Assembly: GCA_016617855.1 (NCBI GenBank) | Contig: JAECUM010031605.1 | Span: 1-64,000, forward strand | Origin: Megalonaias nervosa | Lineage: Eukaryota > Mollusca > Bivalvia > Unionida > Unionidae | Length of the DNA: 64,000 nt | Direction: 5' to 3' | Shown here: positions 1-64,000 of the stretch, piece after piece | Numbering within the stretch: position 1 is the stretch's first letter | Layout of the letters: every line of letters starts with the position of its first letter | Position numbers and translations under genes: made by a program | The notes under the pieces: generated by a model | Told to the model about the DNA's origin: nothing | What the model saw: only the letters and a program-made list of their open reading frames with translations | Database searches by the model: none

Positions 1-2
1 TT

Positions 3-1211
3 TTAAAAGACGATGAGACAAATTACGCTAACGGTTTTAGAATCGGTTTTGTTAATAATGGTATTATGGCGTTGTTTGACAGTGCTACATATTTGATCGA
101 CGGTGCAAATATTGAATCAATCCAGAAAGACGTTGATGTTGCCACGACGATAATTGGCCTTGCACGATACAGCGACGATTATTCAAAATCAGCTGGTCCG
201 TCAATGATATTTTATAAGGACACATCTAACAACCCCGACGACAGACAATATCTTTTAGTGCAGTTAACCCGTGATAGCTCTGCTAATCCACAACCAGCTG
301 GAGTGATAGCTAGACCCGGCGCTGCATTTTCAACGCTGCAGTGTATTAATCACGATTACAACATAGGATTTGATGTGCGTAAATCAATGTTGCGAGGTCT
401 CAATAGAAGTTTTTTCATGTGCGATTTCGCTTTCACATATATTTGGATTTTGCAGAAATGTTAGAAAGGTTATATTTGGAGCCAGACACACAGTTGCATT
501 TGTGCGAAAAAATAATGATAACGATGCAATATGGCGACCTGCTGGTGATAATGGTGAAGTAACGCTGACAAAACTTTCATTGTGGATGCCAACGTTGACT
601 CCATCGATCACTGAAGAACAACGACTGCTCTCGTTTATGGACCAAGGTGGTAAATCAGCGTTATCATGGTTAACAACGACCACGGACAGCATCCAAAGCA
701 CAGTCAACGGATATTTAACTGGCATATAGCATCACAACAAGGAGTGTCAGCGCCCAGGCATATATTTATTGCTTTCCAAGATGTTTCCAGGATGAATTCA
801 CAAGAACACACCGTGATGATTTTTGACAGACCTGGAGTCAGTGAAGTATCATTAAAGATAAATGGACAACAAGAACCATCCGAGGAGATATTGCTAAACT
901 TTGATAATAATCATGTTGCACGTATTCATCATCGACTGATAACATTTATGGGGCGAGATCAAAATATTGATTCTGGCTTACAGATATCACAACTAGATTT
1001 TACAATGCGGTATCCAATCTATTATCTTTCGTTGGAACATCTGGATTTGTTTAGGAAATCTGTCGTTGATATACACTTTCGAGCTTGTGTAACCAGAGGT
1101 GCTATTGCCGAGTACAGAGCAATCGCGGTTATACTCAGCGATAAAACGATGCTACTTGAAGATGTTGGTGGACGAATGCGCGTCGTTGATGCTCCCGTGG
1201 AAAATATGTAA
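3..1211 (+). pseudogene. Major capsid protein, Polinton copy A (5' truncated, frameshifted)
   Basis: This is the major capsid (double jelly-roll type) protein of the first Polinton copy. It aligns along its length with the intact 450-codon MCP at 39443-40795, sharing FVNNGI, the ARYSDDYS block and the C-terminal VDAPVENM. The window edge removes about the first 90 residues. Reading frame changes near position 410 and near 718, so it cannot make a full protein. The next gene starts about 50 bases downstream after a palindrome. Identification as MCP is inferred from gene order, size and homology to capsid-like proteins of Polintons; homology between copies is directly visible. Confidence 0.85.
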
Positions 1212-1218
1212 TCGATTC

Positions 1219-1235
1219 CCTAATTTTAAATTAGG
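1219..1235 (+). terminator. Palindromic hairpin after MCP, copy A
   Basis: A perfect 8-bp stem, CCTAATTT/AAATTAGG, with a 1-base centre sits 8 bases after the MCP stop. The same position in copies B and C carries CCTGATTT/AAATCAGG. The G-to-A change on one arm is matched by a C-to-T change on the other. Function as a transcript 3'-end signal is inferred. Confidence 0.5.
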
Positions 1236-1261
1236 ATTTAAAAATCAGGATGATATTATAA

Positions 1262-1732
1262 ATGTCATATCATCGTGTTAGTGTTACTCTGACTCCTGGT
1301 CAGATTAAAAAACTACAATCATCGTCGAAAGATAACTGTGGAACAACAATATCTTTAAAACAAGGACAAATCTCGGGTGATCCGAATAAATTATCACTGA
1401 CAGAACGTCAACTCAAGCACTTTGATACAGCTAAAAAAATCAAAAACCGGATTACGACTTAATCTTTCCACGAGTGCTATCAGCGATGCTGCTAAAACCG
1501 GTGGAATATTTCCACTTCTCGCGGCTATTCCGGTGATAATTGCAGAGGCTGTTCCAGCTGTTGCAGAAGCAGCTGTGTTAGGTGCTGTTGGAACTGCTGC
1601 TGGAATGGCATTAAAGAAAGCTGCATGTAAGGGTTTAAAAAGATCTAAAAAAAGTGAAAGGGTCTGAGATTACCAGGGACGCTACCCGGGTACGGTCGCG
1701 GTCTAAGATTGCCAGGAACGATACCTCGCTGA
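1262..1732 (+). pseudogene. pVI-like capsid-associated protein, copy A (frameshifted)
   Basis: A short structural protein with an N-terminal VSVTLTPGQIKKLQ segment, a middle LSLTERQ stretch and a hydrophobic Ala/Ile-rich helix (GGIFPLLAAIP, then VPAVAEAAVLGAVG). The basic C terminus carries two copies of a GLRLPGT motif. A frameshift near 1440 separates the N-terminal part from the hydrophobic part, and another before 1665 moves the GLRLPGT tail to a third frame. It lies between MCP and protease, as in copies B, C and D. An adenovirus pVI-like membrane-active role is a guess from hydrophobicity and position; Polinton minor proteins of this kind are known but divergent. Confidence 0.6.
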
Positions 1733-1740
1733 TTCTTCCA

Positions 1741-2142
1741 ATGTCCAATTTTGATTTACTTGATGCTGCTACCCAGCTAAACATAAAAAATTTCAGAGGT
1801 GTTTTTATGCGTGATCAATTACCGCGTAAACCAAACCGCGTTGAAATTGGTATTATAAATCTCGATGAATCCACCAACACAGGTACACATTGGGTTGCAT
1901 ACGCGATTGATCCACGTGGAATTGTTTATTTTGATTCGTACTGGTTAGCACCACCAAAAAAATGTTTAGAATATGTAAGCAACATGCAAATTCCAATCTG
2001 GTATTCAACGTTACCAACACAAAAACTGACAGATCCACCAACATGTGGCAGAGAAGCACTTGCTGTACTTGACGCGATTTCAAAATCATCAGTGCCACCT
2101 CATAAAGTTGTGCACGAGTACACCGTTAAACGTTTTAAATAA
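1741..2142 (+). CDS. Adenain-like maturation cysteine protease, copy A
   Basis: A C48/C5-type viral cysteine protease of about 133 residues that would cleave capsid precursors. The catalytic His is in GTHWV, the acidic residue in YFDSY, the Gln in LPTQ and the Cys in PPTCGR, in the usual order of adenovirus-type proteases. I chose the ATG at 1741 because PMSNFDLL marks the start in all three lineage-1 copies. The frame is open. Trp replaces the usual Gly after YFDSY, so activity is uncertain. It directly follows the pVI-like gene, a plausible substrate. Confidence 0.85.
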   Translation: MSNFDLLDAATQLNIKNFRGVFMRDQLPRKPNRVEIGIINLDESTNTGTHWVAYAIDPRGIVYFDSYWLAPPKKCLEYVSNMQIPIWYSTLPTQKLTDPPTCGREALAVLDAISKSSVPPHKVVHEYTVKRFK

Positions 2143-2162
2143 CTATTATATTATATTGTATA

Positions 2163-3131
2163 ATGGTAGATATTTACGGAAGATCAGCTAAATCTAAAAC
2201 CAAACAAAAACCAGGTGAAGATTTACTCAAGCAAGTAACAAAACAGATCTGACCTGCTCAATCTTGCCAACGTTGATCCTGGTAAACTGTAGTGTTTCAA
2301 AACCGCGAAGGAAATTTTGAAAATGAGTAATATTTCAATCAACGATATTATTGTTCGTGCCGCCAAAGGAACACGAGAAGGTCTCGTTGCCGTGTATGAC
2401 CGGGAAGGAAAACTTGTCCCTAGTGCTGTTACTCCGTCATCGATCCGAAATAGTATATCCGAAAGAGTTTTAAAGACCGGTGATACAATGGACAACAATA
2501 AAATTACCAACGTAGAAGAACCAACAGATAATCTCGACGCTGCAACAAAAAAAAATATGTCGACGATAACAACATTCCGATGACAACTTCGTTCTCGACG
2601 ATCAATGATGGAATGACCACACTCAAAACTGATTTTACTAATCAAGTACAACTGTTTCTGAATTTTCGCAGAAATGTAAACAGAACCATTAATGAATTTT
2701 TTGGAAGTCCACCAACCGTTGACATAAAACTCGCCTACGTTAACGCGAGACTCAACGATATAATCAGTGGAATTCCTAATATCGTTCAAAAAACTAATCT
2801 GATTAAAATTCCTCACGCGCAGATCAAAAATATCGTATATACAGTATCATCAGGATCATTAACGTGGACACCGCGCGATAACAATATCAAACATACCGCG
2901 ATGGTTACTGGTGTGTACAGGCTGTCCGTGTTCAGCTCTGCAAAATTCATGATATTTACTACATATCCATGGCGTCATTCAACCGGTAATTTTTCTGGAA
3001 CTGTATCTATAGTGTTAAATAAGGATACCGAAGAAACGTTTATACTGGAACCATCTGATAAAAAATTAACCGCAGCGTCTTACTGGTGGTGTCTTGAATT
3101 CGTCGCTGAAACACCTCAATTAATTACTTAA
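2163..3131 (+). pseudogene. Fibre-like repeat protein, copy A
   Basis: Starts MVDIYGRSAK as in copies B and C. The middle contains a tail-fibre type repeat (GDTMDNNKITNVEEPT...DAATKK), followed by a roughly 180-residue C-terminal domain with FLNFRRN and a conserved SYWWCLEFV near the end. The coding frame is broken near 2250 (stop), around 2290 (stop) and near 2560 at an A-run before the YVDD part. The repeat resembles phage fibre repeats in which NKI-x-NL units alternate with DAATKxYVD. A host-attachment role is inferred. It lies immediately downstream of the protease. Confidence 0.65.
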
Positions 3132-3140
3132 TATAGCATA

Positions 3141-3600
3141 ATGATCGACTCTAACCAACACAGATACAATCAAGTATGTGAGTGTCAAACCAAACTAAAA
3201 AATGTCATCGACGAGTACAGAGCAGAAGCAAATAAATATCGCAGACGCGCAGTTGTCATCGACGTAGTTGTTTATTCGGCATCTGCGATCATTGCGTCGT
3301 CTGGTGTAATTTGTCCTCGGTAACTATGACGTAAACGGCCGTGTTAACAATTTGTGTTTCATCCGCGACAATAATCGCTGGTGTTCTTAATATTATTACA
3401 AAAACGTTATCGACGTGTACAAACGCAAAATTACACGAGTACACGTTAAAACTACACGCGGTGACGTGCGCGTACTCGAAGTTATAATCCTTGATTTCGT
3501 CGTGCCTCAACGACGGTATAATTACCAACAACAAGTTTGCAGAAATAATTAAGATTTACAACGAGGCATTAGAACCAGAAAAAGTCCTGATTGTTTGCAA
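3141..3600 (+). pseudogene. Two-helix membrane protein, copy A (decayed)
   Basis: The first 60 codons match the intact 168-residue protein at 42831-43337 (QHRYNQVCEC, then KYRRR and a hydrophobic segment beginning VVIDVVVYSASAI). The frame is lost in the first transmembrane segment near 3310, and the rest is only recognisable in shifted frames up to about 3600. Function is unknown; a small membrane protein between fibre and penton genes. Confidence 0.6.
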
Positions 3601-3641
3601 AATAATTAAAATCTTAATTGAATAATAATAACTCGTCAACG

Positions 3642-5069
3642 ATGGAGCTGCTACAGCAGATCGTCACCAATACAGCACCGCTGAAAACAAAGATGATATC
3701 ATCCAGTTTAACTAATCCTGAATTTAGTGTTGTTTTTCCAACTGTAATTCCAGCAAAAGAAATAGGGCTAGCACAATTACGAGTTTATTATAGCTGGCCA
3801 AATATCAGATCAAAATCGTTCAATGGATTACAACCAAACAACTCATTAGTATTTGCAAATAAAAATAAACCAGATGGAAATTTAGATTGGCAATTTGTTA
3901 GTATTCCCATGGGCAGTTATCAAATCGAACAGATCAACGAAGAATTCCAACGTAGAATTAAATCTATCACTAACAAAGAATCCAAGATAGCCATGACTGT
4001 TCACGAACCAACTTTATCAGCCGCGATTGAAATATATTCTCCCGACTACGCCGTAGACATTTATCAGTCTTCGATCAGATCTATACTTGGCTGGCATGAG
4101 ATTCCGCCGCCGGCGTCAACGACGCTGCCACCAGAACCAACCAAGGATGAATTTCTTACAATTAAAAAAAATTAATGAAGATTTCAGAATACCAAAAATC
4201 TTTCCAATGGAAGAGTGTAATGAAACCAGGATGAGTTGAATCTTTTATGACGGTAGCAATTTATATTACGCTGAAGGATCTGAATGTATAATAAGACGTA
4301 CGAGTATAAGAGTATAACGAGTTTATACGAGTATAACAAACAAGGTTTAATAAAGATCAATCGAAAATTTTAGGAAGAACTCGCGAGTTTGCTGAAACAC
4401 GAACACACAAAAACAATTGATGAATTAATAAATTTAATTTCTAGTATTACCACGCACTACAGCGATGATGTTAAACAATCTATCATCGAAACTATACAAC
4501 ACCTGAACATGATGGCATCAGACATCAAATACGTCAATGACACTACCCTTTTTTGTTTTTATAGAACTTTATCAATAAGTCCTGGTGTATTTAATTCTAT
4601 GGGAGTAATTTCCACCTCAAAAAGTTTTAGATGATAATGATCTGATAAAATCAGTCAATAATGTCATTGACAAACATTTTTCAAAAGTTCTAGAATCATG
4701 GAGAAAAGTAACCTCGCAAGCTAACATTTTAAGGTACGATAATGATCCATACGGCGGAGGCAGACATGTTTCTCCGGGGATTGTAAATATAACACCAACG
4801 ATCGCAGTCTAGTTTGTGACGTCGTCGATGGCAGTTATAGCGTAGATTTACAAAAATCTAATCAAGCTCAGCAAGGATACATTTTATACACATTTACCCC
4901 TCAAGTCCCCCCAGGGTATTTAACTGTATCAGAGCCAATCAACGTTGTTTATCTGCGTGTGCATAATCCGCTGTTATCGCGGATACATTTTAAGCTTACT
5001 GATCAATCTGGACACCTTTAGGATTTACGCGGAGAAGAATTAAACGTAAATCTGTATGTGAGATCGTAG
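3642..5069 (+). pseudogene. Penton-like minor capsid protein, copy A
   Basis: Homologous to 43330-44808 and 61673-63048. Recognisable parts are PEFSVVFPTVIPAKEI with RVYYSWPNIRSK near the N terminus, a helical middle (about 4389-4550), DNDPYGGGRHVSPGIVNIT (about 4735-4795), and a C-terminal LTDQSGHL...DLRGEE...LYVRS. This C-terminal signature recurs in lineage 2 and in known Polinton minor capsid proteins of penton type. The gene has frame changes after 4175 and 4550, and stops near 4812 and 5021. The first ATG at 3642 is chosen; the other copies start a few codons further upstream. Confidence 0.65.
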
Positions 5070-5297
5070 ATCTTGCGTTCGTAGATCTCGCTTTCGTGGA
5101 ACAAAAAAAAAAAACAAAAAAAAAACAACAACCCCAATAGAAATAACCCATTATCCAGAGAAAAATAAATAAATAATCTCATTCTGAGTAGAATATTTAT
5201 GATGGGATGTTTTGGTCATTTTTTTTTTGTTTGTTATTATCAGAATAAAATATAATAATTATTATTATTATCTGATTCTGAGTAAATATTTGTTTAA

Positions 5298-5762
5298 CTA
5301 TATTTTAGCTGGTACCAGAGTCACAGTGACAGAGCCAGTTTCGTCGCCGTCACTTTCACTATGGGACGAGTAACACTCGTCGCTATTTTTCGCCAGTAAT
5401 TCTTCCGCGGCTTTACTCGCTGTCATAATCTCGTTCAGTTGTCATATACGAGCATTTACTTCTTTTTTGTTTGGTACTCGTGAGATAATTTTGACCTAAT
5501 TTTTTCGATTGAGCTTGCAAGAGGAACAAATAATTTTACCTTATCATCTGTAACTGTAGCCAACGACTGCAACATTGACTGCTGAATCAAATTTACAAAT
5601 CCGTAATCGGATGGTAGTGTATATCTGTTCACGGATTTTCGAAATTGTAATGACTCAAAATAACACAATTTTTTCAGGATTAAGTTCATCAGAAATTTTT
5701 ATACCGTCATGTCGTAATTGCTTAATGGCAATAATAACAACAATAATATTTTCTTGATTCAT
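5298..5762 (-). pseudogene. Small antisense ORF of unknown function, copy A
   Basis: Homolog of the intact 143-codon ORF at 63128-63559. The N terminus MNQEN and the internal LPSDYGFVNLIQQSMLQSLA are conserved, and it ends in an acidic Ser-rich tail. It is broken near codon 35 and after HEYQTKKK at an A-run. It is convergent with the penton gene. No family is recognised. Confidence 0.6.
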
Positions 5763-5985
5763 TATATAATAAATATTTATTTAAAATAAAAATAAAAATC
5801 TGGATCAGAATTAATATAATAATAAAAGTAAAAAATATTTCTGAATAAAAAAAATAAAAATAAAAATTTGAATCAGAATTAATATAATAATAAAAATAAA
5901 AATAAAAATATTTCTGAATAATAATAATAATAAAATTCTGAATTAGAATAATATTAATAAAAATAAAAATTATAAAAGATCTGAA
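5763..5985. repeat. AT-rich imperfect repeats with TCTGAATCAGA palindromes
   Basis: Unit-like blocks of AAAATAAAAAT followed by TTTCTGAAT or ATCAGAATTAATATAATA recur about every 70 bases. The equivalent spot in copy C (63575-63865) has the same composition and the same CTGAATCAG palindrome, so it is a property of the element and not just random decay. Confidence 0.55.
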
Positions 5986-6180
5986 TCATATGGATGGCAC
6001 AGATACATATGATTATAGTATTTGATTATATGGACTGCACAAACATATGATTATAGTATTTGATGATATGGACTGCACAAACATATGATTATAGTATTTG
6101 ATTATATGGACAGCACAGATACATATAGTAGCGTATTTACAGCAATTATATACAAGGATATTAGCGTATTTACAGCAATA
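5986..6180. repeat. About 40-bp tandem repeat, 3-4 units
   Basis: Units of the type TATGGACTGCACAAACATAT followed by GATTATAGTATTTGAT repeat three times with few differences, followed by two copies of AGCGTATTTACAGCAAT. It adjoins the 3' side of the antisense SINE-like repeat and may be its tail. Confidence 0.65.
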
Positions 6181-6185
6181 AGCCC

Positions 6186-6540
6186 CCTCAGATTGCCAAA
6201 CGATATTTTAGGCGATCTGTATTTGTAGACATTGGACGGCACAACCACACAAAGGGGCCTTCTCTACGTTCAACAGATCATGCACACTCCCCCCATAATC
6301 AACCCCGGGGAGTGTAAAAAATGGTGACATGGTGGGAGAATGTGCTTTTGTCTGTTGAAGTTCGAGGGCTGGCGGAGCCCCAATTATTAATAAAAATTTG
6401 GCATCATACCGCCCCATCGACAGTGTGTCTGCCATGGGAATGGAATCACAGGCCTCAGTATCAAAATCCAACATTCTTAACACTGTACCATGGTCCCATT
6501 CTTGCAAATACAATGTTCGGAAATTACTATAAAGTTACCT
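6186..6540 (-). mobile_element. tRNA-headed SINE-like repeat inside Polinton A
   Basis: Read on the minus strand, the sequence begins with AGAATGTTGGATTTTGATAC and then a degenerate B-box region (GTGATTCCATTCCCAT), followed by a GC-richer body. It aligns with the repeats at about 37100-37622 (+) and 45015-45620 (-). Higher GC content than the surrounding Polinton supports a separate origin. Open frames here are incidental. Confidence 0.6.
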
Positions 6541-6917
6541 TAGTTTCAGCTAAATAAATTGTAGTGTGGATTTATTTTAATTTCACACATATTTTAACTG
6601 AACACAACGTGGACATAAAATACCGCCGGATTTATTGGAAACAGATGTTGTGTGATGTAAGATCTTAAAATAACTTACCTGGAATTTTTCACATAAACCT
6701 ACTGAGCACATATACATGCAAAATAATATGAGTTTTATAAACTCTAGCCAACAAAAACATGGTTAAAATACAACTTATGGAGGGTAAATATCCTTCAAAT
6801 CGTTGACTGCAGACAAAAAAAGAAAGAATCGCTACTGTAATGTAATGTCACGCAGTAACAAGCAAGACAACTGAGCAGTTATTCTATCAGCGATGACAGA
6901 GTTATCTCGCTTAATTA
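6541..6917. other. Gap without recognised gene
   Basis: Non-coding sequence between the SINE-like repeat and the HNH gene remnant; I see no conserved ORF or repeat. Confidence 0.5.
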
Positions 6918-7423
6918 TTAAGAAGTTGGCGCGTTCTGAAATGTGACTCGCTGTTAGAATTTCTTTGAAAATGCTGATTTAATTATATTATCTGCGACAC
7001 GTTTTACTGAAGGGGGGGGGGAATATCAAAATATTTAGCAGCTGCATTTATTGAGGAAAATATTATCTCCTTGCCTGTCTCTACATTTACAGACACAACT
7101 GATCTTGGAGATTTATCATTATAACCGACTTTTCCGAATTTGCAATTCTATCCTTGTGTAACAACTCGCAAGTTAAATAAAGAATTATGTTTTCGATGTC
7201 GATTAATATGATCGATTACAGGCCCGCCTTCGATGACTCCGTAAGAACATTCGAATACAAATCTATGTGATAAAGAATTTTTTCCCTCAGCTCTAAACAT
7301 GAGATACCCAGTATTAATGACAAAACCAACTGGTTTTTGTAGTCGACAGTTTCTGATGATACCATCACGAAATGCTTCATAATTCTTGATGATGGGATGT
7401 TTCACAAATTCATTTTGCTCCAT
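6918..7423 (-). pseudogene. HNH endonuclease with NUMOD-type tail, copy A
   Basis: N terminus MEQNEFVKHPIIKNY, then IIRNCRLQKPVG (NUMOD4-like opening), an HNH core with VIDHINRHRKHNSLFNLR and, after a stop near 7148 and a frame change, a NUMOD1-like helix SSINAAAKYFDI. HNH/NUMOD proteins of this layout are known as homing-type nucleases in viruses and phages. A C-run near 7015 shifts the frame again and a further stop follows, so it is inactive. Same gene in copy B at 46797-47280. Confidence 0.75.
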
Positions 7424-7490
7424 TTATATACTAATATTATTTGTTTAAATTGTTATTTTGAAAACCTGGCTAGATAGTCTTCGGCGGTTT

Positions 7491-7742
7491 TTATAGGAGA
7501 CTCGACATTTTTTTATTATAATAATATCGTTTCAGCTCTCTATATTTTTTACCACCGCATTGTACACATAACCATGTTTCTCCTCTGACTTCAACACCGC
7601 ACCGCAAGCACGGTTTTGGTCCTACACTTCCACGCCGAAACCTTTGCATGTGGTAACTACAGAATTCGTTTACGCATGCGCAGTTACAAGGAGTTGACAA
7701 TCCAATCATGAGCCAAATGCATTTATTGTTTGCTTGAATCAT
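7491..7742 (-). CDS. Cys-rich zinc-ribbon protein, copy A
   Basis: An 83-residue ORF with a CNCACVNEFCSYH segment (about residues 19-31) and two CxxC pairs, CLRCG and CVQCG, separated by 15 residues. This suggests a zinc ribbon. Comparison with copy B shows that the original C terminus continued with SPIKTxEDYLxRF in another frame, so the last few codons are altered. Divergent from the Rep fusion gene. Function unknown. Confidence 0.6.
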   Translation of the reverse strand: MIQANNKCIWLMIGLSTPCNCACVNEFCSYHMQRFRRGSVGPKPCLRCGVEVRGETWLCVQCGGKKYRELKRYYYNKKMSSLL

Positions 7743-7794
7743 TATATATATATAATTAAAGTTTAATTAAACACATATTTGCCTTAATTATAAT

Positions 7795-10700
7795 ATGGAT
7801 GAATTCACGAGATTATCTGCAATTAAGCTTTCCAGAGCTAGATTTGATCTTGACAAACTGCCAAAACTTAAATTTAGTTTTTCGATGCAAGATTTGGAGC
7901 TGATGAACAAGGATATAACTGATCGTATCAACGAAGCCAAGAAGGAATTTCACGACGACGGTGCAGCTCATACGTGGTCAACATTCAGAATCATGATCAG
8001 CGATATTTTATTCAGATACAATTTATTGTGCAGACAGACGACGAAGTTTGGATTATCCGTGACAAACGTGACCCTATCGGCGTGACCGTTGGAAGTAGCA
8101 TCATCACATTGAATAAAAATTACAAACCAGGTACGTTAACCGGCATTGATAAACCATATTACGAACGAGAGTATCCTGTGACTGCAGTTATTTATGCGCT
8201 GTATCCGTTAAATGATAGACCTGAAGTTGATGATCTTGCGCCGATGAAACTATCAAGGATAAATTGGGTAGCTGAGTGAGTTACGGAACATTTTGCAGCA
8301 GCGATACGTGGAAACGGTTTAACGGATTTGCGGCGTGAAAAAATAAACACATGGGCAGAAAAAGTTAAAGATACCGGAGCGTCTATCAGCGACGTTGCCG
8401 AGTTAGGAAAAAAAATTAAGATTTCCGATTACGGTGAAGACATTAACCGGAGAGATTTTATACGCGCCGAAATACAAAAAAAAAAAAAAAGAATATGGAA
8501 CTCAGATAACAATCATTGATCATAACGCGCATGCATGGACGTCAGCGGTGATGATATTTCCACGAAAGAGAACAATTAAATATTACAATGGCGTTATATT
8601 TGATTCAATGAAAAATATTAGTAAGAGTGACCCTGTATCCGTGTGGTTATTTCGAAGTGTCGATGATGGAAATTACGATCAGTTTGTAAGGCCTAGCGGA
8701 GAAATTTATCGTGCAGAATCACTCCACGAAGAAATGAAAAATCTTGCTCTAAAATACACGAACGATGATAATTTTATCGACGAATTAATGAACAACAGTT
8801 TAACCGTTCCATCAGTTGCTGCTTACTTTGCTGAGGAGAAAAATTCATGGAAACCTACAAGATCGGAATTTCTCTTTGATGCACAGCTAAGCTGCGTCGA
8901 ATACGGACACGGCGGATTATGGAATACCGAGTACGATTATAGCGACGTTATCTCAGTTGATATGGTAGCGTGTTATCCTGGACGTTTTCTTGGATATGGA
9001 CAGTGTCTGAATACTTTAAAAGATTTGGTCATACAACACACGAGATGACAAGAGTTGCGATAAATGGACCTCTGCCAGAGTTTGATCTGACTGGATTCGC
9101 CTGCGTGGATTCATTTGAATTTGCACACGAGATCTTCATCCGATTGTTTATGTGTGGTTTGGAAGACATTTCTCAGAAAAACATTGGGCTCCAATAGTAC
9201 TATTACGATATATGATTGATGTAAAAATATTAATATCGTTACGTGTAAGTGAAGCGATAATATAATATCGTTCGCAGAAACAAGTTTGGTTGCCACAACC
9301 AGACGAGTTTGATGCAGTCGAAGATATCAAGGAAAAATTTCCTAATCTCGACGGCGACGAAGTTGTTAAACTCATTAATAATGTATCTAAATACAAAAAA
9401 AAGAAAATGATGAGAAAGTTGCAAAAGATCTCGGCAGAAAAATAATCGGTAAGTTTACTCAGGGTGGCGCGGTTGGTCATAAACGAACGTGTACTAGCTT
9501 GATCATGGACGATGCAGAACTCGATTTTATAATTGCTGATACAACGGAGAGAAATATGTTTATAAACCGAAATGATGTTTATCTGTCTGACGGAACTAAA
9601 TTAGGTACAATTGTGAGTTATATTGATGGTGAGTCATCGCAGTTTACTCATTTAAGATCTTCGATGCTCGAGTACGTTTCAATAAACTTATTATCGATGA
9701 TAAACAAATTTGTTGACACCGCGGTTAGAGTCGCCACGGATTCATTTTATTTAAATAAAAAATATTTAGATCAGCTACATGGATTACTTGGCACTGGTGA
9801 ATGGGGATCATGGAGAATAAAACGTGAAAACATATTTAGTTATTCTGAATCTGCCGACGTTGAAATTGCGGAGAAATATTACAAGAATAACAATCAAATA
9901 CCAGCACCGACAGCACCATCTGTGTATGATCCTGTAGCCAGGCATAAAACCGTGTATGTAAATGGGTGGGGAGGTTCTGGTAAAACAACACGTGTGATTG
10001 AATTATTTCGGAATTTTGATATGATTGTTTTAACACCCACACACAGACTCGATAGATAAATGAACGAACGAGGAGTAAAATCACAGACGTATCATTAGTT
10101 TCTTTAGATGTGTGGATACGCGTGGACTCCATCGCGGATGGGTGAAAAATACATTCCCAAGATTATTATCTGGGATGAAGTTTGTACGGCATCGTTGGAT
10201 ACATTAAAAATGTTTCTTACGTTGCTGTGAACAAAAAATTGCGATGTAATAATGTGTGGCGATCATGGTCAACCACCACCTTTTGTCGGACAATCTCCAC
10301 ACGAATGGTTAAAAAGGTTTGTAGATTATTACGAAGAAATAACTGATGATCATAAAGCTATTGATGAACCGCTGAAAAAATTTAAAAAGCTAATCAGACT
10401 GCAGCCAGATAGAATACAGTGCGAAATAATGCGTGGAGTAATTCCAGAGACTACGATGAATGAATTTTGGAATTTGTGGAGACCTGCTGATTTGATAGTT
10501 GCAAGTAGAAAGATAGTAAGAGATACACTTCAAGAGAAATTATTATCTGAACATAAAGAAAAGTTTTCAAATCTACCTGTACCACTGTGTTATCGACCAG
10601 CAGATACTCGACTGCAGAATATTGAAGTTGAAATTCCGGGTGGTGGTAAACAAAATCTTGTACTAAATGATATTGTCGCAGTTCCTGTCAGTGCTGTCAC

Positions 10701-11205
10701 TGGCGCGTTGAACATGAGTAAAACTCCATGGACGTTAGAATACGCTATAACGATTCATTCATCACAAGGATTAACTATCTCGGATATAAATATTTGGATT
10801 ATTGATGATCGGATCGAGTGGTCAAATTTAGTTTATCTCGCAGTGTCTCGAGTCAGAAGAATATCTCAACTGCACAGGGTTATTATGGATTGCGTTATAA
10901 CCGAAGAATTTACTGATGATGTATGCGATGAAGTTATCAAGAAAAAATTATCTGGGTATCGACAATCTGACAAAAAAAATAACCGCGATTTTGATCTCGA
11001 CGTTGAATTTATAATGACACTGAAACAACAACAGAATAATCAATGTACAAGTTGTAACTGTAATATATTGTGGCAGTATTAGAATAATAATCCAAGACAG
11101 TTTACCGTGAATAAAATTAATAGTAGTCTTGGTCACACACCCGAAAATGTGATGCTGACCTGTCTTGAATGTAATCGACGTAGGGGTGCCAGTTTACAGA
11201 AGTGA
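7795..11205 (+). pseudogene. Replication fusion protein: PolB - SF1 helicase - HNH, copy A
   Basis: A gene of about 1130 codons when intact. Order of visible parts: N-terminal region without assignable domain (7795-8500); IIDHNAHAWT (about 8508); HGGLWN then SVDMVACYPGRF (about 8958), a PolB motif A; KFTQGG (about 9452), possible motif B; RVATDSFYL (9727-9753), PolB motif C; Walker A GWGGSGKTT (9964-9990); Walker B IIWDEVC (about 10165); GDHGQPPP (10258-10281); TIHSSQGLT (about 10750) and YLAVSRV, typical of SF1 Pif1/RecD-type helicases; a C-terminal HNH with CTSC...TCLECNRRRGA (to 11190). At least eight frameshifts or stops are seen. I recall similar large proteins in arbuscular mycorrhizal fungal genomes. 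The 3' end overlaps the integrase 3' end by 12 bases. Confidence 0.75.
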
Positions 11206-12164
11206 ACGCGGTGGTAATTGTGTGTTTTCAGGAATTACTTGTAATTGTTCACGTACAAATCCACGTTGAGGAGTAGTGGAATCTAGTCTATAGATTGCAG
11301 GTCTACCTGTGGATCTAACCACGCTGGAAATTTTATGTATGGTCACACTCCAGATAGGATCAGCTGCTCTTTTTCTACCCCCTCGAGTTCACCGGGTTCA
11401 TATAAATATCTGACAGTCACATTACCTAACACTGGCTGTTTTGAATAGTGACGTCGTTGTACAGGTATATGTTTCTTTGTAATCGCGACGATGGGTTTCA
11501 TAGAAGTTGCACGAATAATTTCATTATTTAACGCAGCTATCACACTTGGTAATCTTGCAACCCATTCGCGAGATCTCGTATCTGCCTGAATTATTTCCTT
11601 CGCATACTGGTATCCAAATAATCTCTCCACAAGTGTTCGATTAAATCGTTCAACAATTGCCTGATCGCAGTGAATTGCTGTATGTCCTCGTCTGATATTA
11701 ACACTATTTTTTTTCATCAACGATGATACTGCACCAAGAAATTCTTTGCCAGGATCAACCTGTAATAGTTGTAGCCATCGCAGAACACCACGTTGATAAA
11801 TTCGTTCAAACGCAGATGCAACTTCAGCTGCTGTTTTAGTTGATAGCGGCTCTGCTTCCTTGTATCTACTTGCAACGTCAACGACAGTTAACGCGTATTT
11901 GTATGTGCGTAATCGCCGTCTACCAATTTTAATAGTATCGTGTGGTAAAAACAAAATATCTGCTTGATGAACTTCATTGGGAGTACTGACATCAAAATAC
12001 GCGTACTGAATTTTTTTAAGTGGTGGTAGATAGATTTGCCATATTGCCTGTCGTGCTAACAAATTTGCAACAACAACACGTGAAATTTTTGCTGCTTCAG
12101 CAAGTTTACTAATCGCTGCTTTACCTCTCCAATATCCTCTTAGACTATAATAAACCGATTCCAT
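11194..12164 (-). pseudogene. Retroviral-type integrase (no chromodomain), copy A
   Basis: Homolog of the intact 327-codon integrase at 49626-50609. It contains an N-terminal GYWRGKAAISKLAEAAK helix-turn-helix-like region and the DDE-type core: EVHQADILFL, QVDPGKEF and IVERFNRTL. The frame shifts near 11380, separating the last 50 codons (GRPAIYRLDS, then RGFVREQLQV). It would insert the linear element into chromosomes with a short target duplication. Position and orientation are the same as in copy B. Confidence 0.85.
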
Positions 12165-12181
12165 TATAATAGTTATATGAT

Positions 12182-12692
12182 TTAATTACCAGCCCCTAGA
12201 GTTAGTTTACCTTTCATGGCAGATTTTACTAGGAAGCTAGCAAGTTTTTCTCTGAGAGATTTATCAGGTATAGAATTTAACGCATGAATCAACTTCACAT
12301 CTGCGAGGTGCCGTTGTTGTAAATCTTTGCTGTTATACGCAACATCATGAATATGACACGCTTGATCAATTGCGTTTATTGGATACTCTCCAGGTTTTGG
12401 TTGGTCTTGGTTATCGAGTCGGATATCAAGTCGAGTTTCAGGACCACAGTAATTGTAGCCAGACAGATGTTTCTCACCAGGGTATTTAGCCCATGGAGTT
12501 CCTGGTAATTTTCCCAGCGAAGTAGCAATATCACCACCGGATTTTTGTTTTTCGACGAAATAAATCTACATTTGTTTTGGTGCCACATCGCTTACATTTA
12601 CCTGTAAGAGCACGTTTTTTATTTTTAGTTGTCACTGTAGTTAATCCACTAGTTGGCGTAGATGCTCTGCATCGAACGCAATATAAATCCAT
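12182..12692 (-). pseudogene. Zinc-ribbon / parvovirus-type phospholipase A2 protein, copy A
   Basis: N-terminal zinc ribbon (YCVRCR...CKRCG), then a PLA2-like domain with YNYCGPETRL calcium-loop and CHIHDVAY catalytic His-Asp, matching the intact 169-codon protein at 50626-51135. A frame change near 12540 splits the ribbon from the PLA2 part. PLA2 domains of this type help parvoviruses leave endosomes; a similar role here is inference. Start codon lies 13 bases from the divergent ATPase start. Confidence 0.75.
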
Positions 12693-12705
12693 GATATAAA
12701 TCATT

Positions 12706-13425
12706 ATGGATATAATTGACTTCTCAGCGTCACGAGCGCGTGAGCAAGTCAAACATCATCCAGCGCTACCAAATTCTATAAGGATGATAATAATTGGACC
12801 ATCTGGAAGTGGTTAAACACAATTGTTGATTAATCTGATAATGAGATGTCTCAAGTGGAATAAGTTGTATTTAGTGGCACCATCGGTAGATGACCAACGA
12901 TGTTATAAAGCACTTAAGGATTTTAATAAAAAAGCAGCGTCGTTGACCGAAGATGGTAATGATGTTATCAATTTTATTACTGATATTGATGACGCACCAT
13001 CCGTAGATGATCTCGATAGACGTATTAACAACTTAGTAGTATACGATGATGTTATGCTGGACAAACAAACCAATCCAGCTCGGATATTTTCACGAGGTAG
13101 ACATAAAAACACTGATATTATATATGTTACTCAGCGATATACACAAATACCTAAAGTGATCAGAGATAACTGTAATATTTAAGTTGTGTTTAACGGAGTC
13201 GATACACATACTTTGCGAAACATTCATCAGCCTTGGTGTTCAGGGGATATGGATATGATTAAATTAAAAAATTTCTTTGCACAAGCGCAAGCTACCCCAC
13301 ACGGATTTATCACGATAAATTTACATGATCCTCGTTCGCGATATCGTATATGTCTCGATAAAAGTTTTGGTTCACACTACAGAAGCAGAGAGGCTGATGA
13401 CAACACGTGCGTGTGCGCGTCGTAA
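12706..13425 (+). pseudogene. Genome packaging ATPase (FtsK/HerA type), copy A
   Basis: Homolog of the intact 223-codon ATPase at 51148-51819. The P-loop reads GPSGSG and is then cut by a TAA (12814) exactly at the catalytic lysine codon. Walker B is LVVYDD. A second stop follows near 13180. The natural stop seen in copy B is missing, so the frame runs into the terminal inverted repeat. The encoded motor would translocate DNA into the capsid. Confidence 0.85.
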
Positions 13426-13628
13426 ACGAACACGCCTGAAATTTAAAAAAAAAATAGCGCGGGGTAACAAAAAAAGCTAATTGGATCTGTTTCCCGTTGT
13501 ATGGGAATATGATCGGTTAAGGCTTCGGTTTGAGGTTATTGACCTTATTTTTTAGCCTTCGTAGGAACCTTTCTTTTCGGTTAAATCTCTAATTAAAAAA
13601 GTTGTAGGGTTCAGCCTCTCTGCTTGCT
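13381..13628. repeat. Right terminal inverted repeat of Polinton A
   Basis: About 248 bp homologous to the ends of copies B and C. The outer end is CTCTCTGCTTGCT and the inner end AGAAGCAGAGAGGCTGATGA, which are inverted versions of each other. A shared core includes GCCTTCGTAGGAACCTTT. The CT-3' end fits the AG...CT termini known for Polintons. Confidence 0.8.
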
Positions 13629-13659
13629 GTACATTACTCGCAACCAAAGTTATATAACT

Positions 13660-14490
13660 GGTCGCTGTAATTTTAGTTAGAAGGATCAGCGCAAAGTCAG
13701 CCCTTGAAATTATGGATCGTTAGATCAGCATAGACACTGGTTTGGTTTGATCTGCATGATCTGAGTTTACTCTTAGAATTATAGATAGAAGAATGAGCTT
13801 TAACCCTGATCTGGTCTTCCAGATAGAACGATCAACGTAGACTCTTATCTGATCTTCCAGTATATTATGTAGCAGATCTGTGTCTAATCTGTTCGCTTGA
13901 TTATAGATAGAAGGGTCAGCGTAGACTCTGACCTGATCTGTCAGTATAATATATGCCAGCAGATCTTGATCTAAATGGTTTGCTGGGAAATATAGATAGA
14001 AGGATCAGGGTTAACTCTGATCTGAATTGTCTGTACAGTATATACCGGGAGACACGCGCTTGAAATTATAGATCGGTGGATCAGCGTTGACTGATCTGAT
14101 CTGATCTGCCAGCAGATCTGAGTCTACGCTATTGGCCTGAAATTATAGATAGAGAATTGACTCTGATCTGATTTGTCGGTGGAATATGTGCCGATAGATA
14201 AAAGCATAGATATATCAACATAGACTATTATCCTATCTTCCAGTATATTGTGTAGTAACAGATCTGCGGTCTAAGCTGTTCGCTTAATTGTATATTGAAG
14301 CTGTTCGCTTAATTGTAGGTAGAAGAATCAGCGTCGGCTCTCATCTGATGTTTGAATAGAATATGTGACGGAAAATCTGGGTCGCTTGAAGTTATCAACA
14401 AAAAAAAATCAGCTTGGAATCTGGTCTGATGTGTTAGTACAATATGTTCAGGTCATAGCTGTTCACCTGATATTATAGATAGATGTGAAA
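13660..14490. repeat. Diverged tandem satellite
   Basis: Phrases such as TTATAGATAGAAGGATCAGC, GACTCTGATCTGATCTG and CAGTATAATATGTGCC recur irregularly every 75-130 bases across about 800 bp. No coding signal. Confidence 0.65.
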
Positions 14491-15429
14491 TATTGTATTT
14501 TTCTATTCTTCCCCGCCCCAATTAACAACATAAAGTGGTTTAATGGTAGAATTACTACATTGTGGAGACGTGCTTCTCGGGAAAAAAAAAAAACAAAAAA
14601 AAAAAAACCGCAGGTTTTTTGTTGTTAAAATCAAAGCAAACTTCTTCATAAGTTCAGTTATCGCAATACTTTACTCGATAGAAATACACACATACACGAG
14701 CACAAAAAGATAAGAAATTCATGTAGGAAGTTATGTTTTAATTCCAGATCATTACTCAAGGATGTGAGACAAGCGCGAAAGTCTGGGCGTGAGTGTGGGG
14801 CGATGTTTGCTCAGTACAATATTAATGTATTTAAAAATAATGCCACATAAAGATATTCACAATAGAGTACAATATTAATGTATATAAAAATAATGCCACA
14901 TAAAGATATTCGTAATACAGCAGATATCGTTCCGCTTTCCAAAGCACTAATTGACATTTTAGGATGTCGAATTTGTGTGCCATACCAAATTGTACTTGTT
15001 CTCCGTACATATCAACCTAATTTAATTTTATAACATGGTCAGATACGTATTTTGGGGGTGGGGGTGGATTTCATGATTAAATAGTATAGCTTGGACTCAG
15101 GTTTTTAGTGTACAGTGGAAATCAATCAATAAATCAATAAATTAATATATTAATTTGTCTGTCAATCTTCGTGCATGCCTAACTGCCTGTCTGTATATTT
15201 ATGTGTGGTTTGTATATATTTTTCAGTACAAGTTTGTAACTCCTCTAACGTCCATGGTCGTGTCGAAGCCACAGACTCGAGGCCAGGGAACCAGCAACCT
15301 TGAGTATTCAACACACTATGAGGATGAAACGAAATCAAAGTCTTTTCGAGGTACGTATAGTCAGATAACCCATCATATAAATAAAAGAGGACAATATATT
15401 TTTGCTTTGTTACCTTTTGTCTATTTTTT

Positions 15430-15800
<371 letters not shown>

Positions 15801-16745
15801 CATTTCCGTTCTAAAGGAGTCATTTATTTTCCATTTGCTTACACTTACTTATCATATATGAGTAAACTATCGTGTAGAGCAAAGTTTGTTGAATCAATGG
15901 GAAAGTATGTGTTTTCAATGATGATCAGAATATGAAATATTATCTTGAAGTTGCACGACAAATATCACACTCATTTTAATTCTCAGGCTGGAACAAATTT
16001 TTCTTTAATTTTCATACATAATGTGGCTGTATATTTGCATCTAAGACACGTTTGATCTTTTATGATTAATATACTTGTATATGTTTAGTTAGTTGTATGG
16101 ATCATGCAGTGTGAAGTAAAGATTTCTTATAACATCTTGCAGGCTTTATTACTATAGTTATAGGAAGCGCTATAAAATGTGCATCATATAGGAAAAGAGG
16201 AATATTCTGAGAAAATAAGCTTGAAAATACAGATTTATCAGACGCTCTTTTAATAGTTTTGGAAGATGTGGAGGCTTTATATTGAGATCAATAAATCAAA
16301 AGCAAGCATGACTACATGCATCCCAAACAAAATCAGTAATATTTATTTAGTAATTGGCGACTAATTACTGAATGTAATTTGCAAAATTAGCATCTACTTG
16401 AATAGTAAATATAATACAGTGGTTTTGATGATTTATTGCATGAAGATCAAAAAGGGATTTATTTCTGGCACATTTTGTTCGCGAAAATTTAGAATTAAAT
16501 GTAATACTATAAATGACATTGTAAGCAAAATATTCCAGATCTTACACTGCCGACTGAATTCTAGAAGGCGTTTTAAAAATTTTCTGAAAATTTATAGATA
16601 AAAATTTCTGATTGGGATTCAGTACTAATATGTAAAAAAGGTTTTTGGTAGAAGAGAGCTAATTCATGCATGTTGCATATAAATGTAAATCATTTGTAGT
16701 TTAAAACGAAGTCGTAGACAAGGATATCAAATTTCTCTTTACATA

Positions 16746-16790
<45 letters not shown>

Positions 16791-17930
16791 CAGGTTCTTG
16801 TGAAAAATGATAAGAAATAACAATGAATTAAAAGATTTACCTTAATAATGCTGAAAATAAAATTAATTCATTATGTTGAAGATGTTCAGGTATTCAGATA
16901 TCTTTTTGAACTACATTAGAATGGTAATTTTTTATTTCATGTCAGAAGTATAAAAACGATGCAGAAAAGACAAGAGCAGTTTAGACTGGAACATTATCGA
17001 AAACAACTGTAAGATTTTGCCATGAGATTTATTTAGATTGGGGTCAAAGACCTTTTAATATATTAGGCGTAATTTTTTAAAGACTAGTATAATATAATTG
17101 GGATTCCAATTAAGAGATTGTCGTTTTTAAAATTATTTGGAATTCAGGGTCAGATCGTATTAAAGGACAGAATATAAGCATTGAGGTTTGAGGATGGTTA
17201 TAATTAAAGATGTTATTGAAGAATTTAATGTATTATGGTGAGAAAAGCCATGAAACTCAAAAATAAATCCTTAACTGTATCGCGATTAGATTTCTTAAAA
17301 TACTTTCGTATCATATATAAATCACTAATGAAAATAGTAGCAACAAGTTATAGTAAAATGGTCTAGAATTTATTAAGTAGTACTTCAACCAATATGACAT
17401 AATTAAAAATGTTAGGACTACAGAAGTTCTGTGTAAAGATTGACATGTAAACACATATCAGTATTTGATGCAGAGATAAACAATCTAAACAAATCAGACA
17501 TGTGTCATATGTGTCATGAATTGTGTTGCACCCAAAAAGTCATCATAACAAGATGTGTCCAGTGACTAATGACTAGTGACTAATTGTGGAAAGAGTATGT
17601 TTGTACTAAATTAGATGGAGACTAATTACAATAACTTTTTATTTCATCGTTTTGAATATAGACCATGCAATAATACGAAATTGTTGTGTCATGCGGATTC
17701 ACGATTTCTTTAGTAACATCTTTATGGGACTTTCGCTCCCTTTTCCCCATTTGAACACTGACCAGTCAACACAGTCTCTATCCCCCATGACTTGGCAAGC
17801 AAACGACATAAAATGCGCAACCATTAATTATTAATTCCAAGCATCAGAGTGCAGTTTTTGAGGAAGCTACCCTGACTGGGGGCCGCAATTTCTTTTTTAC
17901 CGACTTTCAGCAAGTTTTCGACAAACTAGT
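15801..17930. other. AT-rich host intergenic DNA with (TG)n
   Basis: About 2.1 kb with no ORF that looks coding and no recognised repeat apart from a (TG)n microsatellite at about 16749-16789. Confidence 0.6.
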
Positions 17931-18234
17931 ATCCCGACATAGAAAACCAAATCCAAAAAAAAACAATAACCAAAACATGAAAACCAAACACAAATACCGA
18001 ATGATAAAGCAAGCACGAAGACACGGAATCCAAAATACCAAATGCACATACCATCACACCAAATCCAAAAACCAGACGCAAAGACACCGAAACCAAATAC
18101 CAAATACCTGTTCCAAAAACCAAAACCAAAAACAAAGCCATCGAAGCAAACATAACCCAAGGCCATCGACGCAAACAACAGAAATCCAAAACTCGCCCGA
18201 CTATACAACAAACAATTGGATAAATACTACTGCA

Positions 18235-18320
<86 letters not shown>

Positions 18321-18365
18321 GTGTGTGTGTGTGTGTGTGTGTGTGTGAAGAGAGAGAGAGAGAGA
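17931..18365. repeat. CAAAAC-rich tract plus (AT)n(GT)n(AG)n microsatellite
   Basis: 17931-18200 is strand-biased (A/C rich) with recurring ACCAAATACC and CCAAAAACCA phrases. It runs into (AT)n at 18237-18318, (GT)n to 18347 and (AG)n to 18365. Confidence 0.75.
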
Positions 18366-19119
18366 ATTGAAAACAAAGTAGCTCCAAAATCTCTGGGAAC
18401 TGTACAAACCACATATGCACTACAAAATATCATAATAGATGCATGCCAACTGCAGATGCTTGCGTCCCAACAATATATGCTACATTCCAAAGTGTGGGTC
18501 TTCGTGCGCGAAAATCAGTATCACTACATATACTCCAAGAAAACGCATTCGAAAGCAATCTGGTACCGGACATCTTCACCGTCGACCATCTACAAGAGCA
18601 CGAGAGTCGCATACATTTGCAGCCGCTGCAGGACGTGTTTGCCCAGCAATGGCTGTTTCGTACTTGTACTGGCTAGAGCGTCTAGGTCTTATAAATTTTG
18701 CATAAGCTGGTAGATCGGTATTGCCAGATCTTTGCACATCATTTGGACATGCTTTTCCTTTGTCTATGCTATCAGCGCAGTACTTTCATCATTCTTTTTC
18801 GTATGCGTTGTACGCATTGCAACCAGTTTGCATCGCATAGGTGCTAAACACACCATGATCGCCCAATCGTTCCAACTAGTGTAGAGAAAGCAGAAGCCAT
18901 ACACTGGATTTCCTGATCGTTTGTTCGCTGTTACACAATTGCATAAACCAAATGGTTCGGGGTTTACCTCGAAATATGGTTGTTGTATATTTGTGGCAGA
19001 TGTAGTCTCCTTGTAGCATTTTGCGTTTGGTGGTACTTCCACTCTTTGGATTTGGATTCCCATCACTTCTGCAATATGGTCCATGTAGCCCACGTGTATC
19101 GAAGGATTCGGCAAGCATG
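18366..19119. other. Host sequence, no gene recognised
   Basis: Several short overlapping ORFs occur on both strands, none with a recognisable motif. Could be part of an unknown dispersed repeat. Confidence 0.4.
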
Positions 19120-19375
19120 CATATACAATATTCGATATTGAATTACCACACTTAATATTACCACATTAAACGGCAGAATAATTATACTTAATATTACCAC
19201 GCATTAAAAATAGACCACGTATTAATGTCGAATAATCATGCTTAAAATTGCCACATAACAAAGGTTGAATTATATCACTTAATATTACCTTATTAAAGGT
19301 AACATTTTGACACTTAATACTGGCACATATTAAAGTTTGCATAACCACGCATAATATTACCACATAGTAAATGTA
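19120..19375. repeat. Degenerate tandem repeat based on CTTAATATTACCAC
   Basis: Six or seven imperfect copies of a roughly 35-40 base unit containing CTTAATATTACCACATTAAA. Non-coding. Confidence 0.65.
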
Positions 19376-19535
19376 GAATTAGCAGTCGTTCCCAGTTAGT
19401 CTAATGCTATCAGATCGCACTTTCAAAGTTTCACTTGTAGGGTTACTTTATTTTCGACAAAAGGGTTAAGTTCAGTTTTTGTCTTCAGACTGTCGAGACA
19501 TTTAGGACAATATGTACGAATCTTTGAGTGACTTG

Positions 19536-19765
19536 AGTAGTAAGCTAATAGGCAGATGCTAAACCAAAAGCGGATTCTAGACCAGAGACACCCACCCCTT
19601 CAAAATAAATATATTCTGATATTTTTTTTCACCACCTCAGAGACCCCCTCTCCTAATAAAAACCCACCCTCATCCAAATTTCAGTATGCTAGGAGACGGA
19701 TCTTAAACAAAAAGCGGATTCTGGACCAGAGCTCCAACTCCCCATTCTGGACCAGAGCTCCAACT
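19536..19765. repeat. Dispersed repeat R, uninterrupted copy
   Basis: Positions 19536-19680 match the reverse complement of 52095-52240 nearly base for base, up to the point where Polinton B begins. It continues past that point here (CAGTATGCTAGG...). It also has internal copies of GCGGATTCT-GACCAGAG. It therefore shows what the site occupied by Polinton B looked like before insertion. Confidence 0.8.
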
Positions 19766-19930
19766 TCCCCAGTAAAAAAAAAAATATTTGTGTACCTTAT
19801 AAATTAGGCATTTTTGTTTTGGGGGAGTTATATCTCTAATTCAGGACCTGTCAATATATTTACTGCTTTTTATTGTTATTTTTTAAAGTTTGGACAAAAT
19901 TTCATATTGAACAATGAAATATTATATAAT

Positions 19931-20227
19931 ATGGGTTATTATCCGTCACCAATAAGACATGTTGGATTTGATCTAACAAACAGATTTTGTAAGAGATTTG
20001 ATTCAATAAAATCAGCCTCAAGTTAAACTGGCATAAAACGTAAAATAATAAGTGACTGTATTAAAAAAGTTGGTTACCATATATCACCAAAATATAGGTC
20101 AGTATGGTTATTCGCAACTGAAAATGACGAACGAATAAGAGGTTGTTCAGATGATTTGATGACATTTATTGACAATATGGTTGATATTTTATTTGATAAT
20201 GATACTTCTAAAGCTATACAAAATTAA
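19931..20227 (+). pseudogene. Small Polinton D ORF, unknown function
   Basis: A 99-codon frame starting MGYYPSPIRHVGFDLTNRF with one internal TAA near codon 32, then KRKIISDCIKKVGYHISPKY and an acidic C terminus. The last 14 bases overlap the 3' end of the next gene on the other strand. It marks the leftmost recognisable part of Polinton D. Confidence 0.5.
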
Positions 20228-20724
20228 ACATCTGCTGTTGTAACCATATTTTATGATAATCTTTTTCAAACCTGCTGATTCTCATTGGTAGTATATCCGT
20301 CAACATACTATCAATAATACGAAACTCGCGTATTAAATCGTCCATATCATATTTTACACCTCGCAAGTAAGATCGTATCTGATCAAATAATTTTTTGTAA
20401 GTTATACTTGCTGTTTTACAAGAATTATTTTTTTGTTTCAAGTTTGGGTTCAATCTTCTTACATGCTGTTGAAAGAGAGACACCGAAACCAGATATTATT
20501 AACAAAAACGGATTCAATAATGCTCCACTTGAGATTTTGCCAGAGCTAGTCATTAACAATGGTAAATATGATATTACTCGAAGTATTCTACGGTAGTATT
20601 TATAACATTCTTTTACACACCAGAGGTTTTTATGATAAAATTTATAATATTGCACTAGAGCGTCAACATCTTGTTTTGGAATTTCTTCTGATATGTGATT
20701 GAAATCTATTATTTGTTTTTTCAT
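20214..20724 (-). pseudogene. Hydrophobic Polinton D protein
   Basis: About 165 codons in two frames that switch near 20450. The first part has a basic/aromatic N terminus and a hydrophobic segment (ISYLPLL...NPFLLIISGFGVSLSTA), probably membrane inserting. The second part is helical with DDLIREFRIIDSML. Small membrane proteins of this sort occur in Polintons but I cannot name the family. Confidence 0.5.
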
Positions 20725-20735
20725 TATACAATATT

Positions 20736-22040
20736 TTATACAAAGACAAAAGTTCTAGCACCAACAATTGAATCGAGAAACTTGCGGAATTTATTATTTT
20801 TAGGATCAGCTATAAACTCTCTATATTTATCATAAACATCTGACGAAGTATCATTATATCGTTCATCTGTTAGTATATATTGTTTCTTTAACCAAGCGTA
20901 TGAATCAAAACTATTTCCTACTTCACTCTCATACAAATCTGTTTTATTCACAAAATTACTGTAATCGATTTCTGTTTCATCAATATACCCTAAAACTAAG
21001 CTCAACTGATCTAACGTGAAATTTTTGAGAACAAGATGTTGTCTGATAATTGCATATGTGACTACGAAATTTGCTAGCATTAATTTCTTAAGCTTATCTA
21101 GTGCACTTGTAAGAAGACCAACAGCAGAAGCTACTTTTAACATTAATTTTTCATATGGTGTTGTGAGTATTGTTTTAATTTCGTTGTAATAATTTCGTAG
21201 TGACAATTGTCTAGAGTACTGGATTGATGGGAATGGAACATCGTCTTCTTCACTTATATCATAATAGGAATCAGACTTTACTTCCAACTTTGTTTGACTG
21301 ACTTCTTCAAAAAACTTTTCTCGCTCATCATCACTAATATTACTAATTTCATCGTCTAAAGTTTTGATTATCTTTAGAGACTTGTTAACAATAATCGGAT
21401 CAAATTCTGGGTCTTTTTTTACGTATCATTGGCAAAATTGCATTTGCGTATACTTTAATAATTAACTCTGCGTCTGACGTCATCGTAACGATTTTAACCA
21501 AGGTTTCTTTGTCATGGTAGTACATTCCGAGATACTTAAAAATATCTCGTTTTGGAAAACTATCATATAACTTTTTGTTTCTTTTTATTCTCATTTTTTT
21601 ATTTTCCGCTAGTTTGTCAAGACGAGTATGATTTTCGTTTATTCGTCTTTCCTCCAGTGTTCTTCCACTATAAACTCGTGCTTTTATTAAATCTGATTTT
21701 ATTATCAAATTTATGTTATACCAATCAAGCTCGAGTAATATTTTTTAAAGTATAATTTCAACTTGTTTTTGTTCTTCTAGACAATCCTCAGGATGACAGT
21801 ATCTGCTTATAATATCAAAGTTTTCTATTGCTTTTTCAGTTGTGGTCCTCGCCTATGCATAACGCGAATAAAATCAGCAAAATTTTCTGGCAATGTTGGA
21901 TTGTTTAATGATTCGATGCCAAGTTTTTTCAAACTTTGTAGCATTTTTGCTATTTCATTAACGGCTCCAACATCTTTATCAGGGTTTAAAATATTATCAT
22001 AAAATTCTCTTGCAACGGTTATAATTGGAGGCTCTGACAT
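20736..22040 (-). pseudogene. Large unknown Polinton D protein, about 435 codons
   Basis: Four segments line up head to tail on the minus strand: MSEPPIITVAREFYDNILNP at the start, HPEDCLEEQKQVEIIL before a TAA near 21745, KARVYSGRTLEERRINENHT, and a C-terminal half starting ISDDEREKFFEEV and ending VGARTFVFV. Frame changes occur at A-runs near 21820 and 21415. The joins are supported by uninterrupted codon continuity on each side. Highly charged, helical, no recognised domain. Probably a lineage-2 specific virion or replication protein. Confidence 0.5.
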
Positions 22041-22057
22041 TATTTTATAACACTAGA

Positions 22058-23328
22058 TTAAATTTGATCATCAAGTGTATATATTTGAAATGCTGTCATC
22101 AGTCCTGGAAATGGATGTTCAGCAGCTAAAACATTAACTCGAAAATATAAGTACTTGTTACCAGTGTTTTCTGTCGGGATTTAAAATATTGTGTTATTGA
22201 AATGTAAGTGTCTGTTGTGCTATACAATGTTGTCCAGTCGATACCTTCATTTGATCCTTCCAATTTCCAATTATAAATTCGACCAACACTAGAGTTTAAT
22301 CGACCTCGCAAATGAAATTGCCAAATAACAACTGCAGTGGGATATTTAATTTTAATCCAAAAGTTTTCAACTTCTCCGTTGGTCGCCCACTTATGTCTAT
22401 CAGAGAAAGCGTAATAAGGATAATTTTCAAGATAATATGTTGATGCGCTTACCTCAAACCCAACTCGATTGTCAGTTGCTTTATAAAGTGTTGGAATATA
22501 CACAACATTGCTTTTAGTTTGTTTTGTACCACTAGACAGACTGTCAACATACGCTTTATTTGTCAGATCATTATAGTTAACTGGAACATATGTCGTAGTT
22601 ATTTTTTTGTCTCTCATGTTTATGTTACCTGACATTGGTCCACCAGATTTTTTAAGGTATGGAGCAAGTTCTTCTTTTAACTGAGCATAACTGATAGCAT
22701 CAGCATCATTAGCTGGTGGTGAGGTTGTTGGTAATCCAGTTATTTTTGAATTTGACATAAACAGGTTACCTGTCATTGTGTCACCGGATTTGTTAAGTTT
22801 ATTATCGTCAACAGATTTTAGTTGTGCATAACTTACAGCTTGTGTTTGATTTAAGTTTTCTGGCGGATATGCAGTCTCTAAATTTATAATTTTTTTCCTG
22901 ACATGTTGATATTACCTATAACCGTTCCACCGACTTTATCAAGTTTGTTATCATCCACATACCTCAACTGAATAACTTACCGCTTGCGTATAATGTAAGT
23001 TTGCTGGTGTATACCTGGTCTCCAAGTTTATTATTTTTTTTTCTGACATATCTAAGTTGCCGCTTAAAGTTCCTCCTGTCAATGATAGTTTATTATCATC
23101 GACGGATTTTAGTTGTGCATAACTAACAGCTTGGATATCAACAACATTTATTGGTGGATACACTGTTTCTAAACCTAGTACTCGTTGATCTGACATAAAC
23201 AGGTTTTCCGTCATTATGTCGCCGGATTTTTTCAGGTAACCTGATAAATCAATCTTGCCGTTTGTTATCATTGTACTTACAGCCAACGAATCTCCTATTG
23301 ATGTTCCAAATTTTGTATAGTAGCTCAT
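22058..23328 (-). pseudogene. Fibre protein with repeats and galactose-binding-like head, Polinton D
   Basis: About 420 codons. The N-terminal half has five to six repeats of about 35-45 residues of the form G-x-M-T-G-N-L-x-M-S-x-x-K-I-x-x-L with YPP and QAVSYAQLKSVDDNKL, like phage fibre shafts. The C-terminal 150 residues (YYAFSDRHKWATNGEVENFW, then IYNWKLEGSNEGIDWTTLY and YFRVNVLA) look like an F5/8 type C (discoidin) carbohydrate-binding fold. Frame changes occur near 22960 and 22140. Attachment function is inferred. It shares repeat style with the lineage-1 fibre at 41724-42810. Confidence 0.65.
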
Positions 23329-23398
23329 TATTTATTTAATAAACATAAAATTGTCAACATTAGTCAGTTTAATATAACATAAAATTATATAACAAAAA

Positions 23399-24022
23399 AT
23401 GGCAAAATCGTCGATATTAAATTTTGATACAGAGCGCTTGGTGAAACATAAACATAACAATGAACTTCCAGATTGTCATTATCTTATTGTTGGACGAACT
23501 GGATCAGGAAAAACAAATTTGCTAATGAATTTACTTCTTGGTGATTATTTTAATTACGATCGAGTTTATATTTACACAATTAATCCACAACAAGATAAGT
23601 ACGAGCTACTAAGCAAATATAATGACAAACTTCGTGAAGATCTTGATGCTGGCGAAGATTTTTTTATTATCACACAACCAGAAGATCTTGTTCCAGTTAA
23701 TCAACTTGATTCAGATGAACATAAGATAGTAGTTTTTGACGTTATTCCGCTAAATAATGTAGAAATGAACAAAATAAGATCGTATTTTTCCCTGTCGCGA
23801 AATAAAAAATGTAATTCTGTTTATCTCGCCCAAGGTTTTTATAATGTTGACAGATTTATCAGACGAAATACTGGTTGTTTTATATTATTTCCGGGACTGG
23901 ACAATGTTGACGTTAGAAATATCGCGAACGAGCAATGCGGAGACGTAACAAAAGATAAATTTATCGAATTTTGTCATAAGGCGACAGCGGATAAATATAA
24001 CTTTTTCTTATTTGATAACTAA
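23399..24022 (+). CDS. Genome packaging ATPase, Polinton D
   Basis: Intact 207-residue FtsK/HerA-superfamily ATPase. Walker A is GRTGSGKT (residues 32-39); Walker B region is HKIVVFDV. A conserved SRNKKCNSVYLAQGF segment corresponds to the GRHKNTDVIYVTQRY of the lineage-1 enzyme. It would pump DNA into the capsid. Preceded by an AT-rich stretch and divergent from the fibre gene 70 bases away. ATG chosen as the only one before the conserved NFD motif. Confidence 0.88.
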   Translation: MAKSSILNFDTERLVKHKHNNELPDCHYLIVGRTGSGKTNLLMNLLLGDYFNYDRVYIYTINPQQDKYELLSKYNDKLREDLDAGEDFFIITQPEDLVPVNQLDSDEHKIVVFDVIPLNNVEMNKIRSYFSLSRNKKCNSVYLAQGFYNVDRFIRRNTGCFILFPGLDNVDVRNIANEQCGDVTKDKFIEFCHKATADKYNFFLFDN

Positions 24023-24124
24023 CACGTGATCCAACTAAAATGTTTCGTTGTTGTATTGACAGTTACTTGCAGTAAGTTTTTGTTTTCGATAGTCTTAATT
24101 TTATAAAATTTATATATAATAATT

Positions 24125-25693
24125 ATGGACAAACGAGCAAAATACAGAAAACATATAGAAGATCTAAAAAAACTTGCTCAATCTCAAGCAGAATTTAAGC
24201 AAAAGGTGCAGCAAGCACGACGTGGACAAATAACTGCTGCAGAAAAAACAGCTACTATTCTCAAACCAGTTACTGAAGCACTACTTGGAAAACAACCTGA
24301 AACTAAACCACTATCAGAAGAAGAACTTAAGCAACTACAGGAAAAAGGTTTGGTTGGATTAGCTAAGGAACAACAAGAAGCAGCTGCTACAAAAATTGTT
24401 GCTAGATCTGATGAGGAAAGAAGAAAATTGGCTGAGGCTCTTGTAGCAAATATTGCTGATCCTGTTGCTAGACGAAATGAACTAAATCGACTGATCAATA
24501 ATCCAATTTTATTTGAAAGACGATTAGCAGAATTAACTTCACATGCGACTAGAAGTTTACTTGGAAAATTATCAGAAAGATTAGAGGATATTGAAAAAGA
24601 ACAAAAAGATATTGGTGAGAGAACGATAAGGTTTTTAGATGCTGACGAAAAAAGACAATTTTATAGGAAAAAAGCAAATGATAAAATATCAGATGATGAA
24701 TATCGTGAATTTCTAACAGAAAATAATATTAAAGAAATTGATAATTTAAAAACTTGGCCAAAATAAAGATATAACAAATTGATTAATGATTTAAATGTAA
24801 TGATGTCTGCTTATGGTGAGTCTAATGCTAAAGTAGATGAAGCTACCAGAGATGATGATATGTTGCAATTAATTCAAACAATTAGACAAGGTATTATTGC
24901 TAATATCTTTAATCAAACAGCTGAGGATAATAGAACTAAAGGGTTTGGTAAAGGTTGGAATTTTCATAGGAAATTTAAAATAAATGATGAAAATCGAGTA
25001 AAAGAACATATAAGAAAGAGAGCTGAAACTGAGATACCAAAAGGCATAACATGTTTAGAAGAGATTGAACAGCCACTAGTTATATCCCCAGGAAAAATAA
25101 AAACTTCCGAGGAAACTGAAAGAAGAAATCAAATTGAAAATATAAAAGAAATGGTAAAAGAGAAAATAGATTTATCAGAATATGATATTTTTATAAAAGA
25201 AAATAATATTAAAGATGTTGATAATATTGATAAATTAACACAAAATGAATATGATACTTTAATTGTTATATTAGATAAAAAAATTAAAGATGGTAAACAA
25301 GCTTTAGATGAAATTGATAAAGCTGAAGAAAAATATTTCACAGAACTTTACAAAAAAGCCCGAGATGGTGTTATTGCTGGTATTTTTAAAAATGTCGCAA
25401 AAAAATATAGAACTGGAAAATCCAGAACTGAAAGACGAAATGTTAGAACTGTATTTGATGGTTATGATAGACTTCGCTCAGGTAAAGCTGAAGAAAAGAC
25501 AGGAACCGTTGTAAAAGTATTTACATCAGTAACCGAAATGATAGGCAGATTAATGCTGCTGATATCATCAAAAGAAGCTGGAAATGTTGGCGCTGAAATT
25601 GATAATGAAATTATTGATATACTTGATCATTTAAGATTGGAAAATTTATTAACATCTGATGAATACGAAACTTTACACCTTGATTTGACATAA
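24125..25693 (+). pseudogene. AGN-motif coiled-coil virion protein, Polinton D
   Basis: One frame of 522 codons with a single TAA at 24764. Charged, helical, Glu/Lys-rich. Two internal repeats: DDEYREFLTENNIKEIDNL and, 150 residues later, LSEYDIFIKENNIKDVDNID. The C terminus (MLLISSKEAGNVGAEIDNEI) matches the C terminus of the lineage-1 protein at 37807-38910 (GGKRAGNNSPEIVNEA). This AGN block recurs in Polinton proteins of unknown role. The stop codon lies inside a hairpin. Confidence 0.6.
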
Positions 25694-25700
25694 ATCAAGG
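25678..25700 (+). terminator. Hairpin spanning the stop codon
   Basis: Stem CCTTGATTT / AAATCAAGG (9 bp) with a 5-base loop; the TAA stop at 25691 is inside. Comparable hairpins follow the copy B ATPase and the MCP genes. Confidence 0.5.
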
Positions 25701-25734
25701 CGATTTAATTTTATAAAAAATATAATAAATAACA

Positions 25735-26482
25735 ATGTCAACAACATTATTACTAGACTCTAGGACAGCTGCGAAAGATAGCGCAAATTTTTCAGTAAAT
25801 TATATTCCGCCAATACAACTTGATACTGAAAAACAGTATGAAATTGTCTAATTTCCTGCTCGTGCTGGCATTTTAAGGCTAGCGTGAAAACTGAAGTAAA
25901 CGATGAATTTACATTTGCTCCAGATGTAATAACAAACCCGCACTGGAAAACATTTAAAATTCCACAAGGAGCCTACAACGTAACTGATCTAAATAAAACA
26001 GTAAAAGAACTTATAACAAAAAATAGAGGACTTTCAGACAATTTTGAGCTAACACCAAACTATAACACGTTACGAGCCAGATTAAAATTAAAAGCTATGA
26101 CGGTTAATTTTCCATCGCCAAGAAGTATCGCACCACTGACAGGATTTACTAATAACAATTATGGTGCTTTTGAAGAAGCTATAACATATGACGGTGATCT
26201 GCCAGTAAATATAACTGACGTTAACACAATATTAATAAATTGCTCTAATGCATCTGGATCTTACTCAGCCCAGGGTAGTAAAGGGCAAACAATATATAGT
26301 TTCTCACCAGATGTTCCACCGGGATCGCTCATGCAAATTAGTCCACGGCAAGTTATTTATTATCCGTTAAATGTTGAAACTCAAATAACAGCAATAAATA
26401 TGTAGTTGACAGATCAATCTGGACGACAGCTGGATTTGAATAACGAGGTTTTACTTACTATCTGCACCTACGCTTTGCGTAA
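25735..26482 (+). pseudogene. Penton-like minor capsid protein, Polinton D
   Basis: About 249 codons. N terminus MSTTLLLDSRTAAKDSANFS, then WKTFKIPQGAYNVTDLN, FSPDVPPGSLMQISPRQVIYY and C-terminal LTDQSGRQLDLNNE, equivalent to the TFTPxVPPGxL...LTDQSGxxLDLRGE of lineage 1. Stops near 25849 and 25885, one at 26403, and a frame change before the final codons. A single jelly-roll vertex protein is the likely role by position and signature. Confidence 0.65.
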
Positions 26483-26528
26483 CATAGTGATTGACAATCG
26501 ACTTCGGTTTTATGCAACCTCAGATAGA

Positions 26529-26889
26529 ATGAAACAGAGAAAAAAAAATTTACAGAAGAAAAATAGGTGGTGGATTTTTGGGAAATATATTTACTAAAAT
26601 TATTGAAAATGTTCCGAGAATAGCGCGTAATGTTGCACCAATTGCACTTGACGCAGGTAAATCTTTTGCAACTGAAGCCGCATGTGCTGCTGGAACTGCG
26701 GTGGGACAAAAAATAGCTGATAAAATAAAAGGCGCACCGTCTACATCTGAGATAAAACAAGTTATATCAGAAATCGCTCCAACAAAAGAAACTCAACATG
26801 CTATGATAACAACAACAAAAATACTTTTATCACCAAAGGGCGAGCAGATTATACAAAAGTTAATATCTAAGGTGACAGCGCTGCAATAA
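26529..26889 (+). pseudogene. Small basic/hydrophobic core-type protein, Polinton D
   Basis: Starts MKQRKKNLQKK, then after an early frame change GGGFLGNIFTKIIENVPRIA and an Ala-rich helix, ending QKLISKVTAL. It is the positional equivalent of the copy B protein at 38955-39428 (GDGLGDVVQGLFRRIAPKAI). A pX/pVI-like capsid-associated role is inferred only from position and composition. Confidence 0.45.
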
Positions 26890-26916
26890 AATTTTATATA
26901 ATCTAATAAATAAAAA

Positions 26917-28461
26917 ATGTCTGTTAAAAATTATCTCGATTTAGCAGAAACTTATGACATCGATGACACTGTAACAGAATTTGAGTATGCTGAGTGTCTC
27001 GATGAAAATTCTAATGAACCAAATAAAGCTGGTATTAGAACATTTAATACTCGAGACGAAGATGTATTTCTACTGCCACACAAAGGAATATTAGAAGTTC
27101 GCGGTCAGATTATGACGGTGGCCAATCCACCTGTTGCAATTGCAGCTAACACAGAAGTAGCTCTTATAAATAATGGCTGGTGCTTATTCAAAAGTGCTCG
27201 ATATCAACTGGCCAATCAAACGGTTGAAGATATTTCAAGTCACTTACAAGTTGCAAGTGCAATCTTAAATATTATTTCGTTTTCCGATGATTATTCAAGA
27301 TCAACTACAACTAATATGATGTGGTTTAAGAATACTGGACGTGGTTCAGCTGAATCGACCGAACTTTTCTTTAAAGGTGTTTTAATACATGGCGCTGATG
27401 CAGCTGTAGATGTTATAATTGCAAGAACTTTTTTTTTATTGTTAATGCAGCCGCACAAGGTATAGTCGCGCCAGCTGCAGACGCTAATGCAGACACTGTA
27501 AGAGTCCCATTTACTGCTGCTTGTAATAATCTTGGTATAGCCCCACTAGCTGCAGATGCAGGCGGCGTTGCAATGTTAGATTTAGTTAACGGTGCAATTA
27601 GCGTAAGAAATGTACGTTATAATGAAGGTTTTGCTAATAGAAAGGCACTTGCAGAAGGATCACGTCAAATTACAATGATGCTGCCATTAAGTACAATATT
27701 TGGATTTTGCAGGGACTATAATAAAGTATTTCGCGGAGTCAAACATACACTTATTTTAGATCGAGCAGAACAAAACGACTGCCTGTTTAGGTCAGGCGGA
27801 GCTGATGTACAATTTATCATAAACAAACTTGCGCAGTGGATGCCACGAATAACACCATCAATCACTAAAATGTCAGAATTAAATGATATGCTGCAAAAAC
27901 ATACAAACAGAATTTATTTTCAGCAACATAAAATATATCAAACAGCAGTTCCAAATACTACCGACTACACACGGCGAGTTACAACAACATCAAGTGAACA
28001 ACTGCCGAGGCAATTATTTGTTGTATTTCAACGGCAAGCGCAACGTAACCAACAACAAAATAATGCGATATTTGATAATGCTGATGTTAGACGAATATAT
28101 GCTAGACTAAATTCAAAGCAATATCCAGAACGAGCGATAGAATGTAATTTTCTCAGATGACGCTAATAAAAATATTACTCGACCTTGCATGTATCTGCTC
28201 GACGCAGTACAAAAATATCAAGATGTAGGAGATGGATCTCATATATCAGTAGAGGAATTTCGTACACTTTATCCAATATTTTATTTTGATGTTAGTAAAC
28301 ATAGCGAACGAGCTGTCGACTCAACAGCTGATATTGAAATTTCTTGGACACTCGGTGCAGTTCCAGATCCAGCAGCGCAGTTATACGTATACGCGCTAGT
28401 GATCGGCGACAGATTTATTATGATTGATTCTGTTGGAGGTAAAATGACAGTGCAAGCTTAA
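26917..28461 (+). pseudogene. Major capsid protein, Polinton D
   Basis: About 515 codons. Homology to lineage-1 MCP is visible at LINNGWCLFKSARYQL (versus FVNNGIVALFDSATY), FSDDYSRS, LPLSTIFGFCRDYNKVF (versus IPLSHIFGFCRNVRKVI), QWMPRITPSI and the C-terminal GDRFIMIDSVGGKMTVQA. Frame breaks occur near 27440 and near 28155. Longer than the 450-residue lineage-1 MCP because of extra loops around 27400-27570. Next gene follows 20 bases later. Confidence 0.85.
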
Positions 28462-28480
28462 TCTGTAACTTTAATATAAG

Positions 28481-28852
28481 ATGACAAAATATATTGTAAA
28501 AGAAATACATTTGACTGATGGTCAAGTTAAAAAATTAGCAGCTGCTGTTGCAAAGCAGAGGCAGGTATCATTAAAAATCAACCCTGACATTTCCAAGGGT
28601 ACTTTAACAAAATTAATGTTAACCAAAAAACAAGTGAACAGGTACAATCGCGGTAAACCTTTTGTTTTAAATTTAAGTGCCGCACAAATAACAGCGATGG
28701 CAAAACAATGTGGTTTCTTTGGTCCGGCATTATCAGTAATAGCCAGAACGTTTTTACCTAAAATGTTGCCGGTGTTAGGTACATTAGGACTAGCAGCAGC
28801 GTCTGAGCAATATCTGGCGCAACGAAAAAAGCAGTTGAGGGCAGTGGTATAA
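28481..28852 (+). CDS. pVI-like capsid-associated protein, Polinton D
   Basis: Intact 123-residue frame. The N-terminal IHLTDGQVKKL matches VTLTPGQIKKL of lineage 1; LTKKQVNRYN matches LTERQ; the hydrophobic GFFGPALSVIARTFLPKMLP and Ala-rich helix match GGIFPLLAAIP. No GLRLPGT tail; that function is in the next ORF. Membrane-active structural role inferred. Confidence 0.6.
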   Translation: MTKYIVKEIHLTDGQVKKLAAAVAKQRQVSLKINPDISKGTLTKLMLTKKQVNRYNRGKPFVLNLSAAQITAMAKQCGFFGPALSVIARTFLPKMLPVLGTLGLAAASEQYLAQRKKQLRAVV

Positions 28853-28890
28853 AGAAACTTTAGTTTAATTTTATGTGACTGATAAATATA

Positions 28891-29063
28891 ATGCCTAAAC
28901 GAAAAACAAGAGCGATAAAAAAGACACCGCGACGTCAAAGACCAACCAATGGAGGATTTATTCCAATAGCTCCACTTTTAGCGGGACTAGGGGAAGTCTA
29001 CTGCCAAATCTGCTGGGAATAGGACGAGGACTAACATTGCCGAGAACACGGCCCCCACGCTAA
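28891..29063 (+). pseudogene. Small basic protein with GRGLTLPRT tail, Polinton D
   Basis: About 57 codons: MPKRKTRAIKKTPRRQRPTN, GGFIPIAPLLAGLG, then, after a frame change, LLGIGRGLTLPRT. The tail echoes the GLRLPGT motif at the end of the lineage-1 pVI-like protein. May be a DNA-condensing core peptide; unproven. Too short to be secure on its own. Confidence 0.4.
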
Positions 29064-29503
29064 GTAACTTTGATATACTTGATAAGCTAAAACAAGTAAA
29101 AACTTCCCACGGAGTTTATTCCAAAGATGAACTTGCCAACATCTCAGGTGGTTCCTGTGTGATAAATGTACAAGATTTCAACGACGGATCTGGTACACAT
29201 TGGGTAGCAGTTTATAATAACAATTACTTTGACTCATTTGGACTTTCACCAAGTGACGCGATAAAAAAAAATGTAAACAAAAAATATAAAATAATATATT
29301 ATTCGTCTAATCAAATTCAACCTATTGGAACTTCTGCTTGTGGATATCATTGTATAATGTTCATTAAACAAATGTCTCAATCTCCTGACGTTGTCGAGGG
29401 ATTGGAGCCTAAATTTAATTTTTTAAAATTTATTTTACAGTTTGACAAGCAACCTTCTCACGCTAATGATGAGATTGCAATTAATTTTTGTAAATCTATC
29501 TAA
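29063..29503 (+). pseudogene. Adenain-like maturation protease, Polinton D (start codon lost)
   Basis: The frame is open from SNFDILDKLK to the stop, but the codon where the other copies have ATG is CTA, so the start appears lost. Catalytic residues in order: His in GTHWV, Asp in YFDSFG, Gln in NQIQ, Cys in SACGYHC. This is a typical C5-type arrangement and closer to canonical adenain than the lineage-1 enzyme, whose Cys context is ICGRE. It would process capsid precursors. Confidence 0.75.
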
Positions 29504-29559
29504 AGCTTGCACAAAATTATTTATAATTTTGCTAATTTTATCTAAATTACAAATATATA

Positions 29560-29788
29560 ATGTCAACATATTGTCTCAAATGTAAAACTAAAACAGAAAA
29601 TATCAATGAAACAACAGAAAAAACAAAGAACCAACAGGACGATGTTAAAAAGTATTTGTGCAGTCTGCGGAAAAAGAAAAAGTATGTTTTTAAAGAAATT
29701 GTCCATAGCGATAAAATTGTTGGGAGCTGGATATCCCGACGTTGTCAGCCCTGACATTCTCAGGGACGTTATTTTAGTAGACGATTGA
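29560..29788 (+). pseudogene. Small zinc-ribbon protein, Polinton D
   Basis: MSTYCLKCKTKTENIN in one frame, then CAVCGKRKSMFLKK in another, forming a CxxC...CxxC ribbon split by a frameshift near 29630. In lineage 1 the equivalent ribbon is the N terminus of the PLA2 protein. Small proteins of this type are common in Polintons. Confidence 0.55.
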
Positions 29789-29887
29789 AAAAAAAATATT
29801 TGATAAGTAGATGACTGAAAACAAATCTGAAAAAAATTTAATAAGTAGACGACTGAAAGTTATTATTGTTAAAGTTATTTTAATAGA

Positions 29888-30299
29888 ATGATATGTAAGT
29901 GTGATTGTGATAGAGATTTATGTCTTGAGCAAAATAAAATTGTCACATACTGTCAGCGTTGTAATCACCGGGAAATAATAGGAACAGGTATAGACATACA
30001 TAAAGTAATTGGCAAATTACTGAAACCAAAAGGCGGTTGGACATTACCAGGCCATAAATACACTGGACCTTATAATCCTCTTGATAAACAACTTGACGAG
30101 AACGATAATCCGCTGCCAGGACAAGAGCCTTACAATCAAGTTGATGAGATAGTAATGCGCCATGATATCTGCTACAGGGACAACGAACAAGATAAGCACG
30201 GCTCTGATAAAGTAATGTTAGACTAACTTCGTGATATGAAGCTGATAAATATGCGAGAACGTATTGATAGAAAGTTGGTGCAGGTTTTTTTTTGAGCAA
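29888..30299 (+). pseudogene. Parvovirus-type phospholipase A2 protein, Polinton D
   Basis: Residues 1-30 hold two Cys clusters (CKCDCDRDLC, CQRC). Residues 55-105 carry PGHKYTGPYNPLD (calcium-loop-like) and RHDICY, the PLA2 catalytic His-Asp. A TAA at 30224 is followed in the same frame by LRDMKLINMRERIDRKLVQV. In several annotated Polintons a PLA2-like segment runs directly into the integrase; here the integrase begins just downstream. An endosome-escape role is inferred. Confidence 0.65.
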
Positions 30300-31229
30300 A
30301 ATATAAACTTGGTCTCGGAAAGGAATTGTATGATGATCTTGCAGCTGAATTACACAAACCTAAAAAAAAAAGTTTACGCGACTTAAGGTTGTCTCAAATT
30401 CCGTTGATGATATCTGGGCGATAGATTTAGTTGATGTGTCAAATCTTGCTCACTTTAACGATAATAAGAGATATCTTCTTAATGTCATAGATGTTTTTAG
30501 CAAATATGCTTTTAGTGTGCCAGTTTCAGACAAGACAGGAACGTCAATAACTGATTCGCTAAAACAAATAATAACAACTACAGAAAGAAAACCAAATAGA
30601 ATCTGGACCGATCACCGAGCAGAATTTTTTAATAAAATATTTGAGCAGTTTTTGCTCCAAAATAATATCAAAAAAATATGTTACGGGAAACGAAAGTAAA
30701 AGCGTTGTCGTCGAACGATTTAATCGCACGCTAAACGAAAAATACACAAATATTTGACAGCTAAAAATACAAATAAATATGTTGACAATTTACAGAACAT
30801 TATTGACGAATACAATAACACGAAACATCGAACCATTAAAATGTCGCCAAATGACGCAATTAAAAATCCGTTATTAGCAAATGAAAACATGTATCGCAGA
30901 CATAAATTTAAAGTTGGTGATAAAGTTAGAATTTCTCTGACAAAAAAATAATATTTGAAAAAGGATTTACTCCAAACTGGAGCGAAGAAGTATTTGTTAT
31001 TGATAAAGTACTTTTAACAATACCATTGACTTATTCACTAAAAGAGTTATTGGATGAACCTATAACTGGTAGTTTTTACGAGCAGGAACTTCAGAAAACT
31101 TTCCAAGACGTATTTGTTATTGAAAAAGTTATCCGAAAACGCGGCAACAAAAGTTTAGTTAAATGGAGAGGATATAGCGATAAATTTAATAGCTGGGTGC
31201 CAACTAAGTCGATGCAAAATTATTTATAA
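30300..31229 (+). pseudogene. Chromodomain integrase, Polinton D
   Basis: Order: KLGLGKELYDDL linker, core with WAIDLVDV (first Asp), IWTDHRAEFF (second Asp), VVERFNRTLNE (Glu), then KVGDKVRISL (SH3-like) and a C-terminal chromodomain (VIRKRGNKSLVKWRGYSDKF). Frame changes occur near 30390, 30690, 30755 and 30945. The chromodomain is typical of many Polinton integrases and absent from the lineage-1 integrase in this window. It overlaps the next gene tail-to-tail. Confidence 0.85.
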
Positions 31230-31714
31230 TATTATAATAAATTTGTTCGTATCTTACAAGTACAGATTTACATTTGATAGTTTTACATAACGAAATTAAA
31301 TGCAATTTTCTTGTATTATCAACTGGCATTAGATTAAATATTTTGACAAAAATAAAATCATATTTTATATTTCTTTGATGGCCAGTTATTTTTACACCAA
31401 GAAAAGGTTTGATAAGCTGCCAAAATATTTGTTGTTCGGCAACAGTAAAATAAAATTTCATTATTTTTTTTAGCGATATGATATTTAACATTATATCGTC
31501 CAGTTGTCGGTCTGCTGTAATTTTTTCCGTCAGCGACAGTAACTACTTCATCGTCAGATTCGTTGTTGTACAAAATATCATCTTCGCTATAGCTAGAAAA
31601 TTTGTCTATGTCTCCAGAGATAAAATTGTCGTTAGTGATTGTGTTGTTGGCGACTTTATCGTTAGAGATATATACTTCCGCGTACATATCAGCAAGTCGT
31701 TTCATTAAATCCAT
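31204..31714 (-). pseudogene. Unknown acidic protein, Polinton D
   Basis: N terminus MDLMKRLADMYAEVY followed by an acidic Ser-rich stretch, then after a frame change FYFTVAEQQIFWQLIKPFLG and KCKSVLVRYEQI. No family recognised. Convergent with the integrase. Confidence 0.45.
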
Positions 31715-31748
31715 ATTATAATATACTTTTTTCTAATTTATAATAATA

Positions 31749-32044
31749 ATGACCAGCGAAACAAAATCTCCCGAAGTAAAATATCATCAAAAAGATAATA
31801 TATTAAATTACAAGGAACTAGCCGAGGCAGTTCGAAAATGTCTGTCGGGATGTAGTGCTTATTCTGTTGACGTTATTGTAATGCAGGGCAAAAATGATAG
31901 AATATTACTAACAGTAGCAGAAAAAAATAAACTTAATGATAGCGCTTTATAACATTAAAATTTGATCGCGATGATATTTTGATGTTTGCCCACAGTTGCT
32001 TAACTAAAACTGAGCTAAGAAACATCATTGATCGTCATATTTGA
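31749..32044 (+). pseudogene. Small unknown protein, Polinton D
   Basis: About 98 codons: MTSETKSPEVKYHQKDNILN in one frame, then FDRDDILMFAHSCLTKTELR in another, ending IIDRHI. Starts 34 bases from the divergent acidic gene. Its end overlaps the end of the HNH gene by 20 bases. Unknown. Confidence 0.4.
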
Positions 32045-32846
32045 AACTAAATCTAGTAAAAGTTGACATTGATGTTGTTGATTTAGTTTTACCGTCAGCT
32101 ACAAATTGTATTGCACGAGGATTAATCTTATGATATTTCTCAGCAGCTGATATTGAATTAAATTTTGTTTTTTCTCCAGTTTCAAGATTTACTGAAATGA
32201 CTGGTTTTGGCTCTTTAAAATCATTATTTCCAGCATTTCCTCTTCTACTATTTTCTTCTTGTGTGACTAAATCTAAATTTTCAATTCTATTATCTGTTTT
32301 AATGTTATTAATATGATCGATAACTAAATTATTTGGAATAGCACCATTGAATGTTTCATCAACAAATCATTGTGATAGATAATTAACAAATTCTATTTTA
32401 GTTCTACGTATCATCACCATTAGATATCCGCTGTTTTGCATAAAACCAACAACTTTTTTCGTTTTTCTATTTTGCATAATTCCTTTGTCATTAGCATCGT
32501 ATAAATCAAATACTGGATGAGGTTGATACTCATTTTGTAAAGCTAAATTCTCAATATTGTCATCACTAATCGAGCCATTTACTCTATATACTCGTTGTCC
32601 TTCTGGAATATCATCGCAGAATAAAGTATAAACAAAATCTTTTCTAAACATTTCAGTCATAACTGTATTATCACCTTTTACTAAAATTATCATTCCAGCT
32701 GGTGTTGGTCTACCAATAGATTTTTTAGATTTTATGTTAATAACCGAACCTAATGCATTTCCAGCATATAAGTTATACTTCGGATGAACATGATATGCTT
32801 CTTGCTCCTCCGCTGTCAATCTGATATATCTCTAAATTTCTGTCAT
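32025..32846 (-). pseudogene. HNH endonuclease with NUMOD1 tail, Polinton D
   Basis: About 273 codons with stops at codon 5 and near 32367. The N-terminal half has two similar units (HPKYNLYAGN...IGRPTPAGMIILV and HPVFDLYDAN...VGFMQNSGYLMVM), then the HNH core VIDHINNIKTDNRIENLDL and a NUMOD1-like SISAAEKYHKINPRAIQFV. Compared with the lineage-1 HNH gene it has an extra duplicated N-terminal unit. Possibly a homing-type nuclease. Confidence 0.7.
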
Positions 32847-32856
32847 TATACTATAA

Positions 32857-32911
32857 GGATTTTATATCTCTAATTGATTTTTTACGTAATGTTTAATTAA
32901 ATATAAAAATG

Positions 32912-32979
<68 letters not shown>

Positions 32980-33029
32980 ATTTTATATCTCTAATTGATT
33001 TTTTACGTAACGTTTATTTAAATATAAAA
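32857..33029. repeat. Duplicated promoter-like block around (AT)n
   Basis: Two 52-bp direct copies (32857-32908 and 32978-33029) beginning GGATTTTATATCTCTAATTG and differing at a few bases flank an (AT)n run of about 65 bases. They lie between the divergent HNH and DNA polymerase genes. Confidence 0.8.
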
Positions 33030-33042
33030 TATACTATATATA

Positions 33043-36000
33043 ATGTTAAAATTGCGTGATGTTGCTAAAAAGAGCATTATCAAAGCAGAAAAAATTGCTA
33101 ATGCATTCTCAGGATACGACAACAGTTACAAATTTGATACTCAAAATGTTTTAGCAAATTTTAACTCTACAAATTTATATCATCTTTTACAACCTGTTAT
33201 AGCCCAAGAACTTGCAGCTCACAAAGGTATCAAACTAATAGTTCAGTATCATATGATTTTATCAAAGTTAAATGCAATCGAAAAAGATATACTTGATATA
33301 ATTTTTGAAAATACAAGTTTCGACAGCGAAATTTCAGAACTATATCTAACAGCTAAATCACGAAAAATATTAACTGGAACAAATATTGCCACAGTCGCCG
33401 CTGAAATACACCAAGAAATAAATAAAAAATTGGAGGAATTTACTTCATCTGGGTCAGGTTGGAAATTTGAAATGATAAAGGAAGTTTTAATTCACACAGC
33501 AAAATATAACATACTTCGAGGTAGTTCTTACGTTGATCTCCTTAAAAAATTAAAAACAAAAAATGCTGTATAAATGTTAAAAACAACGACGATCAGTGTT
33601 TTCGTTGGGCAATTTTGTCTGCGAAACATCCTCAGAGTGACCATAATGATAGAATTGAAAAGTATTTGCCATACAAAGACGAACTAGATCTCAACGGAAT
33701 AACTTTTCCAGTGGCAGAAAATCAGATACCAAAGTTTGAAAAACAAAACAATATTTCAGTAAATGTTTTCGGACTAGATGAGCGAGAAAATGTTTATCCA
33801 AGGTATATTTCAGAGACTGCTACACAAAAGACAATAAATTTATTATTTTATTACGTTTGGATAAAAAAAACTTTAACGGCTTAGTCGGCGGACAGTATAA
33901 TAAAAATAAAAAGAAGAAATATTTCTGTTACAGATGCTTACAGGGTTTTTCTAAGAATGAGAAACTACAGGAACATATTAAATACTGTATCAACGTTCAG
34001 AGAATAATTATGCCCGGCGAAAAAGAAAAAGTCTTAAAATTTAAAAATTACGATCATAAACTAAATATACCTTTCGTTATTTATGCGGATTTCGAGTGTC
34101 TACTCGTTCCAGTGGCTGGCGCAGAAAATAATCCTAATAAATCAACTACAAGAAAAATACAGCAACATGTTCCTTGCGGAGTAGCTTATAAAGTAGTTTG
34201 TTGCGTCGACGATAAGTTTTCATGTCCAGTAAAGTTATACAGATGTAAAGATAGTAAATCTGAAAGTCCGGCGGTATGGTTACTAAAAAATCTTATAGAT
34301 GATGTTAATAAAATTTCTAACAAATTATTTAAGACAGCTCCAATGAAAATAACATCTAAGCAACAACTTGAATTTGATGAAGCAGTTGATTGTCATATTT
34401 GCGAGAAGTTATTGGTAGACTCAAACGGAGTCCGTGATAAAGTGCGCGATCACTGTCATCTAACTGGCCAGTATCGTGGAGCGGCTCATAATAATTGTAA
34501 TTTAAAATTTCATGCGCCAGATTTTATACCTGTCGTTTTACATAATTTTCGCGGTTATGATAGTCATATTGTTGTAGAAGCTTTTGGCAACGAGGAAATT
34601 AAATCTAAACTAAAACTAAATAATAAGATAAAATGTATTCCAAATAATTTTGAAAAGTATATGTCAGTTACTCTCGGAAAATTACGTTTTATTGACAGCC
34701 TGCAATTTATGGCAGCATCATTAGAAGATCTTGTAGAAGATGCTGTAAAATCTGGTAGCAGTTTTAATAATCTGCGAAGTTGCTTTGGTGATAAATTTAA
34801 TCTACTCACAAGAAAAGGAGTGTTTCCGTATGAGCATCTCGACAACTGGAACAGATTTGATGAAACTTCTCTGCCCGGCAAAGATAAATTTTACTCACAG
34901 CTCAAAAATGAAGATATTACAGACGATGAGTACAAATATGCACAAGATATTTGGAACAAATTTAACTGCAGAACATTTGGTGATTATCATGATTTATATT
35001 TAAAAACAGATGTATTACTACTAGCAGATGTCTTTGAAAATTTTCGTCAAGTTAGTCAAAAAAATTATGGTTTAGATCCCTGCTGGTATTATTCTGCTCC
35101 AGGATTGTCTTGGGACGCTCTACTAAAAACAAGCAAAATAGAACTGGATCTCTTCACAGATGTTGATATGTTTAATTTTATTGCAAAAGGTATTAGTGTC
35201 ATAACAAAAAAATATGCAGTAGCTAATAATAAATATATAAAAAATTATGATAAAAATCTCCCATCTAATCATATTATTTATCTAGATTGTGTCAATTTGT
35301 ATGGGTATGCAATGTCAGAGCCAATGCCCTGCGGTGGGTTTCATTGGATAACTCCAGATCAATTTCTTAAAGAAACTGACAAACATTTACCAGAAAATGT
35401 CAGTTATTTTGTTGAAGTCGATCTAGATTACCCTAGTTCGTTCCATGATCTATACAACGACTACCCATTTTGTGCAGAGTCTACGATGATAGATTATAGT
35501 TTACTATCACCTGAGCAACGAGCGATGACAACAGCAAAAAATTCTATTGTTAATAAGCTAGTTCCAAATTTGCTAAATAAAAGAAATTACGTGATAAATT
35601 ACAAAAATTTAAAACAAGCAGTAGATGCTGGACTAATTCTGAGAAAAGTCCATCGTGTGCTAAAGTTTAATCAGTCTAGGTGGATGTCAAATTATATTGA
35701 CTTAAATACCAAACGTCGTGCTGTGGCTAAGACCGACTTTGAGAAAAACTTTTTTAAGTTAATGAATATCTCAGTTTTTGGAAAGACAATGGAGAACATT
35801 AGAAAACGAGCAAATATTGAAATTGTTAATGATGTAAATCGCAGAAATAAATTAGTTAATGATGACGGTTTTGTCAGTATGAAAATATTTAATGAAAATC
35901 TTGTTGCAATACAACGACGAAAGACAAATTTAAAGTTAAATAAACCAATATATGTTGGTGCAGCTGTACTGGATATATCAAAGTGGCTAATGTACGACTT

Positions 36001-36534
36001 TCACTATAATTTTACTAAAAAGCAGTGGCCAGATTCGGAGTTGCTATTTACTGATACAGACTCCCTAGTTTATAATATAAAATGTGAAGATGTTTATGAG
36101 GATATTTATAAACGCCGTGACCTATTTGATTTATTAGATTATCCGACTAGTAGTGGATTTAATGATAATACGAATAAAAAGTTATTGGTAAAATGAGAGA
36201 TAAGTTTATGTCTGTGCCGGTGAGAGAGTTTGTTGGACTTCGAAGTAAAATGTATGCCGTAATTCTCGACGATAATAAACTGACAAAGAAAGCGAATGGA
36301 ATTCCACGTGGTTATGTAAAGAAATGTATGAAATTTGATGATTTTAAAACCGCACTAAACAATAATGTCAGTTTTATTAAGACAAATGTACTCAGAACTA
36401 ATCTTCACAAACTTGAAACTGATACGATTATTAAACGTGAACTTAGCAATTTTGATGATAAAAGATATTGTAAAGACGGAATTAATACTCTAGCACTTGG
36501 TCATTATGTTTCTCTGAAAGATATTCTTTGTTAA
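33043..36534 (+). pseudogene. Protein-primed DNA polymerase B, Polinton D
   Basis: One gene of about 1160 codons. The N-terminal 176 codons (to 33573, with SGSGWKFEMIKEVL and GSSYVDLLKKL) are commonly seen joined to the following DDQCFRWAILSA part in Polinton polymerases. Then come a Cys2His2-like finger (FCYRCLQGF...HIKYC), exonuclease motif YADFECLL, NFRGYDSH, polymerase motif A YLDCVNLYGYAM, motif B region LMNISVFGKTMEN, and motif C FTDTDSLVY. Frame changes occur at 33572, about 33870 (A-run) and about 36185. It would replicate the linear genome from a terminal protein. It ends Polinton D on the right as far as genes show. Confidence 0.88.
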
Positions 36535-37059
36535 AACCAATTATTCTATAACTGTACGGCTAATTAATGTTTGTTATTTCTTTTTTCTGTCTCAAAAATA
36601 TAACATTAGCCGAAGAAAATATAACTGTCTGTGTTCCTTTAGAAGGGAGATATTGCCGTTCCAGCTTGTTTAAAAATCGTATCTGGATTGTCGAACATAG
36701 ATTAGTACGAATGTACTGTATATTTTCAGACTGTCTGTAATAAAGCGCTGCTGTATAATCTGTTAAGTTATTTCCAGGTTTATTAGTGAGTTCGTTTTGT
36801 CTATTAAGTGATTTCCAGGTGTATTAGTCTGTCTGTCTGTTTCTAAAGACGTACTGAAATAGAATTCCCTGAATCTTTACAGGGTTAGTAAAAACCCACT
36901 TATTGATTTTTTCAGACCTGCCTATAATGTACACAGCCGCTGTATTACACGTGATGGATGACATTGACCATGAAAACCAGTAAATTAAAGCTTTCGTTTT
37001 GTCTGTATAAATACACAGCCACTGTCGTTTTTCTGTACAATATATTTTAGATTAACGTT
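36535..37059. other. Gap without recognised gene
   Basis: AT-rich sequence with CTGTCTGT-type phrases. No ORF and no terminal inverted repeat for Polinton D could be seen. Confidence 0.5.
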
Positions 37060-37622
37060 TTTCAGAATCAGAAAATGTATTATTTACAATCGGGCAACTG
37101 GCAAGTATATAGTAATTTCTCGAATATATACATGTAACCGAATTTCATAGCTCAGTGCAGGAATGTTGGATTCTCGTACTGAAGGTCTGTGGTTCGATTC
37201 CCATCACTGGCATATGGTTATGGTTCTGGAATACCAAAAATTTTTTAAAAGATGGGGAAGGGGGCTCAGCCCCAAGGTGTCATATAATCTCTCATCACGT
37301 TGAACAACGTGGTGAGTGCGTTTTGCACTTACCCCGGGGTTTCATTTGGTAGGGGGTTATATGAAATCGCAATGCCTAGACAGTCCTCTGAATCTCTAAA
37401 GTTTCGTCTTGTTTAGTGATTCGCTGGGGGATGTGTCTATGCAAGGAGCCCTCTAAAATAACCAGTAGCATGTGTGAGCTCTCTACCTCATTTGAAGGGT
37501 ACCCCATAAAGAACATTCAGAAAGAATGTTGCCAAAAAGAAAACTTTGCGGGGTGCCAATAACGGTCATAAGAAAGACATCATCATGCAAAAGGACACCT
37601 CAGAGGAACCACAGGCAATGAA
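37060..37622 (+). mobile_element. tRNA-headed SINE-like repeat abutting Polinton B
   Basis: Box A-like TAGCTCAGTG and B-box GGTTCGATTCCC at 37147-37206 are followed by a GC-richer body with TGCCTAGACAGTCCTCTGAA and AACATTCAGAAAGAATGTTG. It aligns with the reverse complement of 45015-45620 and its end with 63866-64000. The homology starts upstream of the tRNA-like part, at about 37065. It ends exactly where the surviving part of the left terminal repeat of Polinton B starts. Confidence 0.7.
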
Positions 37623-37771
37623 GATTATTTCCATACGGTTGAGAACGGATAATAAATCGTTTGGGTTAGCTCAGTTTTGTTATCAATCGCTGACGTATTT
37701 TTTTCAAATTTTTATGCGATTTCATTTACGCGTTGGTCACTCAGTATTGGTCATTCACCCTCTCTGCTGCT
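37623..37771. repeat. Left terminal inverted repeat of Polinton B (outer part missing)
   Basis: 149 bp that are the reverse complement of 51832-51980 with a single mismatch noticed. The outer about 114 bp present at the right end are absent here and replaced by the SINE-like repeat. The inner end is CACCCTCTCTGCTGCT. Confidence 0.9.
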
Positions 37772-37806
37772 ATGAATTAAACAGCCAGTATAGATATTAT
37801 TAATAA

Positions 37807-38910
37807 ATGAGTATTGGAGAACCACATTCAGCTAGATTAGCTCGAGAGTGACTAGAGGCAATTAGAAAATATTTACCTGTTCGTGATTTAGTTAAACAAC
37901 AGTTACAATCTCGTCAAGAGTCTCAGGTGGAATTTGAAGAGGATACAAAACAATTATTTAAACCTATCACTGAGACTACTAAAGGCATTCTACCTGTGTT
38001 AGAGAAAACCGCTGAAGCAACTGGAAAAATAGCGGAAAGAACAAAACAGACAAAAAGAATTTTACGTGGACTTCCAGCCGAAATAGCTGCTGCGATGCCA
38101 GTCCCGGAAATACCTGAGGATGAAGATCAGCCTGGAGGTGCTGAAGCACCAGCCCCCGAACAAAAGAGTCATGCAATAATTAATGCTAAACTGTTAAATA
38201 AATTTCATGAAGATACTATCAAAGTAATTAAAAACGACATTAAAACCATACAACAATTGATTGATTTTGCTGTGGATAGTTTTAGTCGAAGAGATAAATT
38301 AATGAAACCTGAATACGCTAAAAATATTAAAAACCGTGAACAATGGCAAGATTCATTATATCGCATACGTATGGATGTTAAACAAGCTAGAGATGATGAT
38401 CCTTTATATCGGGAATATATTAGGGGAATTAATGATTTAATTCAATCAAGAAAAGAGGAGAAAAAACAAAGTAAAAAACAAAAGAAACAAAAACCTCCAA
38501 AACAACCAGAAAAAAAATCAAAACCATTTGAGCAATCACTTTGTGATTATCCAGTATCACCAAAATCAAAAACATCACCGAAACCAAAAACACCATCAAA
38601 ACCAAGTAAAACAACACCACCGAAACCAAGTGAAGAGGAAGAAGAAGAATATTTTCCGTCAGACATCTCTCCTGGCGACATAAGTGGAAGTGGTCTAGGA
38701 AGTGGTCTTATTACTTGTCCTAATAACGTCCTTGCTGATGTTGATCGATTAGAAATCCTCATTGGAGGAAAACGAGCTGGTAATAATTCCCCAGAAATCG
38801 TCAATGAAGCAACTGATATTTGTAAACGATTATTTACAGGTGGAATTATGGATATTAATGTATATCGGTCTCTCATTAATGAAATCGCCGATGACTACTA
38901 TAGTGACTAA
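37807..38910 (+). pseudogene. AGN-motif virion protein, copy B
   Basis: 367 codons with one TGA at 37849 (CGA in copy C). N terminus MSIGEPHSARLARE, then helical KTAEATGKIAERTK, Pro-rich and Lys-rich linker (KPKTPSKPSKTTPPKPSE), an acidic stretch and C-terminal GGKRAGNNSPEIVNEA block. Copy C has the same ends but a Gln/Pro/Thr-rich middle. The equivalent in Polinton D is 24125-25693. Likely a virion component near the capsid genes; the exact role is unknown. A short palindrome covers the stop. Confidence 0.65.
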
Positions 38911-38954
38911 GTCACTGGATTGAGTATGTAATTAAATACAGTTATTATAATAAA

Positions 38955-39428
38955 ATGATCGTACATAGTACTCAACGTGGACCAACCATGGTCAGGGCGG
39001 TAAATTCTCGATTACCAGTATACAAAACAATCTACGGAGATGGACTAGGTGATGTTGTTCAGGGTCTATTTAGAAGGATAGCCCCAAAAGCAATACCGAT
39101 TGCAAAGCAACTATCAATGAAAGCTATTGATGTTGTTCGTGAAAAAGGTATTGGTGCTGTTGGCAATATTGCTAATAAAGCATTCTCAGCAATCAAAGAT
39201 AGACTAACACTATTAATACACAGACCTGCGGTCCGACCTCAACCTGTAAAATTACCTAGCACTGAAGTAATGCCTGCAAATATTAGTAAAATAATAAATC
39301 AAGCTGCTAATCAAAAACTAGCAGAGTTGGCTGATGTACCATTATCAGAAAAAGAAAAAAATATAACCGCTAGTCTGATAGCAGGAAGTGGTCTCACTTC
39401 TCGAAGTGGTCTTCGTGTTAGACGATAG
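38955..39428 (+). CDS. pX-like small structural protein, copy B
   Basis: Intact 157-residue frame: MIVHSTQRGPTMVRAVNSRL, YGDGLGDVVQGLFRRIAP, then an amphipathic Ala/Ile-rich helix and a C-terminal TASLIAGSGL...RSGLRVRR. It is basic. It precedes MCP in copies B and C and has the size and composition of adenovirus-like core/minor proteins. Function inferred only. TATA-like ATTATAATAAA lies immediately before the ATG. Confidence 0.6.
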   Translation: MIVHSTQRGPTMVRAVNSRLPVYKTIYGDGLGDVVQGLFRRIAPKAIPIAKQLSMKAIDVVREKGIGAVGNIANKAFSAIKDRLTLLIHRPAVRPQPVKLPSTEVMPANISKIINQAANQKLAELADVPLSEKEKNITASLIAGSGLTSRSGLRVRR

Positions 39429-39442
39429 CAAATATAATAAAG

Positions 39443-40795
39443 ATGTTTAAACGCATATCTGATCCAGCGTTCGACATGGATGCACCAGTACTCAAGGATG
39501 AGTCTGTGCGTGATTATCAATATTATTCTTATGACGCTCGAGTTCCAGATCAGCGTGGAAGGATTGAACTACAGGTTCAGGATACAAGCAGATATTTCCT
39601 ACCCGCTGAGGCGTTTATCGAAGTAGAAGGTGAAATTTTAAATAACGCTGCTCCTGCAGCACCAGTAGAATATGGAGCTGAAGTTAGGGTTGGTTTTGTT
39701 AATAATGGTATTGTGGCGTTATTTGATAGCGCTACGTACATGATTGACGGAAAAAATATTGAATCAATCCAGAAAGACGTTGATGTTGCTACAACAATAC
39801 TTGGTCTTGCGAGATACAGCGACGATTATTCAAGATCGGCTGGACCATCAATGATGTTTGCGAAGGATACTTCTGACCATCCTGATAATAGAAATGTAAC
39901 ATTAAATGCAGCTGGAACCGAAGTCGCATCGATGAATGCAGATTTTAACTTAGGATTTGCAGCACGTCGATCAATGTTGAAAGGTAACAGAAAAGAGTTT
40001 TCATGTGCAATTCCACTGTCACATATTTTTGGATTCTGTAGAAATGTCAGAAAAGTCATTTTCGGAGCCAAACATACGGTTGTACTTGTACGAAAAGCAA
40101 CCGACAACGATACATTATGGAGACCCATTGGTGATCCTGGTAAAGTAGTACTAACAAAACTTTCATTGTGGATGCCAGTGATGACTCCGTCAATATCTGA
40201 AGAAGACCGGTTGCTATCTTTTATGAGTCAAGGCGGTAAATCAACGTTGTCATGGTTGACAGTGACCACAGATGCTATCCAGAGTAATATTAATGGTTTA
40301 TTTACATGGCAAATAGCTTCTCAGCAGGGTGTTTCTGCACCAAGACACATATTTATTGCATTACAGGATGCTACACGAGTAAATCAAACGCGTAGTCACA
40401 TGATATTTGATAAACTCGGTGTTTCTGAAGTTTCTTTAAGGATAAACGGACATCAAGAACCTTCTGAAGAAATATTGCTAAATTTTGAAAATAATCATGT
40501 AGCACGGGCTTATCATCGATTAATGACATTTATGGGACGTGATCAGAATATCGATTCTGGTTTACAAATATCACAGTTAGATTTTACAACCTTATATCCG
40601 ATTTATTACTTTTCGCTTGAACATTTAGATTTAACCAGACAATCAGTAGTTGATATACATTTTCGAGCTCGTGTTAATAGAGATGTTGGATTTATTGCTA
40701 AGGCAATCGCAGTCATACTCAGCGATAAGACGATGTTACTTGAAGGTGTTGGTGGACGAATGAGAGTCGTTGATGCTCCAGTAGAAAATATGTAA
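39443..40795 (+). CDS. Major capsid protein, copy B
   Basis: Intact 450-residue frame, starting MFKRISDPAFDMDAPVLKDE and ending VDAPVENM. Conserved with copies A, C and D: FVNNGIVALFDSATY, ARYSDDYSRSAGPSMMF, IPLSHIFGFCRNVRKV, SLWMPVMTPSI and LGVSEVSLRINGHQEP. Length fits double jelly-roll capsid proteins of Polintons (assignment by homology class and neighbours). The start is supported by the identical start in copy C and a TATA-like AAATATAATAAAG directly upstream. It follows the pX-like gene by 14 bases and is followed by a hairpin. Confidence 0.88.
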   Translation: MFKRISDPAFDMDAPVLKDESVRDYQYYSYDARVPDQRGRIELQVQDTSRYFLPAEAFIEVEGEILNNAAPAAPVEYGAEVRVGFVNNGIVALFDSATYMIDGKNIESIQKDVDVATTILGLARYSDDYSRSAGPSMMFAKDTSDHPDNRNVTLNAAGTEVASMNADFNLGFAARRSMLKGNRKEFSCAIPLSHIFGFCRNVRKVIFGAKHTVVLVRKATDNDTLWRPIGDPGKVVLTKLSLWMPVMTPSISEEDRLLSFMSQGGKSTLSWLTVTTDAIQSNINGLFTWQIASQQGVSAPRHIFIALQDATRVNQTRSHMIFDKLGVSEVSLRINGHQEPSEEILLNFENNHVARAYHRLMTFMGRDQNIDSGLQISQLDFTTLYPIYYFSLEHLDLTRQSVVDIHFRARVNRDVGFIAKAIAVILSDKTMLLEGVGGRMRVVDAPVENM

Positions 40796-40810
40796 CACAT
40801 AATTAGATCA

Positions 40811-40827
40811 CCTGATTTAAAATCAGG
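40811..40827 (+). terminator. Palindromic hairpin after MCP, copy B
   Basis: CCTGATTTAAAATCAGG, a perfect 8-bp stem with a 1-base centre, 15 bases after the MCP stop and 12 before the next ATG. Counterparts in copies A and C. Confidence 0.5.
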
Positions 40828-40839
40828 ATAATAATTATA

Positions 40840-41296
40840 ATGTCATACAATCACGTTAGTGTTACCCTGACTCCTGGCCAGATTAAAAGGCTACAATCAG
40901 CATAAAAAAATAACTGGAATAAAAATATCGCTAAAGCGAGAACAGATGAGCGGTTCAAATAAATTATCGTTGACCGAGCGTCAGTTCAGAAACTTCAATG
41001 AAGCTAAAAAATCAAATAAAGGCGTCAAACTTAATCTTTCTGCGGGTGCCATCAAAGACATCGCTAAGACGGGTGGTATATTTCCACTTCTCGCAGCTAT
41101 ACCAGCATTAATAGCAGCTGCAGCCCCAGCTGTTGCAAAAGCATCTGCATTAGGCGCTGTTGGAAATGCTGCTGAAATGGCATTAAAGAAAGCAACAGGA
41201 AAGGGAATCAAAAAAAAGGGAAAAGGTCTCAGATTGCCAGGGACTCCACATTCATGGTACGGAAAAGGCCTAAGACTTCCCGGGACAGTTCACTGA
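40840..41296 (+). pseudogene. pVI-like capsid-associated protein, copy B
   Basis: MSYNHVSVTLTPGQIKRLQ is followed by a stop and frame change near 40900. The rest is open from about 40946: LSLTERQ, GGIFPLLAAIPALIAAAAP and a Lys-rich tail with two copies of GLRLPGT (about 41226 and 41268). One disabling region, otherwise well preserved. Stop is 9 bases before the protease ATG. Confidence 0.65.
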
Positions 41297-41304
41297 TATC
41301 ACCT

Positions 41305-41715
41305 ATGTCCAATTTTGATTTACTCAATGCTGCTAAAAAACTAAAAATAAAAAACTTTAGAGGTGTTTTCATGCGCGATCAATTACCTAAAATCGCTAGC
41401 GATTTAGAAACTGGTATTATCAATCTCGATCAAAATTCTGGATCAGGCACGCATTGGGTTGGATATGCAATTGATCCACGTAGAACTATTTACTTTGATT
41501 CATATGGATTAGCGCCACCAAAAGAATTTCTTCATTATGTCAGCAATAATACTGCTCCAATCTGGTATTCAACGTTACCAACACAAACATTAACTGATCC
41601 ACCAATATGTGGTCGTGAAGTACTTAATGTACTTGATGCTATATCAAAATCAACAAAACCACCTCATAAAGTCGTGCATGAATATACCACATTGTCACAT
41701 TTAAACAGATATTGA
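41305..41715 (+). CDS. Adenain-like maturation protease, copy B
   Basis: Intact 136-residue enzyme. His50 in GTHWV, Asp65 in YFDSYG, Gln94 in LPTQ, and Cys102 in PPICGRE give the expected catalytic order. ATG at 41305 matches MSNFDLL in all lineage-1 copies. The family cleaves small-residue sites in capsid precursors; the GLRLPGT repeats of the preceding gene are candidate sites (inference). The fibre gene starts 8 bases after the stop. Confidence 0.88.
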   Translation: MSNFDLLNAAKKLKIKNFRGVFMRDQLPKIASDLETGIINLDQNSGSGTHWVGYAIDPRRTIYFDSYGLAPPKEFLHYVSNNTAPIWYSTLPTQTLTDPPICGREVLNVLDAISKSTKPPHKVVHEYTTLSHLNRY

Positions 41716-41723
41716 TAAATATA

Positions 41724-42810
41724 ATGGTAGATATTTACGGAAGATCTGCTCGTGGTAAAGCTCAGCAGCAAGGTGATTTATCTAAATATGCAACTCTTGA
41801 TCAACTCAGAAATGAGATTGACTATTTATTAAATATTACAAGTGTGGATCAAAATGAAGTCGTTGTTTTTCAGGATAAACAAGGACGATTAAAGACAAGC
41901 AATATACAACTGCCAGATGTGCTTATACGAATTCCTACCGCAGTTGCTGATAATATCGTTACTTTTAATGATCAAGGTAAAATACAAGATTCGGGTAAAT
42001 CAGTTAACGATTATATCAAGAAAACTGGTGATGTATTTACTGGTGATATTATTGTGTCAGGAAAAAAAATTACATACCTTGGAAATCCAACCGTAGATAC
42101 AGATGCAGCAACAAAAAACATACGTCGACGATCAAGAATCTAAGTACGTGTTAGTCAACGGTGGTATAATGCGTGCATTTCTCAACATGAATAATAATGG
42201 TATTAATAATCTTAGAACACCAGAATCTGATTTTGACGCTGCAACGAAGAAATATGTAGACGATAGCAACATTCCTACGACAACTTCGCTAAAAACAATC
42301 AATGACGAAATGACCACACTCAATGGTACTTTTACTAGACATGTACAAACGTTTTTAAATTTTCGTAGAAACATAAGCAAATCTGTACATGAGTTTTTTG
42401 GTGATCCACCAATCGTTGACATAAAACTAGCCGACGTTAACACAAAACTTAACGATATTATCAATGGAATACCTAATATTGTTCAAAAAACTAATCTGAT
42501 TAAAATTCCTCACAATCAGATCGTCAATATCGTGTACACAGTAGCATCAGGATCAGCCACGTGGACACCACAAAATAAAACCATCAAATACACTGCGGAG
42601 ATTGCTGGTGTGTATAGGTTGTCCGTACTTAGCAGTGTAGATTTTAGAATATTTACTACATCTCCATCAACTGGTAATTCTTCTCGAACTGTATCTGTAA
42701 TATTGGATAAAGATTCTGAGGAAATATTTACGTTGGAATTATCTGATAAACATACAGCTGCTGTTAGTTACTGGTGGTGTCTGGAATTTGTAACCAAACT
42801 CACCAATTAA
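41724..42810 (+). pseudogene. Fibre-like repeat protein, copy B
   Basis: About 362 codons with one frame change near 42110 at an A-run. MVDIYGRSARGKAQQ start, a coiled N-terminal part, two shaft repeats (TGDVFTGDIIVSGKKITYL...DTDAATKKYVD and GGIMRAFLNMNNNGINNL...DFDAATKKYVD), then a 170-residue C-terminal domain ending YWWCLEFVTKLTN. The shaft repeats resemble phage tail-fibre repeats and those in Polinton D. Receptor-binding role inferred. Confidence 0.7.
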
Positions 42811-42830
42811 TTACTTAACGTCATAGTATA

Positions 42831-43337
42831 ATGAATGAAACTTCAATCGACGTTCAACGTCACAGATATAATCAAGTATGTGAATGCCTGACCAAACTAA
42901 AAAATATCATCGACAATTATACAGTAAAAGTAAAAAAATATCGCAGACGTATGGTTGTCATTGATATAATCGTTTACTCGGTTTCCGCTGTTGTTGCTGG
43001 ATCCGGATTATTATTATCAACGATAACAATGACAGCTCCAGCAATTGTAACGATTATTGTTTCAACTTCAACGACTATCGCAGGTATTCTCAGTATTATC
43101 GCTAAAAAGATATCTACGTGCACAAATGATAAATTACGTGAATATATAATAAAATTACACACAGCAACAGCAGCCTATTCTAAACTAACTTCATGTGTTT
43201 CATTTTATCTTAGTGATGGTAAAATATCAGACGAGGAATTTGCAACAACAATGAAAACCTATGATGAAGCATTCATAATCGCTACTGACGATAGTCAAAA
43301 TGGAGAATTAAATAATAACAATAATAATAATGTCTGA
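42831..43337 (+). CDS. Two-helix membrane protein, copy B
   Basis: Intact 168-residue frame. N-terminal helical part with QVCECLTKLKNIID, KYRRR, then two hydrophobic segments at about residues 42-63 and 68-91 joined by a short turn, KKISTCTNDKLREY, and a C-terminal helical part ending in poly-Asn. It overlaps the next gene by 8 bases. No named family; a virion or host-membrane protein is likely. Confidence 0.7.
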   Translation: MNETSIDVQRHRYNQVCECLTKLKNIIDNYTVKVKKYRRRMVVIDIIVYSVSAVVAGSGLLLSTITMTAPAIVTIIVSTSTTIAGILSIIAKKISTCTNDKLREYIIKLHTATAAYSKLTSCVSFYLSDGKISDEEFATTMKTYDEAFIIATDDSQNGELNNNNNNNV

Positions 43338-44808
43338 GTCCTTGACAACGTCAAGAGAGTTATTACAGCAGATCGTCACTAATACAACACCGTCAAAAAC
43401 TACAATGATTTCATTAAGTTCGACCAATCCTGAGTTTAGCGTTAACTTTCCAACCGCAATTCCTGCAAAAGAAATAGCGTTAGCGCAGCTTAGAGTTTAT
43501 TATAGCTGGCCTAATATTAGATCAAAACCATTTGGGGGTTACAACCAAATAATTCACTAGTATTCGCAAATAAGAATAAACCTGATGGAACTCCTGATTG
43601 GCAAGTAGTTAGTATTCCAACTGGTAGTTATCAGATAGAACAGATCAACGATGAATTCCAGCGCAGAATTAAATCTATTACAGGAAAAGAATCAAAAATA
43701 ACAATTGGTGTATACGAAACAACATTATCAGCGGTGATTGAAATAAATTCCCCTGATTACTCTGTAGATATTTATCAAAGTTCGATTAGATCAGTATTAG
43801 GATGGCCTGAAGTTCCCCCTGTTTATAATGGAATTTCAGAACCAACTAAAAATGAATTTCTCACAACGGAAAAAAAAATTCATTAAAGATCCAGAATATC
43901 GAAATAAAAATCCATGGCTTTATATAAATTTTGAATCTGATCCAATCAACGATAGATATTACTTTACTGATTTCGACGGTCGAAGGACCCCTAAGACAAC
44001 TAGATCAGCATTCACGGTTATCAGGACGCCAGGGGCGCGGGATCGAGATATTGTTGATGAAATAATTTTTAAAAGATTTTTAAATCGTCTTAAACCCGAA
44101 TACGATAAAACACTTAATGATTTAAGAAATTTATTTATTTCATTATCTCAACATTATGACGATGATGTAAAAAATCAGATAATCGTGTCAATAAAACATT
44201 TAAATAGGATCCTATTTGATTTATACATCGCCAATCGAAGTATTATAAACGTTGCGACTAAACTCGATGAAAATCTTTAGACAAGTCCAGAACATAAGAA
44301 ATTATTCCTTGATCATTACAAAATAACAGAAGAAGATTTACAAACATTTATAATACCAGATTTAAATAACGCTGAAATGAAGAAAACACTCAACGATGTC
44401 ATTGATGAATATTTCCCTAAAATATATGCAGCGTGGAGAAAAATAGCACCACCACCGGTTATTCTTAAACATAACAACGATCCATACGGTGGAGGCCGTC
44501 ATACATCGCCAGGCATTGTTAATATAACATCGACAATTGCAGTCAATCTAGTATGTGACGCAATTGATAGTAGCTATCAAGTAGATCTTTCAAAGTCTAA
44601 CCAGGCCCAGCAAGGATATGTACTACATACATTCACCCCTATGGTACCACCCGGATGGCTCATTGTGTCTGAGCCAATAAATCAGGTCTACTTGCGTATA
44701 CATAATCCATTATTGTCAAGAATGAATTTCAAACTCACAAATCAAGATGGCAACATTGTGGACCTAAGAGGAGAAACGTTATATATTAATTTGTACATAC
44801 GCTCGTAG
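43330..44808 (+). pseudogene. Penton-like minor capsid protein, copy B
   Basis: About 492 codons. N-terminal NPEFSVNFPTAIPAKEIALA and RVYYSWPNIRSK, a middle helical region (about 44040-44240), NDPYGGGRHTSPGIVNIT (about 44480) and C-terminal GDLRGE-type end with LYIRS. Frame changes at a G-run near 43540 and an A-run near 43870, and a TAG at 44278. The last 176 codons are open. The C-terminal third corresponds to the whole Polinton D penton (25735-26482), so lineage 1 carries a large N-terminal addition. Confidence 0.68.
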
Positions 44809-44852
44809 AATGATGCCTGAGTAAATTTTGCAAAAAAATCTGTTTTTTTACC

Positions 44853-44937
44853 TTGACCTTGACCTTGACCTTGACATTTGACCTTGACTTTTGACCTTTT
44901 GCATGTGTGTATGTATGTATGTATGTATGTATGTATG

Positions 44938-44968
<31 letters not shown>

Positions 44969-45005
44969 TGTATGTATGTATGTAATATGTGTATGTATGT
45001 AATGT
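44853..45005. repeat. TTGACC hexamers and (TATG)n microsatellite
   Basis: Five to six TTGACC/TTGACY units are followed by about 100 bases of TATG repeats with small interruptions, directly after the penton gene. Confidence 0.85.
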
Positions 45006-45014
45006 AATTTATCA

Positions 45015-45620
45015 AAAATAATCAGTAGCATCCTAAGTGGTTACCCGTCACGGGGCCCCTTGATAGCCTTTGTGCCTTTCATGGGGCCCTTACATTGTTG
45101 TCTCTATTATGACTGTTATGGGGCACCCCATGTTCTGTTTCTTTTGGCTAACATTCTTTCTGAATGTTTATTTGGGGGCCCTTCAATGGGGTAGAGAGCT
45201 CAGGCATGCTACTGATTATTTTAGGAGGCACCTTGCATAGACACACCCCCCGGCGAATTTCTAATCGAAACGAAACATTAGAAATTCAGAGGACTGTCTA
45301 GGCATTGCGGTTTCAATAAAAACCCCACCAAATCGCCCCACGGGGTCAGGTGCAAAAGCACCTCACCACGTGGCGTGACGTGGTGAGGATTTTATTGAAA
45401 CCTCAGGGGTGGTCCCCCCAATCTTAATAAAATTGGCAACCCTTGGACCAAATACCCAACCCCTCGGTCATGGGAGTCGAACAGCAGAAGTTCAGTACCA
45501 GAGTCCCAACACTCGTGCACTGAGCTAACGACACTCGACTACATATATACGTTTGAGAAATTATTATATGGTTATCACACAATAGCATTAGATTTTCTGA
45601 TTTTACAAATGAATCTAAAT
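45015..45620 (-). mobile_element. tRNA-headed SINE-like repeat inside Polinton B
   Basis: On the minus strand: TTAGCTCAGTG and GTTCGACTCCC (degenerate boxes A and B), then CACGTGGTGAGG, TGCCTAGACAGTCCTCTGAA and the AACATTCAGAAAGAATGTTA terminal segment. It matches 37060-37622. It is inserted between the penton gene and the small ORF, and contains a foldback (ATAATCAGTAGCAT near 45017 and inverted near 45210). Confidence 0.7.
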
Positions 45621-46310
45621 ATTTATAATTTTATTAAGATATATAACCATTTATATGTATGAAACGATTAAAATATATCACCGTTTGTATATATAAAACG
45701 AAATAATTTAAAATTACAAACATGAAGACGAAAATAACTGCTGCGCCACAAATCCATGGAAAATCGATAAGCCCATCCGTCTTAATGCACAAGTTGTTCT
45801 GTTTGAAAGCCTAGAACGAAAATGTATATGTATAATGGTGCACAGTATGATTGAAGATTATATACCGATCACTCGCACTGTACAGTTAAGTGCTTAAAGG
45901 GTTATTTGTACTGTACTGTGTGTCTTAATTACTTAAAGGATTATTTGTGCTCTGTGCGTGCGTTTGAATTGGGTTTCATGTCCGTGTAAGTGTTTTTGCT
46001 TTACTGATGTATGTCGTTTTGTTATGCTTGTAAATGACGTTGCTTTTTTAGCGGCGACTGTTATCTAAGGGAACCTTGTTATTGTATTACGATATGTGTC
46101 GTAAGTTTACAGTGGAATTTAACAAACTTACAGAGATTCAGTTAATCACAGACAGACGGATACATTTAGTTGATGAAAATACATTGGGCAAGGGAAATAA
46201 TCGTTTAATTTACTCTGTGGAGTTACCTCGCTTTATATGTGCAATTGCCTAAAGTGAAAATTAAAAACTTGAATGTCAATTATTTTTTATTTTAAAGAAA
46301 TAAATATATA
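45621..46310. other. Gap without recognised gene
   Basis: About 700 bp, with two phrases of CTTAAAGG-TTATTTGT-CT around 45895-45960. No ORF recognised; it is probably in the segment inverted relative to copies A and C. Confidence 0.45.
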
Positions 46311-46313
46311 TAT

Positions 46314-46762
46314 ATGAACAATGAAAACATTAATGATATTATTTCTGCTATTAAAAAATTAAAACATGACGGAATAAAAATGTCCGATAATCTTGATCCT
46401 CAAAAAATTCTCTCTGACTTTGAATTATTGCAGCAAAGAAAATTCGAGAACAAATTCACATTACCTTCCAATTACAGATTCGTGAAATCAATTTATCAAT
46501 CTATGTTAGAATCTTTAGCAATGGTGAACGACACACAAGTGAAGCTATTTGCACCTCTTGCACGCTCAATCGAAAAAATAAGGACTGCGTTGTCTCACGA
46601 GTACGAAAGAAAAAAATGATAGACAATCGTGTAATGCAATTGAGAAAGATTATGTTATCTGATTCTGTCGAGAGTGAAAATGAGAACAGTGACAGTGAAG
46701 GTGGACCCCTGACTCTGTCAGGGACTGTAATTATGGCTAAACAAAAGCCTTGGCAAAATTGA
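46314..46762 (+). pseudogene. Small ORF of unknown function, copy B (inverted relative to A and C)
   Basis: MNNENINDIISAIKKLKHDG, LPSNYRFVKSIYQSMLESLA, LSHEYERKK, then after a frame change at an A-run, an acidic Ser/Glu-rich tail. Homologs at 5298-5762 and 63128-63559 are on the minus strand, so this segment is inverted in copy B. A CCCTGACTCTGTCAGGG hairpin overlaps its 3' part (46707-46723). Confidence 0.6.
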
Positions 46763-46796
46763 CAGAGTCGAACTATCTGTTTTTGTTAAGAAATAG

Positions 46797-47280
46797 TTAT
46801 ATGACATATTCAAATATTATCCGCTGATTATATTTTATTGAAAATGCAGATTTGCATGTTTTATTTGCGACAAATTGTACCGATTGTGGATGTATATCAA
46901 AATATCTGGCAGCTGCGTTTATTGATGGGAAGGTCATTTCTTGGTCTGTTTCTGTATTTATGGATTTAATAGCTCTCTTTACGAATACTTTACACCTTCC
47001 GGTACTTCCACGTCTAGAATTGCAGATTAGATAACCGATTATTCTGGGGATCCCCATCAATATGATCAACTACAAGTCCATTTTCAACTACTCCACGAAA
47101 ACATTCGAATATGAATTTATGTGATAAATAATGTTTATTTCCATTAGTATTAAATCTAAAATAACCAAGTTTACCAACATTACCGACTGGTTTTTTCAAT
47201 CTGCAGTTCCTGATAGTACCATCACGAGACGCGTCGTAGTTTTTGATGATCGGATGCGCTACAAATTCGTTTTGCTCCAT
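46797..47280 (-). pseudogene. HNH endonuclease with NUMOD-type tail, copy B
   Basis: MEQNEFVAHPIIKNYDASRD, TIRNCRLKKPVG, HNH core VVDHIDGDPQNNRLSNLQF, a frame change near 47030, then SINAAARYFDIHPQSVQFVA (NUMOD1-like). About 160 codons, one frame disruption. Possible homing nuclease or replication accessory. Confidence 0.75.
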
Positions 47281-47293
47281 TTATATAATAATA

Positions 47294-47606
47294 TTATTTG
47301 TCTAAATCATTATTCTGAAATCTGGTCAGATAATCCTCTACGGTTTTTATAGGAGATTTACCTGACAAGGTATTTTTTTGGTCATAATATCGTTTTAATT
47401 CCCTGTATTTTTTTACCGCCACATTTTAGACATAACTGTGTTTTTCCTCTGACTCCAACACCGCATTGCACACATGGTTTTGGTCCTGTACTTCCATGTT
47501 TGATACTTTGCATATGGTAGCTACAGAATTCGTTTACGCATGCTCTGTTACAAGGAGAAGTATGTCCGATTTTAAGCCAGTGGCAGTAATTCTTTGTTTC
47601 AATCAT
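47294..47606 (-). pseudogene. Cys-rich zinc-ribbon protein, copy B
   Basis: MIETKNYCHWLKIGHTSPCN, CVNEFCSYH, CVQCG and CLKCGGKK, then a frame change at an A7 run; the continuation SPIKTVEDYLTRFQNNDLDK reaches the stop at 47294. Same position as 7491-7742 in copy A. Possible DNA- or RNA-binding ribbon. Confidence 0.6.
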
Positions 47607-47650
47607 TATATATATATACTAAAATTTTAATTTAAATATTTGTTTTAATT

Positions 47651-49637
47651 ATGTGGAGGAATTATCCGTTATTGAACCTTCCCCTGCCAGATTTGATCTT
47701 GACAGACTACCAGAATATAAATTTAGTGTTTCGATGCAAGATCTAGCTTTAACAAATGCGGATATAGCTAAACGTATCCGTGAAGCCAAAAGGGAATTTC
47801 GTAATGATGGCGCTGCTAATGTATGGTCAACTTTCAGGATAGGACATATCGTTAATATGATGAACGACAAACGAGGAAGGGTTGTTATTAACCAGCTTGA
47901 TAATCAAAAATATTTTATTTGAATAAAATTTATTGTAGAGACAGATGACGATATCTGGATTATTCGTGATAAGCGTGATCCAGTCCGTGTGCAGTCGGGA
48001 AGCAATATTGTTCTCTTAAATAACAGATCCAAACCTGGAATACTTACTGGCATTGATAAACCTTACTATGTACAAGGTTATCCAGCGACTGCAGTTGTCT
48101 ACGCAATATATTCGCTAAATGATAAACCTAATGTTGCGGATCTCAAGCCGATGAAAATATCAAGAATAAACTGTGTAGCTGAACGAGTTACAGAACATTT
48201 TACAAATGCGATACGTGGTAATGGCTTAACAGATTTAAGACGTAAAAAAATAAACACATGGGCAGAGGCGGTTAAAGATACCGGAGCGTCTATCAAAGAT
48301 GTCGCTGAGCTAGAAAAGAAATTAAAATTCCCAATAACAGTAAAAACGTTAACAGGAGAGATTTTATATAAATCGAAATATGAATCAAGAGGAGCTCCAA
48401 TAACAATAATTGATCATAACGCGCATGCATGGACTATGGCAGTAACTATATTTCCACGAGATAGAGCGGTTAAATTTTATGATGGTGATATATTTGATTT
48501 TATCAGAAATATTAGTAAAAGTGACCCTGTATCTGTTTGGTTGTTTCAAAGTTCAGAATACGAACATTACGATCAATTTGTACGGCCTAACGGTGATATT
48601 TATCGTACAGAATCTCTTCATGAAGAAATAGAACATCTTGCACTGAAATATACCTCTGATGATGTCATAGTTGGACAATTACTGAATAACTGTTTTACCG
48701 TACTATCGGTTGCTGCCCATTTCGCTCAGGAGAAAAATTCATGGAAAACGACATGATCAGAATTCCTTGAAGATATCAAAAAAAGTTGTATAGAATATGG
48801 ACACGGTGGATTATGGAATACCAAATACGATTATAATGATGTTATCTCAGTTGATATGGCTGCAGGTTATCCTGGGAGTTTTCTTGAATATGGAGAATGT
48901 TCTAAATACTTTAAGAAACTCGGACATCCTACACGTGACAAAAGAAATTATTTACGTTACATAAAGAAAAGTTTCCAACGTTACCTGTACCTTTGTGTTA
49001 TCGCCCAGCAGATACTCGACGACAGAATATTGAAGTTGAAATACCAGGTGGAGACGCTGAAAATGTCCGAGTACAAAATCTTGTACTGAATGACATTGTT
49101 TTGGTTGCCATTGATGTTGTTGAGAGCGCATTAAACATGGAAAAATCAGCGTGGATGTTAGGATACGCTATAACGATTCATTCGTCACGGGGATTAGCTA
49201 TCTCTGATACAAATATCTGGATTGTAGATGAACGTATCGAATGGTCAAACTTAGTCTATCTTGCAGTATCTCGTGTTAGAAGAATAACTCAACTACATAG
49301 GGTTATTATAGATTACGTGATAACTGAGGAAATTACTAATGACGCTGCTGTAATAAAGAAAAAATTAGCGGGTTATAAACAATGTGACCAAAAAAATAAG
49401 CGTGACTTTGATATTGATACTGAATTTATTATAACACTAAAGCAACTACAGAATAATCATTGTGCAAGCTGTAACACAATAATGTTATGGCAATATTCAA
49501 ATAACAATCCAAGACAATTTACCGTAGACAGAATTAATAGTGATCTTGGTCATACACGTGAAAATGTGATGCTGACCTGTCTTGAATGTAATCGACGTCG
49601 GGGCGCTGGAAGCCCTGGTGCTAATTTACATAAGTGA
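47651..49637 (+). pseudogene. Replication fusion protein, copy B (internally deleted)
   Basis: Same N-terminal part as copy A (PARFDLDRLPEYKFSVSMQD), IIDHNAHAWTMAV, HGGLWNTKYDYND, SVDMAAGYPGSF, then a direct jump near 48945 to sequence equivalent to copy A position 10530. About 1.48 kb is missing, including PolB motif C, the helicase Walker A and Walker B. Remaining are SSRGLAI, YLAVSRV and the complete HNH end (CASC...DRINSDLGHTRENVMLTC, LECNRRRGA). Also frameshifted at the start, near 47920 and at a stop near 48757. Confidence 0.75.
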
Positions 49638-50609
49638 ACGTGGTGGTAATTGTGTATCTACAGGAATTACTTGTAATTGTTCACGTACAAATCCACGCTG
49701 AGGGGCTGTAGAATCTAGTCTGTATATGGCAGGTCTTCCAGTGGATCTAGCCACGCTAGAAATTGTATGTGTTGTCACGCTCCAGATAGGGTCAGTAGCT
49801 CTTTTTTTCCCACCCTCAAGCTCCCCTGGTTCGTATAAATATCTCACAGTTACATTACCAAATACTGGTTGTTCACGGCGTTGTACGTTATCGCTACGGG
49901 GTACATATCTTTTTGTTATTGCATTAGAAGGTTTCATGGAAGTTGCACGAGTAATTTCATTATTTAGCGCAGCTATCACACTTGGTAATCTTGCAACCCA
50001 TTCACGAGATCGTTCACCCGACTTAAAGTCAGTAGATATTTCCTTTGCGTATTGATATCCGAATAACCGCTCAGCAAGTGTTCGATTAAATCGTTCAACA
50101 ATTGCTTGATCACGATGAATTTCGGTATGTCCTCGTCTGATTTTAACGTTATGTCGCTTCATCAAAGATATTACTGCACCAAGAAATTCTTTGCCAGGAT
50201 CAACTTGTAATAACTGTGGCCATCGTAGACCACCACGTTGATAAATTCGTTCAAACGCAGATGCAGCTTCAGATGCTGTCTTTGTTGATAATGGTTCCGC
50301 TTCTTTATATCTACTTGCAACGTCAACAACAGTCAATGCGTATTTGTACGTGCGTGATTTTCGTCCACGTCTTTTAACAGTATCATGTGGTAAAAACAAA
50401 ATATCTGCTTGATGAACTTCATTGGGGATGCTGACATCAAAATGTGCGTAATGAATTTTTTTAGGTGGTGGTAGATAGATTTGCCATATTGCCTGTCGTG
50501 CTAACCATGATGCAGCAACATTACGTGAAACTTTTGCTGCTTCAGCAAGTTTACTGATTGCTGCTTTACCTCTCCAATATCCTCTCGGGGAATAATAAAT
50601 GGATTCCAT
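49626..50609 (-). CDS. Retroviral-type integrase without chromodomain, copy B
   Basis: Intact 327-residue protein. N terminus YYSPRGYWRGKAAISKLAEA (helical, DNA-binding-like), DDE core with Asp69 (EVHQADILFL), Asp137 (LLQVDPGKEF) and Glu172 (AIVERFNRTL), spacing between the last two about 35 as expected. C-terminal beta-rich tail (NVTVRYLYEPGEL) and GRPAIYRLDS. No zinc HHCC motif and no chromodomain seen. It would act on the terminal inverted repeats. Tandem with the PLA2 gene (16-base gap); its 3' end overlaps the Rep gene. Confidence 0.9.
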   Translation of the reverse strand: MESIYYSPRGYWRGKAAISKLAEAAKVSRNVAASWLARQAIWQIYLPPPKKIHYAHFDVSIPNEVHQADILFLPHDTVKRRGRKSRTYKYALTVVDVASRYKEAEPLSTKTASEAASAFERIYQRGGLRWPQLLQVDPGKEFLGAVISLMKRHNVKIRRGHTEIHRDQAIVERFNRTLAERLFGYQYAKEISTDFKSGERSREWVARLPSVIAALNNEITRATSMKPSNAITKRYVPRSDNVQRREQPVFGNVTVRYLYEPGELEGGKKRATDPIWSVTTHTISSVARSTGRPAIYRLDSTAPQRGFVREQLQVIPVDTQLPPRSLM

Positions 50610-50625
50610 TATAATAGTTATATAA

Positions 50626-51135
50626 TTAATTACCAGCCCCGAGCATTATTTTACTTTTCATAGCAGATTTTACTAGAAAACTAGCGAGTTTTTCTCTGAG
50701 AGATTTATTAGATATAGCATTTAGCGCATGAATCAATTTTACATCTGCGAGATGCCGCTGCTGCAAATCTTTACTTTTATAAGCAACATCATGAACATGA
50801 CATGCTTGATCAATTTTATTTACTGGATACTCTCCGGGTCTTGGTTGATCTTGATCATCAAGTCGGATATCAAGTCGAGTTCCAGGACCACAGTAATTAT
50901 ATCCCGGAAGGTGTTTCTCACCGGGGTATTTGGCCCACGGAACTCCTGGCAATTTCCCTAATGATGCGGCTATATCACCACCACGCGCTATTTGCGACGC
51001 GGAAATAAATTTATATTTTTGTGTGCCACATTTTACACATTTACCCGTAATTGCACGTCTTTTATTTTTTGTTGTTATTGTCGTTAATCCAGTGGTATCG
51101 GTAGGTGCTCTGCATCGAACACAATATAAACTCAT
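50626..51135 (-). CDS. Zinc-ribbon / parvovirus-type phospholipase A2, copy B
   Basis: Intact 169-residue protein. Cys5, Cys8, Cys33 and Cys36 form a zinc ribbon. PLA2-like part: PGYNYCGPGTRLD (residues 77-89, calcium loop), His115-Asp116 in CHVHDVAY and a later Asp131 in HLADVKLI. This matches the compact PLA2 of parvovirus capsids, which breaches endosomes; the same role is inferred here. In Polinton D the ribbon and PLA2 are separate ORFs. Start lies 12 bases from the ATPase start on the other strand. Confidence 0.82.
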   Translation of the reverse strand: MSLYCVRCRAPTDTTGLTTITTKNKRRAITGKCVKCGTQKYKFISASQIARGGDIAASLGKLPGVPWAKYPGEKHLPGYNYCGPGTRLDIRLDDQDQPRPGEYPVNKIDQACHVHDVAYKSKDLQQRHLADVKLIHALNAISNKSLREKLASFLVKSAMKSKIMLGAGN

Positions 51136-51147
51136 ATTATTTATTAT

Positions 51148-51819
51148 ATGGATATAATTGATTTCTCAGCGACACGAAAACAAGAACCAGTAAAGCACCA
51201 TCCAGCGCTTCCAAATTCTATCAGAATGATTATAATAGGTCCATCTGGATCTGGTAAAACACAATTATTGCTTAATCTAATAATGCGATGGCTCAAGTGG
51301 GATAGGTTATATTTGGTAGCACCATCTGTAGATGATCAGCGGTGTTATGGGGTACTTAAAGATTTTAATGAAAATGCAAAAATATTGGACGAAGATGGAA
51401 ACGATGTTATTGATTTTATTACCGATATCGATGAGGCACCATCTGTAGATGATCTAGATGGACTTATTAATAATTTAGTAGTGTACGATGATGTTATGCT
51501 GGATAAACAATCCAATCCAGCTAGAATATTTTCTCGAGGTAGACATAAAAATACTGACGTGATTTATGTTACACAACGATATACGCAAATACCTAAGGTA
51601 ATCAGAGATAACTGTAATATTTTGGTTGTGTTTAATGGAGTAGATAATTATACTCTGCAGAATATTTATTATACTTGGTGTTCAGGGGACATGGACATGA
51701 TTAAATTTAAAAATTTCTTTTCAAAAGCACAATCTGTTCCGTTCGGATTTATAACGATAAATTTACATGATCCAAGATCTAGATATCGTGTAGGTCTGGA
51801 TAAAATCTTTGGTCCTTGA
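51148..51819 (+). CDS. Genome packaging ATPase, copy B
   Basis: Intact 223 residues. Walker A GPSGSGKT (31-38), Walker B LVVYDD (111-116), sensor-like GRHKNTDVIYVTQRY. FtsK/HerA-type motor for DNA packaging, as in other Polintons. The last gene of the element; its TGA stop is within a hairpin, and the terminal inverted repeat begins 12 bases later. It shares a 12-bp A/T-only spacer with the divergent PLA2 gene, so promoter elements must overlap coding sequence. Confidence 0.9.
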   Translation: MDIIDFSATRKQEPVKHHPALPNSIRMIIIGPSGSGKTQLLLNLIMRWLKWDRLYLVAPSVDDQRCYGVLKDFNENAKILDEDGNDVIDFITDIDEAPSVDDLDGLINNLVVYDDVMLDKQSNPARIFSRGRHKNTDVIYVTQRYTQIPKVIRDNCNILVVFNGVDNYTLQNIYYTWCSGDMDMIKFKNFFSKAQSVPFGFITINLHDPRSRYRVGLDKIFGP

Positions 51820-51830
51820 TTTTATCAAGG
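51814..51830 (+). terminator. Hairpin at the ATPase stop, copy B
   Basis: CCTTGAT-TTT-ATCAAGG (7-bp stem, 3-base loop) includes the TGA stop. Comparable to 25678-25700. Missing in copy A. Confidence 0.5.
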
Positions 51831-51831
51831 T

Positions 51832-52094
51832 AGCAGCAGAGAGGGTGAATGACCAATACTGAGTGACCAACGCGTAAATGAAATCGCATAAAAATTTGAA
51901 AAAAATACGTCAGCGATTGATAACAAAACTGAGCTAACCCAAACGACTTATTATCCGTTCTCAACCGTATGGAAATAATCTCGGTTAGAGGCTTTGGTTT
52001 AGCGTCATTGACCTTTTTTTTAGCCTTCGTAGGAACCTTTATTTTTGTAAAATAAGGTCTCAGGCAAAGTGGTCTGTTCACCCTCTCTGCTGCT
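51832..52094. repeat. Right terminal inverted repeat of Polinton B, complete
   Basis: 263 bp. Inner end AGCAGCAGAGAGGGTGAA, outer end TTCACCCTCTCTGCTGCT: the unit has its own inverted ends. First 149 bp pair with 37623-37771. The outer end finishes in CT followed by AATTTG, and flanking repeat R continues from there. Confidence 0.9.
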
Positions 52095-52245
52095 AATTTG
52101 GATGAGGGTGGTTTTTTTTGGAGGAGAGGGGGTCTCTGAGGTGGTGAAAAAAAATGTCAGAATATATTTATTTTGAAGGGGTGGGTGTCTCTGTTCTAGA
52201 TTCCGCTTTTGGTTTAGGATCTGCCTATTAGCTTACTACTACTTG
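52095..52245. repeat. Dispersed repeat R, copy interrupted by Polinton B
   Basis: Reverse-complement match to 19536-19680, beginning directly at the Polinton boundary. This fixes the boundary to within a few bases. Confidence 0.85.
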
Positions 52246-52791
52246 TATTTTCAAAACTTTCGTTCCAAGTTTAAAATGAAATTAAACCGTTTTCCGATGT
52301 TGGAGTTTACTATGACTGAACCATTTTTACTTTAAGGAGGACACATTGGCCATGCGTTCCTGCCACCAGACCCACCGCCGACTCATCTCCGTGAGTAAAT
52401 ATAACTATCACTTGCTAATAAAAATGTCACGTGGAGGCAAGATTGAAGAAGAATAAAACCAATGCATAACAGAAGTTTCTAAACTATTCAGGCTTGGGCC
52501 ACATACATTTTGCTCAGTAAATTTCAGATAGAACTAGTGCATATGTTTCAAAATTAGGTTGTTCATGAAATAAAGACTACTACAGGACTTCGAAAACATA
52601 TTTACCAACAACCAGCCAGTAATATGGAAATGTGACGATAATTCATGCTTGTTGTTTTCCTTGTTTTTGCTATCTTTTGTTTTCTGACGGTCCAAACACC
52701 AATAAACTAATTGAACTTTTAATTTATTCACACACACACACACACACACATGCACATACGTACAAGCAAAACACATACACACACATATATG

Positions 52792-52843
<52 letters not shown>

Positions 52844-53144
52844 ATTTATGTTAAATGTATTTACTTTGTTCCTTCTCAAGATTAAGGCAGAGAGGAAATC
52901 TTTGTGTCTCATAACTTCAATATGTGTAATTGTAGCAATTCCACTGGCCATTACGGGGACTGCGCTTCGCAGGACATTTGTGTGGAATCTTGGTAAGTCC
53001 GTCTTGACAGAATAAGGCAAGGGGATTCGTAAGACAATATTGGCAACATTTTGCAGAGGGATTTGTAACTTAGTTTTGGCAACATTTGGCACTGGAATTC
53101 CTAAGTCTGTATTGACAGTATTTGGCACGGAGATTCATAAATCA
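52246..53144. repeat. Host sequence with microsatellites and a 36-bp tandem repeat
   Basis: (CA)n at about 52731-52750, (TG)n at about 52792-52840. At 52990-53140 four units of about 36 bp (GTAAGTCTGTATTGACA followed by TTTGGCA-GGGGATTC-like) repeat. No gene recognised. Confidence 0.65.
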
Positions 53145-53420
53145 GTGTACCGCTCCGGTGGCCTAGTGGTTAGAGCGTACGCACCCCAGATGCGGAAGGT
53201 CGTGGGTTCGATCCACGGCCGAGTCATACCAGTGACTTATAAAAATAGTACTGGCAGCTGCTTCGCTTGGCGCACAGCATTAAGAGGTTAGTGTTAGGTG
53301 TCCGGATAATTTGACTGGGTGGGACATCATGCTACATGTCTGCGGCAGATGCTCCAGCGCTAGATTTCACTATAAACTGCCACGCTGCAGATATTGAAGC
53401 AATATGACTGAAAAATTGTT
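53145..53420 (+). mobile_element. tRNA-derived SINE, second family
   Basis: TGGCCTAGTGGTTAGAGCG (box A) and GGTTCGATCC (box B) spaced as in a tRNA. The acceptor arms do not pair, so it is not a tRNA gene. A body with TTGGCGCACAGCATTAAGAG follows. Confidence 0.75.
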
Positions 53421-54179
53421 AAAGCTACGTTAAAAATCCAAATCACACACACAAACACACATAGACGCACGCACAAATCAGTAATGACTGCATGTTATTT
53501 CACGCCTTTTTCTTGTCTGCTTTGTCCGTCAATTCTTAGATTGAAGAAAAATTTCCAGAATAACCAGCGATGTTGTAAATGCTTTTGACGCATATTTTAA
53601 ACTGTCAATACCGTTAATTAAGTGAGTTAATAGAAGAAACTTCGATGAAAATTTCATTTGTCTCTGTCTTTGAGTTGATGGCGCGGTAGTCATTCAGTTA
53701 CTTTAAACGGAGGTTTGTATTAGTTCTTATGACCTGTATCACCACTCAGATATTTTGGTGACTTTGGTTGCAGCTTAAATACAAAACAACAATGCGTATA
53801 TGTTTATATATTCTTTTATTCCTCCATTTTCTGAAGAAGTTAAGACAAAGCATAGAAATGCAATGTAATATATGGAATCACAAAAATAGTGGATTTGTTA
53901 CTTATTTGCTCTCTGAATTACTTATAATAGCAAACCAATAAATAAATTAATATCATTACTAAACTAGATAGATTATAATATGTTACTGCTTTTAAAAACA
54001 TAACTACAGAGAAAAATTATGTGTTTCAACCTTTGAAAATAGAACTAAACAACAAAATAATTAGTTTCCTAATCGCTTTGCAATCTAGTACAAATATTTC
54101 TTTCCTTATATTCTGTGTAAGTTCTATATTCAATCGAATATATAATATCCTTTATCTTAATGAAGTACTTCGTAGATAG
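53421..54179. other. AT-rich host sequence, nothing recognised
   Basis: No ORF over 60 codons with coding character and no repeat identified. Confidence 0.5.
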
Positions 54180-56863
54180 TCTGATATCATTAATCCATGC
54201 CTCAAGTTCCAAATGTTCTGAGATGTCATTTAAACCACCAAGTAGCATTATCAGTGTATCATCGATCTAATCACATAAATCACGGTAAATCACTGCAGGC
54301 ATATACGAAAATAGACTTTCCATCAAGTGGTTTCTGTCATCTAAGATTAAGGGACAATTCATTGAAATGTGCAAAATACGGTCATGACTTATTATTTTGC
54401 CACATAGGGGACACAGTCCAGGTCTTGCTTGCGTTCCTCCAATACGAATTAATGTCCCATATTCCATTTTTCTGCTTGAGTCAGTGCAAGCGACTTTCCG
54501 TAGATGGTGCATTTTTAGTACTGGATTAATTTTTAAAAATGTACCGAATCCCTCTGATGGGTTTCTGATACTCATTTCATGTTTTCTCTCCTCAAATACT
54601 CGTATTCTTGTCCCAATCAAGTTTGTCCATGTCATTTTGTCTGGAAATTTTCCAGTGAAAATAAAGTCGTTGAGACAGTCTTCTAAATGGTACTTTTCAG
54701 TACAGTACTTATATCATATATAAAATAATTGTAGCTATGTTGAGGGTCAAAAATCAAATTTCCAACAGCCCAGAGGTAAAACTTTTTAGCAATTAGGTTT
54801 GCTGATGTTCTACACATGCGACCAAGGAATACGAGTATTTGCTTATGTATGCGAGCTTCCATTGAAATCATCCCCAAGCATGATGTCGTAGATCCAATAG
54901 GCAATCTTTCAGGGAAACCTTGTACTCTCCGGGCGAAATATCATTGTATTTTCTCCAATGATTCAACGCCCTGATAAGACATATTAAACCAAAGTTCTGA
55001 GTGATACGAAGCAGACGGCAATTCTTTCACAGACTTTCACAGAAACTATAGGATTAATTCCATTTGCATTTAATCCAACTGAGTATAGCGAGTTTGTTGC
55101 ACGTTTAGCTTTATCGTAGGAATAATCTATACGATCATTAATTTTCATTGATTGTGAAAAAGTAACTCATGCATGTTTCACTTATTTTTGCTCTAGGAAT
55201 ATCCTGTAACTCCAAAGTAATTCCATTTGATGAGTACACTTCATTGTTTCCACTGAATATCATCTAATTACTTTTGTTAGGGTTATATTTCAATTTCCAC
55301 TTCTGTGCATACTGATAAGCTGTATTCACGAGTATCTGTAATCCATTCAGCGTAGAGCTTAGTAGAGTAGTGTCGTCTGCCAAAAGCATGTCAGGTATGT
55401 TCATCTGATTCATTGTTATCCCGCAATTAGTCATTACTAGTTCATTCAATAGGTCATTTATGTACACGAGAAAAAGAAAAGAGGACATTACACGTCCTTG
55501 ACCAACGCCTCTCCGTAACGGAAATGTATTCGATATACAGCCTCTACACGCGACACAGGCACTTGACTGTGTTTAGGAATGGGCGATTATTCTCCATATT
55601 TCTGTATTAATTCCTAACTTTTTTAAAAAAAATTTTTAGTAGTCCACAATGCCACAGTCTATCGAATGCCTTTTCATTATCCAGAAAAACAGCACATACA
55701 TTAGAGTTATTAGTAGTATAGTATATCAAACATTCTTGAAGAGTAAATGCAGCAGAGATAGCTCCAGCCTCCTTGCGAAATCCAAATTGATAAGGATGTG
55801 GAAAATTTATTTTGTCTAAATACTTTTGAATTCTGGTCATCAATATTTTTTCAAACAATTTTCCCAGACAATATGTCAATATTATACCACGATAATTCAC
55901 CGGATCCTTTTTATCTTTGCCATTTTGTTTGTATATCGGTATAATCATCCCACATCTATATACATTAGGCAAATACTCAAACTGGATCATGCAATTAAAA
56001 AGGGCAATTAAATGTCTGATTAAATATTTTCCACCCTACTTTAAATGCTCATTCGATACGCAATCAATGCCTGGTGATTTTTTTATTTTAGAGATTTGAT
56101 ATGCTGTAACACCTCTTCCTCTGTAATAGGATTACATTTTATGTTATCAGTCTCTAGTTTGATTTCTTCGTACATATTCTTCATCTTGACACAATCATTG
56201 TGTTCCTCATCTGTTGTACCACTTAATTCAGAAAAATATTGTTTCCATAGATTGACACATTCATCCAAATTATTTGATTCTACTCCTTGAAATACAACAT
56301 TACCATAATCTGATTTATCTGTCCTATTTTCCCGTATGACTGCATATAGTTCGTCTATTCACATTTTCTGCACTCTTTCCTATCTCTTCAATATGCACTC
56401 TTTTATATGCCTTTTTCTCTAGCCTATGTTTCTTTCTGAACTCTTTGCGTCCTTGTATTTTCGTTTGATGTTACAGTCTGTGTTTCTAGTTTTTCCTTCT
56501 TTGATTCATTCTCCGCGCACTTTTCTCATGTCCTGATTTACTTTTTCAAGGCCACTTTTCTTCCAATATGGTTTCAACTGCGATCTGAATTCGGACTTTG
56601 GAATATATCTGTCTGATGCAGTTATTACACTCTTAGTTATCAATTCATTATACTTCTCTATATCTTCTACCTTTTTGCACTGATAGGTGAAATTCAAGAA
56701 TGCACTAACATCAGATTTATACATTCTAATGGATTCGCCAAGTTCCATTTCATTCTTGGAAATACACGCGTCTTTATATTTTTCTTCAACATATCTTTTG
56801 CAAGTGGCACTGTAACAGGTAGGTGATCCGATACTGAGAAATCAATTTTGTCCATTACTTTGT
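54180..56863 (-). mobile_element. LINE (non-LTR retrotransposon) ORF2 remnant, cut by Polinton C
   Basis: Read on the minus strand: endonuclease end FSVSDHLPVTVPLAK (about 56785-56850), linker LKPYWKKSGLEKV, RT with PVNYRGIILTYCLGKLFEKI, HPYQFGFRKEAGAISAA, FLDNEKAFDRLWHCGL, then LLADDTTLL (catalytic F/LADD box, about 55376), and a C-terminal CPLCGKI...HISMNC zinc knuckle (about 54370-54415). Several stops and frameshifts. The SDH endonuclease motif identifies an APE-type LINE. Its 5' part is replaced by Polinton C at 56864. Confidence 0.85.
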
Positions 56864-57105
56864 AGCAGCAGAGAGGGTGAACCCTACAACTTCGATAGAG
56901 GGCACTGTTCGCAAAAATAAAGGTTCCTACAAGGCTGAAAATACAAACTCAGTAACGTCAAACCGAAGCCTCTAACCGACCGAGATTTCTCTAATTGGGT
57001 TAGCTCATTTTGCTACTTTATTTTTGACGATTGTGTTTTCAATTTTTTAGGCGTGTTCGTTTACCTGTCGTCCACGTACTGTATGTCGTCACCCTCTCTG
57101 CTGCT
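56864..57105. repeat. Left terminal inverted repeat of Polinton C
   Basis: 242 bp. Outer end AGCAGCAGAGAGGGTGAAC, inner end TCACCCTCTCTGCTGCT. The core AAAGGTTCCTAC and CTCTAACCGA match the copy A and B ends. It adjoins LINE sequence outside and the AGN gene inside. Confidence 0.88.
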
Positions 57106-57128
57106 GTTATTAAATAACTATTATATCA

Positions 57129-58164
57129 ATAACGATTGGTGAAGCTCACTCAGCTAGACTAGCTCGAGAGCGACTAGAGGCAGTCGAGAAATATCTACCC
57201 GTCCGTGATTCTGTCAAACAACAACTACAAGCGCGTCAGAAGTCTCAAGTGGAATTTGCAGAAGGTGCAGAACAATTATTCAAACCTGTCACAAAGGCTA
57301 CTAAAGGTCTTCTTCCCGCGTTGGAGAAAACCGCTGAAGCAACTGGAAAAATAGCAGAAAGAACTAAGAAAACAAAAAAAAGATTCTACGAGAACTTCCG
57401 GCCGAAACAGCTGCTGCTCAACCAATGCAAGAAATACTTGAAGGTATTGGTCAAGCTCGTGCTGAAATAGGTGATATAAAGGATCGTATACCAGAACCAA
57501 AAACAGAACCAGAACAAGCAAGAGGGAAAACTGATGTGAATGACAAATTTACTGAAGAAAATATTAAACACATCAAACAACTTGACAGCATGAGAGGATT
57601 ACCTTTGTTTGCCGTCTTAAGTTTTGATCAGCGAAAAAGAGTTTTGAAACCAGAGTACGCTGATGAAGTTTTAGGGCGTGAAGCTTGGTACAAATGGATA
57701 TTTCGCATACACTATGGAGTTGATCAGGCCCGAAGTAGTGATCCAAGATATATTGAATTTGATAAAGGAATAGATAACTTTTTTTTTTCAGAATTATAAC
57801 TACGAGAACCAAAACAGCCACAACAACAACAACAAAAACCACAACAAAAACAAAAACAACCACAACAACAAAAACCACCAGTTCAATATTAAGTGAAGAA
57901 CAAGAATTCCATGATGCCCCCAGTGCAACTGGAAGCGGTATTAATACTCGAGGAAGTGGTCTTATTACTTGTCGCGATAACGTCCTTGCCGACGTAGACA
58001 GATTAGAAATTCTGATTGGCGGAAAACGAGCTGGTAATAATTCCCCAGAAATCATTAAGGAGATAACATCAATTTGTCAACGATTATTTACAGGCGGTAT
58101 TATGGACATTAATGTTTATCGGTCTCTCATCGATGAAATTGTTGATGATTACCACAGTGACTAA
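57129..58164 (+). pseudogene. AGN-motif virion protein, copy C
   Basis: ITIGEAHSARLARERLEAV in frame, with ATA where copy B has ATG, so the start codon appears lost. Continues KTAEATGKIAERTK, frame changes near 57385 and 57790, a stretch of Gln/Lys/Thr-rich repeats (CAACAACAA-type, 57800-57890) and the C-terminal GGKRAGNNSPEIIKEI block. Homolog of 37807-38910. Confidence 0.65.
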
Positions 58165-58192
58165 TGGAATTAGATACAATGTCTAAAATACG

Positions 58193-58641
58193 ATGATCAT
58201 ACACAATGCTCATCGTGGACCGACCATGGTCAGGGTGATAAATTCGCGATTAACAACCTATAAAGCAATTTACGGTGATGGATTCGGTGATGTTATTTAG
58301 GGTCTATTCAGAAGGATAGCCCCAAAAGCAATATCGATTGCAAAGCAACTGGGAATGAAAGCTATTGACGTTCTTGGTGAGAAAGGTATTGGTGCTGTTG
58401 GTGATGTTGCCAGCAAAGCATAATCGGCAGTCAAGGATATATTAGCACGATTAATACGACGAGAACCTCAATCGGTAAAATTACCCAGCACTGAAATTAT
58501 GCCTGCGAGTGTTAGTAAAATAATAAATCAAGCTGCATATAAAAAACTAGCAGAGCTGGCTGCCAACACCAATGGTGTTGAGAAAGAAAAAAAGTAACTG
58601 CTAGTCTGATAGCAGGAAGTTGTCCTCGTGTTAGACGATAA
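58193..58641 (+). pseudogene. pX-like small structural protein, copy C
   Basis: MIIHNAHRGPTMVRVINSRL and YGDGFGDVI followed by a TAG (near 58300), another stop near 58421, and a disrupted C terminus ending RVRR. Homolog of 38955-39428. Confidence 0.6.
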
Positions 58642-58655
58642 CAAATATAATAAAG

Positions 58656-60040
58656 ATGTTCAAACGTATATCTGATCCCGCATTCCACATGGATGCACCA
58701 GTACTCAAAGATGAATCGATACGCGATTATGAATATTATTCTTACGATGCACGACAGTCAAATCAGCGTGGGCGAATTGAGCTGCAAGTTCAGGATACAA
58801 GTAGATATATCTTACCCGCTGAAGCATTTATCGAAGTAGAAGGTGAAAGTCTGAAAGCAGACAATACTGAATATGGAGCTGATATTAAGGTTGGTTTTGT
58901 TAATAATGGCATTATGGCATTGTTCAACAGTGCTACGTATATTATCGACGGAAGAAATATTGAATCAGTTCAGAAAGACGTCAACGTTGCCACTACTATA
59001 CTTGGCCTCGCAAGATACAGCGATGATTATTCAAGATCAGCTGGTCCGTCAATGATGTTTGTCAAAGATACTTCTCACCATCCTGAGAACATACAGTATA
59101 ATTTAAGACGACCAAAAAACTTCGCCAACAACTCTGACACTGATGAGTGGCCGGTGGTTCGTGGTGCTAATCCAAATTTCAACTTAGGATTCGCAGCACG
59201 TCGATCGATGCTGAAAGATGGAAATAGAAGATTTTCATGTGCAATTCCACTGTCATATATCTTTTGATTTTGCAGAAATATCAGAAAGGTTATTTTCAGA
59301 GCCAAGCATACAGTTGTACTTGTAAGAAAAGCCACAGATGATGATGCAATCTGGCAACCTGCTGGTGATGCTGGTAAAGTATTACTGACAAAACTTACTT
59401 TGTGGATGCCAACAATGACTCCAACAATACCTGAACAACAACGGTTACTCTCTTTTATGGAACAAGGCGGTAACTCGACATTATCATGGCTGACAACAAC
59501 TACAGATACCATTCAAAGCACAATTAATGGTTTATTCACATGGCATATAGCATCACAGCAAGGTGTTTCTGCACCGCGACATATATTTGTTGCTTTCCAA
59601 AATTCTGCACGAGTAAACTCACAAACACATAGTATAATGATATTTGACCCGCTTGGGGTTAGTGAGGTTTCGCTCCGAATAAATGGACATCAAGAGCCAG
59701 CTGAGGATATATTATTGAATTTTGAAAATAATCATGTAGCACGTGCATATCATCGTTTAATGACATTCTTGGGACGTGATCAAAAAATATTGATACTGGT
59801 TTACAAATATCACAGCTAGATTTTACAACTCTGTATCCAATCTATTATTTCTCACTGGAACATTTGGATTTGTTTAGGCATTCTGTCGTTGATATACACT
59901 TTCGAACTCGTGTGAATAGAGATGCCGGAGCAATTGCTAATTACAGAGCAATCGCCGTCATACTCAGCGATAAAGCAATACTACTCGAAGGTGCTGGTGG
60001 ACGAATGAGAGTCACTGATGCCCCAGTGGAAAACATGTAA
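58656..60040 (+). pseudogene. Major capsid protein, copy C
   Basis: 461 codons with a TGA near 59266 (Gly codon in other copies) and a frame change near 59785. Start MFKRISDPAFHMDAPVLKDE identical in layout to copy B. A short insertion after MMFVKDTSHHPEN distinguishes copies A and C from B. Same TATA-like sequence upstream. Confidence 0.85.
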
Positions 60041-60047
60041 TTAAATC

Positions 60048-60064
60048 CCTGATTTAAAATCAGG
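60048..60064 (+). terminator. Palindromic hairpin after MCP, copy C
   Basis: CCTGATTTAAAATCAGG, identical to copy B, 7 bases after the MCP stop. Confidence 0.5.
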
Positions 60065-60075
60065 ATGATATTATA

Positions 60076-60527
60076 ATGTCATATCATCATGTTAGTGTCA
60101 GTCTGACTCCTGGTCAGATTAAGAAACTACAGTCAGTATCAAAAGAGAACTGTGGAGTACAAATATCACAAAAAAAGAACAAATCCAAGGTGGTCAAATA
60201 AACTCTCACTGACAGAACGTCAACACAAGCACTTCAATAAAGCCAAATAATCAAAGAAAGGCATTCGATTTAATCTTTCTGCGGGTGCCATTAAAGACAT
60301 CCCTAAGAAGGGTGGTATATTTTCACTTCTCGCAGCTATACCAGCGTTGATAGCCGCTGCAGCCCCAGCTGTTGCAAAAGCAGCTGCACTTGGCGCTGTT
60401 GGAACTGCTGTTGGGATGGCACTAAAGGAAGCAACAGAAAAAAGAATCAAAAATAAAGGGAAAGGGTCTAAGATTGCAAGGAACCCGGTATGGAAAGGGT
60501 TTAAGACTGCCAGGGACATTTCGTTGA
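60076..60527 (+). pseudogene. pVI-like capsid-associated protein, copy C
   Basis: MSYHHVSVSLTPGQIKKLQS, frame changes near 60170 and 60240, then a hydrophobic AIPALIAAAAPAVAKAAALG region and a tail with GLRLQGT and GLRLPGT, ending at 60527, 8 bases before the protease ATG. Confidence 0.6.
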
Positions 60528-60535
60528 CTCTTCCT

Positions 60536-60893
60536 ATGTCCAATTTTGATTTACTTGATGCTGCAAAAAAAAAAAAAAAAAATAAACATCAAAAACTTCA
60601 GAGGTGTTTTTATGCGTGATCAATTACCGCACAAACTAAACAATATTGAAACCGGTATCATTAATCTCGATAAAAACTCTGGCCCAGGTACTCATTGGGT
60701 TATATACGCGATTGAACCACGTGGAATTATTTACTTCGATTCGCATGGACTGGCACCACCAAAAGAATTTTTAAAATATGTTAATGATCTCAATACACCA
60801 ATCTGGTATTCAACATTACCAACACAGACAATAACAGATCCGCCGATATGCGGCCGTGAAGTGCTCGCTGTACTCGACGCTGTATCATCATAA
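60536..60893 (+). pseudogene. Adenain-like maturation protease, copy C
   Basis: MSNFDLLDAAK then a 17-base A-run that shifts the frame; the rest is open with GTHWV, YFDSHG, LPTQ and PPICGRE. A TAA after AVSS truncates the C terminus compared with copy B. Confidence 0.75.
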
Positions 60894-60954
60894 AGAGCAC
60901 AACCTCATAAAGATGTACAGGAATACACCGTTTTAAATAATCGCTAATCGTATA

Positions 60955-61616
60955 ATGGTCGATATTTATGGAAGGTTCTCTCTTGTCTCTGACAAGAAGA
61001 AAAAGAGATGATATTGATTTATCGAAGTATGCTACCAAAGACGATCTTTCTGATATTATGAACTTGTCTGGAGCTGAACGGAATGAAGTTGTTATTTTTC
61101 AGGATAAATACGGTGTTTTAAAGACGAGTAATATTAAGTGAATCGATATAATTCGTAGAGTTCTGGGTGCTACCGCGGACAATATTCCAGTATTTACTGA
61201 CAGCGGTAAAATCAGAGACTCAAATGTATCAATTGCAAATACCAGAGATGAAATAAAAAAAAAATGTTATTGATATAATTGTTTATTCTGCATCTGCCAT
61301 TGTCGCTGGAATCGGTGTATTACTATCAGCAGTAACAATGGCATCGGCAGTAGTTGTAACAATTTGTGTTTCAACCGCAACAACAATTGCTGGTGTTCTT
61401 AATATAATTGCAAAAAAGATATCTACGTGTGCCACTGATAAATTGCATGAACATCAAATGTTACTATGAGCGGCAACACAAGAACACATCAAATTATCAT
61501 CGTTGATATCAGGGCTTAGCGACGGGATAATATCAGATCAGGAATTCGCAGAAATGCCCCATATCTACGAATCAGGGGTTTCCAGTTCCCTTGACAAGTC
61601 AAGGAAACCTGACTAA
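60955..61616 (+). pseudogene. Fibre gene fused by deletion to membrane-protein gene, copy C
   Basis: MVDIYGRFSLVSDKKKKR start with stops near 61009 and 61139. The fibre N-terminal region (SGAERNEVVIFQDKYGVLKT) runs to about 61250, then an A-run joins it to the middle of the two-helix protein (VIDIIVYSASAIVAGIGVLL). The shaft repeats and C-terminal domain of the fibre and the first 40 codons of the membrane gene are gone, about 0.9-1 kb relative to copy B. Confidence 0.65.
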
Positions 61617-61660
61617 TGTCAGGGAGTTACCTTGATTTAAAATTCTGATTTGAAATCAGG
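61589..61660 (+). promoter_or_regulatory. Three consecutive palindromes upstream of the penton gene, copy C
   Basis: CCTTGACAAGTCAAGG (61589-61604), CCTGACTAATGTCAGG (61608-61623) and CTGATTTGAAATCAG (61645-61659). They share sequence style with the hairpins after MCP and ATPase genes. Role unknown. Confidence 0.45.
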
Positions 61661-61672
61661 GACTTATAAATA

Positions 61673-63048
61673 ATGTCAACAACGTCACAGAAATTACTAC
61701 AACAAATTGCCACTAATACAGCACTGCTGAAAACCACAATGATATCAGCGAGTACAACTAGTCCTGAATTCAGCATTAGTTTCCCAACTGCAATTCCAGC
61801 GAAAGAAATAGCACTAGCACAATTGCGAGTTTTTATAGTTGGCCAAATATCAGATCAAAGTCATTCGTGGGTTGCCCGCAAATAATTCATTAGTATTTGC
61901 AAATGAAAATAAACCCGATGGAACCTCAGACTGGCAAGAAGTCAGTATTCCCACGGGTAGTTATCAAATCGAACAGATCAATGATGAATTCCAACGCCGG
62001 ATTAAATCTATAACAGGCAAAGAATCAAAGATAGCCATCACTGTTCACGAACCAACATTATCTGCGGCGATTGAAATGTCGATATTTATCAGTCATCGAT
62101 TAGAATTGTTCTAGGTTGGTCTGAACTTCCATCTGTTTATGAAGGACCACCAGAACCAAAACGAGATGATTTTGTTACAGATATACGAATATTTATAAAG
62201 CTTCAAAAATATCGGAAAAGTAGTGCATGGTATCATCTTGATAGAGCTTATTTTATCAGTGAAAATGAAAAGATTCCCGATTTAGGTATTTATTTATTTA
62301 TTTAAATTCGAAGATCATGATAAAATTGTCAATGCGGAGTTTATTAAATCATTCGCCTGAATACGATCAAACAATTGATAATTTATATAATTTGTTTAGA
62401 TCCTTAGTACAACATTACAACGATGATATAAGACAACAGATTATTGAAATGATTCAGCATCTGAACCAGGTCAGGTTAGATATACAATATGTTAACAAAA
62501 TTATTATTAAAAATATAAAATTTAAATGATGATTTACGTGATTTATATTTGAAACATTATGGAATTGCAATTAATTTAGATGATCCAAATTTAATTTTAC
62601 CAGATCTTATATTTCCCGAGCTAGATTTATCAGAGAGCGCTATAAATAATATCTTTCCACAAATTCTTGAATCATGGAGAAATATAATCCCTCCATCAAC
62701 TGTTCTCAAGAACAAGAACGATCCATACGGTGATAGCGGCCATGTTTCACCAGGTGTTGTAAATATAACATCAACGATCGCTGTCATCTCGCTTGTGACG
62801 TCATTGATGGCAGTTATCAAGTAGATCTTGAAAAATCCAGTCAGGCTCAGCAAGGATACATTTTATATACATTTACGCCACAAGTCCCACCAGGATGTTG
62901 AATTGTATCAGAACCAATTAACCCTGCCTATCTGAGATATCATAATCCACTATTATCAAGGATACATTTCAAACTTACTGACCAGACGGGACACCTTCTG
63001 GATTTGAGAGGAGAATTACTAAATATAAATCCGTATGTGCGTTCGTAG
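61673..63048 (+). pseudogene. Penton-like minor capsid protein, copy C
   Basis: MSTTSQKLLQQIATNTALLK, SPEFSISFPTAIPAKEIALA, a frame change near 61835, NSLVFANENKPDGTSDW, another break near 62070, helical middle, NDPYGDSGHVSPGVVNIT (about 62720), TFTPQVPPG and LTDQTGHLLDLRGELL at the C terminus. At least five disruptions. Confidence 0.62.
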
Positions 63049-63127
63049 AAAAAAATGTCAAATAAATTATTATAAATCTGATTCTGATTCTGACTAAATT
63101 TTTTTTTTTACTGTAGTCAGAAATAAA

Positions 63128-63559
63128 TTACTCCCCCTTGACTGTCGAAGGTTTTGCCACAGTCACGGTGACACTGTCCCTACAGTCACTCCCACTTTCA
63201 CAATTATCACGATCTGACATAATCTCTTTCAGTTGTCTTATACAAACATTCACAATATTTCTTGTTTCGTATTCGTGAGACAATTCTGATCTAATTTTTT
63301 TCAATTGCATGTGCAAGGGGATAAATAGATTGACCTGCGCATCTGTAACTGCTGCCAAGGACTGCACCATTGCTCGCTGAATCATTTTTATGAATCTATA
63401 ATCAGCTGGTAGTGTGCATCTGATTTCAAATTTTTGTTGTTGTAATGATTCAAAATCACAAATAATTTTTTCAGGATTGAGTTCATCAGATATTTTTATA
63501 CCGTCATTTTGTAATTTTTTAATAGCATAAATAATAACATTAATATTTTCAGAATTCAT
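63128..63559 (-). CDS. Small ORF of unknown function, copy C
   Basis: Intact 143-residue frame: MNSENINVIIYAIKKLQNDG, LPADYRFIKMIQRAMVQSLA, LSHEYETRNIVNVCIRQLKE and an acidic, Ser-rich C terminus. Preservation in three copies suggests a real gene. Convergent with penton; TATA-like TATTATATA upstream. Confidence 0.65.
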   Translation of the reverse strand: MNSENINVIIYAIKKLQNDGIKISDELNPEKIICDFESLQQQKFEIRCTLPADYRFIKMIQRAMVQSLAAVTDAQVNLFIPLHMQLKKIRSELSHEYETRNIVNVCIRQLKEIMSDRDNCESGSDCRDSVTVTVAKPSTVKGE

Positions 63560-63574
63560 TATATAATAAATATT

Positions 63575-63865
63575 TGTTTAAAATAAAAAATATTTCTGAG
63601 TCAGAATAAACATAAAAATAAAAATATTTTCCTAATCAGAATAGAAATAAAAATATTTCTGAATCAGAATAAAAATAAAATATTAATAAAAATAAAAATA
63701 TAAAAATAAAAATATTCCTGAATTAGAATAAAAATGCAAATATTTCTCAATCAGAGTAAAAATATTAATAATAAAAATAACCAGAATAAAAATAAAATAA
63801 TAAAGTATAAAAATAAAGAAATAAAGCAAAAGTATTTCTGAATAAAAACAAAAAATAAATAGTAG
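63575..63865. repeat. AT-rich repeats with CTGAATCAG palindromes, copy C
   Basis: Five to six units of AAAATAAAAATATTTCTGAATCAGAAT type. Same place and type as 5763-5985. Confidence 0.6.
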
Positions 63866-64000
63866 CGATGATGATCGGTAATGGGGTCCCTTCATTGCCA
63901 GTATTCCTTTGTTTGTTAAGGCGTCCTTTTCTGTAAAGGTCTCTCTTATGGCCCACAGGCACCCCATGAGGCTTTTTTTCCTGGCGACATTCTTTCTGAA
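63866..64000 (-). mobile_element. SINE-like repeat end at the window edge
   Basis: CAGGCACCCCATGAGG and CATTCTTTCTGAA match the 3' part of the repeat at 45040-45165 in the same orientation. Cut by the window end. Confidence 0.6.

What the first reader, a model, noticed from the sequence alone, without database searches (positions are those of the whole stretch)
7795..11205. A Polinton whose replication protein is a PolB - SF1 helicase - HNH fusion
Canonical Polintons replicate with a stand-alone protein-primed PolB. Here the only polymerase-like gene between HNH and integrase genes carries PolB motifs A and C (SVDMVACYP, RVATDSFYL), no exonuclease motif that I can see, then a complete SF1 helicase and an HNH nuclease in one chain. 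Two copies (A and B) share this, so it is the lineage's own replication gene. It suggests a different initiation mode, perhaps nick-primed by the HNH domain and unwound in cis.
Basis: partly seen in the sequence, partly recalled or inferred. Interest (0 to 1): 0.88.

Follow-up and report, generated by a model that had tools for sequence, protein, structure and literature searches.

The report
Animal Polinton with polymerase-helicase-HNH fusion
This stretch holds a broken copy of a virus-like transposon gene that joins a likely DNA-polymerase domain, a helicase and an HNH-type nuclease domain in one protein; unbroken copies of the gene sit in the same genome beside capsid and integrase genes, and it is likely an animal member of a known protein group, the Tlr1-like helicases, rather than a new replication system.

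Summary
Window 7795-11205 is a broken copy of one gene. Elsewhere in the same genome 12 of 12 fetched copies carry it as a single open frame (1,117-1,242 aa): N-terminal domain, Cys/His domain resembling a viral OTU protease, palm with PolB motifs A, B and C, Pif1-like SF1 helicase, C-terminal endonuclease-VII/HNH domain. In all 12, sequences of the rve integrase, PLA2 and packaging ATPase follow (the integrase often broken); 8 of 8 upstream flanks hold the lineage's DJR capsid and protease genes; no canonical pPolB was found in these 20 loci. Median dN/dS is 0.15-0.23 in every domain. A profile comparison supports a protein-primed-type palm whose motif C reads ATD, not DTD. This matches the published Tlr1-like helicases (ciliate Tlr1, polinton-like viruses, transpovirons), down to vOTU, lost first Asp and C-terminal HNH/GIY-YIG. 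So it is a new member of a known kind; my searches found no report of it in animals, where named relatives come from two mussels and a coral. Protein-primed copying unwound in cis is likelier than HNH nick-priming; neither was tested. Copy B lacks about 1.5 kb of the gene; a canonical pPolB in the window belongs to a second Polinton lineage.

The parts
7795..11205 (+). Fusion gene, copy A, broken: N-terminal domain, vOTU-like, palm, SF1 helicase, HNH (cut by a stop)
   Evidence: pieces; homologue searches; open copies
8407..9045 (+). Open piece of copy A: end of the vOTU-like domain (His motif) and palm motif A
9391..10056 (+). Open piece of copy A: palm motifs B (GKFTQG) and C (RVATDS), then Walker A
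10231..11079 (+). Open piece of copy A: SF1 helicase from motif III on, and the start of the HNH domain
47623..49637 (+). Fusion gene, copy B: N-terminal and vOTU-like part, motif A, then helicase motifs V-VI and a whole HNH; the middle (counterpart of A 9040-10530) is missing
37622..51981 (.). Element B between 151-nt inverted repeats (99%); the right end probably reaches about 52095, the outer left repeat is missing
39443..40795 (+). DJR major capsid protein of the lineage
   Evidence: PF21738 E 5.7e-19
41176..41715 (+). Adenain-like protease, weak match below the cut-off
   Evidence: PF00770 E 0.02
49626..50645 (-). rve integrase of copy B
   Evidence: PF00665 E 1.7e-8
50626..51165 (-). Phospholipase A2-like and DUF5679 protein
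   Evidence: PF08398 E 7.2e-13, PF18930 E 4.4e-11
51148..51819 (+). A32-type packaging ATPase
   Evidence: PF04665 E 2.9e-12

Best explanation
The gene is most likely a Tlr1-like helicase, the replication protein that likely stands in for the separate pPolB in this Polinton lineage. Shown: one continuous frame in 12 of 12 fetched copies; the domain order N-terminal domain, Cys/His domain, palm motifs A-B-C, SF1 helicase, HNH; its place between capsid genes and integrase; low dN/dS in every domain; no other polymerase found in the element. Inferred and untested: the N-terminal domain serves as terminal protein; the vOTU-like domain is a protease that processes the chain; the palm copies DNA from a protein primer at the terminal inverted repeats although motif C has lost its first Asp; the helicase unwinds in cis ahead of the palm, taking over what strand displacement does in ordinary pPolBs; the HNH domain is an old, fixed endonuclease-VII-like domain that processes replication or integration intermediates rather than making the primer.
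Confidence: 0.75

Rival explanations
1. The palm is a catalytically dead relic; the protein acts as helicase or initiator, and DNA is copied by a host polymerase or, in trans, by the pPolB of the second Polinton lineage.
For: Motif C reads ATD in 12 of 12 open copies, and the 2016 title quoted in several papers calls the domain inactivated. A canonical pPolB ORF of another lineage lies in the same window.
Against: The palm is as constrained as the helicase (median dN/dS 0.17 each); motif A Asp 12 of 12. PMC11071308 lists active enzymes without that Asp (mavirus, pipolins and others).
Confidence: 0.2
2. One reading: the HNH domain nicks the element, the 3' end primes synthesis by the palm, and the helicase unwinds in cis.
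For: The HNH domain is constrained (median dN/dS 0.20), conserved in 12 of 12 copies and present in homologues from a coral and unnamed sources, so it is not a passing insertion.
Against: The His of the usual DH pair is replaced by Arg in 12 of 12 copies (the role of that His is recalled), which leaves nuclease activity open. Other members carry GIY-YIG instead (PMC11071308), and a domain in the terminal-protein position is kept. Nothing here shows a nick site.
Confidence: 0.08
3. The fusion is a host gene, another transposon or an assembly artefact lying in the element.
For: The window copies are broken, and repeats are dense.
Against: The same frame and neighbours in 12 of 12 loci on 12 contigs, inside repeat-bounded elements. 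Overlapping single ORFs in public data join vOTU to motif A (P0081, P0085, P0087), motif A to Walker A (P0045) and Walker A to HNH (P0012).
Confidence: 0.02

Closest known systems
Tlr1-like helicases of the Tetrahymena Tlr1 element, polinton-like viruses and transpovirons (PMC11071308 section 10 read; Krupovic et al. 2016, vew019, not held)
   Same: One chain with N-terminal domains, vOTU with Cys and His, palm without the first motif C Asp, C-terminal SF1 helicase, and HNH or GIY-YIG at the end; Tlr1 also has an rve integrase and no separate pPolB
   Different: Here in animal genomes, in many copies, with HNH where Tlr1 has GIY-YIG (PMC12721341 passages) and with a PLA2 gene next to it; direct sequence relation not tested
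Canonical Polinton/Maverick, as at window 22-36 kb
   Same: DJR capsid, A32-type ATPase, rve integrase, terminal inverted repeats
   Different: No stand-alone pPolB with exonuclease; the fusion takes its place
OmPLV helicase SF1-pPolB of Oxyrrhis marina (PMC12721341, passages)
   Same: SF1 helicase and pPolB in one chain, fragmented in most copies
   Different: There the helicase is N-terminal, the exonuclease is kept and integration is by Y-rec
Cryptophyte PLV helicases with homing endonuclease domains (PMC12220804, passages)
   Same: HNH or GIY-YIG fused to helicase; in Rhodomonas cluster C1 the gene lies immediately upstream of the rve integrase
   Different: There the HNH is N-terminal to the helicase; algal hosts

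Membership tests
Tlr1-like helicase | SF1 helicase C-terminal to a PolB-type palm in one chain | tested here: met
   One stop-free frame in 12 of 12 copies; AAA_19/AAA_30 hits at about 730-880 in the full protein; Pif1-type PDB matches
Tlr1-like helicase | Palm with motifs A and B kept and motif C lacking the first Asp | tested here: met
   motif A Asp 12 of 12, motif B Gly 11 of 12, motif C A-x-D 12 of 12
Tlr1-like helicase | Palm is of the protein-primed type (TPR1, TPR2) | tested here: inconclusive
   Profile match to phage pPolBs beats 300 of 300 shuffles but has low HH probability; the structure model is too poor to show subdomains
Tlr1-like helicase | vOTU before the palm with conserved Cys and His | tested here: inconclusive
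Tlr1-like helicase | Domain in the terminal-protein position upstream of vOTU | tested here: inconclusive
   About 160 residues precede the vOTU-like domain and are constrained (dN/dS 0.23); fold unknown
Tlr1-like helicase | C-terminal GIY-YIG or HNH | tested here: met
   endonuclease VII family phrog_1035 E 2e-10; columns
Tlr1-like helicase | Sequence relation to named members (Tlr1, TvV-S1, transpovirons) | not testable with these tools
   named members were not at hand; IMG/VR scans found no relative
Canonical Polinton/Maverick | DJR capsid, A32-type ATPase, rve integrase | tested here: met
   copy B; rve and ATPase in 12 of 12 loci, capsid in 8 of 8 flanks
Canonical Polinton/Maverick | Terminal inverted repeats and short target duplication | tested here: met
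   inverted matches in 8 of 8 (two cut by the end of the sequence), 5-bp duplication in 3 of 8, none in 3, untestable in 2
Canonical Polinton/Maverick | Stand-alone protein-primed PolB with exonuclease | tested here: not met
   no match in 20 loci at E<=1 with the lineage-2 pPolB as only query; no unmatched ORF over 229 aa in three bounded elements

The most novel reading that the evidence does not exclude
An animal Polinton lineage has done without pPolB and lives on a one-chain replisome: priming domain, protease, an ATD-type polymerase that still works, an unwinding motor and an endonuclease, all under selection and spread in many copies through bivalve genomes and at least one coral. It would be the animal counterpart of Tlr1 and would show that the 'inactivated' polymerase of this family is a working enzyme.
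Probability: 0.45. Interest if true: 0.7.

Novelty: new member of a known kind. Interest (0 to 1): 0.5.

Why it matters
In the papers I saw, Tlr1-like helicases are described from ciliates, polinton-like viruses and transpovirons. Here many open copies in an animal genome allow tests of motifs, selection and boundaries that one decayed copy does not. They bear on an open question, whether the palm without the first motif C Asp still polymerises: it is constrained as strongly as the helicase. They also show that a survey that looks only for pPolB would miss an animal Polinton lineage.

Tried and rejected
Pfam on the broken pieces gave nothing for the palm and only sub-threshold helicase and HNH hits. 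Five scans of IMG/VR found no relative. The one genome-contig hit, L001, is a degenerate contig in a Diapherotrites bin, probably animal DNA. Foldseek gave no PDB match at E 0.001 or better for either model; the VIA rows shown for the palm model included no polymerase palm. hhalign of the palm alignment with the single lineage-2 pPolB found nothing. PDB sequence searches with the palm found no polymerase. A first column-shuffle control was spoiled by gappy columns (25 of 300 at or above the real score, outliers to 140.6); redone on match columns, 2 of 500 and, with more sequences, 0 of 300. The 12 full-length copies alone did not match the phage profile (score 16.8). Two HNH checks used bad patterns (wrong place; 2 of 12 matched); redone by columns. 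tblastn of P0106 and P0012 against phages: no match. The genome-wide count of canonical pPolB did not complete.

Full report
WHAT IS IN THE WINDOW. The window is contig C25561 of an unnamed 2.19-Gb genome. It holds three related Polinton copies: A (from before position 1 to about 13.6 kb), B (about 37.6-52.1 kb) and C (from about 56.9 kb past the window end; its part of the gene is outside). In B the order is: two genes without Pfam match, DJR capsid (PF21738, E 5.7e-19), a weak adenain match, further unknown genes, a small HNH_3 gene on the minus strand, the fusion gene, rve integrase (PF00665, E 1.7e-8), PLA2/DUF5679 and an A32-type ATPase. Between A and B lies part of another Polinton lineage with its own ATPase, a DJR piece and a 779-aa ORF at 33857-36196. 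That ORF reads as a canonical pPolB: VIYADFE (ExoI-like), DCVNLYG (motif A), FTDTDS (motif C) (motif labels recalled). It aligns with phage pPolBs over the motif B-C region, score 29.2, HH probability 3.8%. Pfam and PHROGs see only an endonuclease VII domain in it. It is not part of the lineage in question.

THE OBSERVATION. Copy A's gene is broken, but its pieces carry motif A, motif C with Walker A, and helicase motifs III-VI with the start of an HNH domain, all in one phase. Copy B keeps motif A, motifs V-VI and the whole HNH, but its alignment to A jumps from A 9039 to 10531 (B 48934 to 48939), so the middle is gone.

OPEN COPIES IN THE SAME GENOME. A search with the 283-aa helicase piece scored 137 matches (of 21,703 first-look candidates; a lower bound); 14 of the 137 lie in frames of 1,000 aa or more with no stop inside the match. 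I fetched 12 of these 14. In 12 of 12 the window's N-terminal, palm and helicase pieces fall in one stop-free frame of 1,117-1,242 aa, and the frame is followed by matches to rve (opposite strand), PLA2 (opposite strand) and ATPase (same strand); the HNH_3 gene lies upstream in 12 of 12. The elements are not intact throughout: rve matches in a single piece in 2 of the 12. For 8 of the 12 I read the upstream flank: capsid and protease matches are there in 8 of 8, the capsid in one piece in 5. The lineage-2 pPolB, the only pPolB query used, finds nothing in the 20 loci at E<=1; in the same kind of search the lineage-2 ATPase and capsid pieces do find their lineage-1 relatives at about 26-35% identity, so the search is not blind to distant relatives. 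Inverted matches join both ends in 8 of 8; in C46635 and C2491 they run to the end of the held sequence. Three show a 5-bp target duplication (C5533 and C30675 directly beside ends that begin AGCAGC, C9181 after a one-base shift), three show none, two could not be tested. In those three elements every ORF of 130 aa or more matches a gene of copy B, lies opposite one, or has at most 229 aa, so there is little place for a second polymerase.

RELATIVES. Three protein searches gave 31, 44 and 31 hits. Named sources are the freshwater mussels Sinanodonta woodiana and Potamilus streckersoni, the coral Desmophyllum pertusum, and two bins of the bacterium Thiodiazotropha, probably with host DNA. The window's host is therefore likely an invertebrate, perhaps a bivalve; this was not tested. 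Of the 14 rows of alignment A1 (12 homologues of 31, two window pieces), 11 homologues and copy B carry the HNH; P0014 and the copy A piece end before or inside it.

SELECTION. Over 66 pairs of the 12 copies, median dN/dS (range) is 0.23 (0.15-0.74) for the N-terminal part, 0.15 (0.04-0.49) for vOTU, 0.17 (0.10-0.40) for the palm, 0.17 (0.09-0.27) for the helicase, 0.20 (0.06-2.17) for linker and HNH, 0.18 (0.15-0.33) overall, at mean dS 0.38. The copies were chosen for open frames, which favours low values; that does not by itself explain why the palm is as constrained as the helicase.

WHAT IS KNOWN. PMC11071308 (section 10 read in full; passages) describes Tlr1-like helicases of PLVs, Tlr1 and transpovirons: N-terminal domains including one in the TP position, vOTU with Cys and His, pPolB palm lacking the first motif C Asp but predicted active, SF1 helicase, and C-terminal GIY-YIG or HNH. 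Krupovic, Yutin and Koonin 2016, whose title names the fusion of an SF1 helicase with an inactivated polymerase, is not held and was seen only as a citation. PMC12721341, PMC4642659, PMC11071296, PMC10120064, PMC10328495, PMC7805220 and PMC12220804 were seen as passages only. [quoted passage not shown] I found no report of the gene in animals in eight searches of the open-access library; only the papers above were opened and subscription papers are not covered, so this is no claim of priority.

VERDICT. The fusion is real and belongs to the element, but it is of a known kind. The most likely mechanism is protein-primed replication with a motor in cis; nick-priming by HNH is possible but unsupported. 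The useful addition is an animal family with many open copies and measurable constraint on the disputed palm.

Noticed in passing
window 33857-36196, with 23399-24022 and 27573-28160: Part of a second Polinton lineage with a likely canonical pPolB ORF that holds an endonuclease VII match inside it, an ATPase and a DJR capsid piece.
   Followed up: partly
window 50626-51165; loci L026-L037: A PLA2-like plus DUF5679 gene next to the integrase, matched in 12 of 12 lineage loci.
   Followed up: partly
window 47014-47280 (-) and 7148-7423 (-); loci L026-L037: A small HNH_3 gene upstream of the fusion gene on the other strand, matched in 12 of 12 loci.
   Followed up: no
window 37852-38910; loci L038-L045: The first gene of the element varies far more (best identity 42-87% in 8 flanks) than its neighbour at 38955-39428 (79-90%).
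   Followed up: no
L027 7821-9598; L036 1-597: Pieces of a second copy of the lineage lie directly beside the first, as in tandem or nested insertions.
   Followed up: no
L001 (JAADDH010000070.1); P0051, P0063: Relatives filed under prokaryote bins (Diapherotrites, Thiodiazotropha), probably animal DNA in the bins.
   Followed up: partly
window 52095-52240 and 19536-19680: An inverted repeat of another family (94.5%) abuts the probable right end of copy B.
   Followed up: no
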